Source of the DNA: Apostichopus japonicus
Lineage: Eukaryota; Echinodermata; Holothuroidea; Aspidochirotida; Stichopodidae
DNA length: 64,000 nt
Assembly (NCBI RefSeq): GCF_037975245.1
Contig: NC_092580.1
Coordinates: forward strand, 25,154,501-25,218,500
Direction: 5' to 3'
The stretch's first letter is position 1, and every line of letters starts with the position of its first letter. The position numbers were made by a program, and so were the translations under genes. The notes under the pieces are model-generated. The model was not told the origin of the DNA. It saw only the letters and a list, made by a program, of their open reading frames with translations, and did not search any database. Below, piece after piece: positions 1-64,000 of this stretch.

Positions 1-2949
1 CTGGTGCAGGGTCTGAGGAATGACTTCAAAGATGCCATGGACAAGGTAGACCAGCAGTATCTTGAAGAAATGGTGAAAGGACACGGTGAAGATGAGAACA
101 CCAAGGCTTATGATATTAAGCTACATGAAGATGGGACCACCATGGAAGAATTACTCGAGCTATCACAGCAAGTTGGAACAGAAGAAAATGACAACAAACT
201 CGTGACAAAGTTTATCAGGGTATGTCTACGTGAGGGAATTTATACGTGAAAGCATCAGGCCTTTTCAAATTCCAACTGTATTTGTGGGTGTGGGAGCTCT
301 GGGTTGTAACCTGTGATAGTATCACAAGCACAAATCAAACTTGCATGGAGCTGGTTCATACAAAGTTTTGCTTTATTCTCTTCTAATCAGGGTGATTGAC
401 ATACTGTAATTCCCCTAATTTGTGTCTTCATATTGTCAAGAGTGTAGTATAACTTCAGTTTACTTTTTCCCACATTTCAACGATTTGGAAATTTGTCAGT
501 CTTGTAACACTGATGATATTAACCCAAATTACTTTAATTTTCATACATGGACTTCAAGTTTTAAAGGTGCATTTGGAATAGTGGTAGATCTTTCTTGTCA
601 GAAGAAAAGGATTTACAGTATCTATTTGAGTGTAATTGTATTTCCCATTAGAATATGATATATACTGTATGTATATATTAATGAAGCAAGGAATGTTGTG
701 GGTTTTGAAGAACAAACAAGCATGAATTGCTGCAGTGCAAACAAGTTACAATCCCATTTATAACGACATTAGATGAGTCATAAGTATGGTGAAGTTTTGA
801 GATCAATGTTTGTCTTATAAATAATGGAAGTAAAATGTATTTAGTTCTTATTTAAAGGAACACTAGAATCAGGACTGATGCTGATTGAGTCTTCCATGCA
901 AATTTTCATCAAGATCCATTAAAAAGCTGTTTGTAACCCATACCACTTATTCTTTTATATAAGGTCTTTTCGGCACATTGTGGACACACCAGTTTTAGTA
1001 CTACATTGGCTCAACAGTCTGTAAATTAATATTGGCTATTCCTTTATGTTCACAATCAGTTTCTCCAGACAAGATGGGCTGAGGATTTAAACTCAAGACA
1101 AACAGATGAAAAGAGGAATATGAAAGGAAAGCTACAAACAGCAACTTACAGTCAGACATCTGCTTATTTAGAACCATTGGTCAGAAAGCTCAAGAGAAAG
1201 GTTGGTAATTTTACATTTTCAGTAGAACCTTGTTTATTCGACTCATGACTGTAAATTGCTTGTATAATACACAGGGATTCATACATTTCCAGTAAATCTA
1301 CTAATTATATGTTTTAATTGTGTCACATTGTCTCCACACTAAATTCTTGGAAATAAACATAGAAAGTGGCATTTATCAGAAAAAAATGTAGCCATCGGAG
1401 TCTATGAGAGGACATAGATTTTGGCTCGACTCTAAATATGCAGCAAAGTTTGTAACGTTTTATGTTATGATAATAGCAAAAGGACCCAAGAGTTATGTGC
1501 AAGCTCAACGGATGCATTGTTAGCGGTTACTTGCTTTACATGATTCTTGTTCTTGCCTCTTGTTTCGTCAGACTCTACCACCGGATTTACTGGATAGCTT
1601 GGTTCAAATTGTCAAGTTTATGTTGGAAAGAGAGTATGTGAAGGCCAACGACGAATACCTACAGATGGCCATTGGTAATGCACCATGGCCCATTGGTGTA
1701 ACCATGGTGGGCATCCACGCAAGAACTGGAAGAGAAAAGATTTACTCAAAGAACGTTGCTCGTATCCTTTTGAAACTGGTTTTGTAACTACAGGGATTGA
1801 GGTGGAGTGAATGGGAGGGGCTTGATTGGAAGAAGTGAGGGTGAAGGGAGAGGTTGGATCAGGCTATTGGAATGAGATGCCTGGTTTTCCATGGGTACAT
1901 TCTTATTTGACTGACCTTTTTTAATATTAATTTTACTATCTTGAAACATTATTCTGTATTTTGTTCAATTAGGGTTCTTTCCACGTTCACTAAAGTGGTT
2001 GCTGGTCAAGCAGTGTCCAAGTAGAAGTAACTCATCTTTGAAAGGAATATGTACCCTTCATAGGGGAGGGGTTACTACAGGGCCAGGAATAGGTACCCTT
2101 CTTAGGGGAGGGGTTACTACAGGGCCAGGAATAGGTACCCTTCTTAGGGGAGGGGTTACTACAGGGCCAGGAATAGGTACCCTTTTTAGGGGAGGGGTTA
2201 CTACAGGGCAAAGAAATAGGTACCCTTCTTAGGGGAGGGGTTACTACAGGGCCAGGAATAGGTACCCTTCTTAGGGGAGGGGTTACTACAGGGCCAGGAA
2301 TAGGTACCCTTCTTAGGGGAGGGGTTACTACAGGGCCAGGAAAAGGTACCCTTTTTAGGGGCAGGGTTACTACAGGGCCAGGAATAGGTACCCTTCTTAT
2401 GGGAGGGGTTACTACAGGGCCAGGAATAGGTACCCTTTTTAGGGGAGGGGTTACTACAGGGCCTGAATAGGTACCCTTCTTAGGAAAGGGGTTACAACAG
2501 GGCCAGGAATAGGTACCCTTCTTAGAGGGAGGGGTTACTACAGGGCCTGTTGGGAAGCTGCAGGGAAGTTAAGGTGTTTTGTAAGCATTCAAGACACGGC
2601 AGAACCAGAAGTTACGTTCTTAAGTGCCTTGCTTAGTGTTATATGTATAACTGCATGTATCACTTAGTGTAATCTTCAATCTAAAAGAGTAATGGGAAGG
2701 TTCATATAAGTTATAAGTTCATATAGGTTTACTTACCTATCCACACTAAATAAATTCCCCATGATGGCATTGAGGTAAAGTGTTACAAAGGTCTGCTTGT
2801 TTAACTAGTGTTTGCCTTAATCTTCCGTGTCAGATGTGTTGAATGACGAAACTCAAAGGAAATACATTCAGGGACTGAAGAGACTAATGACAATGTGTCA
2901 GCGATTATTCCCTACGGATCCGTCCAAGAGTGTGGAATACCATGCATGA
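1..2949 (+). CDS. PRPF18: PRPF18, pre-mRNA-splicing factor 18 (C-terminal part, 5' end outside window)
   Basis: Coding exons 1-219, 1060-1200, 1572-1761 and 2834-2949, giving 221 codons plus TGA. All junctions are GT-AG and in phase (0, 0, 1). PRPF18 is a U5-associated factor that acts in the second catalytic step of splicing in the nucleus. The diagnostic Prp18-family block is in exon 3: [20 protein letters not shown] followed by [20 protein letters not shown], and exon 4 continues [20 protein letters not shown]. The donor after GTTGCTC at 1761 restores the conserved AHVLND junction; simple read-through past it does not. The human protein is about 342 residues from memory, so roughly 120 N-terminal residues lie upstream of the window. 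The stop codon follows VEYHA, as expected of a full C-terminus. A possible poly(A) signal AATAAA is at 3785. Recognition is from the family sequence, not a search. Confidence 0.95.
2043..2547. repeat. 42-bp minisatellite, about 12 copies, in the last PRPF18 intron
   Basis: Tandem array with unit core GGTACCCTTCTTAGGGGAGG followed by GGTTACTACAGGGCCAGGAA. Copies differ by a few substitutions and small indels. Because 42 is a multiple of three, most copies stay open in one frame and make a spurious ORF (repeating [12 protein letters not shown]-like peptide). It sits wholly between the exon 3 donor (1762) and the exon 4 acceptor (2833), so it is intronic and not protein coding. Confidence 0.95.
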
Positions 2950-4302
2950 AGATAATGCTGATCCATTCAAATGCGTGGAAGACTAGTTATGATGAGACCA
3001 CAGCTCCATTTATCTAGTTTGGGATGTCTTAATGCTGTGGATCTGTGACAGATCACCGGGTATGATGTTGGCTACATATCCATCAAATTGTGTGGAGTAT
3101 CATGCATGGTAATGCCATAGATGCATAAAAGACTTCGGGATGACTTAATACTTTGGACCCTTTGTCCATCAACACTGATGGCTCAGCGGGTACAGTGATG
3201 CTCCATATCCATTGAGGAGTGTGTAATATCAAGCAAGATGTCCATTAAAGAGCTGAGTATGTCTGGGCATGGATCAACTGATGATGCACACTTTCTGACT
3301 GTGTCACTTAAAGCTGTTATTTATAGTACTGGAGGATGAGTAAAGGGGCTTAATCCAGGCCTTGTAACCCGTTAAGCTTAATCCAGATAAGCTGCTGGAG
3401 CAGCCTCTAGGCTTCTACTGTCTCATTGTAAACTGAACAAATAGTAAACTTGTGATAAAGTGATGTAAGAAAGAAAAAAAAAAAAAATCGGATTTTGAGA
3501 TGCTACAGAAGGGTTACTGATCAGGATATAAATATAAGTCTGTCCATGAAGGGATTTTTGCGGTGTTGTGTGTTATACCAGCTGTGATAATAATAGGAGC
3601 CTCCATTAGGTGATGCTGTGAAGAAATGGAACGAATGAACACAATCCAATAAGTCATTTCACCATCACTCTGTATTTCACAGACATATAAAATTGATTTT
3701 ACATTGTAAATAAGAGAAGTTAATGCCACTTATTACAAAACCGATGTAGTCGTTGTGATATATGTTTCTTTCACTTCTTATATGAATAAACTTGTGATAA
3801 AAATATGTAACTCATTTAAACACTCTTTCAGGTATCTTTCCTCATCAGATCATTAGATATGTGTGATGGTTCTGGGCACTTGCATGTTTTAATGTGTAAA
3901 TAAATTTCAGTTAATGAAGGCCTTTATGTGATGACTCATAATCTCTCATTTATATTTGTGTATCTGTGTGCAGATGTAATGATGCATGCATGTTAAGTTA
4001 AAAGTGCTGTATAATCCAACTTAAGGAATCTTAGTTCTAAACAGCTGTGTACATGAAAGGACAATTCAAAACAAGTATAAAGTGCCCTTGAGAGCAAGGT
4101 CCTCAGAACAGCAGAGCAAACCACATTGTCTCATTAAACAAATCATATATTAGGATAACCATATCCATATCATAACTGAATTCTATAGCTTGCCCAAATC
4201 TTTACAGAGTTGTAATCTTTCGATCTTTAAAGGGCTAAATTTGGTCCAATAAGATATCAAGTGAAGGGAAGGTGATTCTGTGTGACACCATACAGTCAAT
4301 AT
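2950..4302. other. PRPF18 3' UTR and flank
   Basis: No further coding exon is seen after the PRPF18 stop. The stretch has an A-rich run at 3474-3487 and AATAAA at 3785-3790, a plausible poly(A) signal for the plus-strand gene. Short open frames here have no recognisable content. Confidence 0.5.
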
Positions 4303-4968
4303 GTCAACATTGGTTTTGAATATTCCATTTTAATTATGATTTATTAATTTGAAACAAAGGGAGAATATTTTAATCTGTTTGATTCTTATTCCATTTCTGT
4401 TACTGAAGCTGGAGTTTCATCTGTAAGAAATTATGAACAACTAATTCTTCAACCTCTTTCACACCCGTGTAGTGATACTAGTGCATAGCATGAACATAAA
4501 CTGACCATTCTTATAATAGGCACTGTCAACATTGGTTTTGAATATTCCATTTTAAATATGATTTATTAATTTGAAACAAAGGGAGAATACTTTAATCTGT
4601 TTGATTCTTATTCCATTTCTGTTACTGAAGCTGGAGTTTCATCTGTAAGAAATTATGAACAACTAAATCTTCAACCTCTTTCACACCCGTGTGGTGATAC
4701 TAGTGCATAACATGAACATAAACTGACCATTCTTATAATAGGCACTGTCAACACTGGTTTTGAATATTCCATTTTAATTATGATTTATTAATTTGAAACA
4801 AAGGGAGAATACTTTAATCTGTTTGATTCTTACTCCATTTCTGTTACTGAAGCTGGAGTTTCATCTGTAAGAAATTATGAACAACTAAATCTTCAACCTC
4901 TTTCACACCCGTGTAGTGATACTAGTGCATAACATGAACATAAACTGACTATTCTTATAATAGGCACT
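4303..4968. repeat. 222-bp tandem triplication
   Basis: Three adjacent copies begin at 4303, 4525 and 4747 with GTCAACATTGGTTTTGAATA (third copy GTCAACACTGG) and end with CTTATAATAGGCACTGT. The period is exactly 222 bp and differences are only scattered substitutions, so the duplication is young. It lies between the convergent PRPF18 and RAD18 genes. Confidence 0.95.
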
Positions 4969-6771
4969 GTAGGTGATAAAGTTATCCTCCTATTGTCTTT
5001 GGAGTTAATTGCTTTAAAACAATTACACAAATACAATAGTAAGTCCACCCTGCAAGTATTTGTATAATGTAATAGAACTGTGGTTATAATGAGTCTAGTA
5101 ATATCATAATAACAATGGTATGATAACAATAGTGTCCCATGTGTATGGCTCATATTTCAGCAGAATGCGGCTTATGACTGTGTCCAGTTTTGTGCAAGGA
5201 ATATCGTCAATAACTGAAAACATTTACTGGCTAACAGATTCCCAAAACAGAATTTTTGTTTGTAATTTATTCTGCAACACTTCTTTATGTCTCGCAAGGA
5301 CAGTTCAATTAACATGACTAGTGACGGTGTACATTACACAGATTAAATGTGAAGCAATGAATTGGTGAGGTATTGTTGTTTTGAGGCATGGCTCTGCTCA
5401 TATCTTTTAATCTCATTCGCTACATCCAAACATGTTTACTGGCACAATTCTTCACAATGTACTGTGATCCTGCAGAGTAATGCTGCACTCCATAGTACTG
5501 ACACTTTCCTTAGGCAGATGCAGTAGACTTGAATCTTCTATAAAACCATAAAAAGCAAACTACAACAAAGCCTTGGCATTCTTTTACATACTGCATTGAT
5601 CGATTCTGTGTTTCATTAATGTTAATTGAATAATAATTTATGAAACTAACAATTTTTAATGAATCTCTTTCACTGACTTCTGACCAATGAATTCGCAGCA
5701 GGACTTCATGCTTATGATTGATGACAGGCGTGTTAATGTTAATTCAACACATTTGGTATTGTGTTTCATAGCTCGTGACCACTCTCAGCCACTTAAAGGG
5801 TGTGAAGACTCGCGCACAAAGAAACGTCTCATGCCAGTAATCTGACCTAGTTTCGAAAATGGTGTAACAGAAGTGTTAGACACCACCATCGATCCCAGAA
5901 AATACACACACAGCTTGCTACCGTAGGTAATTAGACACTAGCGTACAGCCAATACATACAGCTGCGGTCAATACCCACAACACAGTGTACATAGCAGCGA
6001 TGGACATCTCAGGTCTAAATAAAAGATAACAAGGTACCACGTTTCATTACTGTCTGCATTTAGAAGCGAGAAGAAAAAAACTTCACTTGCAAGCAACGGA
6101 AAGTTAACTTTTTCAGAGGATGGCAAATGGTTTGGGGCGAGTCTTCAATGCCTTTAAGGCAGCTGAGATATTCATTACAAATTCTGTACAGACATTTGCT
6201 CTGGTTTAAAGCAATAAAAATCAATGATATCAAGATCAGTCGGATTAAGAAATGAAAAGAGCTTGCTATTTCACAACGCCACTTCCGTGTACCAAGAGTG
6301 GCCCACTGAGCTTCCATGCCGAAGGCTTGTCATCAGTTGTGATATTAACGCCAGGGAATACTTAAAGTGTTTGCAACTTCATAAAACCTCATTACAGCTA
6401 CCTGCAAACTTTGCAGGTAGCTGTAATGAGGTTTATGAAGTTTCTGTTATAAAATAATACAATTATATGTGCTTTGGTGCACAAACACGGCTATACATCT
6501 TTGAATTTGTGTAGCTATATGCCCAATTTTCATCCAACCCGGCTTTGCAAAAACCAGATAAAAATATTCCTGAATACAAACTAGGAAAACTTCTTTTGCT
6601 CAAACTTGTGGATCTGCTTGGCTTGAGGCTAAATGTTGGAAGCATAATGTAATAGGGTGTTATCAGTAAGACTACATCCCTATCTGCCCATATTCCTTTG
6701 TTGCAAAGATTGCTGGAGGACTCAATACACTTGTCAATGCATATTTGATACCAGTTAGCATATTGCATTGC
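4969..6771. other. Intergenic / RAD18 3' UTR region
   Basis: No gene recognised. On the minus strand this is downstream of the RAD18 stop. A minus-strand AATAAA at 5266-5271 could end a long 3' UTR that would include the palindrome at 6375-6442; this is not demonstrated. Short open frames on both strands show no family features. Confidence 0.4.
6375..6442. repeat. Near-perfect 33-bp inverted repeat (hairpin) with a 1-nt spacer
   Basis: Left arm 6375-6408 and right arm 6410-6442 are reverse complements except for one extra A in the left arm, with only C6409 between them. The centre reads CTACCTGCAAACTTTGCAGG. It lies about 330-400 nt past the RAD18 stop codon on that gene's strand, so it may fold in the RAD18 3' UTR. 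Confidence 0.95.
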
Positions 6772-9700
6772 TCACATCTTCTTGTTTCTTTTGCTAGCTC
6801 GTCTTCCAAGATCTTCGGTCACATTGGACAAATCCATTTCCAGTTGCTCTAAAGCAGTCTTCCTTTTTCTCCTCAACTTATTCTGGGGCAGCGGCCCATC
6901 CCTAACGAACAAAGAACAAACAGTAATAATTAAGCGCATTCACAATATGTGAAATTTGTATGAACTGGATAAATGACAAAAAGATGAGCTGGTATGCAGG
7001 AATTTCATTTCAAAATTAAAGGCTTTGAAGTTTTAAGTCTCATTTAACAGTTTTCACACATTTTTAGCAAAATTGCCTCGTGATATTTAGTTACCAACCC
7101 AACTTTAATTCATATATTTTCAACAAGCACCCTGTATGGCAATAATCAATACCACTGTGCCCATAACACATATTTTGAGTGGGAAGGTATTCCACTTCTA
7201 TCTGTAATGTAATTAAGATTACAAACCACAGATAACCATGTCATGTTCATTTTAGTAAGAACAACATTGTTTGCAGTAGCTGTCATTTATCTGCAAAGTT
7301 GTACAGGAATTACACTGCAATATGTTATCATAATGATATCCATCAAGCCCTTTGCCCTCCTTTGCAAAGGCCAACTTCATGTTCATTTCTTGATATCAGG
7401 AGTTACAAAACTGGATAATTAGTACTACGAAAATGCATGAAATGTTAATTTGGATATGGTCTTGAGTAGTGGTTCACTATTACACAAAGTGATGGAAGAT
7501 ATTACATTTCCAAAGGTCACATTGCTGTATTTCTACATACAATTAATTCCACATAAACACAACTGGAAGTTGCATTGTTATGTTGAGATGTACAAGTCTG
7601 GTCTGTTTTAAGTTGATCATACTCAACCCTGATCTTTGTACATTGGTCTGGTCAACCTACAGTATCAAGCTTAGTGCTAAAGATTTGAACAGTATAAAAA
7701 CAGAAGGAATGATGTGGTTGAGACATTAACATATTGGTAAAGTAGGGAGTTTCTTTGCAGTAACACACGGCAGTAATTAAGGCATTACGTTATGTTGTTT
7801 TGGACTTGCATCAAATTTTTATGCGATGAAAGCTTATCATATAGTTCAGACTGGGTGTATATAAATAAAACAAAATCAGAACAGCAAGGAGGATGCCTAC
7901 ATATGGCTACAGTTGACCATGTTACACGTGTTAAATATGTCAGATAAATTGAAACTCTACCTTTTGAGATATGCAGGTTCTAAATGCTCTTGGGCCAAAC
8001 TTGGTGAAGAACAGCTGGCATAAGAATTGGAAGTATCATCCATATCCTGCAACAAAGTGAATGAATATCTAAAGTTAACTTTCAGTCACCAATCAGGTCT
8101 GGTCACTTTGGCACAGTTCAACCAGAATCCAGTAAACCAGCACACCTGAACATGTATTACTGTGCTGATCAACTTAAACTAGTTTGTCTGAATGGTGGGC
8201 CTCAATCTTGTGACTTTGACCCCTGCTTCACCTCTTAAATGTTTACAGTGGTGGACTACATACTGCTGTTTACAACTTTCTTGGTGCACTGTTGTAAGTT
8301 ATCCAAAATGGCAATAGAGAATATATGAAGAGAGAATGGTACAGACAGAAAATCTACCATCTTATAGAGATTCTGATTAAACTTGAGTAAGAAGTTCTTT
8401 GGCTTCCAATCAAAGGGATCTGTCTGCACAATGAAAGATATTGGTCAATGTACAATATTGAATGCTCTTTCCAATTTTATTATCACTCGACTGCAGTTAC
8501 TACAGTAAATATGGCAAAAAGGAATAAATGCACTGGATGAATAATAAGGATGAAGAATCTCATGCATTATCATGAAACAAATATCTGGTTGAATACAACC
8601 CAGTAGTAATAGTAAGTTTCTACTATTGAAATATTTCTTGTAAATGAAAAGAAATCCATATGCTCAAAGACACCAAACATTTCTTCTTTTTTCTCTTCCT
8701 ACTGGTGACTGACATTTACACAACTGAAATATTATTGATTGCTGACTGACATACAAGTTTGATTACAGCTTTCATTATCAGTACATCAATTGTGTTTAGG
8801 GGCTCCTATTACACAATCTCCTTAAAGCAGGGGTGGACAACCTTTTTGAATGAATGGGCCAGGTATAAGGAGTGAAAAACTGACTGGGCCGCACCTAACC
8901 AATGACCTGCTGTTGATTTCAGACCTTTGATTCCGAGGACTTTCAAGCAATAGGCGTGTGTACTTAATCTGTATTCACAAAAACATAATGTCAATACAGT
9001 ACAGTTGATAATTAATGGGGATAATAGGCCTAACTGACAGCATCATTAGTGCCGATAAATTCTAAGCAGCTAGCTCGTTTTTTGTGATGATGTAAAATAG
9101 ATTGATTTTTTTCCTTTTCTTGAGACATCTCATGGGCCGCAAAAAAATCACTGGCGGCCGCTTGTGGCCCGAAGGTTGCCCACCCCAGCCTTAAAGGGTT
9201 CTGCATTTATACACACGATCACATGTTAAGAAAATGTTACTGATTTGAACTGAGCTTTTGCATTTACTAAAATTAGCATGATAATAAGAATTTTCTGTTT
9301 CCTCCGTCTGATAAGTCATCAACATAGACAATTAAAACATGTATTACTGCATAGAAGTTATGAACGCAATATACGGTACAAGGTAAGACAGGTGGAATTA
9401 GCCAAGCAATACTCTGGAAGGGCTTCCAATGACTTCTGCTCTGCATTGAATGCTATATATGAAAGCTGCTATACAAGTACAAATATGTATAGCAGTATAA
9501 TATACAGGAGCCATGTAGTACTTTATAAGAAACAAAGTTCAGAATATTCTAAACACTACCCAAAATCTGAACAGTAAATTGTTCTAGTTCTGTAGTTTAG
9601 ACCTGAGTAAATCTATATAGAAATGTTGAACTTTTTGCAGTAGGTCAAGTGCTGATATTTCCTTCAAAATTTCATAAGTTTTCTACAACTGTTTTGGCAT

Positions 9701-12700
9701 TTCTGCCAAAAATCTAACCATTTTCTTTTGTTACCTTGTAGTTGCATAGCAGTACATTTCACTGAACCAGCTGAATGTCAAGGAACAATAACATCATTGA
9801 ACAGACTCATTAATCAAAATTAAGTTAGGAATATCTGCCATTGTTACTAACTTATACATGTGTTTTTGGAAAAAAATCTAACACAAGACTATTTTAAGGA
9901 GTATTAACACTACGGCAGTCAAATTTGTGGACTTAAACTGAAGATCTCTCACCTTCTTCCTACTGCCAGTAAACACAGGACTAGTTTGGTCTGCCATATG
10001 GTTGGTCTCAATTGAATTTGCTTTATCATTCATAGCAGAGTCCATCTGAATGTTTGAGTCGGCTGAAGTTTCTGACTGCTTGCTCTCGTCAACAAACTCT
10101 TCTTCAGAAATAGATGCACTATCAAACAGAGACGGGCTATCTGGTTCTAAATCGCAAATTTCGTTTTGGTCTCCTCCAGGGAGTTCTGGCAAAGGTGGGC
10201 ACTCTCTGAGCTCTGAGGTAGTGGCTACATTTGTCTCCAGTGACTTTACAGATACTATCGAAGTTTGTTTACTTCCAAGATTTTCTTTTCTTTGTTCAAA
10301 GTCTGATAAATCCGACTCATCACTTTTACTACTTCCTGCTGAAGAAAACTCTTCAGTTACCTCCGTCCCTGGCCCACTTGATTCAGATACAGTGCCTAAC
10401 AGCTCTGGTTTTGCTACATTGTCACTGGTGGATTTATCGCTGATGGAGTTTACTCCTGCATTTGATGGATTGGACGGATCACTGCAGGGCTCGTCCTGTA
10501 GGTTTCCTGCATTTTCCATACTTGGCAACTTTTTGGAGTTTTTCATTTTCTCCTTGGCAATTTTGATTAAATTGTCAAATTGTTTACTGTGATGCTGCAC
10601 TGTGGATGAATTAGAAAGTGAGTATTATAGCAGGACAGAAAATATGTGGAGGTCGTGACCTTTGTTTTGGCTGAATACTATAATATCCTTTGACAGAAAT
10701 TTGTGTGAATGCTTGCCCAAACAACTGATCTTTAGGTAGCATTGAGTGTTTGACTGTAAGTATTGACATACATAACCAAGTGTTGGTCACCAACATTCTT
10801 ACCAAAGATGCTGGCATTAGCCACCTAGATACTTTTGTTTACGATAATGTTAGCTAAGCCACCTGACAGAGAATACAAATGCCAGCATGATCTTTGACAA
10901 TGCTCAAAGGAAACTTGAGCAGTTAAGATAATCAGCTAAGTTATAGTTGATCATGACATGGAATACACTATAGATTGACAGCAGTGTTAATGTCTTAAAA
11001 CAACAGCTACACAGCCAAACAGTTTCAAACAGGTCTCATGAACAAAATGAACTCACAGGCCTGATAGAGAGAACATGAATAGCACCACAATAATATAAGT
11101 TATCATAAGCTAATGAATAACACCACAATAATATAAGTTATCATAAGTTACGATTTCGTATTTAGTTTGCTGAGAACACTCCAAACAAATTATTTGCATG
11201 CAGAGATGCCATCATCTTCATAAATATTGTAATTGTTGCTTGTTTAGCACCACATGCTTTAAATCTACACCCTGTAAACAACTGGAAACACTTGATTTAA
11301 AGGTGTGCAATGTCCTATCTCCCCCCACCTTTCTTCAAAACACCTCCTCTCTTACACCTCATTGTTGTGGTGCCCAAATTACACATCTGTTTAGGTCGGT
11401 GACACTGTCAAACTACATACTGTCACAACGTGAAGAGTTTTCTCTCATAGGAGTATAAGAGTGAGAAGGTACCATAGACTACACATTATTTTATGCCATA
11501 TTAAAGTCTTGACATAACAGGTACCTGAAATCACATTTCACTGATCATTTTCCACCTTTCTGACTGATCTTATTTTGAAATTTGTTACTATGGTATTACT
11601 ATAACTGAATGCAAACCTATAAATCAAGACTTTTTAACCAGGAGTGAAACTTGTCTTTGTCTTCTTTTACCTTAAATGACAGATATGCTTACAATGAGCA
11701 ACTAATCCACGAAGCATATCATTAGCAAAAAGTTGAATATGGGAGACATACTTGAAAATTTGTGCCGGGGGGGGGGAGAGGGAAGGGGAGAGGTGTCACA
11801 CTGCAATATGTCATGTCTAGTGCCACCTGGATGTGACACCTTTTTACTTTCCCTTTTCATTGTACCAACTCCTGTGACAACTTCATGTTAGGCTCAACAT
11901 TTACAATGCCCATAGGGGATGAGCAAAGGCTAAATAAACAATTAAAAAAGTTCAAGTTGTACAATGATGTCCTATGTAAGCTTGCTCTAGGCTATTCTTT
12001 TTGCTATTAAAAAAAAATCTCTGAAATGGAATAAGCTTTTTTTGAGCTGCTAAGGTGAGTTAATCTTCACATGCTACTGTGTTTGTTTCTCCTCTATTAA
12101 GAATACTAAAGTTTCTGGTACGGTGCTTGCTGGAAGTGGAAAGATAAATGTATGACATATGCATATTAATATACTACTATAACATTATTCATTGCCATGA
12201 GTGAATAATTACCGTGATTGAGAATAAATATAACTTACAGTAGTTTTGTTGTGACTTGGAGATGTCGTCTTCATTTTGACATTTCTCCAGGTTCAACTTG
12301 AATGCCTGAAATTAGTAAAAGAGGCCACAGTCATTGTCAGCCTGAATAAATTAGGTTACAAATTTTCCTAGTTTGAACACATCTTTCGTTTCATCAATTG
12401 TTAACAGATTTAATTTAATACCTGAGATGTAGATTTTGGCTGAGCTTTGTTCCGAATCTTTTCCATCCTCTCGTAGTACTTGATAACATCATTCACTGTA
12501 AAAGTACAAAAGAAACCAAACTTTGTTATGATGCAAGAGTCTGTATGCCATTTAGACAGAAATCAAATCTGATCAACTTTGCAGTCAATGTTAAACATTC
12601 AGACTATGTACCAGTCTGTAAATCAAACCTCAGTTTTACATATATTCAAGGAGGAAGGAAGATAACATATTCTGCCAAATAATCAAAGTCCCAAACTGTG

Positions 12701-15700
12701 TATTAAACCATTTGATTGAATTGACTATAAACTTTGTTGCAATCCAATGTTTGTCCAGTAAAGATATAATTTAGCAGCAATACTGCAGAACATCACTGCA
12801 TTGCATACTGTAAGGATATTCCAGTGACCGAATTATAATGCAAAAGAAAATGCTGGAAATTGTTTTGGCATCCATAGGTGAAAATCACATGGACATAGCA
12901 ATACATATGAAGAACTATTCCAATGGTCAAATTAAGTGTCAAAGCTTGATTGTACTGTAGGTCTCTGTCATATGGTAGCATGCATTATTATATATGATGG
13001 GGGGGGGGGGGGAGGGAGGGGTGGATTACATAGGAAGAGTGAATGGTGGAACATTGTTACAATTTCTTATGAAGATGTTGATCCACCATATGCTGATTCT
13101 TAACTGAACATACTGTAGGATAATTCAGCACACTGCATGTGATTCATCAACATGAGTGATACCAATCAATGTTCAGTTACATGCTGATGTAGGAATTGCT
13201 GTAACCAATAATGTACCTGGAATGGGATCGTCAGAGTCGCACTGGGCGTTATACAGAACTGTGAATTCTTGCATTCTTCGGATTAACTCCTGTGAAGGGA
13301 ACAAATGAATTTCTAAGCTCTTCCGAGAGTAGCAAGTTTTGGCAAAGAGGGTGGAAGGACAGCTATGACATATATAGAGTAGTGAAGAAAGTGTATCCAT
13401 AGGGTTTAAGCTATATGGAAGGTGAGTTGGTGCTTCAGAGGATTTCAGAGGTATGACCCTCAAGGCAAATTTTCAGTTAGTTGGGCGAATTTTCCAAACA
13501 TTAGAAAATTATCTACAGCTTTTCAAGGTTGGTCGATGGAGACCGATTAAGTTGTTTTATTAACATCCATTTCATAATCCAAGCTGGCTTTAACGATCAG
13601 GCATTCTGAGCATTGATTCTGAGCGCTGGGTGCTAGTGGGTAGTTGCTCAGGTCTCATGGAAGATCCTGGGTTTTGGTTCTAAAACCTTGCAGATTGCTG
13701 CTCTAGTTCAAGCTAGAGGTGATAGATCTTGACTGCACAACTGAACACAGCATTTCCTCTCCTTTGATTTAATTTTAAAATTTCAGAAACCTTGAAGTCT
13801 GTTTACATGTTGTGTTCAGAGGGTCATAAAACACAAGTGGTTAATGGCTTCTTTGAAATGCATTGATGTATAGTACATATTGAACTACATAACAATCAAT
13901 GAATATGGTCCCATATGAACATGTCAGGGTTTATCTTTCCAAAAACAGGAAAGTATAATTAGTTCTGGTACCTTTCTTGTGCCTTGGGTAGCCAGCTTGT
14001 ACTCTTTCAGTTTCTTTCGAAGCTGTTTGTCAGACATGATGTTATAAACTAATTTTGGAAGTGGCTTCCTCTTCTCTTTCCTGGTGAGATAACATAAATG
14101 AATGTCAGTAGTTACTCACCAGAATGGTCAGTGTCACATGCACAAGTTCTAGCATTCTGTACAAAGTCAACTGTATGATTAGGGCCACATACACAAATGA
14201 TAGCAGAAATAAACTGTGAACATGAATGATTAGGGTCAGATCCACGAATACTAGCAGGTATTTTAGCTATTGAACTACTGCAGGCCATGTTACAAGACAT
14301 GTATATGTGTGGGGGAGTAGGGGGGGGGGGGGTTGAGTGGGGAATAGAATCATTAGTCATAATTCAAATAAATGAAATAATAACCAATAGGGGTATCAAC
14401 CAGCAACCAGATATAGGTGTATTTGGATTAGAATCCTATCTTTTTGAGCCAGAATATTCAGAACTTAGAGATTGAGACTTAGTATAGTCTGTACAACCCA
14501 TATAAGTTTACACTTACTCTGATACAAGCACTGCTGAAAATTCTCAAAGCTTAATGGAAATGTTTTCTGACTAGTCATTTCACAATTGGTGACAGCATAT
14601 TATTCTGTAGTATTTGCTCACCACAAACTCCCAGAATTTGTTTTTCCTTTTAGCAATACAAAAACACATGATAATGTAGATCCAAGCAGTACTATATCTG
14701 TAGGTAGCAGTTCTGAAAAGAGAAATCTATAGAACAATCCTGCAAACCTTGTAGGTTTCTGGTTTTCTGAGCTTCTCTTGAGACAGGAGTCCAAGTGCAT
14801 GTTGATGTGCTTTAGTGCCACAGGAACACCACAAACAGGACAAGTAGCTAAAAGGAACAAATGATCAACATACTTTCAAATAACGACAGGTAAATAACTT
14901 TAAATTGTTAAAAGAGAAAAATATCCAAAATGTTACACCTACTGTACTTCCAAACCTTAGTTGTACACACAATCTACACAGAGGATTTCAATGAATGTAA
15001 ACATGAACAAGAGTAAAATTTCTTCTGTTTTAACACTTTTCTTTCTATCTATAGTGCAGGAATTGGAGCAAATCCTGGTGCATCATAATGTATAGTTTTG
15101 GTTGGTACAGTAGTTTGTTGGAAATGATACTGTACCAAGAGTCTTGAGAGAGTGTTTTAACTTTCTATTCCCACCAAAGATTATTGCTTAGCCTAAATCT
15201 AGCAGAGATGAAACCTACATTTGCATTTATTTAATTATCATTGACTGTTAGCTTTCCTTTAGTACGATGATAATAATCACTGTTTGGGCCAACAAGATAT
15301 ACTATGTGGAGTGCATAATACTACTGTATTAAACTTGTGATCAATGTGAGTACATTTAGTGGAAAGCAGAACAATGCTCAATATCAAATACAACCATATT
15401 TTATTTTATACTTGTTCAAGCATGATTTGGAAACATGTTGTAGGTCGCATATACACGTTTCTAAAGCAGATTTAACGATAGATTCTAAGCAGTAAACTTC
15501 CTGATGCCACTAAAGTCCACTTCTGGAGAAACTAGTACCAACAGATGTGAGCTGGCAGCTTACATTTATCACTTCTGGTTGATGGAATGGTGGCAGAGTT
15601 TTCATTCGAGGTGCTGGCTGATGGAGAACCTTCAGGAGGAGGAGTAGTAGGGGAAGTCGACTTGTCTTCTTCGATGATGACCACATCTGCATCATCGGAT

Positions 15701-18700
15701 GGACTGATATTCTCTTCGTTGGACCTGTTCAGTGGAACATCTTCTGATAGCTCCGGCTTTCTCTTTGGGGTTCCTGAGGAAAAGAATCTTGAAGCTTCCT
15801 TCACAGCAAAGGTCGTTCCTGGGGTCAGTGAGGATGCTCTTTCTGAAGATTTCTAATGGAAACAAACAAGACGTGCATTACTGGACTGTCAGGGTCCAGT
15901 GTTCATTGGCATGAATTTAAAAGAGTAGAGAATTTATTCTGCATCCAAAATGAAATGAAAAATAACATAAAAGAAAAAAAAAGGGGGGGGGGAAACAGAA
16001 GATTGATAGAGTTTATTGAGCAATATATCTCTAAACTCAAATTTCAGTTATCATATGAGGCTACTATTATTGGACAACAAACTGGTCTCATGAATTTGCT
16101 ATACACTTGAAGAACAGACAATGTTATTGAGTCTCTCGAGGGTGGATGACTTAAACCCTAGAGGAAGAACCTGGGGACTGGATAATGGATATTATTCAAT
16201 TTCAACCAAGCAACACTGTTACGAATGCAATATCCTGGGTCCTGGGACAGATATTCCAAACAATGCTCTGTAAATTAAGAAAGCAGGAAATTAAAGGTGA
16301 ATTGTGAGCTGGTATACTGAGTTAATAGTTACCAGTTTGCTACTAGGCTTGGAACAGGTAGATGGTTCTATAAGTGCATTTGTACAATCCTCATAAAAGC
16401 TCAGAAATGATAAAAGGGTCGTTCATCAAGGCAAGAATGTCGGGCTTCAAAAGCTACAGTATCATGGAAATTGTAATTTCAAAGTTCAACACAACTCACA
16501 GGTAACCTTTTTCCATCTTTTCTGCTTGTGGGAGTAACCATCTCTGATGTATCATGTGACTTTTCACCTTGGCCTTTGCATAGCTTCAGAATGTGTGGCC
16601 TGCATACAAAAAAGAAGAGAAATTTAGGTACTATATAACACAATTTGAAAAATGTACATTGGCCCAAATGTTAATCCCTTGACTGTCCTTTTACCCCACG
16701 ATTACTGGCTATTCAACCAAATGGTTCAATTGCTATACTCAGGCCAGTAATTCATTCAGAAACCTACAGATGTAACCATCATTAATTAGTAGTATATAAC
16801 ACTAATTTTGCTGGAAAGGCAACTGAACACCCACTAACTTTAACTACTGTACCGCCCTTAAATCAACACATGTTCCTCACTGAGATGTTTTAACTGTGAA
16901 CACTCCTCAATATCTGAGTATTACTTGCATTGTAAATTATTACCCCCGTCTCCCCCTCCCCCTTTTGTTCCTAAACTTTTTTCACCCACACTGATGACTT
17001 TTAATTTTTCAAAATAAACTTGTGTTACTGTACCTGACTTGTACAAAGTTTTTAACAATTTCATCTACTACTTTGTTGTTGCGAATCTCTCCTTCGATGG
17101 TAGGGGTGTTGCACGTAGGACACTGGCTCTTGTAGTTCATGTACCTCCGAATACACTGAGAACAATCTATTTAAAGATCATGAAAACAACCATCACTTTC
17201 AATCTCTATATACAGTATGCCACAACTGATAGTCTCTGTGAAGGATAGCCAACCTGCTTTGAAGTGAATCTTAAAGGTCTACGGACACCTATGAACAACA
17301 TTGTCCTAAGCATTCTAATAGGCATTAGAAATCATGAAAAAAAATGCAACTCCCATCAAAATCCATCAAAGATTGACAATTTTAAAAGTCTTTTTTTTTT
17401 TATTGCTAGTTTTATTTAATATTTAGCTAATAATGCACATTGCTGATGTAAAGAGAGTGACTGCGTAATTTTTCTGTTATTTATATTTTTCTTCGGTTTT
17501 TAGAACCTTCGCTTCAAGGACACTGAACAGTTAACACATAGGTTTGTGGCCTAAGGAGATTTAAATTTTTTTTTAGTTCTCTTCTTTAGAAGAAAAGGAA
17601 CATCCCCATGTTCGAATGATATGTGTGGGCTTGTAATTCGGGCTTAACTTATTAAGGGCTAAAACAAGAAATTTTTCTGAGCTCCACATCATAGTTTGCA
17701 AATATCTAATGAATTTCCCTGATCTACAGTATCACACACAACAAATGTGTATATCTTGGAAATTTTCAACAGATTTTAAATGAGATTATCACACACAACA
17801 AATGTACTGAATACGGGCAAATTGGCTAGGTGTCTGTAGTACTTTAAGGGAACATGAAATGGTCAAGAAACGATGAATCGCTTTCTAATCTTACATGTAA
17901 GCCGACCATTGTCACCTTTTCTCAATTTTCAGAACCATGCATAATAGAATTTTAAATACATTATTTAGAAATATCATTGATCAACATGGATGGTGGCCAA
18001 ATATTTGACACACTTGTTTCAAAGTAATTTCGTGTCACATCAGCAGAAAACTGAAAAAAGTAGATTATTTCATTTGATGGTGAGATGAGAACTATGCAAA
18101 TAAAGAATGTTGCACTGCAAAGATGTGTATAACTTTATCTGTGCAGAGTAGATCTGCATTTTGTTTATATCAGAACTAGTACCAGTTTCGATATCACTAT
18201 CTTAGACAATTACCTGGAATGTTTGTTCACTATATTATGCCTTTTTGAAGGCCATGGGAAAGAATGTTTTAGATGTGTGTCTGAACATTTTTCAAAATAA
18301 TATGATTTCTATGCACAAAAACTGCTATACTGTACATCTTTGCACTTGTTTACTGTAGCAATTTGCCCATTTTGCACAGCATTTCCAATCCAATAATGAA
18401 TAAATTATGTACATGCAAATAAAGTGCTGTTAAAGGTACAAAGTCTTGTTTGTTACTAATTTGTTCCTTACTCACATGTAAATTGTCAACATCACTGACA
18501 ATAGAATATAATGTAAAATTTATGTGAATGTAACAAATCTTTGACTTACAATTATGTGAGCACTTTGGAAGTATCATAGCGATGTTAAGAAACTCACAGC
18601 AAATCCCACAACGAAGGAGATTGTCTATTGTCTGCAAAATTAGAATAATTATGAAAAATAAAGTTTGAGTTACATGTCAACATCTTATTTGCAAAACTAT

Positions 18701-19474
18701 GCTTTTGGTAAGCCCAATTCCATTAAAACTGATAGCATGGTTAGGCCTAGGATGCTGCAATTTGTGTTACATAGTCAACCCTGCACCTTCAAAGAGAAGC
18801 CAATCCAATTATCATCACTGGTGATGTCATATATGTGAAATTCCTAGTCTAGGGATGTTCCCGATAAACCACTTGTCAAACAGAGCTTAGGCCTAAGAAA
18901 AATGTTCCATTTTAGTCTAGCCTAGTACTAGAAGTACTAGGCTAGTCTCAATGTTTTCTTCCCACACAAGACTGAAGGATTGAGCAAGTACTTAAATTAT
19001 GACTTACAAGTACTACATCAAGCCACTCCAACTTACATTCAGGAATTTTTTTGGAATGACCTACAAATTGTTGTTTTTCAGGGAGTGCATGCTACATGCA
19101 GGTTTTGGAACACTGGCAGTAAGCCTACTTACGCTTAGTTCCTCACATTAGGCCTAGGATTTTACTGTACTACTAACGTTAGGCCTATGCCTAAATGAAA
19201 TTAATAGTTTAAACGTTTAGGCTAGTACTAGTTACTACTTTTACTACCACTAACTAATAGTGGGTGTAGCGTAGTTACTGTGTTTGGCATAACGAGTTGG
19301 CAGTATAGGCTAATGCAGTTCGGCTCATTTGTATGCAATAGATGATAGCTTTTCTTACGTGAATTTAAGTTATTTGTCTTATCTCAAAGAACAGTACAGG
19401 TAACGCAAGACTAAAAAACTCACTCTTAATTCAGGCATCGTTGCCGGCCAGTCAAAGGGGTCTGTGAACTCCAT
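6772..19474 (-). CDS. RAD18: RAD18, E3 ubiquitin-protein ligase of post-replication repair (complete, 13 exons)
   Basis: Exons 5'->3': 19474-19424, 18631-18550, 17166-17034, 16599-16500, 15852-15564, 14847-14748, 14080-13972, 13289-13217, 12495-12422, 12305-12239, 10599-9953, 8046-7961, 6901-6772; all GT-AG, phases agree, 646 codons plus stop. RAD18 with RAD6 monoubiquitinates PCNA at stalled forks. Domains: RING at about 24-64 with all eight ligands (CGIC, KCSHN, YCSQC, CPTC); UBZ4 zinc finger (CPVCGVPVALKHINMHLDSC) at about 220-240; SAP domain across exons 7-8 ending in YNAQCD; RAD6-binding helix in exon 9 (VIKYYERMEKIR). Exon 11 adds a 215-codon Ser/Glu/Asp-rich segment, which explains the greater length than human (about 495). 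The C-terminus is basic. Start: ATG 19474 gives 17 residues before TIDNLLRC, matching the family; in-frame ATGs upstream to 19657 would add 61 unlike residues. Confidence 0.96.
8828..9188. mobile_element. hAT-like nonautonomous element (361 bp) in RAD18 intron 11
   Basis: Termini CAGGGGTGGACAACCTT and AAGGTTGCCCACCCCAG are inverted repeats (15 of 17 match). They are flanked by an identical 8-bp direct repeat CCTTAAAG at 8820-8827 and 9189-9196, the target-duplication length typical of hAT transposons. The GGGCCGCA/TGCGGCCC subterminal motifs are typical of widespread short hAT elements. No transposase ORF. It lies between coding exons 11 and 12 of RAD18. Confidence 0.9.
11075..11149. repeat. 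Two-copy 38-bp tandem duplication
   Basis: CACCACAATAATATAAGTTA followed by TCATAAG occurs at 11083 and again at 11121 with the preceding AATGAATA also shared. Intronic to RAD18 (intron 10). Confidence 0.85.
18918..18944. repeat. Short palindrome TAGCCTAGTAC/GTACTAGGCTA
   Basis: Two 11-bp perfect inverted arms are separated by TAGAA, in RAD18 intron 1. It lies in the stretch rich in TAGGCCTA and related CTAG-containing words. Confidence 0.7.
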
Positions 19475-20381
19475 GCAAGATTCACTTCGAAAAAATTCGT
19501 AAATGATACTTTGAAAGGTTGTCCCGCGCAAATGTACGTAAATTGCGCAATATTCATAGGCACTGGGATGTACGGAGCTGTTATCATCGACGTGTCGGTA
19601 CATGTCATGATTTAAAACCTTCTCTTCTACTTGTACAGTCACCATGAAAGAGATCATGCAATTTCGTTGGTTTTACGCACTATATGCAACATTGGACACT
19701 TAATTTGGACCCCACATTCACTGATTTTTTTGTATTGAAGGTTTTGCTATATAGTAGCTTGGAGTTAGTACACGGAGCAGCTGTTTTACTTGTTTTACAA
19801 GTCTTCTGAAGAATAATGTATAGGTCTACCTTGCGTAGGCCTAGTTCAATAGATTGAGTCCACCTTACTTTATTTAAAAAAAATGTATCGAACGGTCAAC
19901 ATTTTAACCATCATATATGCACTTTAACCAATATTATCCATTCCAAGCTTAATTCGGTAACGAACAGGCTACTCATGTTTAGGCTTATAGATGACAAGAA
20001 ACTGGCGACCATATACTAAGCAACTGACTTGACAGTGAGTGCTCACAGGCCAACGGCGCTTTTCAGCTTATTGCAAAGTCAGTCAATACCATTTCGCGGA
20101 ACGGCCAGTTCTCGTAGGAGTCAACTTGTAACATAACATCGAAACCTGGAACAAAATATGTTTTCGTGACCAGGTTTTCTCCTGGGCGGCTTTTTCTTAA
20201 AAAGTAGATTTAAGCATCATGTCCCTGCTTGTAGACAGGGCACGGTGACAGTGTATGATTGAAGCCTATGTCAATGTCTCTTCCCCCCCCCCCCCTTCGG
20301 GTTTTATGTAGGCCTATATTAACCTTCCCGATTCTCACCAGAATTATAATTCAACACATGACCTTCCAATATTTATCAAGT
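19475..20381. other. RAD18 5' flank
   Basis: Upstream of the chosen RAD18 start (minus strand). The RAD18 frame stays open to 19657 with in-frame ATGs at 19657 and 19645. No TATA box or other element can be placed with confidence. No other gene is seen. Confidence 0.4.
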
Positions 20382-20389
20382 CATTATAA

Positions 20390-20765
20390 CAAGGGCGTAG
20401 GAACCGGGGGGGCTGGGGGGCGCCAGCCCCCCCGCCAGTGAAAAATGTGGAGGGGCGGAAGTATCATTCCGCCCCCCCCGGTTCGCAAGTCAGAAAACCC
20501 CTTTTTCATTTCCAAATGAGAAAAAAAAATCTCATTTGGAGCACCAAATTGCATCTAAGGCCAGGTGAAAATACAAAATTAAGTTTACAAAATGGAGTGG
20601 GTGTTGAAGTGTGCTATATTGCACCAAATTGCATCTGAGGCCACCTGGAAATGCAAAAAATTCCAAAGGGGAGGGGGACACCCCTCCCCTTAGACCCCTC
20701 CCCCAAGCCGGCCATCAGTCTTCAGCCCCCCCCCCCACTCAAAAGTACGCCTTCCTACGCCACTG
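20390..20765. mobile_element. hAT-like nonautonomous element (376 bp) with TIR CAAGGGCGTAGGAA
   Basis: The left end CAAGGGCGTAGGAA and right end TTCCTACGCCACTG are inverted (12 of 14 match). An exact 8-bp direct repeat CATTATAA flanks the element at 20382-20389 and 20766-20773, as expected for hAT insertion. The inside is very G/C-tract rich (GGGGGGG, CCCCCCC) and holds an imperfect internal duplication around GCACCAAATTGCATCT. Open frames inside are artefacts of the low-complexity tracts. Confidence 0.9.
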
Positions 20766-20773
20766 CATTATAA

Positions 20774-21796
20774 GTTCCTTAACATTTCCTTCCGTTAAAT
20801 GCCCTGCGACACACCCCAACAGTTTATACAGTTCAATACTCGATTCAAGTCAATATAGTGAGGTGTTTTATTGAATACCTTGCCTTACTACAAAACATAA
20901 AAGAACTAATTTGATTTCTTCGCTCCTTGTATTACCACTTCCGGACAACGAGACTAAACTGAGATTAGTTATTATGTAGGCCTGCAGGGTGTATGAGTGT
21001 TAGTTTATTTCTTTTTTATCCGATTTTTCAAGGTAAATAACTAGTAAATTTCTTTTGTAGCGCCTTCTATTGTTACCACAGATCTCAGTAGGCCTATTTC
21101 ACATCCTGACAGAAACAACAACATCGACCAAACAAGCAAAGAACCAAAATGATGTAGGCTACAAAAGTAGATAGTTATTCCGTAAATTTCATACATTTTA
21201 TGACATGCTGAAGTTATTACAAGTATATATTCAATTCGAAGGTAACCCTGCACGAGATTGATAAAAAGCTCGATGATGCTTTCAGTGTAAAAGGAAACAA
21301 TTCTACCTCCACCTGTCATGATTTTTCTTTCATTTACAGTATACTAACGTTATAGGCCTACTGATAAGAAGTGAAATTTCCACTCCAATTTCAAGAGAAT
21401 TACCCATATTCATCCGTCCGTATCACCATTCCACTGTGTTCGACATGGTTATATTGATCATCAATCGAGACAAAGGAAACAATGTTCTGTTGTAAATTTC
21501 AAGATCGCTAGCTGCACTAACCTCAATGACCTTAAAAATGCATGTATGATGCACCTCATTTTCACATACTTCCTTATGTGCTCCGTTCATTTTCAAAGAA
21601 ATTCATGACAAAGCTATCAAATCTATCGTTGAAAATAGCTCACTGCATTATTTGGTGGGTTAATGAGGCTGAATGGATACACAGAAATTAGAGCTTTGTA
21701 AACCGAAGCATAAATTGCGAAATGGAAAACGCTTTGCCAGTCTTTGACAAGTCATCTTACTTCCATGACGATACTGTTAATGATAGTACCATTAAT
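20774..21796. other. Intergenic, no gene seen
   Basis: No recognisable exon on either strand. Contains two TAGGCCTA words (21089, 21353). Confidence 0.4.
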
Positions 21797-21804
21797 GGTG
21801 TGCA

Positions 21805-22991
21805 CAGGGGCGGCGATCTGTTTCAAATATTGGAGGGGGGGGGGGGCCGGAACATTTGCTTGGGTGCAGGCGTGTAGCAACTTTCATCCCCAAAATTGTT
21901 CGCGCGCTTCGTGATATTTTGTATATATATTGATATATGTATAACAGTTGGTTATCAAACGATGAGCTCTACAATGAAACCAACCAAACACCTTAGTCGC
22001 ACATAGAAAACTGAGATTTTTCGGTCATGTAGCAAGACTCCAGGAGGACGCAGCAAAGGTTGCTTTAAGAGATTCATTTAAACATACTGCTAAACCAGTA
22101 GTTGGTTAGCGCGCAGCGTAGAAGAAAATTTCTGGTTTTAATAGCCCCCCAGATCACCGGAAATGGCACTTCTCTTGCTTGAAAATGACCAACCAGATGT
22201 ACACTTTTGCCTGAGAACCAAGTTTTTCCCAATTGTTTTAATCATCTATAACCTTTTTCAAGATTGTCACCAGTCACACATCATGTTCGACCTCATCGAC
22301 CGTATCTCCTGTGGATCATTGCTTTTGTAGTTAATTCTACGTAACGGCCCACAATACCCGTCAGCCACACTTTTCAAGGTTTTAAGCCCATTATTTGTTC
22401 AGAATTTGAAAAATAAATTCACTTCAAAACATATATGTTGCACAAAATTTCATCTATGAACAACCAATATAGAAAAACCCCCTTCAATCCCTAACAGAGC
22501 GGTCAAACTTGCACGAGTAGAGGGAAGTATGATGAAGAATGTTGGTCAGGGAATTTTCAAAAATTCAGACACAGTATTAATTTATTGGTGTACAAATATT
22601 AAAACCTCTTTTAACGGCTAAAACTTCGATATCATAAAAAAAAGGCTCAGGGGGGGGGGGGGGGGTGCGGTCTCCCCCTTCGCCGTACGTACTTACACTC
22701 ATACACAAGAGATGTACAGACAATATGATATTAATCATGAGTGAAAACATGCTATACGGTCACAGGTCAGAGAAACGACCACGAAGAGTCATTTACCTCA
22801 TGCAATATGTGTTGGATGAAGTTTTAGCCACCGCCAAATATGATTTGGATAAATAATCTCACGCATTATTTTCTATTTATAGCCACAAAAAAACTATGCC
22901 ACCAAATATGGGGGGGGATATTTGATACTATATCCCCACCTAAAATATTGGGGGGGACATATCCCCCGTCCCCCGATGATCGCCACCCATG
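21805..22991. mobile_element. hAT-like nonautonomous element (1187 bp) with TIR CAGGGGCGGCGATC
   Basis: The left end CAGGGGCGGCGATC pairs with the right end GATCGCCACCCATG (12 of 14). An identical 8-bp direct repeat GGTGTGCA flanks it at 21797-21804 and 22992-22999. Long G runs occur near both ends, including GGGGGGGACATATCCCCC near the right end. No transposase-like ORF is present inside, so it depends on a source elsewhere. It separates RAD18 from the receptor gene. Confidence 0.88.
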
Positions 22992-22999
22992 GGTGTGCA

Positions 23000-23281
23000 T
23001 GATCATAAACATGCACGCATTTTACGTGGACATTCATCATTCGTATATATGCTGAAAACTTGGGCAAATCCATAGACGTGGAACCAATGTTGAACAAAAA
23101 TATTTCAAGTTGAATTATAAAGTCTAAGGTTCTTCAACCGCAAAGAATGATCGAAAGACTAATGTAGCACCTGTTTGTGCGTGTAACTTTTGATGGTTAG
23201 ATATTAGATATATTATATTAGATACTTTAAGCTTATGTTATGTTTTGTTAGATTTAAGAGTAATTTTTAACTGCAGAAATA
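23000..23281. other. Receptor gene 3' flank, nothing recognised
   Basis: AT-rich sequence downstream (minus strand) of the receptor stop codon. No exon or repeat with clear structure is visible. Confidence 0.35.
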
Positions 23282-26200
23282 TTATGCGTCATTTGTAAAG
23301 GTAAGACGTTTGCTTGAATATTTGTAAGAGGATACGTCATTAGACATTACAACAACATACTTCCCAGGAGAACTTTTTTGAACTTTGCTGTCAAACTTAA
23401 AATATTTCATCCACATTCGGAGGATTCTAGCCTTACAAATGAATACCAGAAAAATTAAGAATCCTTGTAGAGAGGTAAGGACGATGAAAATGTACCACAG
23501 AAATCCTAGCTTCGTAAAAGCAGCGATGAAACCCACGATCCATGAAAGTCCTAAAATGATGAAAATCTGTAAGTGGAAAGCATAAAACATTAACTTAAAA
23601 CTTATAAACAGAGAGATGCAACTCCATGTTCTCAGAAAGATATACACTAAAAGAGTGAAGAATGCAATTTTGTTTGCGACATGCATTTAGATAGGGAGAC
23701 CTGGTATATTTTGAAAGCTCCAGGACTGAGTTACAATCGGCAACTTGAAGTAGGTATTGCTGTGTTTGAATCATAAGACAGAGAATATTACTAAAAGTCA
23801 ATCTGCTGAGAAGTAAAATATAGCTATGAAAGACAAACTGTAAGTTTAAAGTTATTTCTTTGTTTTGCAACGTACGTATTATATGAAAAAGGTACAACAA
23901 AGTAAGATTAACAGGTACATTCCTATGAATATAGGGCTACTCCCCCACCCTTTTCTTCCATATAACCTCGGAATGAGCAACCTTTTATATAATTAAATAA
24001 TATATGTTGACTATAGATAGTTGAAAAACTCGTCTGGAAATTGTAAAAGTATAATGTTGTTATTTATGAAAGTGTTAAATATTTGTCCTCGGGTGTATTA
24101 ACTCATTCTAAATGTATGGAGTACGTTCCGTTTGAATAATATATGTTGACTATAGATAGTTGAAAAACTCGTTTGGAAACTGTAAAAGTATAATGCTGTT
24201 ACTTATGAACGGTGTTAAATATTTGTCCTCGGGTGTATTAACTCATTCTATATGTACGGAGTACGTTCCGTTTGGATATTATTGGTGATGATATATCATA
24301 AGTTTGTGCTAAAATGTTACATTATGTATTAACTTTTGCATTTTAAGCGTGGTCATGATGAAATGGTCAAAACAATTCTCATGTTTTCTTTATCGTTTGT
24401 CAAATATCAAATTGGGTCAATACATGCATTAACGTAAACTAAACCATTTATTACCTGTACTCGTCGATAACTTGAAATACCCAGTGGCACGGTAAAGAGC
24501 TTTCAGTATAATTTCTAATATGAAGTAGTTTTTGTCCCATGGAGATTAATCCCTCTTGATTCACAGATAATCATGTCTATTTCATTGTGCACCTTTTACG
24601 CACGGTAAATAAAATTGTGAAGAAACATGTTTATCTATTTGGTGTCTCTTTTAAATGAAACAATTTCCCCCTTAACGATTGATAATACGATAAACTAGCT
24701 ATGAATTAGCTGTTTGTTGCAATGAACTAAAAGTTTTGAATGTGTAGCTATATAATTAGCTATATGAATTAATAATGATTCATATATAAGAACAGAAAGA
24801 AGCATAAACTTAGGTAAGTGAAGTTTTTTGAAAAATGAACTTTACCTTTACATGAATAATATATTCTTGGAACTTTCGTTTATTCTGGTTACTCCTGAGT
24901 GCCTTACGTTCTCTCTGTTGAATGCAAATAGATCTCGTAACAAATATGAAAAATATCATATTTAAAAGAAGACATATTCCCACCGGTGCAGCAAAGCCAT
25001 AAATATTTACAGAAGGTCCGCTAATCCAGCAAACCAATTCATTTCCATATCCAAATGTTATAAGATCTAAACTTTTTAATATCAAGAGCGCCAGGCAAAA
25101 TATTGCTGGTAGCAGTAGACATGGTAGTATATGCCAAATTACTAAACGGCATGAAGGCTTTTTAGACTCGTTTTCGAAATTTCCGTTTTGGAAAGTTCGA
25201 GTTAATTTGTAACCGAGAACTGATGTAGTCGTAAAAGTCGCTAACCATAGATAGTGTCCTAGTCCTGCCAATATGGCGCAGATAACAGGCGATTTGGTTG
25301 GTACTCGTATAATAAGTAAAGAAATCTGTGCTGACATCAAGGTGATAAAGAGCAACATTGTTAGAATATTTCCGGCTTGTTGCCTCAGAGTAGGAAATAC
25401 CACGTACGTTATCAAAGAGAACATCAAAGCGAACACAGAAATGGAGAGACCCGCAGTACTTATAATCGCCTGCGCCATAGAATATTGGAAAAACGTTACT
25501 ATATGATATCTTTTGCCTGTTTTGTCAAAAATGTTACAAATAAGTATTTGCCCTGATTCAGCATAGCGATATTGATCTTGTGTTAGGATAATCTTATCGT
25601 CCATGATGTACAAAAGTGTTTTTGAATCGTTGGGGAGAGGTCGAAACAAAGATTGGTTGAGAGTTATCATGGGACAATTTAGGCCAGCGGACGTGTCTGA
25701 TGGAGGAATACAATTCTGGATGAAAAGGTTTCGTTCAAAATCATCATAATCATCGTTATTTTTTTGAAAAGTTACTGTCACTTTGTAAACTTTATGTAAG
25801 ATTGAAGGCAGCTCATCGATCGATCTTATCCCATCCGAACTGGTGTGATTGGAGTCAAATTTAGAATGGTTACAAGGTTCTGCCTCGGTATATTCACAAC
25901 TTAATTCAGTTATGATTCTATGGAAGGCCTTGCAATCTTCCATCAAATGTCCTTTGCATGGTATGAAATTGACAAAAGGTATTTTACCAACATTGAAAAG
26001 ATCAACTTTAAACGATGATCGAATTTGAAATATCCCATCCAAGTTATTCTGTGTACATAGGTGCTGCCTATCTCTGATGCTTTCATTGTGAATAACGTCA
26101 TAAGTTTCGAACAAATTAATCAAAGTATTGCAAGTATTCAAAATCGAATTTCCGGTGAAATTGATGGTCACGTTCATAGCTATTTTGCCACATAGAGGCA

Positions 26201-28534
26201 AATCTTTACGTAATTGCTGAACTTTCACGCAGGATTTGCTGAATAGCTTGAAACCATCCCGACAATTCAAACTAATGCATCTTGATTTGAATGGGTCAAA
26301 AACCTGCCCCTCTTTGCAGGTAATTTGTTGGTCCACAAGAGAAGGTTTTAAGTTTAACGTATACGTCATTGACGTCAGGCCGCCTATGAAGTCATCATAG
26401 ACTGCTTGCGCATCACATATCGATGTCAAATTAATCAAATTCATATCCTCTTCCGATAAGTTACATTCGACGCAGTACTTGTTTTTGAACCAAGAATTGT
26501 TATGCAATATCGGTGCATATATTTCGTGGCAGCTTTTCTCTATGCTTGAATGTTTGTAATCACTCCTACAGGTATCTATTTGAATATATCGCGCGTCTTC
26601 TTTTGTGCAAGGAACTTCAAAGAATTGTTGATGCTCGAATAAATTTGGCGGTTGTATAACCTTCACCTCGACACACTGGTCAGTGTGATTTTGAATTATC
26701 TCATGTAAAGTTAAATTTCCGGATTCGAAAGTCACTTGTGCATAGCATTCCATTTGAATTTCCCACAGAATGATGTTTTCAATCTCAACAGCATGGCAGA
26801 CAGCGCAAAAGATATTTCTAAATAATATTCCTTCATTGGAAGAAGCAGGGATATTAGTTAATTCTATATCATTCACTGTCAAATTCAAATAATTCTCTGG
26901 TGCCGTATGTCTACTGCACAAATCATGCCCTTTCCATGACGTGGGGCATTTACTGACCATCCAGTACTTCTGCCATGGCGCGAAACATTGAAAATACTGA
27001 CTGTAACGAGTAATCTGGTTCCGATAACGTAATCTGTCTTTTTGTGTAGAGTTGTCACACTTGGTTGCATATTCTTCTGCATTGTAGCAGCAATCTCCAA
27101 AGAGATGACACGCAAAATGACAAGAACAGCTCTTTGAGGCTTTCTTCACCGGGGTACATTGTGAAGGACAACTGTAGTCATCTGAGCAGTGCACACCTGA
27201 CAGATCTGCCGAGGAAGGTAATACATATACTATCAACATTAATAACGCAATCAAATATATGTGAAAAGTTAGATGATGGTCAGTTATAGTCTAATGTCAT
27301 GAACGTATATTGCCAATCTTAAGAACTTTCGTTTTCATTGTCAATTTTAATAATCTTCACACAAATGATATTTCTGTCGAATTATATCTCCATTTATTTC
27401 GTGTGATAAGAGTAAGTCTTTTGTGTAATAAATTATGGATGTCATGAGCTCATATGCCACCAAAGGAGAATAGGGAAGAATTTATGATAAAACGCGATTT
27501 CGTTTAATTGGTTATAAATTTGGCTATTTTTCTTGCTTTTGCGTTTTGATGATTAGTTTTCGGAAAGCCCAAAAAAACAAACAAACAAACAAACAAACAA
27601 ACAGGAAAAGCCATGAGAGTACATAAGATAATTAAACGAACGAGAGAAATATAAATATATGAACATGTAATACTGACATTCTCCAGTGCCCCATATCATT
27701 CTAACTTTTTAAACTGAACTGTCACATAAGGAGATATATAAAATTCCATCCATTTCATCATGTAACTTATTATTCGGCTCCATAGTCCTTTCTTGTATTG
27801 GAACACAAAAATTGGATGGGCACTGTATACAAGTATACCGCAATATGATATGTTTATATTATATTCTGCATAATTGTATCTTGTTTACGATTTCGAACGC
27901 GATGAAGCATAAAAGGGGCCGACTATTTTTTAGAGATAAGAGATAAAAGCTTAAATTTACGAAACCATATACAGCTTGTTTTAGGACTTTTGGGTGAAGT
28001 CAATAGTTACGAGAACCTACATTCTGTACATAGAACTGTCTGTATACCTTCTGTTCCCTTTCCCTCATCTAGTAGGTACACATGTCTTCCCCATTTTAAT
28101 TCTAACTATACGGAGCAAAGAAAAAAAAAACCGATTTTATTGCAGTAGGCCTAAACCGGAGGGAATGATAATGGGTAAAAGTATCGAATAAGTTGAGTTA
28201 ATCACAATCGAATGTGTCGCAGGCCTATTTGAAGGAGTCTTAAAGTGAGGGAAAACATTTTCATGATGATGATGAAAATTCAAGTGTGCAATCGCCCCTA
28301 CCCTACCCTCCCCCACCCCCACCCCCACCCCCGCGCAAACATTTGTACAGTTTATTGCTCTCAGCTACGCTAACGGTGACGAATTATTAGTAAATTATAC
28401 TTACTGAGTCGTTTGGTTACATTTCCGTCGATCGTGCTGTTGTCTTTAGACAGTGATTCACCGTCAGCTTCAGTAGCATGCCTTGCAACCAACAAGGAGA
28501 AAAAAGATAGTAACAGATACGGACCATTCTTCAT
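23282..28534 (-). CDS. SMB-domain, methuselah-like family B2 (adhesion-type) G-protein-coupled receptor
   Basis: Three exons: 28534-28405, 27205-24846, 23566-23282; phases 1 and 0; 924 codons plus TAA. Exon 1 encodes a signal peptide (MKNGPYLLLSFFSLLVARHA). Exon 2 opens at once with a cysteine-rich somatomedin-B-like domain (residues about 49-95, with DYSCPSQC, SCSCHFAC, DCC), then a large glycosylatable ectodomain, then TM1-TM5. Exon 3 carries TM6 (IFIILGLSWIVGFIAAF), TM7 and a 45-residue tail. Family B2 marks are HYLWLATF in TM3, CWIS in the second extracellular loop and LGLSW in TM6. No GPS autoproteolysis motif is visible, which favours a methuselah-like rather than cleaved adhesion receptor. 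A continuous frame could start at ATG 27239 with a short hydrophobic leader, but the exon 1 donor and the acceptor at 27206 match in phase and give a better leader. Ligand unknown. Confidence 0.85.
23996..24274. repeat. 139-bp tandem duplication in the receptor's last intron
   Basis: Two copies beginning AATAATATATGTTGACTATA at 23996 and 24135, each ending GAGTACGTTCCGTTTG, differ by a handful of bases. The duplication lies between the TM1-5 exon and the TM6-7 exon. Confidence 0.92.
27570..27603. repeat. (AAAC)n microsatellite
   Basis: Run of AAACAAAC units in the first intron of the receptor gene. Confidence 0.9.
28295..28333. repeat. C-rich simple repeat (CCCCACC)n
   Basis: Low-complexity CCCTACCCTCCCCCACCCCC tract in the receptor's first intron, just downstream of the signal-peptide exon. 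Confidence 0.85.
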
Positions 28535-29400
28535 AGTGAGATATGTATTAGTACTAGTATGTGGTAGTAGTATTTGTAAGTCTGATGCGGTTCCGAATAG
28601 CTGGTACAGAGATCATTACTATTTGCTGATTTAGCTGTATATATTCGTCATGCAGATAGATTGCAGATCACTATTCCGATAGGTTATATCACAACTTAAA
28701 GGTATGCTGTATTTGCCCCAAATATGCCAGATTTTCATATGGTCACCTTTGGACGTCAAAATTCTTAAACTATATTTTGATATGCACACTGGAGGTAATT
28801 TGCCTCACTGGGACATTCAAACATCTTGTGTGTTCGTTTAGAATGTCCGAGAACAATTTGGAGAGCAAATATCTCAAGGAAAGTACTTTTTGAAAACTTC
28901 TAACGGTTATAGCATGCTATAAGTTGGGACTTATACCTTTAAATATCTTTGTTATGACAAGTTGACGATGCAAAGGCGTCATATACTGTTGTTTTTGTTT
29001 TGCTTTACAAAAGAAGTCTTCAACTGTAACGCTTCACTATAAAGGGAATAATAACTCGGATTTGTACATCAAAAAACTGGTTCAATCTTTTTTCTTTGAG
29101 AAATTGTCAGTAAATATTTCATACACTGTTTATTTGCGAAATGTAAAGGATTTGATGTAACCACGGTATACTTTCTGGACTTGAGGTAGCATATAAGTAT
29201 TCAAGTCTCCAAAATGGAATGTATTGGACTTAATATATGCGATTCTTCTCATTATAATTAAAGAGGTGATCTTTTTAAACCAATTTACACAACTACCATA
29301 TAGATTGAGACATAGTACAGCACTTTACCAAACTTTGGAGATCTGTAAACATTACAGATCTCGTGCATTAGGACCCAGAGTATGGAACGCCGAAAGGGCA
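28535..29400. other. Receptor gene 5' flank
   Basis: No coding exon recognised. The 5' UTR and promoter of the receptor must lie here but no core element can be assigned. A weak frame at 29270-29400 (LGPRVWN-like) recalls the end of a LINE reverse transcriptase ORF but is too short to call. Confidence 0.35.
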
Positions 29401-29404
29401 ATAT

Positions 29405-29506
29405 ATTATGTTGTTTACTTCAATGTTGTCTGTTATCATGTTGTTGTCTCCTTTGATGTTGTTATCTCCTTCAATGTTGTTGTCTCCTTTGATGATGTTG
29501 TCTCCC
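29405..29506. repeat. Degenerate 18-bp tandem repeat (GTTGTTGTCTCCTTTGAT)
   Basis: About five imperfect copies of an 18-bp unit; the open frame over it is a low-complexity artefact. Confidence 0.75.
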
Positions 29507-29967
29507 CCTAAAATCGGTGCAGAACCTACGAAAGTCTTTCAACCTAAGAAAAAGAGATTTTTTGGTCAAGTTACAGACACGGACCTAGCCTACTTAGGTA
29601 TATAATGTATAGCCTTAGTTAGTATAACCATACAGTAGTAGTATTTAGTATATTATTTTTAATATTAGTTTAGGTGCAACTGCAAGGAATGCGAGCCAAA
29701 GTGGGTTTTGCTATCCCATTGCTGTTCATGCCTCATGAGTCATTGTGGTGATTGCGTCATCTATTACTCGTGTCGAAGCTATGTAGTCGCCGTAAGCACA
29801 TGTATTACGTGTAGATGATGTCTCGAAGCATACGTGTTAGGGTAAATGCCCCCGTCGCGTCCTACTAAAATTGCTACAAGCCAAAACAGGCTCTAGTGAG
29901 CATTATTACGTGTAGATTGCGTCAATAAGGGACGACATAGACGCTGATTTCGGGGATAATTTGTAAA

Positions 29968-30240
29968 TATGTATTATTAATCAAATATGAAATTGGTCTA
30001 ACCTTCCCTTTTTGAGATATCGTGTTTACAAGTTTTTACAATTTGACTCCTGGTGACCCCAAATGTCCTTTGACCTTTACCAAAACAAAAACAATAGGCT
30101 ACCTGTATTCAATGTGGTACTTCTACACACAAAATATGAAATTGGTCTGACATTCCCTGCTTGAGATATCGTGTCTACAAGATGGGCGTTACAAACGCAC
30201 TCACACACACACACATACACACGCACACATACCCACACTG
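29968..30240. repeat. Interspersed repeat with two similar halves and a CA microsatellite tail
   Basis: AAATATGAAATTGGTCTAAC near 29986 recurs as AAATATGAAATTGGTCTGAC near 30131, each followed by a TGAGATATCGTGT(T/C)TACAAG box. Between them is CCTTTGACCTTTACCAAAAC. A CA-rich run (30198-30238) closes the unit. The arrangement looks like a dispersed noncoding repeat family; class unknown. Confidence 0.6.
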
Positions 30241-30310
30241 TACTCTGGCATCTCATGACGTTGGACTAACACATTAGGGGATTTTTGTTTAAGATATTAA
30301 AATAGTTTAA

Positions 30311-30882
30311 AGGATTGGTTCAGTTGTCATACATGTTTATGTTATATGAAAGAGGACAATAAAAGAAACACAATGATGAAAAAACTGTTCAAATATCTTT
30401 CTCGGTTAAAGAGATATTCAAGTGTAAAGTTTTATCAGATTGTGTAGAAACTGCTGAAATCTGACTAGCTGTGATGTCTCATCCTCACATTCCTGAAAAG
30501 TCTTTGTTTTTTGCTCTAATTATTTTGTGAGATTTCATGACTTTCAACCAAAAGATATGTCAGGAGATCTCATATTTGTCAAAGGTAGTATTTGAGATTA
30601 AACATCTAAAGAATTTTTGATTATATTATTTTCAAATGTGTTAAAAAATGTAAATAAGTTTTAAAGAAATATATTTACAAATGTTAAGGAAGTGAGGATG
30701 TGACGTCACACCCTCACAGTAAGTCTTTCTACACCAGTCGTTTTCAGAGAAATTTTGATATCTTCAAAGTGTCATATCTCCTTAACAGAGCATGGAATCA
30801 TGGTAGTTTCTTCATAGTTTTTTGTTGGTCTTTTTGTGCTCTTTCATACAAAATAGACATGTCAAACACCTGAACCAACCCT
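30311..30882. mobile_element. Long-palindromic MITE-like element (572 bp)
   Basis: The ends AGGATTGGTTCAG and CTGAACCAACCCT are inverted, and similarity continues inward (ATATGAAAGAG against CTCTTTCATAC; GATGTCTCATCCTCAC against GTGAGGATGTGACGTCAC), so much of the element is one imperfect palindrome. No clear target duplication was found, so the superfamily is left open. Noncoding. Confidence 0.6.
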
Positions 30883-32566
30883 ATAACAACATCGGCCAAT
30901 GTATATACACTGCTGCAGTTATATGACTTTGAAACTTTTTGTGTTATTGCCTAGAAGACTATGACTCAATATTACAGAACGAAAGTACAGCTTTCCACTA
31001 TCTTCAACTTATTGTGAACCAGCAAAATATGTGTGATTCTTCGTAACTTCTTCGAGACAACGGGACAGTTCATCGATTTGTGCTTGAAGAGGTGTGGGGC
31101 TGGAGGGTCTAAGTTCACGGGGAGCTGAGGTCATTTTTAGTACTCTTGCAATATGCCGCATTGCCAAACACTTGAAACCATGGTAACGGCATTATGAATA
31201 TTCCTTTACCAAACTTGAACAATTCAATCCGCTAAATTGTTGAAGGGGTACAGTGCAACTAACTTATAATAAACTTGATGTATTGTAGAGAAATTCAAGC
31301 TCGTAGGCAGGTTTCAGTCTAAGAGGAATGGTCGGATTGAATTTACTGATCTGTCAGCGAGAACGCTCTGCGCTGTCTGCGTGGGGTCCGGGGCGCGAAT
31401 TTCTTTTTCCTGAACCTTTCGGGCAGTGTACGTGGAGTTTAGCCAATCAGAGCGAGGCTGTGTTGATGACGTACTACTCAGTAAAGATGGTCAGTCGGGT
31501 AAATGCGTCGCCTCAATAACATAAGGTGGAAAACGAAAGAGCGCGAGTTCGAGCCCCCGTGTGGATTTTCCCCCCACTTTTTCTCATGTTCAAGTAGTTA
31601 TGTCCAAGTATTATATCATGAATTGAAAATCGATATTATAAGTTATGTCATGGTTTTCGTGCATGGTCATCTTATATATGAAACTCCGTAGATAGTGTGG
31701 CGAAAATATATATAGTTTCTTTTGTTTATTTTCCTTCTAGATCTTATTAGAGGGAAATCGGTCTAGCCCCAAAATGTGGTACATCCGTTTTAGAAAAGTT
31801 TATCCTAATTTAAAGGCAGATGACTTGCTAGAATAAAAGACAAGGGAAACAGATATTCATTCTGGAGCAATTAAAGAGAGAGGATTTATTGCATAATAAA
31901 ACAATGGCAGTACTTGCACTCTTATTTACCTAATTCGCTCATCAGTTTACAACAAACATTTGGCGGTTTCCACAATAAACCGTTAATTACTGGACCTCGT
32001 CTCTCACAAGGAGGTGCTATAGGACTGTACCACTGTGTACAAATATTGCTGTGTAGATGTGTGTAAACTGTAAGTACGTAACATACTACTATACCAGTAC
32101 TACAGTACTGAGTACAGTGTCATGTCAATCTGAAGACATTGTAAATTTGTGCAACAGACAGCGATCATACATCGCCGTTTTTCAACAAAAACCGATGCAA
32201 ACGTCACGTAAGTTGTGCACAATGATTCAGTATAATGTTATTAGTGCAAGGCATATATACCTTAATACTTTCTGCTGTAGTACAACAATTATGTTGACTT
32301 ATCGAATGTGATTTCCCCATGCACTTCAACATTTGGTAAGCACGTAGACTTGCCCCAAGTCTCTCGCGATTTTCTCTCCCACTGCAGCTAATAGGATTTA
32401 TATGATTCTCCCCTCCTCTTCCACTGTCCACTCTCTTTATAATGACACCCTCTCAAGGCTTCTCCGACTGCACCGCCACCAAGCACGACAATTTCTCACG
32501 TTCCATATCGACCAACACGCACAGCGAGCGTATATGATACGAGCAGGCTTTTATTCTACACTCATA

Positions 32567-33169
32567 CTATACGCCCCCGAGAGACTTGTAACGTTTGGTC
32601 TTGGTGACGTCACATTTTGAGCCGGTGGTATTCCAATATGAATATTCAACTATTTTCTGTAGCCAATGAAAAGTTTCCAATATGTAAACAGACAGTTCGA
32701 GTTCAAGTTTTTGTTTCTGTTCTGCCGAAGAAGGGCCGGCCAGATGAAAAGCGTTCAGTCCTTTATCACATAGGTATGTAACCTGATCTTTCATCAGTGA
32801 TACAAGAGGTGAAATTATTATAATAATGGACCTCAGAGTAGTAACTTTACTACTACAACTAGTACTACAACTGGCCGAATTATTCCCACTTGCACTGCTG
32901 TTGCTAGTATTACTATTATTATTACTGTTAGCAGCTCTCGTGTTACCACTACTAACGTTATTTTTCACATCGTAAATGAAATCTAATGCGATCGGCGCAG
33001 CTTGAAAAATTAGTGATTTGCCGTACCCTGTTGGTAATCCGACGAAAACGTCCCTTCTCTTTAAGAAACCAATCAACGCATCCCTTTGCTCGTCGTGAAC
33101 GTTTTCTTTTGGTATTCCCAACTTCGAAGAGGCAAATTGTATGGAGTTTAAGATGAGTGCCTCGTCCAT
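32567..33169 (-). CDS. RecQ-like DNA helicase, isolated N-terminal fragment
   Basis: Starts at ATG 33169. The frame shows the RecQ/DEAD helicase opening: HDEQRDALIGFLKRRDVFVG, Walker A LPTGYGKSLIFQAAP, and motif Ia IIISPLVSLMKDQV. This is followed by LCDKGLNAFHLAG and then, from about residue 155, by sequence with no helicase likeness up to a stop. A low-complexity Asn/Ser-rich insert of about 40 residues lies between motifs I and Ia, matching an imperfect trinucleotide tract in the DNA. Motif II (DEAH) and all later helicase motifs are absent, and no such exon is seen downstream on this strand to 28.6 kb. It is therefore the first exon of a broken gene or a captured fragment. Possible donors occur near 32692-32698 but lead nowhere visible. 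RecQ proteins are ATP-driven 3'-5' DNA helicases; activity here is unlikely. Confidence 0.65.
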   Translation of the reverse strand: MDEALILNSIQFASSKLGIPKENVHDEQRDALIGFLKRRDVFVGLPTGYGKSLIFQAAPIALDFIYDVKNNVSSGNTRAANSNNNSNTSNSSASGNNSASCSTSCSSKVTTLRSIIIIISPLVSLMKDQVTYLCDKGLNAFHLAGPSSAEQKQKLELELSVYILETFHWLQKIVEYSYWNTTGSKCDVTKTKRYKSLGGV

Positions 33170-33710
33170 TGCATTGGATTAGACATAATTATTAGTTTAC
33201 AACACTTGGTCTGTGTACGTTTGTATAGGCCTATGTACATTTATGTCCAGTACTCCGAGATCGTGCGTCGCGACGCGGTGGGGTGGACGTTCACAGCAAG
33301 ATGTGAATATTTATCTTAATTAATGAATATGCAGCAACTGTCATACAATACCGAAGCTGATTGGTTTCACCGAAATTTGAGGGACGAAAACAATAAATAA
33401 GTTTAAAATGATGACGTCAACAGAACCAAAAGAGACAAGTCTCTCACGACAGGCAGCTCGATCGAACAGTACCGCTTCAGTAACAGTACGTTACGTCAAC
33501 TTACGTGCGTGTGTATGTAGAAAGCACACGAACCATTTGAAACAAGTAGGTGTGAGCTGAGGGCGTGTTGCAAGGAACAGTAGAAGTAGGCTGATTATAG
33601 CGGTACAATGTTATGGAGTCACTGAGAGAAGGATCGGAACAGGCATTAGATGAGAGGTGGAAGAGAGAATCACGTGAGAGACTTGGGGCAAGTCTAGTAA
33701 GCACGCCGCT

Positions 33711-33804
33711 ATCTTTACTGTAGTACGTCATCAACACAGCCTCGCTCTGATTGGCTAAACTCCACGTACACTGCCCGAAAGGTTCAGGAAAAAGAAATTC
33801 GCGG
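33711..33804 (-). promoter_or_regulatory. Possible promoter module with CCAAT and CRE-like boxes
   Basis: Reading toward the RecQ-like ORF, the segment contains GCCAATCAG (CCAAT box) and TGATGACGTAC (CRE/ATF-like core TGACGT), 540-640 bp upstream of its ATG. The same module in opposite orientation is at 31394-31488. Motif recognition only. Confidence 0.3.
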
Positions 33805-34299
33805 CCCGGGCATGAAGCCTTGTAAACTATACGATATGATGTCATTTGAGAGGGGGGGGGGGCGGAAATTTGACTGGAGGTCCCGCCTCCTACCCCCTCC
33901 CCGCTGTTTACACCACTGCCTATATCCGATTATAGGGTCCCATTTGATGATTACAGGTGGCCTATTTGACGTGTATAACTGGACTGACCGCCTTAATACT
34001 ATTTCGACGGATCCGACGGCAGATTTCCAGGGGTTCATCTGAACGGGCAATATGTTGATTGTTCATTGACCTTTACCGTAGTTGCTTGATCTAGCATATA
34101 TCCAGTAGTGTTTCTGGCCAGTTCATTACATCATCTGTGACTTGCTGACCGGTGTGAAGTTAGATACTTATTCCCCGTTCCTCGTTCGACATTCGCGAAT
34201 GAGTAACTGCTACCGATTCAGTTACGTATTCAACAATGGTATCGACGTAACACCTCTGGCAAGACAAAAGCTTTCTTACCATATGTTCAACATATGGTC

Positions 34300-37200
34300 G
34301 TGGAAAGAGGTTTATCTATGGCCCATGGGTCATATGAACTCTAATAACTATGTAGAAGGGTACCATAATGCATCTTGCCCGGTCCAAATAGTTTTTGACC
34401 AACTAAAATGACCAGTACTTCATCAGCTCTTAAATTAATGTAAAAAAATTACTTTAGGCCCTAATCAAGACTAGCACGCCTTGGACCACCTTACCAATGG
34501 GTCATATTAATTCTTAACACATTGTAGAAGGATACCATAATGCGTCTTGCCCGGTCCAAAGAGTGCTTGACCAATTTAAATGACCACTAAATCAACATTT
34601 TTTTTAAATAAATGTAACGGGAACTGAAATAAAAACATTTGGGCCCTAATCAAATCCAGCACGCCTTGGACCGCCCAACCAATGGGTCATGGGAAGTCTG
34701 AGGACCTTGTAGAAGGGTAACATAATGCGTCTTGCCCGGTCCAGAGAGTGCTTGACCAATTTAAATGACCATTAAATCATTACTTCTTCAATGAATGTAA
34801 CGGGACCACGAAAAAGCTTTGGGCCCTAATCCATGCAGCACGCCTTGGACCACCTAACCAATGGGTAACATTAACTCTAAGGACATTGTAGAAGAGTACC
34901 ATAATGCGTCTTGCCCGGTCCAAAGAGTGTTTGACCAATTGAAATGACCATTAAATCATTACTTCTTTAATGAGTGAAACGGGACCACGAAAAAGCTTTG
35001 GGCACTAATCCAAGCAGCACGCCTTGGACCACCTAACCAATGGGTAACATGTACTCTAAGGACATTGTAGAAGAGTACCATAATGCGTCTTGCCCGGTCC
35101 AAAGCGTGCTTGACCAATTTAAATGACCACTAAATCATTACTTCTTTAATGAGTGTAATTGGACCATGAAAAAGCTTTGGGCCCTAATCCATGCAGCACG
35201 CTTTGGACCACCAAACCGATGGTTAACATGAACTCTAAGGACATTGTAGAAGAGTACCATAATGCGTCTTGCCCGGTCCAAAGCGTGCTTGACCAATTAA
35301 ACTGACCATGAAATCATTACTTCATCATCGAGTGTAACGGGACCACGAAAAAGCTTTGGGCCCTAATCCATGCAGCACGCTTTGGACCACCAAACCGATG
35401 GTTAACATGAACTCTAAGGACATTGTAGAAGAGTACCATAATGCGTCTTGCCCGGTCCAAAGCGTGCTTGACCAAATAAACTGACCATGAAATCATTACT
35501 TCATCATCGAGTGTAACGGGACCACGAAAAAGCTTTGGGCCCTAATCCATGCAGCACGCTTTGGACCACCAAACCGATGGTTAACATGAACTCTAAGGAC
35601 ATTGTAGAAGAGTACCATAATGCGTCTTGCCCGGTCCAAAGCGTGCTTGACCAATTAAACTGACCATGAAATCATTACTTCATCATCGAGTGTAACGGGA
35701 CCACGAAAAAGCTTTGGGCCCTAATCCATGCAGCACGCTTTGGACCACCAAACCGATTGTTAACATGAACTCTAAGGACATTGTAGAAGAGTACCATAAT
35801 GCGTCTTGCCCGGTCCAAAGCGTGCTTGACCAATTAAACTGACCATGAAATCATTACTTCATCATCGAGTGTAACGGGACCACAAAAAAGCTTTGGGCCC
35901 TAATCCATGCAGCACGCTTTGGACCACCAAACCGATGGTTAACATGAACTCTAAGGACATTGTAGAAGAGTACCATAATGCGTCTTGCCCGGTCCAAAGC
36001 GTGCTTGACCAATTAAACTGACCATGAAATCATTACTTCATCATCGAGTGTAACCGGACCACGAAAAAGCTTTGGGCCCTAATCCATGCAGCACGCTTTG
36101 GACCACCAAACCGATGGTTAACATGAACTCTAAGGACATTGTAGAAGAGTACCATAATGCGTCTTGCCCGGTCCAAAGCGTGCTTGACCAAATAAACTGA
36201 CCATGAAATCATTACTTCATCATCGAGTGTAACGGGACCACGAAAAAGCTTTGGGCCCTAATCCATGCAGCACGCTTTGGACCACCAAACCGATGGTTAA
36301 CATGAACTCTAAGGACATTGTAGAAGAGTACCATAATGCGTCTTGCCCGGTCCAAAGCGTGCTTGACCAATTAAACTGACCATGAAATCATTACTTCATC
36401 ATCGAGTGTAACCGGACCACGAAAAAGCTTTGGGCCCTAATCCATGCAGCACGCTTTGGACCACCAAACCGATTGTTAACATGAACTCTAAGGACATTGT
36501 AGAAGAGTACCATAATGCGTCTTGCCCGGTCCAAAGCGTGCTTGAGCAATTAAACTGACCATGAAATCATTACTTCATCATCGAGTGTAACCGGACCACG
36601 AAAAAGCTTTGGGCCCTAATCCATGCAGCACGCTTTGGACCACCAAACCGATGGTTAACATGAACTCTAAGGACATTGTAGAAGAGTACCATAATGCGTC
36701 TTGCCCGGTCCAAAGCGTGCTTGACCAATTAAACTGACCATTAAATCATTACTTCATCATCGAGTGTAACGGGACCACGAAAAAGCTTTGGGCCCTAATC
36801 CATGCAGCACGCTTTGGACCACCAAACCGATGGTTAACATGAACTCTAAGGACATTGTAGAAGAGTACCATAATGCGTCTTGCCCGGTCCAAAGCGTGCT
36901 TGACCAATTTAAATGACCACTAAATCATTACTTCTTTAATGAGTGTAATTGGACCATGAAAAAGCTTTGGGCCCTAATCCATGCAGCACGCTTTGGACCA
37001 CCAAACCGATGGTTAACATGAACTCTAAGGACATTGTAGAAGAGTACCATAATGCGTCTTGCCCGGTCCAAAGCGTGCTTGACCAATTAAACTGACCATG
37101 AAATCATTACTTCATCATCGAGTGTAACCGGACCACGAAAAAGCTTTGGGCCCTAATCCATGCAGCACGCTTTGGACCACCAAACCGATGGTTAACATGA

Positions 37201-37840
37201 ACTCTAAGGACATTGTAGAAGAGTACCATAATGCGTCTTGCCCGGTCCAAAGCGTGCTTGAGCAATTAAACTGACCATGAAATCATTACTTCATCATCGA
37301 GTGTAACGGGACCACGAAAAAGCTTTGGGCCCTAATCCATGCAGCACGCTTTGGACCACCAAACCGATTGTTAACATGAACTCTAAGGACATTGTAGAAG
37401 AGTACCATAATGCGTCTTGCCCGGTCCAAAGCGTGCTTGACCAATTAAACTGACCATTAAATCATTACTTCATCATCGAGTGTAACCGGACCACGAAAAA
37501 GCTTTGGGCCCTAATCCATGCAGCACGCTTTGGACCACCAAACCGATTGTTAACATGAACTCTAAGGACATTGTAGAAGGGTACCATAATGCGTCTTGCC
37601 CGGTCCAAAGCGTGCTTGACCAATTTAAATGACCACTAAATCATTGCTTCTTTATTGAGTGAAAAGGGACCACGAAAAAGCTTTGGGCCCTAATCCAGAC
37701 CAGAACGCCTTGGACCACCTAACCGATGGGTCATATGATTTTTTAAGACAGTGTAGAAGAGTACCATAATACGTCTTGCCAGGTCCAAAGTGTGCTTGAC
37801 CAATTTAAATGACCACTACATCATCACTTCTTAAATGAGT
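34300..37840 (+). repeat. Left-arm array of ~179-bp units (about 20 copies)
   Basis: Counting the core GTCTTGCCCGGTCC gives about 20 copies; from 34908 to 37593 spacing is a strict 179 bp (16 copies) and the units are nearly identical, while the outermost and innermost copies are diverged. Every unit has an internal inverted pair GGTCCAAAGCGTGCT (e.g. 35275-35289) and AGCACGCTTTGGACC (35374-35388). Confidence 0.95.
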
Positions 37841-39124
37841 GTCCATCTCATATGTTATGTATCGTGCGTTTAGTGTCAACCGGTAGCATTACAAATTGCA
37901 CTTTGGACCCTCAAGGAATGAAAAAGAGAGAACTCGTTTTAAGTGCATTCCAATTAATGGCAGAATGTCTATATACATGGCCAAATTCTATCGGAAAGTT
38001 TTTACAATTTAAAAAAGCCTCTAAATGACTTCCGAATTCATCGATATGTTAGCATAGAACACTTTAACTTACTCAAATCACTTACGAAATTTCAGCCTAA
38101 TCAAAAGGGAAAAATTGCAATGTGACAGATATTTGAACACGATGGCATAAAGCGACAGCATCTTTCTATGGTTGTAGCAAGGCCGTAGCAAGGCTGTAGC
38201 AGGCTTGTAGCAGGCTTGCACTGTCATGATAGCCCAATGAAGCTTATGAAGCTTACAGCCGGAGAAACAATCAAAGAAATAAACCATCCCCTATATAGGC
38301 CTACCAAGTACCATGAATTAATGGTACATGCAGTAACGTTCAAACATTGAACAATATCACTTTAACTCTCCTAACGTGGGTCAGAGACATTCGTAGAAGG
38401 AAAGATATTCCGATATTTCATTCATTTGGGAATACAAATGCAAAAAAGCAGTTAAACTGTCAACATGCTGCAGATTATTTCAGTTATCTATCAATTTTAA
38501 TGGTTCGACGCAAGGGAGCAATCACGCTATGATAAATATGAACTCTCAGCCTTTTAAAGGTATTCCATGGACGTTAAATGACGGTAGGCAGTCAGCTCGT
38601 ACATCGGTATCAATTAGTTCGAGCCTAATGTTCAAGCGCTCTTTTACGAGAGAAAACTTCTAGGAAACATCCTGAATGAATCATTCAATTACAATCAGAA
38701 CGCATGGTCCTTTATTCCGCTCCTTCAAATTTATCTTATGAAGTATTGAGTAATAGTGTATGGAACATCTTTGCACATAGATTGGTAAAAGTGTATCAAT
38801 TCTACCAGATTAAAGTAATTTGGCATGAAAATTTTTCTTCTGCAAGTACATTTCAATCCAATCAGAGAATAAATGGGGAGGGGTGGGGGGGGGGTGGATA
38901 TTAAGCATGTAATATTTCTCTTGACTTCTATACTTCCATAATTGACTCAGCATATAGCCTAATTGATATTTACCGAAGAATTAATACATTAAATACAATT
39001 GTAAGTGATTAGAAAGTGTATTTTTGACTTAAATTAACAAACGCGAAATTGACCTTAAATCTAGCACTTCTGCTAATGGATTGAATGTGTTTTGTGTATT
39101 GTGTAAAATTTGTATAGCTAGATA
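37841..39124. other. Element centre, left of the nested hAT
   Basis: Unique AT-rich sequence inside the foldback element. Short ORFs (e.g. 38347-38532) show no transposase signature. A small iteration of GTAGCAAGGC/GTAGCAGGCTT is at 38173-38217. Confidence 0.5.
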
Positions 39125-40419
39125 CAGGGACGTAGCTAATGCATGATGATTGGGGGTTTAGTGGCTGAAATTCCAACTGGATGGGTTTTGGAGCCAGAAA
39201 ATTCCGACTGCTGCCTTGTACCCCTCCCCCCCCCCCCGCACTATACTCGTCAACGATACGGTCAGTGTCAGTCAGACACCCTATCTTTCGCGACTGCACT
39301 TTTGTTCCAAACTTTTCTCGGTACATTTGTACCACTGGCCCTCACTTTACAAACTTATCAATCACTCTGGTTAAGCGAGTAAGCAACTGAGTACAAGTTA
39401 TCTGCTTGATAAGCTACATAGACTACTGACTAAAAAAGCTATGTTAATGTAACAAAGGGGAAACTTTTTTTCGAAAATTATATTCGACGACATACCCAAA
39501 AATACAGTGCTTTTTTCTAGCGGGCTTAATATTATTTTCTTGGGCGTGGGGCTATTTATCACTCACATGAATAAAAAAAACATTGTTCACTTCATTCCAA
39601 CTGAGCATTTGGAATGATGTGAACAATTAAACATTTTGCAGAAAAATGTTGAGTTGACGTTATACGATAAGTTGTCAATTAAACATTTTGCAGAATTTTT
39701 TTTAATTGCTCAATTGGAATGAAGTGAACAATTGAACATTTTGCCAAAAATTGTCCAATTGACGAGATAAGATAAGTTGTCAATTAAACATTTCTCAGAA
39801 AAGTTTTTCAATTGTTCTTATGGAATGAAGTAAACAAATGAACATTTTGCAGCAAAAAATGACTAATTGACGAGATTTGATTAGTTTTCAATTAAACATT
39901 TTTCACAAAATTGTTCAATTACTCATTTAAAGCAAGTAAGCAATGCAACATTTTTCTGTTTTTTTGATAACATTTTATCTTGTTATCTAAACAATTTACA
40001 GAAAAATTTCACCTTATGGGGCAAAGTTTTTCTTATGTTGATGGCATTTTTAAGCTTCCGTAGATTAGCATTGAGCGTTTTAATAGTATATGTTGTGCAG
40101 AAGTTCTATTAGGCATTTTTCTTAGAGTATTCAAAATCATACGAAGTTTTGTATGGTGGAGTATAAAGATCGCGACATACAATTTCTCATTGTGACAAGG
40201 AAATCGTAGCAAATATGACTGATTCAAGGTCAATTTTGACCGAAAATTTTAGGTCACTACAAGAATATTTGAAAATTCGAGTGCGCCAGTCGGAAAAATT
40301 CGAGTGCGACAGTCGGAAATTCCGACTGTCGCACAAAAATTTTCCAACTTTCGTCAGTTTTACCAAGATTGGGGGGGGGGGGATGAGACACCCCACACCC
40401 CCCTCTAGCGACGTCCCTG
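39125..40419. mobile_element. hAT-like element (1295 bp) nested in the foldback element
   Basis: The ends CAGGGACGTAGCT and AGCGACGTCCCTG are inverted (12 of 13). Flanks are GCTAGATA (39117-39124) and GCTAGATT (40420-40427), an 8-bp target duplication with one mismatch. Inside are C/G runs near each end, a nested palindrome at about 40296-40334 (AGTCGGAAATTCCGACT) and a ~115-bp tandem repeat. No transposase ORF. Confidence 0.8.
39585..39930. repeat. ~115-bp diverged tandem repeat inside the nested hAT
   Basis: About three copies of a unit containing GGAATGAAGTGAACAATTGA, ACATTTTGCAGAAAAAT and GATAAGTTGTCAATTAAACA. Confidence 0.75.
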
Positions 40420-40427
40420 GCTAGATT

Positions 40428-41242
40428 ATGGACGTTATAATTAATAATTAGGTAGAACTGAATGAAAGGAAACCAACTAAAAAATCACACTAACTCTGGT
40501 CTATGTTTAGTTGGAATAAACCCAGTGAGACTTCTTATGGTGGATCTGCCTTCTACACTCCAAGAGAAACTTTCTATTGAAAAATCGCTAAGAGAAAGAA
40601 CAAGCACATGCATGGGAACACGATAAAATCAAAATGCATAGAATGGCACTATAGGGTAACTTGGATGGTTCATTACCAACTATGGCTAATGGAGATCGTA
40701 AATAAATCAGAAAGGGATTTCGGCATAAAATATATGTCTGGGTAGACCTATTTCACTTGAAGACTATTTTGCTAAATAAACTATTAAAGTCAGTTTATCT
40801 CCGCTTGACCCGAGATGACTGATTGTCTGTTTATAGCTCCATGGTCAGCTCTAGAATGTAGCAGTGGAATCTTTCAGAATCTACGAAGGGGGTTAAAGCG
40901 TTCAAAACCACTTTCAAGAAGAGAGGCAAGAACACTTCTTTGTTCTTTAAATCTGTAAATATGTGAAGGGTTGACGGGTGAAATGAATAAAAGAAATAAA
41001 ATTAAGTTCTATAAACGAATAATTAAAACAAAAACGTTTTCAGTTCGTTGCCAGTCTACAGAAATCACTTCATTCTGAAAATGTAGTTGCGCTAAGGCCC
41101 CCCCCCCCAAAAAAAAAAAAGAAAAAAGAAGAAGAGTGCGCGTGTGTTTCTCCGGAATGGGAAGGAAACTTTGTATGCTGATGATTGTAAAGCACCAATA
41201 AGCATTAAACTTGCGAGCCAAAGGTGTTGCTTTTGTTTTGTA
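40428..41242. other. Element centre, right of the nested hAT
   Basis: No gene recognised. Includes a C-run/A-run junction at about 41099-41120. Confidence 0.45.
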
Positions 41243-43200
41243 TCACCACACTGGTACAGACGTAGAGTTGAAATTCAAAAAAGAAGATATTGATGAATCT
41301 ACTGGATAATGATTGTGCATTAGTCGTTTGTATTGGTCAAATACTCTTTGGACCGGGTAAGACGCATTATGGAACTCTTCAACAATGTCCTTAGAATTCA
41401 TAAGACCAATTGGTTGAGTGGTCCGAGGCGTGCTGGTCTTCACAAGGGCCTAAACATATTTGCAGGTCCATTAACATTCATTAACGAAGTAATTATTTAG
41501 TGGTCATTTTAATTGGTCAAGCACGCTTTGGACCGGGCAAGACGCATTATGGTACCCTTCTAAACTGTCCTTAGAGTTCATGTTAACCATCGGTTTGGTG
41601 GTCCAAAGCGTGCTGCATGGATTAGGGCCCAAAGCTTTTTTTGTGGTCCCGTTACAATCAATAAAGAAGTAATGATTTAATGGTCAGTTTAATTGCTCAA
41701 GCACGCTTTGGACCGGGCAAGACGCATTATGGTACCCTTCTACAATGTCCCTAGAGTTCATGTTAACCATCGGTTTGGTGGTCCAATGCGTGCTGCATGG
41801 ATTGGGGCCCAAAGCTTTTTATTGGTCCCGTTACACTCAATAAAGAAGTAATTATTTAGTGGTCATTTTAATTGGTCAAGCACGCTTTGGACCGGGCAAG
41901 ACGCATTATGGTACCCTTCTACAATGTCCTTAGAGTTCATGTTAACCATCGGTTTGGTGGTCCAAGGCGTGCTGCATGGATTAGGGCCCAAAGCTTTTTT
42001 GTGGTCCCGTTACACTCAATAAAGAAGTTATTATTTAATGGTCATTTTAATTGGTCAAGCACGCTTTGGACCGGGCAAGACGCATTATGGTACCCTTCTA
42101 CAATGTCCTTAGAGTTCATGTTAACCATCGGTTTGGTGGTCCAAGGCGTGCTGCATGGATTAGGGCCCAAAGCTTTTTTTGTGGTCCCGTTACAATCAAT
42201 AAAGAAGTGATGATTTAATGGTCATTTAAATTGGTCAAGCACGCTTTGGACCGGGCAAGACGCATTATGGTACTATTCTACAATGTCTTTAGAGTACATG
42301 TTACCGATTGGTTAGGTGGTCCAAGGCGTGTTGCATGGATGAGGGCCCAAAGCTTTTTCGTGGTCCCGTTACACTCGATGATGTAGTAATGATTTAGTGG
42401 TCATTTAAATTGGTCAAGCACGCTTTGGACCGGGCAAGACGCATTATGGTACCCTTTTACAATGTCCCTAGAGTTCATGTTAACCATCGGTTTGGTGGTC
42501 CAATGCGTGCTGCATGGATTGGGGCCCAAAGCTTTTTATTGGTCCCGTTACACTCAATAAAGGAGTAATTATTTAGTGGTCATTTTAATTGGTCAAGCAC
42601 GCTTTGGACCGGGCAAGACGCATTATGGTACCCTTCTACAATGTCCTTAGAGTTCATGTTAACCATCGGTTTGGTGATCCAAGGCGTGCTGCATGGATTA
42701 GGGCCCAAAGCTTTTTCGTGGTCCCTTTTCACTCATTAAAAAAGTAATGATTTAATGGTCATTTAAATTGGTCAAGCACGCTTTGGACCGGGCAAGACGC
42801 ATTATGGTACCCTTCTACAATGACTTAAGAGTTCATGTTAACCATTGGTTGGGTGGTCCAAGGCGTGCTGGTTTTGATTAGGGCCCAAATGTTTTTTATT
42901 TCAGTTCCTGTAACATTTATTTAAAAAATTGTTGATTTAGTGGTCATTTTAATTGGTCAAGCACGCTTTGGACCGGTCAAGACGCATTAAGGTATCCTTC
43001 TACAATGTGTTAAGAATTCCTATGACCCATTGGTTAGGTGGTCCAAGGCGTGCTAGTCTTGATAAGGGCCTATAGTGATTTTTTTCAGGTCCCGTTACAT
43101 TAATTTAGAAACTGATGAAGTAGTGGTCATTTTAGTTGGTCAAGAACTATTCGGACCGGAAAAGATGCATTATGGTATCCTTCTAAATATTCATTAGAGT
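41243..43200 (-). repeat. Right-arm array of ~179-bp units (11 copies)
   Basis: Eleven copies of the same unit as the left arm in reverse orientation, counted by ACCGGGCAAGACGCATTATG. Copies are more diverged from one another than the central left-arm units. Open frames such as 41872-42210 are repeats of the unit and not genes. Confidence 0.95.
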
Positions 43201-43339
43201 ATATGACCAATAGATGAACCTCTTACCACGACCAAATGTTGATCATCTTGTAAGAAAGCTTTTGCCTTGCCAGAGGTGTTACGTCGATACCATTGTCGAA
43301 TACGTAACTGAATAGGTAGCAGTTACTCATTCGCGAATA

Positions 43340-43443
43340 TCGAACGAGGAACGGGGAATAAGTATCTAACTTCACACCGGTGACTTGCTGGTCGAACGAG
43401 GAACGCGCTATAAGTAACTAACTTCACAGCGGTGGCTTGCGTA
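43340..43443. repeat. 52-bp duplicated terminus of the foldback element
   Basis: The sequence from TCGAACGAGGAACGGGGAAT to the target repeat (43340-43391) is followed at once by a diverged copy (43392-43443) with CTTCACAGCGGTGGCTTGCG instead of CTTCACACCGGTGACTTGCT. It is either a tandem copy of the end or the remnant of an older element next to the insertion site. Confidence 0.85.
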
Positions 43444-43634
43444 ATGTTTCCGAAAAGCGTAAACAGTACTACTACTACGGTCTAACCATTGATTCACAAA
43501 TAGTGATCATAGGGCTAGGCTAGGTCCAGAACTATTTTCGCAGTATATAAGTATACAACAGTATACAAGTATTTATAGTTTTGAATTATCATGAGGCTAG
43601 TTTAGTAAGACACAATAGCCTACATACCAAAGTG
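43444..43634. promoter_or_regulatory. FBXO31 5' flank
   Basis: About 190 bp of unique DNA between the element and the F-box start codon must contain the promoter or 5' UTR unless an upstream noncoding exon exists. No core motif can be assigned with confidence. Confidence 0.3.
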
Positions 43635-46600
43635 ATGTCTTTTTCTTCCCTTCCTCTCGAGGTTCTTGTTCAGGTACTTTCCTACTTGACGCCGACAGAC
43701 ATTGTTAAAGCAAACCGTACATGCAAATCATTTTATAGTGCTTCGCGTGTTACAAAATTATGGAAAACCGTCTGCGATAAAGGTATTTAAAATAAGCCTA
43801 GCCTTAGAAGTTAGTGTTGACAAGATAAAATTAATAACCCTAGCCTACTGTAGGTGGGCAGCTCTAGTCTAATATATTCATATGCCAACACGCACCTACG
43901 TATTGTAGCTAATTAGGCCTAGAGTTTAAGTTCGGCCCCATACGCTCCCAACAACATGGAAATGTATAAGGCCGTGGTTATTCTTACGACTAGTCGTAAC
44001 AATTTTTTATAAATTATTCTTACGACATCGGAAAATTCAAGCGATGTAAAGTAAATAAAGCAACTGCGCATGTAGTAGGGGTAAACCTAACCCTAAACAC
44101 TAGCCCTAACCTTAACCCTAAACGGTAATTACTGTTACTCCTAGTCGTAAAAATAGCCACGTTAAAGCAACTGGGCATGTGTATTTATAAATTATTCTTA
44201 CGACTAGTTGTTCGAATAGCCCCTTCGAATGTATAAACAATAGTGTAGCACATAGTGACATACTTCATCGGCTAGGCTCAGTTTCCTACATTATTTGTCT
44301 GTCTATTCTTGTACTTGTACTACTACTACTGTACTAGTCTACTACAGTACTAGCTTATGCCAATGTGTTTGGCCTACACAGACAGGTCCTGGACATATTG
44401 CCTTGATCAGGTAAGGGCATACATACTGCTCTACAGTTTCATTGGGTCTCACTAGTGTACTTTGGAAATACAGTACTTACGCACAATGTGGTAAAAAGTA
44501 CTATGATTCACTTATCACAAGCCAATTTTGTCAGTTGCTATATAATTCGGTCAAAAGCTAGCAATTGCCCACAAACTGCCTGCTTGAACCATTATGGTAG
44601 TAATTTATTGAAGGACAGATAATTGTTCTGGAACATTATGAACCTGTTGTTTATACTAGGGTGGCCAGATGTCAGGCAATGTTAGTCCGGGAATTCAGTG
44701 CACCGTTCTTCACATATGATGTTTTACATACATGTTTGGCATTTTTAAGAACAGGATTTGAAGCAAACTAAACAATTGATGTTCAGGCTTTTACAGAATC
44801 CTACAGATATATACATTTTCACACTACTGGACTGTGTTGAGAGGCAGGTGTGACCCAGGGAATGTATAAGATAAAAAAGAGTACATGTGCATAATTAAAG
44901 AAAACATGAGAGTACTAATAGCCATATCTAACCCCAGGGCTCGAACATTTTCTCCCTCCCATCTGAATTATTTCTTCATTTTGATGTGATGTTAGTGGCC
45001 ACACTAGTTCACACTTCTGACTGTTGAAATCCTTTGAAACACTGAGTTCCATTAGATTAAGTTTTAACTAGTCAGTGTGTAGCGCTTGAGGAGTTGAAGA
45101 TAAAATAGCCAGAGCTATGTACAGGTTAAATATTAGAACTTAGTGTGCTAATGGCAGTATAATTAGCATGATGGACCGTAAACTGGAACTGATGAATACT
45201 AGGATTTATTTACACAATTTGAATAAATATGGTGTGAAGTGTTGTAAAGTACACTTCACCATTTAAACTCATTCTTTTACATGTACGTCTGCCTATATGA
45301 ACAGACATACAGTACCCATACAGGCTATATTAATATCTGACCCTAGATGCTTGACATCGATGGAAAGCAAATTTCTACCAAAAAGAAGAGCATACCTTCT
45401 GCATAACAGAAGCAGCAAAAACATCTGTTGTTCATATAAAGCCTCCTTAATGCAGCTGTGATTATTTTAGTGGCATACAGGGTATTTGAAATGTTACATA
45501 CTGTATTCTGGAACACCAACCTAGAGAATATGATATTAAATGATGTAAATAGCTTTAATCAACTGTGTCTCTTACACACAGTCTTTATTTGATGTATTAA
45601 GAATCAAGGTATGTGACAGTGTAAAAAACTTGCCTGCATCCATTCGTGGCAGTACATTTTGGATATGTATCTTAGCAAATGGAAATAAATCTTACTGTAG
45701 CATATTGAAATATGTCAGGCTACTGCATATTCGCAATGCACTGTGTGTGCCTGCTACACTAACTGTAACTGTGTTTAATATGAAATTTGGTACATATTAT
45801 TAGGTAGCTAATTTTGATTATCTTGTTATAGGATTCCTGACCTCAAAAGGGATGTATAAGGTCCTTAAAATGTGTTGCCTTTAGTCAACCTGAATTGTAA
45901 CACACACAATGAGTGTAAGTTTGATAAATAAATATTATTAAAGTTGGATGGTGCATATCATTATATTTAAACGTAATTATAGCAGTCCTGACAATCTCAA
46001 GCATCTTCTTTCCAGAGTAATGTATCCTAACCAATCACTCAATCACAATGAGGTACATTTCTACCACATTTTATTACTCTAAATATAGATTATTGAGCAA
46101 ATGAAAATTGTATTAAATTACCTTTTCTGCAGAACACAATGTGACAGTTGAACAGATAGGATCATCTTCCTTTGAAGATTTCTACACTAAAGGTAAGAAA
46201 TGGAGATAGTGTACATATAAGACTTCTATTGCCAGGCAGAACTTAGATGAGTGGGCCTGGGGGAAGTTTAGGGATACTAACAATCTTACTGTCCAAGGTC
46301 ATTGATTATTCCTACAATACCTTCCACATTTACCAACAAATCCATCACTTTCAAACTGATGACTTGCCCAGTGTCTTTCACCCTGACATTACTACATGGC
46401 AGTTCCTACAATATTCCATTTGTGCAGAACTCTTGTAACTCCTATTAAAGTTTCAACTTTGTGTATTGTAAGGGCTTTGCTTCTAATGTTTACCTGTGGG
46501 AAATGTTTTTGTAATACTTAACAACTCAGTACAGCACTCATTGTCTTTCAGGATGAATTTTGATTAAATATTTCAAGTGACATTTTCTTTTCATATTTTA

Positions 46601-49600
46601 GTTCTTCACCATTATGGCCAAACCCTTGGACTCTGGCAAATGCAGATTGAACACTATGGGGGTCTTCTTTCAGTGAAGGTATGATTAAGCCAGCAGAATA
46701 TATTCTGTGTTCAAAATGAATTTTCTTCTGTGATTTACGAGATGATACTATGCAGGGGCAATGTTGTTAATATAGGAGCAAAATATAGGAGCAAAACAGC
46801 ACATTGTACTTGTCTACTATAGTTCTAAGGTCTCTCATTGGTGATGTCAATCATTGTGCATTATGGTTTACATTATGGTTGAGGCGGCGTTCTGGTCAAG
46901 TGGTTAAGGCAGTGGACTTGTGATATAAGGATTGCAGGTTCGAGTCCTGGCCAGATCCTTGCGTTGTGTTCTTGGGCAGGGCACTTTATCTCCATTGCCT
47001 CTCTTCACCCAGGTGTACAAATGGGGACCTGAGAGGTAACTTTTAATTACAGTTGCATTCGCCGGTTTGTGGCTGCACACTATGGGAAGTCCCCCCCTGG
47101 GACACATGATTGTAGTACACTGTGGTGCCCCAGGAGAGATTGATTTAATTGTGCACTCTTTGGTGTGTGGGTATGACAAGTTACCATTGACCAGGGCTTA
47201 AGTTGTAAAGTCGTGTGAGGAGGCCTTAGCCTCATACAAGACTAAACCTTTAACTTTCTGCGTCAGGAGTGTCAAGTTGACAGATATGGCGCCTTATAAG
47301 TGGCCACTTTATTATTATTTTTTTTATTACACAATTAGGGTAATCTGATTCTAAGTGGAATTTTTCCATGCATACTGTAGTGAATATAAGAGTGTTAGAG
47401 TTGAAAGGAGAACTGGCAGGCAAGAAACTTTACTAAAAGGCTGAGCTATGTTGTGCTTAATCTTATGAAATTTTTGTGCCAATTGAGTATGCCTTTTAAT
47501 TTTGTCAGGTGGGACTGTGTTTTCATTAGGAATCTGAATTATATTAGAGCTTTCTTTTACTGCACCAGCTTGCATGTTTATTGTTGCTTTAAAATGATGT
47601 CAGACATTGTACCACAATGCTATAGCTAATAACTGCAAAATTTCAGCAATTCAGATTTTCTTTCTTTATCACTTTAGGTGGTTAATGGTGAAATTATTGC
47701 AACACAGTTACTGCCTCCTATTGATCCAGAAGTATGGATGCCATTCAAAAGGAAAGACCTCTTCAAAATTTCAGTCGATTCAGAAGGAAAGACAGAGGTA
47801 AATTGTCTGCAAGGTTCAGGAGGACCTCATAAGATTGAAATAATGAAGGTCAGTTCTACACAAATATGTAAAAAAACTGCATTAAAAGAAAACATTTATT
47901 GACATGGTCAAGCTTTGTTGATAAAAATCAGTATTCTTTACATTACAAAAATATTTTTTTGGAATTTTTCAGTAGTTGGTTTTATGATGAATTATCTGAA
48001 AAACTTACACACACTTTGGGTTCCAATCCATCTAGTATAGCTTGTGTTGTAGAACCATACAATGCACAATGCATGGTGTCTGATTGTCATTCTTACCAAA
48101 ATGTTTTCCCTCAGATGTGAATATACTGGACATCTGCTTCTTGTTTGTGTTGGTTAAACAGCTGCACTTTCAGAGTTGTTACAAAAACTGATCGTGTTTG
48201 ATCAGTAGTTTTAAGATCATCAGGCTCTTCGAAAAGATTGCTGTGGTAGGCAGTATATAACCATGGCCATACCCGTACATGAATGAGATTGTATGAAATT
48301 TGAATCTGGATGGTTTCTTGAACAGTTTATGGTCCAGTGGTTCATGTTACCACACAGTGATATATTTACTATTGTGTATTGTCAACTCTTTGCCAACTTT
48401 ACCATATTTCCTTTAACAAGCAGGGCAACTCGTCAAACCAATTTTCTGTGCAATGTAAACAACCTGAAAAGCACAGCAAGTCCAAGAATAGAGAAGAGGT
48501 AATGAAAACAAGTTTTCTTTAATTTGGTTAACAGTCATGTATGCATGTATAAGTGTTTTGTATGTATAGACAAATAATTGAAAATTTGGTAAACTAAGTA
48601 TCTTTTAGCCAAGTATTAACACAAAGTATTCAACCTCTTTTTCAACTTTTCATATTTCAGAAATTTGCCAGTTGGATCCGTGATGAAGTTGGAATACCAC
48701 CTGAACATGGTGTTCAAGGCTACCAAATGGAACTGTTAAAAATTAAGTACCTCAGCATCCAGCAATATGAGTAAGATAGTAATTGTGCAATATTAGTTGC
48801 TTAAACATTATTTTAACATTGGAGCCTAATAAGCAGCACAGGAATTTATTTTCTTAACTCAGTCAGTATTTTTAGATTGCATCTGTTTTATTAGTTAGAT
48901 CTATTGAGACGTGACAGTCTCCAATAATGATGGTTACATTGCCCATTCATTGCTTGGGAGTCAGTTGAGTTCCTATATCATTTTGGGGCATTTTTTTCCT
49001 TCAAATTACTCCTACCAGGGGTGAATGTAGTTGAATATTTTAGATGGTAATAGTATGTCAAGGGTCACTCAGGCTGTTCAGACATGAATCGCTGCTATCT
49101 TGGCTCAGGTTTTGAAAGCTCCAGGTTATATCTTCCAGTATTGATAACAGTATTTTGAAGCATTTTGGAAGTATTGCAACTGAAAATAAATAAATATGTC
49201 ATTTATATAGCGCTAAATCACAAACAGTTTCAAAGTGCTTCACAAAAAACAAAAACAAAAAAAGATAGCAAGGAAATAAATACAGTGAAAACAAATAATA
49301 ACCTTATAAAATAATCCTAAAAAACCAACACAAAAAAGTAAAAAAGAAGACATTAATGTTATACTTTTAATTTATCTTAATATTTATCTTTGCAATTCAA
49401 ACTTTGATCAGGTAATTAAATTATTGACCATTGCATGGTTTTGCTTATAATTTGGTAATATGGTAATGTAACTTATAATGTACAAAAACATAGTTTCTGT
49501 AGTAAAAATATGCTACAAAAGTAAACGGTAGAATCCCTTTAACTTCATATCTTGGAGGGATTGTTTAAATATCTGATTCAATTCTTCCTGACAATTGTCA

Positions 49601-52596
49601 TCGATATGGAAGATTAAGATCTTTCGTAAAAGAAAGGTTTAGTAGTCCCAGCATGTAGAACATTTGGAACAGAAATCTTTAGGGTAATCAACTTTCAGTC
49701 CTAACAGCTGAAAGGTCAGGAAAATGCATATTGGTCATTGGCACATATCTTCATTGGTCAGGGTAAAAAGGGACTGAAGTAGAAAGCATTTGTTGGACTA
49801 TGTGAATCTTTGGTTTTATCATATATTAAGAAGAAGTAACTTCTTTTCATCTCTGTTTTAATATACGTTGCAGATCTAGTTGTTCTTTCACATGCCTTCA
49901 ACCCATAAATTCATTATCAAATGTACCTATCCAACCGGGGCTCTTTAAAGGTACATATGGAGGCCATGGTGTTGAGGTCATACAGCTTACCTATGAAGGG
50001 AACAGATTACATGGAACTAAAGTCTCAGTAAGTCCGATGATTTGATTGTCAGTACTTTTACCTCCCATTTTTGTTGAAGGCGGTGGGTCCATTATATACT
50101 GATTACGTCGTAGTTGCTTTTCTCTCGATGTTTATAAGTGAATGTTGTGAGATGTCGTATTACATGGGAAATGAAAATTGTTCTCATGTTACATGTGACT
50201 TAAAGATATCGCATTAGAAAATAAACAGTTAGGAAGAAAATATTTTGTATGACAGTCAACATTGTAATATGTCTCAATGATTGTAGCATGTTTCTTTAGT
50301 TGAGTGAAATAGTAAAGACAGATATTGGAATTTTAAGTTACCATTGTACTGTAATGTCAAGTGAAGAACTATGGTCATTGTTATGTAGTCAAACAGTATT
50401 TTACATAGACCTCAGGTGTAAGAAATTAAGAAAAGAAACAGGCTGCTAGACTTCCAGTCAGCTGTAAAAGTAAAGTATGCAGATACTACAAGGTATGGAG
50501 CATGTTGGGGTAGGGGCTTGCGGTGATACAGATCTAAGGATTATGCTTTTCCTTTAAGGGTGACCCAAATGTGCCTGCAGGTAAAAGGAGCATTATCGTT
50601 CATTTGGATGAACCCCTGGTTTTGAACAGAGAGCAACAAAGAGACTTGAATTCAATTAAACAATTGCAAAATGAGGGCTGTTCTCTACCAGAGGGCCAGG
50701 AAGCTCCTGCAAGACAACCATTCTCTATTCCATTTGGTATTGAAGATAGAGGATTTGTACAACTATGTGAACAGAAAGATATACCCACCGACTTTTGTAG
50801 AGCAAGGTAAAGTGATTTGTTTGTTTGTCTTCCATTTACTTAAAGATGATTGTGACAAGAGTATAACTTATAAAAGCCAAAAACTTATAAAGTTTTTTAA
50901 GCACCTTGTACTGCAAGACCAATTGGAAGGACTGAAGAATGAAACAAAAGAAAAACTCAACAATAGATATTGCAATATATGTTTTATATTTGATAAGCTG
51001 TTACCTCACATGAAGTACAGCCATTCTTAAATTAAAGCCATGCTTTCTTACGCTTTCGAAAATCTGCAGAAATGCAATAAAAAGTAGATAAAATTAACAT
51101 GCTTTTGCAAGGCTTTGGAAAATTCTGTAGGAATAATATAAAGCGCAATCAACAGTAAATAATGAAGTAAAAGGTATGTCTTTGATAAGCTGTTACTTTA
51201 AATGAAGTATAGACAATCTTAACCCCACGTTTTGAGGCTGTTACCAGAAATCTGCACAGCTGTACAGTCATGCAATCAGAAAAGTAAATAAGAACATTCT
51301 ACATATTCAAGACATTGAAAAAAAAAAATGAAAGAAAACTGCACACAATCAACAGATAATAATGAAATATGAGTTCAGTATATATATTAATTCAAAAATG
51401 TTCAAATGAAGTAAAGCCAATCATTTTTAAATCCATGCTCTTACACTTCAAAACTCCACCCCTCCAATTCAGCAAATAGGCCATGACAAAATGTAGAGTC
51501 CTTTTTGTTCGACATCACATACAATATTGTTTACTAAAATTGAAGAAATAACAACAAAAAGTTTCAAGTTGTGGTATAATCATAACAGCTGTGTGCAACA
51601 GTACAGTTTTGAAGGAAAGTTCTGGTCATGCCAGTTAATTCATCTTATCTATAAATGTAGTTTCAAATCTTATCTGATTTCAGAAGAGCAAAAGTGCATA
51701 TGATCTGATGGGGCTGTTTATGTTGGAATGCTGTTAAAGCTGCTTCAACATCTTGGGTTTATAGTTTTCACTCAAATGTACAAAAAATGAACTGACCCAC
51801 ATTTATTACATAGTACCTGAAAGTTTGTTGAAGCCTTAGAAAACTTGTTGGCACAGGCATTTGTGGGATAATATAGCAAAAATTCAGTATTTGAAAGTAT
51901 ATGTGAAACAGCAAAAGAAACCTGGGTTTTGAGTGCTATTCTGTTTTACAAAGTTCACAAGCTATCGACATCATGCATTATATAACAGAAGATATGTGGC
52001 ATATTTAAACAATTCTTCATCTTGGGTTGGTTTTGACAGGTTTTACTTTGCTAGAGGTACATTTCTTCACGCATGGTTATGTTTCAAGTTCATCTACTAT
52101 AACATTTTCATATGCAATTTTTGATTTTAATGAATGTAAATGATTCCCAAAATGTATGTGTTCCATACCTTTATGATTTCTCTTGTAATTTATGTATATG
52201 AATTGGCCATTTGAGTCGTCATTTTTTGAGAAATTTCTACCTTTTACGATTTTAATGAAATAAAGCTACTTATTACCTTTCAAGGTACATAATGTTTACT
52301 TGGCTAGTATGCTGGAAACCGTTAACTTAACTTTAGTGAATTCAACTCAAAATGCAACTTTCAGGCATAGCTGAACTACAAACAATGTTGGCTATTCCTG
52401 CAAACATACTTAAATACTGTCTCCTTTTCTTTTTCTACTTAGGTATTTTGGGACCGGTCTTATAGCTATGCATGGCTTTAGAAACTCATCCAGGACTGAC
52501 TGTCATTTGGTAATATTCGATGAAGATGTTTTTGCATTCCTTTGGATGGAACTGGGCTCACTTAGTGTTTACAGTCGTGCAGATGATTTTTTATAA
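43635..52596 (+). CDS. FBXO31: FBXO31-like F-box only protein (complete, nine exons)
   Basis: Exons 43635-43782, 46133-46192, 46602-46678, 47678-47848, 48424-48498, 48661-48770, 49874-50027, 50559-50806, 52443-52596; all GT-AG, phases agree, 398 codons plus TAA. FBXO31 is the substrate receptor of an SCF (SKP1-CUL1) ubiquitin ligase, linked in vertebrates to cyclin D1 turnover after DNA damage. The F-box is at residues 3-45 (SLPLEVLVQVLSYLTPTDIV). The family body is clear: LGLWQMQIEHYGGLLSV in exon 3, LFKGTYGGHGVEVIQLTYEG in exon 7, GDPNVPAGKRSIIVHLDEPL in exon 8, and RYFGTGLIAMHGF, LVIFDEDVFAFLWMEL and LSVYSR in exon 9. Human FBXO31 is longer (about 540 residues, from memory), chiefly by an N-terminal extension and an insert after the LDEP block; here both are short. 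The frame opens upstream from a TTG, but the ATG beginning MSFSSLP starts just before the F-box. Confidence 0.95.
43973..44161. mobile_element. Small MITE-like element (189 bp) with telomere-like core
   Basis: The ends CGTGGTTATTCTTACGACTA and TAGTCGTAAAAATAGCCACG are inverted with two mismatches. The centre (44085-44126) has degenerate CCTAACCCTAAAC units like telomere repeats. Parts recur just outside (ATTCTTACGACTAG at about 44197). No clear target duplication. In FBXO31 intron 1. Confidence 0.55.
46881..47330 (+). mobile_element. tRNA-derived SINE in FBXO31 intron 3
   Basis: The head has pol III promoter parts, A box GGTCAAGTGGTTAAGGCAG and B box GGTTCGAGTCC, spaced as in a class II (Ser/Leu-type) tRNA. 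It is followed by a non-tRNA body (GTTCTTGGGCAGGGCACTTT, CACCCAGGTGTACAAATGGG) that resembles the central domain of widespread invertebrate SINEs. The end is a TTATTATTATTTTTTTT tail. A true tRNA gene is ruled out by the missing 3' acceptor pairing. Confidence 0.75.
49188..49262. repeat. Short interspersed repeat fragment
   Basis: ATTTATATAGCGCTAAATCA then TTTCAAAGTGCTTCACAAAA followed by A-rich sequence, a motif pair seen in many marine invertebrate interspersed repeats. In FBXO31 intron 6. Confidence 0.45.
50988..51230. repeat. Diverged ~193-bp duplication in FBXO31 intron 8
   Basis: TTTGATAAGCTGTTACCTCA (50988) recurs as TTTGATAAGCTGTTACTTTA (51181), each followed by a TGAAGTA(C/T)AG block. 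Flanking sequence is similar but heavily mutated. Confidence 0.6.
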
Positions 52597-53533
52597 CCAG
52601 TTCATTTTTTTAAAATTTTGGCAGTTACTGCAATTTATTTTGTGGTACCTCTCTCAGAGGAACCTTCATGAACTGGCTATGCAATAACGTGTTCAGCAGA
52701 CCTACTGAATAGTATCTTCATGGATTACTCAGTATCAGACTGCTTAATTTTTCAACACACTATCCCATATATACTGTAGAGGATAATGTGTACTTAAAAT
52801 GTCAGTACGTCTTACTACTATTTATTTCTACTATTTATTTATTAATAGTGACATATACAACATTCATTGCTCCAGAGATGAGTTTACAGAGAATATTGGT
52901 AACACAGTACATATTTGCAGCAATTATATGTAAATATCAACAGCTTTGTTAATTTGGTAATAGTTTTGATACAATCGTGGGCCAAATTATGGTATTGTGA
53001 ACTTAAATGATATTATTGCAACCTTTATAAGATGATGGGCAGAGATGTGAGTGTTTGTATCATTCATATGTGATAGTGTTCAGAAACTCATCAAAATATG
53101 GTAAACATTGTCTTTACATCAGTAACCATAGATATAAATAACATGCCAACATTAACGGTCAGTTCAATGATACACATAATGTACATATTAATTGAATCAT
53201 TTGTAGAAAACATAAAGATCTGCTTTGAAGAAAGATGCAGCACTAAGGTCAGGCATATGACAGACTATCTAAAAGTTTGTCAAATTGCTGATAGCTTAAA
53301 GACACCAGATATACACAGTTATTGAATACTTGTCTTCATACATGTTGACCTGTTGCTTGTCAGTGCGCATGTCACAAAATATTGGAAGAGAGGTATCATT
53401 ATCTTAATCCTGTTTTTACTCCCAGCTGCACCTATGCAAAATAAATATTATGGCAGTTGCACATAATCAGAATAGTACTATCGAAGATGAGCCTCTGAAC
53501 TTTACTAGGGGTTGATTTTGTCATTAGCTCCAT
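52597..53533. other. FBXO31 3' UTR and convergent intergenic gap
   Basis: No coding exon seen. AATAAA at 53440-53445 is a plausible FBXO31 poly(A) signal; it lies only about 90 bp from the stop codon of the convergent micro-exon gene. Confidence 0.5.
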
Positions 53534-56500
53534 TTAAGTGTTCTTTCCAGCACAGATTTTAAGGGCATCCGCCAATTCGTCTTTTGTAATCTGCAAAATG
53601 GATGTAGAACAAATGTAAAAACTATCCAAAAATAGTTCTGTTATTGTGCAAACGTAAACCAAAGTTTAGCGTTACGGGCATGGAAGTGAGATTTTGCAGT
53701 GGAATATTTTCACATAGTACTTATCTGGATGCAGAATTTTTAAAGTACATGTGAAGTTACCTTTCCCTTTTTCTTGATACTGGTAAGGCTTTTCTTGTAT
53801 GTGGACTCACTCATCTGAAAGAAATATAACTGGAATGAAACTTCTATATGAACGTTTCTAATTAATATAGAAATGCAGTGTAATCAATGTATGATTCTAT
53901 ATGCAATAGTCCAGTATTTCGTTTGAAACACGAATCAACTGGCTCTTAATATCAGTGAGCATACTGCAATAAAGATGCCTTGAAAATTTTATGGAGTATA
54001 AAGTGACATTTTTTTCCCCTTCAGCCTACAACCGTGAAAGGGGGCAACTATTGCAGAATTACTTAAAAACATTGCTGTGGGTTATTGCCTCATATACTCC
54101 CTTACCTCACATGAGAAAGTCACAGATAAATGTACGGATCTTCATAGCAAGTCAAAGGGAGACCTTAATGATACCCCTATGGCTCTGTGTTTATATGGTC
54201 TCAAAATACCAATACTGAGGCTTTATTTCATTACATCCACAAGAACGTCTCTACGACTAGGTTTTTTCCGAGGGCTACAGTTAATATGGAACCCATCACA
54301 TGAGAGTAGTTAATAGATTCGTTCATAACTTATCGACAGGATTTTTTATGAATGGTTCGTTTTATTGGAGTGTAAAGGAAACATTTACTTTAGTTCGGAC
54401 AATTAATTAAACAATGAGAGAGTAGCAGTTAAATTGATTTGCAAACAAGTAAATCTAAACAAAATACCAGTGATGCATGAAAGCACTCTGCCAGCAGATC
54501 CATCGTATTCACTTTATCTAGCTGTAGAGAGAACAGAAATGCATTCGATTAGTTTTTTGGCAAATCTTACAAATAGGGTTGGGGCGGGGGGGGGGTGGGG
54601 GTTGCTCTAAGAAGAAGCCGGAAAGTTGTATACATAGCAAATTCTAATCCCTTCTGAAAGTAATGCATTTGTGATCTCAGAAAGGAACGCGGATAAAAGA
54701 ATGAAGTCGAAACACTTGCCCATTAATTCTCTATACAGCCAGTCTGACATACAATTTGAACCGTATAGGTTGTAATTTTCTTAGAAGTAATTATACGTTT
54801 TTGCAGTGGTAAAATTCAGCAGTTCAGACATTTGAAATCCTTCCGTTTTTCTAATATTTTATTTGTGCACTAGTAAAAGCCTCCAAAGTCAGTAATAAAA
54901 AAAGTAGAATATGTTGAACTCTTACCCATCTTTGGTTTATCAAACACTCGGAAATATCTTCTAAATCTGTTTCGTTGATCTGTTGTTATGGTGGTAATAA
55001 AATATTCAGTTTCGTTGGCACAACTTTTGTTAGTTAAAGTCATTACTTGAATTTTTCGCATCACATGCAGTTGGGTAAATTGTAAAGGGATATCTGTTTA
55101 CAGCAAGAATACTTTATCATACTTTGTGATCACTCATTTTAACGTCAATTTACGTTCACACTCTGATAGAATTTTATGTCAATATCAATTTTATACGAGC
55201 AACCAAATATACCCAGCGTTAAATTAGCTGAAACCGAGCGAACTACCAAATAGGATTGGTTACTGCAGAGGAATGAAGTTTGATGGAGACAACAATTATA
55301 TATATAAATAAGTTCAAAGAATTGCTAAATTACACACCTGTCCTTTCTGCTTGGAAGCTGTCAAGATTGCAATGCACTCATCTGTTTTCATCTTAGAAAA
55401 TAAGACAATTGTCGAAAAAGTCCAATGTATTGGTTGTATTTGTAATATGCATGTAAAATATGTGCATTGTAACGAGTTTATTGCCAACTCTTTCGATATG
55501 ACACTCACTTGAGTACGTAAAGAAATTTTAGTGCAAGTGGAGATGGGAAAGTATACAAGAAGGGTTATTCACCTCAAACATGCTTTAATTTTATTCGTCA
55601 AAATCGCTAGTGTGACGATTGGCACCTTCTATAAAGAAAGTTCGATCAAATGTAACAGTCAAATTGAATGTAATTGTGTACGTTCAAGTGGCATGTTTTG
55701 TTTCCATGGTAGTTGCGAACGAAAGAAGTTTTCGTAATAAAAGGAATGTAACTTACCCATTTGTTCTGTACATTTAGAAGGAGAACTCGCAGAAACTGTT
55801 TTCGTAAATCCTGTAAAATGTTACAATGTGTATATTGTTCGACAATTAAATTATTTTACATATTCATCGTACGTAAGCAAATTCTTTATAATGAACGAAG
55901 TTGAAGCAGAACTGAAAGTACCTAATGATTTTCGTCGCAAACATTGCAAAAGTTCACGGGGGCTTACTTGTGACATCCAAATAATAAACTTCATATTTAT
56001 ATGACCAATTGAAAACACTTATTGTGTTGTAAGATGAACTATGAACATATGAAAGCCGTGGGCGTTGGAAGATATGATCAATATGCAATTGTTAATGAGA
56101 GGATTGGATTTCTTTTAAATTTCCGAATGTGCAAGAGTAGCATCGAAAAATACAGATATTTACCGGTTTTTTCATCTTATTGATGGCTTGGTCTCTGAAA
56201 ATCACTTGGTTGTCCTGTACAATTAGAGATATATTACTTCGATTATGTAAGACATTTTGAGTATAAGTTGAGTGAGTCACTAAACAATGAGAATAAAGTA
56301 AGATAGGAAGCTTCTGTAATATATTGATTGAACTAAATTTGGCAATTCCTGATAGAGTAGAGTCATGATAATTTATATCTGTATGTGTAACATAGTTTGA
56401 TCCCCGTTCAAGTTCTTCACAAATAATTTGCTCGGAACAAGTTTACAATTCCACGTATTTAATATATTATTGTATAAATGGCAAAGCAAGATCGAAGAAC

Positions 56501-59500
56501 TTACTGCTGCCTTTGTAAGTATTTTCTCAAAGAGGCTACGTAGTGTGTTTTTTTGTTGCACCGTCACCTTTTAAAAAAAGAAAGAAAATAAAACGTATTC
56601 AAATTTTTCCTGCTTACTGTAACAATGTATTATGAATGTATCCGATAGACGTTTCGATCATAAAAGGATCACATGCAGACTACAAACTAAAACAGCTAAA
56701 TGTATGGACCATGCAAGTTAATTAGAACATTTAACAATGTATAAAGTGGAAGTGGGTCAATGGGCAGTGACATCAAATAACAGGAAATAGTCCTCCCGAT
56801 ATTAACACGAAGAGACTAATTGCTATATGACTGCTTTATGCACGTTGTGGTCACTAGCTATAGCTATTATATGATAGAGACGTTCACTGAAGTAATATCA
56901 ATAACGTTCGAAACTACTTACGTCTCCTATAATCCCCTGAATTGCTTGTAGAAAGTACGGATGGTGAATCTATGGAAAGGGTTAGAATGTGATCCAAGAT
57001 TTTGCATACCTCTGGAAAATTGTTATAAAATGTACTTTATATCGTTTGTCTGGAACACCAACTCATGCGAGTTCATACAGTGAAGTATAATCAGTTTGAA
57101 GAACCTTCAAACATAACCTAATATAATATTGTAAAATACCAATTAAATAAATTCAAGAACGAATTAAAATCATGGATTAAAAGTAATCACTTGATCTCGA
57201 TTACTTAATCATTTTACAATGTTGAATGAATAAATGCAGCGATTAAATAATAATTGGTAAATTGCTAACATATGTTGCTGTTTTATATGAAAATTGATAT
57301 TTACTTCAATCGCTACATTGAAGTAATCAACACAACTGGTCAAAGTTACATTTAGATATCATAGAGGTAAACTAACATCAAATCTTACAGAGTGCACTAT
57401 ATTATCAATATAACAAATCTACTGTCCATAAATTGATCCAAACCGACTGCTATCAATATGGGCTGTCCATTATTTTAATACCTAAAGCAGTTTAATTTGC
57501 ATTTTAATGCCGGTGAAGAGTTAGGCCTTTGCTCTCATTTTCAGAGAGGAGTAAGAGTCCAGCATATTTGAGTTGAAGTACAAGTTCCAGTCAACACAAT
57601 GTGGACTTTACTACAATTATGACAACACTTTAATTTTTACTTTGATGTGTTCACTTTCTCTAATACCTTTTCTTTGCCAACTCCTAGGAAACCAATTTGA
57701 CGAAACACTTCATCAACGTTCATCTGTAAAATAATTAATACAAGAACGTGTTATATAAATGAACATATACGTCGTGGATTATAAAAGAAGATCACGAAAG
57801 ATACCTGACAATAACAATGTCAATGCAATAATCGGACAAAACAATGACAAACCATACACGACATTGAAAATAAACAAAATGAAAACTTACAAGATTTTTC
57901 AATATAAACTGGATAACTGTATCAGCTATTTCTACCCCTGGATACTGAAAGGAGAAAAATATGATACACTGTTCCTGTATTTCTGATATCAAAATGCTGC
58001 ATTTACTGTTGCATTAAATAAAGCAAAATCATTAAATGCAAGATTAGCAAATTATTGATATAGTAGAAAGACATTTCGTTAAAATAAACAATTATTTTGT
58101 ACAGGTACTTGGCAAGCCGCCGATTTGAAGAATTAGTTTCATTTGCCAGTCTGCATTATTGAAGAAGTCATTCTACCAAATTTTTGATACGGTTACGGAG
58201 TGCATAGTGACGCTTTACAGCAAATTTGGTGCACAGTTTTCCGCCTGATGTTTAGTAGACACAGTGCCTTGAATGAATAAGAGTCAAAATCTTGAAATCG
58301 TATTACCGAATGTTAGAAAAATTAAATAGCTTACTTTCGACTTGCTAACTTCTTTCAGTGTTGCCAAAATGCCCTTGGCAGTGATCTGTTCACATGGATA
58401 AAAATGAAGTTAGTTATCAGATTAAACAGTTATATTTCATTATGGAAAGGAAAACCCAGTAAACATAATAACAACGATGGTAGTTGGCAGTACAGAGTGG
58501 ATTGTCGCAAAGATCCGAAATTGACATTTATTGTGAATGTCATATTTCCTTAGTATCGAAATTAAGTTGACCCTATTTTACTTTGATCGGAACTTCACTA
58601 CTTAAAAGTATTCGCTGTCCGCATCAGAAAACATACACATTTAAAATGGAGCTGAATCAATTGTTGTCATTATACAGTCATAAGAATGTATTGGATCCGA
58701 TTTATGAAATCAGAACTCAGTAGCTACTTGCTATATGAAAAGTTGTACCAAAGGGATAACACCAACCTTCTTCTCATCGAGGAGGAACTTTGTACCTGCA
58801 ACGAACTCTTCTACAGTTATCTGCGTAATATAATTCAAAGTAGGACGTTTTAATAACTGTTTTAGTGATGAGAAAAGGAAATATATATTGAAAGTAAGAC
58901 TATTTGAAAGCATCGGAATATAATACATTTGATTATCATTGTAATACGAAATATTTATTGACGCTTTCATGTTTGTTTTAATTTGGTTATAACAACATAG
59001 CCTATCGATGTTTATTAGATTATTACTAGTATGTGTTACTACAAGTAACAATGACAACAACAGAATTTAATGTTAATTTTAGCTGAAGTAATAACGTTTG
59101 AACAATCTTCATAAAGCAAAGCAAAACATGGTTATCATTTTATGATTAACAAATTCTGCCTTCAAATGTGACCAATTCAGACGAGACCAAAGTTATACAC
59201 AGAGGCAAACATTGCTTACTTCATGTCAATATTTGTTCACCAAATAAAATAAAGAGAGTGCCCAATATATTTTAAATCACTTATTTGATACTAACTTGAT
59301 GCAGTGAAAATATTTCTGCCAGAAGTGAGAGAGATGTTTCGGGGGGCAGCTGCATAAAAACAAAGAACAAAAGATGGTTTTATGTGGCAAAGAAAAGTTA
59401 AGTTTGAGACCACGATGGGTTCCCTGAAATGCCCAAGCTTGAACACCTTTATAGGAAATGTTGCGCTGCATTTAATATAAAGAACCTGATGTAAAAATAA

Positions 59501-62500
59501 ATAACTTCAAGAAGCCATTTTTTAACATGTTGGATTAAATATATGTGCAATAAATTAATAAATTTATGTGCAATGCCCTGAAAGTTTACAATAGTTCGAA
59601 AGTTGAGTTCTCACTTATTTAAAAGTAAAAATCATACTTGAATGAAATATAATTGATCTGAGATGAATGTCTCTTACTTTCTTCACAGCGAGTCTGATCG
59701 CCTTTGTTCTGTCAAAAATAGTAAACTGTAGGCCAAAATCAAATCAACAGTAATATATTTGTGTTAATGAAGGAGAAATCATAGGAGAAGCGAGAATAAC
59801 GGAAAGCTCATAATTGGTTTGGATTTCAAATAAGATACAAATGTGTAGATTTCAACGCCAATTTACTTCAATTCAAAAAAGAGAATTCAAAACTGAAATT
59901 TATCCTTTACTGACCAAATCACTCTCTTCACATTCAGCGAGAAACTTCGTAACGGCAATCAATTGCTATAAATGCAGAAATGAAAACACGGTTAGATGTG
60001 ATTTTAATTTTAATGGGGAGATTTAATAATTTTTAATTGTGTAGCACTGTCCACTATATGACAGACTTAATCAACTTGAAGAACAAGTTTTTGACAAGCG
60101 ATGTCAACTATTGCCAAATCCTGGTGAAATTTAAGTTACTCTTTTATGCAAACCTTTTCTGCAATGTCTTCTTTGTCGATATATTCTTCCATATAATTTG
60201 AGGGCGATTCCTATGAAAGTTATAAAGGACAGGCAAAATATGAATTAGTTTTTCATCAAGTAAATAGTTTCAGTTTCACATATATTATGTTAAACATAAA
60301 ATGTTGCAATTGTTTTCTGCCTCAATGAGATTAATCGATCAACTTGCAATTTAAACATCAGTATCAGTGCATAAGATAACATAAATTGGACAGCAACGGT
60401 TCACAGACCATATGTTAACAAAGAGACGGGCTGTAATCTACGTAAATGAAGTAGGTACTTTAATGATTAAAATAACATCAACACCATCCTAAGTAGGCAA
60501 CTTTTATGTGAACTATTTGTATGATCAGTCAGTCGGACGTAAGTATAAAGTATAACTTACCTTGTACTTTTTGTGGAATTTCTTTAAAACCTCCTGAAAC
60601 TTGTCGTTTGTACCCTGTTAGAAAAGAAAGGCCGACACAGTGAAGATTAGCTCCATCTACGTATCTACTATTAATTAAATGTACTTTGGAATAGCGATAT
60701 GTCAAATATTGAACATTCGCCAGACCCATGTGACCTACGCTATATATGTTCATGAAGTACTTGATTGAATATTTTGTCTTCAAACTGTTCCTAGAACATA
60801 GTTATGCCAATAAGTGATAATGTAGTGCTGACTTATGGCAATTAACTTACCTTGTCTGAAGTTATCTCGGTACAAAGTGCTTTGAATGCCTCTCTAAAGT
60901 CGATCTATTATAGAAGAGAATCGTTATAGTTGATAGGTGCAGAAGAAGGAAAACCAACAAACACACACATGAAATACGATGTCATGCAATGAAAATCATT
61001 GTTCTTATCATAAGATTCGTTGCCATAATATCCCGGGTTGTAATGAAAACATAACGATAAAACATACTAACCTTTTTCTTTTCTTCCTGTTGTTCAATTT
61101 GCTTTGAATATATTTCATTCGATATCTAAATAGACAAGGCAATACAATTGTTAAGCTTTCTTGCACTCTGTTCCATTCATTTTTGCAATTGCCAATATGT
61201 AAAAACACCAGTGTATGTAATTAGTCTAATTAGTTAATATCTAACACAGTAAATATTATTTGACAGTTTATATCAGATTAAGAACAGTACACAACTCACC
61301 AGGTTTGCATCCACACACTTCTTAAGTTCCGTGTTGTATTCAGTAATATCGAGCTAAAGGGAATCATAGAAATGAAACAATTCTCGATATATGCGAGTTA
61401 AGTCATCTTATTAGTGCTGATTAGTTCTTCATATTGAGGTACAACAAATTGAACGGCTCTATATAAATTTGGGGTGTGCACTGTTTACACATCAGATGAT
61501 AGCCGAACAATTGTCCCTGGATTAAGTTTGCAGAATAATACTGCATGAGTTTGGTCTATTGTAAAGTGATAGTAATAATTTTAGTTCTTTGTATCGCTTT
61601 GTAAACTTTATGACTCCCTTGAACGTAAGTGTTAACAATTGATTCCAGGAAGAGTAACTCTGAAATGAATCAAACGCCAGTGTCGTAGAACGTGTTTCAA
61701 CCTATAAATATCTCGGATATTCGATAAGCGACTTGCTTGGTATTTGAGTATGGAGGAGAAAAGACAATTTCCGATTACATAACTTCCGTAAACTAAAAAC
61801 TCAAATATATGTTATATTGATAGACATATCTTCACTATGTTTTGTAAGTCTGTGGTTGATTCCATTTTGCTGTCTGTTGGGGTACACACGTGGGCAGTGC
61901 ATGGTATGAAAAGTATTGAGACTGATTTATTCAACAAGTTCATCAAGGAATTGATTTTTTTCTTTTCTACGAGTCAATACATATATGGACAACTTTTTTT
62001 AAATCATGATCAAGTAAAAATCCCTCGCAGTGGCCGAATGATACTACAGCGGTGTAGTAAGAATATTAATGATTCCGTTTAATTATTCGATTTTCGGTAC
62101 TAAATTTCTTTTCATTTTTTTTTTCAATGAGTTGCTTAAACTTCTTTCCTTTTGTATCATAGCCAGGTTAATTGTGTTTACTCATACCTCTATTCTTGTT
62201 GCGCGCATGTACAAAACGTTAAAAATTACGCTGAAACATTATGAGTTATTATGAACCTGCAAGAAAGTATGATTACGTCACAGCGCAGCAATAATACCCG
62301 CCCGTATCACCTTTAAAAAGAAACTATAGCAACACCATACCTTTGCCTTTTGTAACAAGTCCTCCAAAAAGGTACAAAGTGCTTCTTCAGTCATCTACAA
62401 GAATGTTTATAAACAAACAGTGGTTACGTATGAAAGATGACATACGTATATCAAAAATAAACTTTAACTACATGAAAACATTCCTCATTTTGAATAAAAT

Positions 62501-63479
62501 CATACTCAGCGTGAAGTATTTAATAAGCCCAATCAGGTGGATTTAACGAGTACCTGTTTAGGCTATTATACAAATACTGACGGAAGTATACCGTAAATTA
62601 CCAGGCCTATTAAGTACACCATCAAGTCGATAACCGGGCTTTCACAAAAACGGGATGGGTTCAGGGATGCTTGATTTACCATTATCACTGTTTTACAGGG
62701 GAAATTATCACCAATATAACCGAATAACCCAAAATAAAAGCTGCTTTTCTGAGTTTTTTAGGTTAAACTGATGACCATCTTATAGTTTACTTGAAGCATA
62801 CAGATGAAAATAATATTGTACTACGCATATCATATATCGTATACGATGGACGATTGTGTAAAACTAAGCATGCTTTAAGCGACCAATGTAAGTAACGCTC
62901 TCTAGAAATCGGCCCTGCTCTGCGTTTTAATTGCCAGATTATGTGAAACAATTACGGACATGCCATTTCTGCTAATACAATTTCACACATGTGACACGAA
63001 AGTTGATAGTTTTTGACATTTTAATGATGTTATCGTATAAAATTGCACTATATCAAGAGTTTATAACATAATTGTTTTCTTTCATGTACCCTTGCACTGT
63101 CTCTTGTTCCAATCATTACTAAATATAAACGCAGTTAGTCGATCCAATGTTTGGTACTGCTGTAACATGGCTTCTTCCAACGAAGCTGGTCATGTGACCA
63201 CTTGATCAATACTTTACTTTAAAAACATATAACATTCAATAAATTAAAAACACATAACGGCTTCGGATAATGGTTAAAAAAATGTAACATGATCAAGATC
63301 ACGTTGCCAACGTTTCCACAAACTGTAATATTAAAGTTCCGAGGTATTTTGCCGAATTTTAAAATGATTCCATTTCCGATTTCATGCTATCTTAAATAAT
63401 CTTTAATAAAGTGCCCGCTTCTCACCAAATTTTCTTTTCGACAGCCGTGAAGTTTCCCAATAGAATCTTGCAAACCCAA
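53534..63479 (-). CDS. Symmetric micro-exon gene encoding repeated ~18-residue modules (at least 21 exons, 5' end outside window)
   Basis: Exons 5'->3': 63479-63426, 62394-62341, 61353-61300, 61125-61072, 60904-60851, 60614-60561, 60210-60154, 59725-59678, 59349-59296, 58820-58767, 58385-58335, 57723-57667, 56969-56922, 56567-56505, 56214-56164, 55810-55757, 55391-55338, 54979-54926, 54521-54468, 53814-53761, 53590-53534 (TAA). Each is 48-63 bp (14 are exactly 54), has AG/GT borders and is phase 0; visible sum 377 codons. Modules share a loose pattern: first residue usually I/L/M/V, second often T/N/D, aromatic or Leu near 6, Ile/Leu near 10, a Lys-rich end. Examples: ITVEEFVAGTKFLLDEKK, IDFREAFKALCTEITSDK, ITKDELADALKICAGKNT. 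The I-T-x-x-E-F start recalls the end of an EF-hand loop and its exit helix, but no D-x-D-x-G calcium half-loop is present. It may be a degenerate EFCAB-type protein or a new family; function not assigned. Confidence 0.8.
61680..62060 (+). mobile_element. LINE reverse-transcriptase C-terminal remnant
   Basis: In three frames joined by a stop and shifts, the plus strand reads VVERVSTYKYLGYSISDLLG, then RLHNFRKLK, then FCKSVVDSILLSVGVHTWAV, in the order of the end of non-LTR reverse transcriptase domains (the FKYLG motif, then the Y-K-S-V-x-x-S-I-L region). It is decayed and lies antisense in the second visible intron of the micro-exon gene. Confidence 0.65.
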
Positions 63480-64000
63480 CTATACAATGTTTCAGGAAAA
63501 AAAATTGAAATTGTAGAAGAATTGCTCTTTATAATGCAAACTAAATTTTTAATGTAGAGAAGTATGCAAAGAGTAATATGAATAATAACAAAGTTTGTAT
63601 CAAAGACAATAGTTACAGTACAGCACAGCAAGACAAATCACTGTGACAATTTCAGTGCAAACCAGGATTTCATTATCAGTAATATTTTTGTGGCAACATC
63701 AGTAAACAATTTCCAATCAGATGCTTATGTTAGATGACGATTTTATTTACGACTTGAGAGAATATTAGAGCATATTTGCTTCAAGAAACTGGTTGCGTTT
63801 GCCTACTGCATTTCAAATAATTATATAAATTTTTCAATAGAGCAATGCATAATGTGAAAGCAAATAAATGTGTGCCTCTTATAACATCAATTTAATGACA
63901 AATCACTTGGTCACGTAAGCAGTTATTAAAATAAGACTTCAAGAGTCAATTTCCCCCCTCATACCTAAAGAGGGCTATAGGCTAGGTTCGTTGGCATGAA
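63480..64000. other. Upstream intron of the micro-exon gene, nothing further resolved
   Basis: The exon at 63479 begins after an AG acceptor, so the transcript continues upstream. No further 48-63-bp exon with good splice borders was found in the last 520 bp. Confidence 0.5.

Follow-up and report, generated by a model that had tools for sequence, protein, structure and literature searches.

The question raised by this locus is what kind of protein is encoded by a long row of very short exons at 53,534-63,479 of the window, by which we mean the whole 64,000-nucleotide stretch of the Apostichopus japonicus genome analysed here. Candidate exons were defined as AG followed by whole codons without a stop and then GT, with a length of 45-66 bp and a combined site score of at least 0. 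The minus strand of 53.4-63.6 kb held 23 such candidates, 14 of them exactly 54 bp, in comparison to 0 on the plus strand under the same scan and a mean of 2.38 (0.29 of 54 bp) with a maximum of 7 (3) in 200 first-order Markov simulations, confirming the earlier note's claim of a real row of symmetric 54-bp micro-exons. Candidate 62,311-62,361 was removed as a false overlap and the terminal exon (53,534-53,590; 18 codons plus TAA, no donor) was placed by hand. The resulting minus-strand model has 23 phase-0 exons, the last ending in TAA (14 of 54 bp, two of 57, three of 51, two of 48, one of 63 and a terminal exon of 57 bp including the stop), within two exons of the earlier count (14 exons of 54 bp and seven others of 48-63 bp). 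The exons are:

63426..63479, minus strand, micro-exon of 54 bp (LGLQDSIGKLHGCRKENL); 94% identical exon in copy 2
62341..62394, minus strand, micro-exon of 54 bp, putative A-type helix
61300..61353, minus strand, micro-exon of 54 bp, putative B-type helix
61072..61125, minus strand, micro-exon of 54 bp, putative A-type helix
60851..60904, minus strand, micro-exon of 54 bp; opens the C-terminal irregular domain
60561..60614, minus strand, micro-exon of 54 bp
60154..60210, minus strand, micro-exon of 57 bp
59915..59965, minus strand, micro-exon of 51 bp
59678..59725, minus strand, micro-exon of 48 bp
59296..59349, minus strand, micro-exon of 54 bp
58767..58820, minus strand, micro-exon of 54 bp
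58335..58385, minus strand, micro-exon of 51 bp
57891..57944, minus strand, micro-exon of 54 bp
57667..57723, minus strand, micro-exon of 57 bp
56922..56969, minus strand, micro-exon of 48 bp
56505..56567, minus strand, micro-exon of 63 bp
56164..56214, minus strand, micro-exon of 51 bp
55757..55810, minus strand, micro-exon of 54 bp
55338..55391, minus strand, micro-exon of 54 bp
54926..54979, minus strand, micro-exon of 54 bp
54468..54521, minus strand, micro-exon of 54 bp
53761..53814, minus strand, micro-exon of 54 bp
53534..53590, minus strand, terminal exon of 18 codons (ITKDELADALKICAGKNT) closed by TAA, a stop shared with copy 2

Because the scan required phase 0, the uniform phase is partly so by construction, and the independent checks on the exon model are the exons of a second copy and of a collinear, divergent third copy. 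The weakest exon in the window, 63,426-63,479, is backed by its counterpart in copy 2. An Rfam search of the window returned nothing at gathering scores. Between copies 1 (the present gene) and 2, the 21 exons at 53-62 kb differ at 2 synonymous and 11 nonsynonymous positions (ratio 1.4), which is too little divergence to show constraint.

The limits first given to the series proved to truncate it, as it runs about 41 kb further upstream, beyond the window edge, and the 23 exons are only its last quarter. Curation by hand in the flanking genome gave 100 exons (77 of 54 bp) with 1,800 codons over 51 kb, all of them short (45-72 bp) and symmetric under the phase-0 search condition, and some with weak splice sites. 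Each regular exon looks like a single amphipathic helix: the hydropathy moment of the tail peaks at 100 degrees and 1,152 residues contain 6 prolines. These exons alternate between A and B types at short lags (scores of 14.9 and 13.4 at lags 2 and 4; 5.8, 8.3 and 8.3 at lags 1, 3 and 5) and form a super-repeat of 13 exons. Over lags 1-20 the even-minus-odd score was negative (-1.41, with 499 of 500 permutations as high or higher), which we propose is because odd insertions shift the register. The irregular exon sets at the N- and C-terminal ends are collinear (142 in comparison to a maximum of 85 among 300 order shuffles), and a score of 97 was also reached by the N-terminal set when compared with windows from the regular middle, so that part of this end-domain likeness is general. 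The modules are alike by pattern and not by sequence, as had been noted, and the alternation and the super-repeat suggest that old duplications produced them.

Profiles built from 24 two-exon modules and from the end domains matched no Pfam or PDB family convincingly (best PDB E-values of 0.2 and 0.049, respectively), in agreement with the earlier failure to name a family for the tail. Two weak Pfam lines, TMP_3 (E 0.0037, 17.4 bits against 41) and DUF5891 (0.0027, one of four members), were set aside. Fibrillar collagen genes have 54-bp phase-0 exons, and our exons share this size and phase without Gly-X-Y; the longest Gly-X-Y run was 2 triplets and collagen was dropped. The suggested lead to an EF-hand giant related to EFCAB3/EFCAB13 draws on exons that often start with I-[ST]-x-x-E-[FL] behind a G-K, which resembles the latter half of an EF hand, on EF-hand models scoring 10.1-16.5 bits (lowest E 0.0061; the terminal exon matched best), and on EF-hand proteins among the best PDB profile matches (for the end domains KChIP1 at E 0.049, for the modules SCaMC-1 at E 0.38). 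This identity is largely refuted and we regard it as extremely improbable, as the loop pattern is absent across 1,800 residues, exon position 14, the would-be third loop position, is L, V or F in 50 of 64 exons, every score lies below its Pfam cut-off (25 for the best, 16.5 bits), and the array comes after Ig domains and a transmembrane segment. The repeat period here is also 18 residues in comparison to about 36 per EF hand.

Directly upstream of the array, on the same strand, copy 1 carries four Ig-like domains and one transmembrane (TM) segment. V-set was matched just above its Pfam cut-off (E 7.9e-6), with Ig_3 (2.5e-5) and C2-set_2 (8e-4) below theirs, and TM hydropathy was 3.45 (3.24-3.65 across copies 1-4). 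A candidate signal peptide was seen in copy 2 only, with none found for copy 1. As the array follows the Ig domains and TM segment it should be cytoplasmic, a topology read from sequence order and basic residues alone and counted against by AjNLR-new, a related Ig/TM/NACHT protein whose Ig part is placed inside and NACHT outside by its authors, as described in PMC13133943.

The same Ig-TM-tail order was found in copy 2, 110 kb away, in copy 3, which is divergent and inverted, and probably in a fourth copy 22 Mb away. Identity between copies 1 and 2 is 40-47% for Ig1-3 and 88-89% for Ig4 and TM, and we propose that in both copies divergent Ig1-3 heads sit on an Ig4-TM-tail chassis that may have been recently duplicated or homogenised. 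The head of copy 3 (Ig1 E 2e-29, Ig2 1e-24, Ig4 2e-10, then TM) is followed by a tail that is 25% identical with collinear exons; 29 hand-chosen exons gave 25 collinear pairs, scoring 155 in comparison to maxima of 102 in order shuffles and 37 in letter shuffles, with three of the 29 being copies of one exon that occurs five times in a 490-bp tandem repeat, each time flanked by AG and GT, and used in two of the pairs. Copy 4 has all four Ig domains (Ig1 6e-37, Ig2 1e-24, Ig3 1e-13, Ig4 5e-17; C2-set_2 at 2.5e-8, above the Pfam cut-off) and a TM segment, then micro-exon candidates at ten places; using nine of these (8,039-8,110 was dropped), tail collinearity was not significant against copy 1 (24; shuffle maximum 34) or copy 3 (37; 51). 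Candidates on the gene strand compared with the opposite strand numbered 130 and 8 in copy 1, 116 and 14 in copy 2, 36 and 3 in copy 3, and 12 and 0 in copy 4, counts that include overlapping alternatives and compare with 28 and 21 in window 1-50 kb. Inspection by eye of four sampled stretches showed no array in three (L029, L031 and L032); L032 held 12 and 14 candidates on its two strands at a looser scan setting.

All 12 close Ig1 heads lie on a single chromosome, C20, in two clusters; 11 are without a stop, so that the gene belongs to a set of at least 11 intact ones, and a stop is present in one Ig1 remnant of the cluster. Ig1-type matches also occur on C16 (from E 1.1e-11), where a gene has a related Ig-TM part (Ig exon against the Ig4 profile, E 1.7e-14; TM present) followed by NACHT (E 3.7e-16). 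In the 7.5 kb read on C16 no micro-exon tail was seen after NACHT, which is not decisive. A phmmer search with the C16 NACHT ORF, run without a distant NACHT as positive control, returned only that ORF at E <= 1, with no match in the sequence read for copies 1-2 (261.6 kb), copy 3 (20 kb) or copy 4 (10 kb). If head and tail are joined, these results suggest that one Ig/TM ectodomain type carries two apparently unrelated intracellular parts. The Ig-TM-NACHT layout is that of AjNLRC4, described in PMC8699970 as an A. japonicus phagocytosis and pattern-recognition receptor, there predicted with two TM segments.

The array is probably the cytoplasmic tail of a single-pass Ig-superfamily receptor, likely of innate immunity. 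It is the recurrence of the Ig-TM-tail order in copies 2, 3 and probably 4 that makes such a tail most likely, and the kinship of the Ig/TM part, and of this part only, to a gene laid out like AjNLRC4 makes innate immune recognition the likeliest role. Alternatively, a short-tailed Ig-TM receptor and a downstream, separate cytoplasmic helical-repeat protein encoded by the micro-exons on the same strand may be two adjacent genes duplicated as a pair. The first K-rich exon lies about 1.9 kb beyond the TM exon, and the 74-bp exon that would bridge them (local 105,462-105,535) combines a good acceptor with a poorly scored donor, both of which would suit two genes. We consider this arrangement quite unlikely, as order and strand are the same in copies 1, 2 and 3 (likely 4) though copy 3 is inverted with a tail only 25% identical, as the phase 1-to-0 bridging exon is readable in both copies 1 and 2, and as no initial exon (ATG, 9-300 bp, whole codons, donor score at least 2) turned up in either when the interval from the TM exon to the first K-rich one was scanned. 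Decay of a duplicate array that has lost its translation is very improbable. It would accord with the weak sites on some exons, the Ig1 remnant with a stop and a copy 1/copy 2 dN/dS that is only moderately low at 0.53 across 99 exons (z 4.5, from 74.5 differences at 1,069 synonymous sites and 161.5 at 4,277 nonsynonymous sites) and uninformative in 53-62 kb. Against this, 99 of 100 exons pair between these copies with no gap, frameshift or internal stop, and a single exon is short by one whole codon; for 98 of the 100, copy 2 shows AG, GT and an open reading frame at the ungapped position, the remaining two being the exon that lacks a codon and the terminal exon, with AG and its stop kept. The TM and juxtamembrane indels are likewise whole codons, and the architecture is retained in divergent copies.

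A further reading, which we hold to be unlikely, makes combinatorial splicing the main point, with exons skipped or repeated for tails of many lengths and specificities. Every modelled exon is symmetric and near-equal in size, and copy 3 contains the five-fold exon, so the earlier statement that any exon could be skipped, repeated or reordered stands for the reading frame and for repetition; the order kept between divergent copies argues against free reordering. This conserved order, the A/B alternation and the 13-exon periodicity suggest instead a fixed linear protein, and exon symmetry would follow from one exon being one helix, making alternative splicing unneeded.

On the favoured reading of the array as a receptor tail, the minus-strand gene would span about 57 kb and encode four Ig-like domains, the TM segment, basic residues, a short Lys/Glu-rich juxtamembrane stretch and a tail of some 97 micro-exons that are 15-24 codons long, 18 in most cases, with each regular one apparently forming an amphipathic helix. 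Splicing of both parts into one mRNA is proposed from their adjacency in three to four copies. Helices of 18 residues may pair into 36-residue hairpins that stack as a rod or solenoid, where the Ig heads would recognise ligands outside and the rod, occupying the place of NACHT, would recruit or space partners inside. Possible, if rather doubtful, is a diversified echinoderm recognition system in which divergent Ig heads are borne on a homogenised chassis with about a hundred one-helix exons, exon-level unequal crossing over (perhaps also splicing) tunes tail length, and the ladder is an undescribed helical-repeat family in the position of NACHT; such a system could tune its ligand specificity as well as the length of its intracellular signalling part.

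Should head and tail prove to be joined, the locus would represent a receptor family with about one helix per exon over some 1,800 cytoplasmic residues, and with an ectodomain kin to that of a gene laid out like the receptor reported to drive Vibrio phagocytosis in farmed sea cucumber. The 13-exon super-repeat, two collinear end domains and fresh five-fold exon repeat also provide a natural series for the growth of helical-repeat proteins helix by helix. As its exons are so short, annotations quite possibly lack the gene or carry it in broken form; for what is presumably this assembly, PMC10344927 gives exons averaging 193.65 bp.

Our survey of the open-access literature found no Ig receptor with a micro-exon tail. 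In Dscam it is the extracellular exons that are varied by mutually exclusive splicing, whereas the repeated exons here lie in the tail, and the Hydractinia Alr tail presumably also differs in layout from the micro-exon tail. What is shared with Dscam is a many-exon gene for an Ig receptor in an immune or neural context (PMC3364881, PMC5465998), and the likeness to the Alr allorecognition family is one of layout, with clustered Ig-superfamily receptors and divergent distal Ig domains (PMC11999971). The resemblance to parasite secreted proteins held for exon layout and failed for secretion: schistosome micro-exon genes have many very short symmetric exons split by introns and are described as encoding secreted proteins (PMC10526429), whereas the array here, of about 1,800 residues with a helical pattern, stands behind an Ig ectodomain and a TM segment in copies 1-4, pointing to a product that is not secreted if head and array form one gene. 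The intracellular part differs from that of AjNLRC4 in being a putative micro-exon helical array, and the C20 sequence that was read showed no similarity to NACHT. With AjNLRC4, as described in PMC8699970, it shares Ig domains and TM ahead of a long intracellular part, a likeness that was measured at sequence level on the C16 gene of that layout.

Both strands of the 64-kb window (C20:25,154,501-25,218,500) were scanned for an acceptor followed by 45–66 bp of stop-free whole codons and a donor. The minus strand gave 46 matches in 64 kb, 23 of these at 53.5–63.5 kb, and the plus strand gave 26, none of them past 48 kb in the window. The earlier note had claimed a micro-exon series at ~53.5–63.5 kb, and this was borne out on the minus strand, with 23 matches at 53.4–63.6 kb (14/23 exactly 54 bp) in comparison to 0 on the plus strand and a mean of 2.4 and maximum of 7 in 200 first-order Markov simulations. 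The match at 62,311–62,361 (minus) was left out of the exon model as it overlaps a better match, and a terminal exon was put in by hand because it ends in TAA, hence without a donor, and was missed by the scan; the final model inside the window has 23 exons. Other features of the window were as follows.

2043–2547: 12 tandem copies of a 42-bp unit; one frame on the minus strand is open
24810–27290, minus strand: open frame of 826 residues, containing a 7-transmembrane domain of secretin type (Pfam 7tm_2, E 7.9e-18) and, N-terminally, a Cys-rich region of somatomedin-B-like appearance
32567–33178, minus strand: fragment of a DEAD-box helicase (E 3.2e-7), by eye resembling RecQ
34452–37830: 179-bp tandem repeat, 18.8 copies
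41332–43200: 179-bp tandem repeat, 10.4 copies; by eye one family with the preceding array, in opposite orientation

Extending the analysis 198 kb upstream beyond the window showed that the window series is the 3' end of a longer array (copy 1), which reaches local 104,459 (C20:25,258,959; local coordinates continue those of the window past 64,000). This array comprises 100 exons and 1,800 codons over 51 kb, with exons of 54 bp in 77 of 100 cases (others 45–72 bp) and introns of median 304 bp (94/99 <1 kb). The 100 exons were picked by hand among scored candidates; exon ends are less certain at 92,216 and 89,192. A single 9.7-kb intron (local 65,008–74,739) lies beyond the 64,000 edge of the window on the upstream side; its counterpart in copy 2 measures about 0.4 kb, and the extra length is perhaps a transposable-element insertion.

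Coding potential was assessed against this tandem copy.

Local 167.6–210.6 kb: tandem copy (copy 2), blocks aligned with copy 1

Identity was 80–95% in aligned blocks, and AG, GT and an open frame were found at the ungapped homologous place in copy 2 for 98/100 exons; exon 98,897 lacks exactly one codon in copy 2, and the stop of the terminal exon is conserved. For the 99 gap-free exon pairs dN/dS was 0.53 (dN 0.039, dS 0.073; z = 4.5 for the difference between nonsynonymous and synonymous rates) in comparison to 0.84 and 1.04 in the two other reading frames, indicating moderate rather than strong constraint on the array between the copies. At 53–62 kb the copies are almost identical, and the ratio is uninformative there (13 differences, 11/13 nonsynonymous); coding support for these exons comes from the collinearity of the N- and C-terminal sets rather than from dN/dS.

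Both ends of the array are irregular, the C-terminal set being the portion noticed in the earlier note. The two irregular sets align over 18 pairs in conserved order with a score of 142, against ≤85 in 300 shuffles of one side, and the N-terminal set scored up to 97 against windows of the regular mid-array. The consensus of the 64 regular 54-bp exons has I/L at position 1, S/T/D at position 2, F/Y/L at position 6, L at position 10 (44/64), C or L at position 13 (43/64) and L/V/F at position 14 (50/64). The hydropathy moment of the mean profile peaks at 100 degrees and proline is scarce (6/1,152 residues); we infer that each regular exon encodes an amphipathic helix with its N-cap at position 2. 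Two types, A (..QL..L....K) and B (..EL..C....L), tend to alternate along the array, with some breaks. Similarity between exons is maximal at lag 13 (mean BLOSUM 20.5 vs best-lag 15.8 in 200 shuffled orders), so that the mid-array probably grew through copying of 13-exon blocks.

The juxtamembrane stretch upstream of the array, on the same strand, is K-rich and acidic and seems to have undergone one duplication within the gene. The following exons of copy 1 also lie on this side.

Local 105,462–105,535, minus strand: candidate 74-bp bridging exon
Local 106,336–106,461, minus strand: transmembrane (TM) exon, containing '..GLIAGLLVVFAIIAVVFIVIRTRKK'
Local 106,710–107,099, minus strand: Ig exon, below-cut-off Pfam Ig match
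Local 107,752–108,516, minus strand: Ig exon with two domains, below-cut-off Pfam Ig matches
Local 110,159–110,476, minus strand: Ig exon, V-set (Pfam E 7.9e-6, 26.5 bits, cut-off 26)

The remaining Ig domains matched Ig_3 or C2-set_2 at 2.5e-5 to 6e-3, under the Pfam cut-offs. The TM exon exits in phase 1, and the bridging exon, which has a poor donor, would take phase 1 to phase 0; an initial-exon scan between the TM exon and the first K-rich exon found no initial exon. Indels between copies 1 and 2 preserve the frame (6 bp in the TM exon, 12 bp in the first juxtamembrane exon). A second, partial Ig4-like piece, apparently degenerate, occurs between Ig3 and Ig4 of copy 1 (HMM E 2.7e-10; ~4,276–4,467, minus strand, of stretch L013, C20:25257601-25267600).

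Ig, TM and array were read as one gene mainly because divergent copies, above all copy 3, share their order. Among four 10-kb stretches sampled, one carried the Ig-TM-array order (copy 3; C20:25,466,001, plus strand), with Ig1 at E 2e-29 (profile from copies 1 and 2), Ig2–Ig3 within a single open frame (1e-24 and 1.6e-4) and Ig4 at 2e-10, then, both recognised by eye, a TM segment and a juxtamembrane piece of acidic character, and finally micro-exons, all from Ig to micro-exons within ≤10 kb. With the following 10 kb included, 29 tail exons were picked by hand, and 25/29 aligned in order with copy 1 (109/444 residues identical, same length in 17/25; score 155 vs ≤102 in 300 order shuffles and ≤37 in 300 letter shuffles). 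Copy 3 also holds a 490-bp unit repeated five times (C20:25482518-25484508), each unit bearing an identical 54-bp exon, VELEENLAEVKTTKDDCQ, flanked by AG and GT, with a poor acceptor context in 5/5. This is seemingly a micro-exon array caught while growing, and possibly variable among animals. Copy 4 lies 22 Mb distant at C20:3,035,001 (Ig1 6e-37, Ig2 1e-24, Ig3 1e-13, Ig4 5e-17), and its TM segment is followed by candidate micro-exons at ten places on the gene strand and none on the opposite strand in 10 kb; collinearity of this tail with copy 1 or copy 3 was not significant.

A genome search with the copy-1 Ig1 domain gave at least 149 matches at E ≤1e-3, with 150/370 candidates scored, so that counts are lower bounds. 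At least 12 were close (E <1e-22). All of these lie on C20: nine, including one that carries a stop, at 25.26–25.83 Mb, and three at 2.99–3.08 Mb; tails were inspected at 4/11 stop-free close heads. A lone Ig1 remnant with an internal TGA (C20:25282446-25282763; local 127,946-128,263) matches the Ig1 head of copy 1 at 93% identity. Alignment of copies 1 and 2 gave 40–47% identity in the three outer Ig domains, with synonymous sites near saturation (dS 1.1–3.0), in comparison to 87–89% and dS 0.06–0.12 for Ig4, TM and first juxtamembrane exon, and dS 0.07 for the tail. These values argue for old Ig heads mounted on a young or homogenised chassis (Ig4-TM-tail), a mismatch that would arise either by gene conversion or by chassis duplication beside a different head.

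At the level of sequence, the locus holds a coding micro-exon array of predicted helical character behind Ig-TM. The receptor would be a type I membrane protein whose Ig1–3 may bind a ligand, be it a self marker or the surface of a microbe. The helices might pair as hairpins that stack to a rod, and this rod might couple the receptor with cytoskeletal or other partners, helping uptake; these are the two weakest steps, the latter proposed by analogy because the array occupies the position of NACHT in AjNLRC4, the published Ig-TM-NACHT membrane receptor of Apostichopus japonicus. Provided that each exon encodes one helix, any exon or pair can be duplicated with frame and fold preserved, which by itself favours symmetric exons of equal length; splicing diversity is possible but is not needed to explain the layout.

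After the twelve C20 heads, the best Ig1 matches among those listed were on C16, which holds 72 of the at least 149. One gene among these V-set hits (positions 229–4875 of L037, C16:45780001-45785000, read with the further stretch L038) has Ig exons, one matching the Ig4 profile at E 1.7e-14, a TM segment and then NACHT (Pfam E 3.7e-16, above cut-off); the 7.5 kb read shows no cluster of micro-exons. The C16 NACHT ORF as query found no NACHT similarity in the C20 stretches read. A second Ig-TM-NACHT protein is placed by its authors with Ig inside and NACHT outside (PMC13133943). AjNLRC4 is reported to bind microbes through its Ig domains and to drive Vibrio phagocytosis via actin, and is predicted to have two TM segments (PMC8699970). 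The C16 gene looks like the AjNLRC4 type in its reported layout, Ig, TM and NACHT following one another in both; this type is perhaps present on C16 in many copies, of which one was read.
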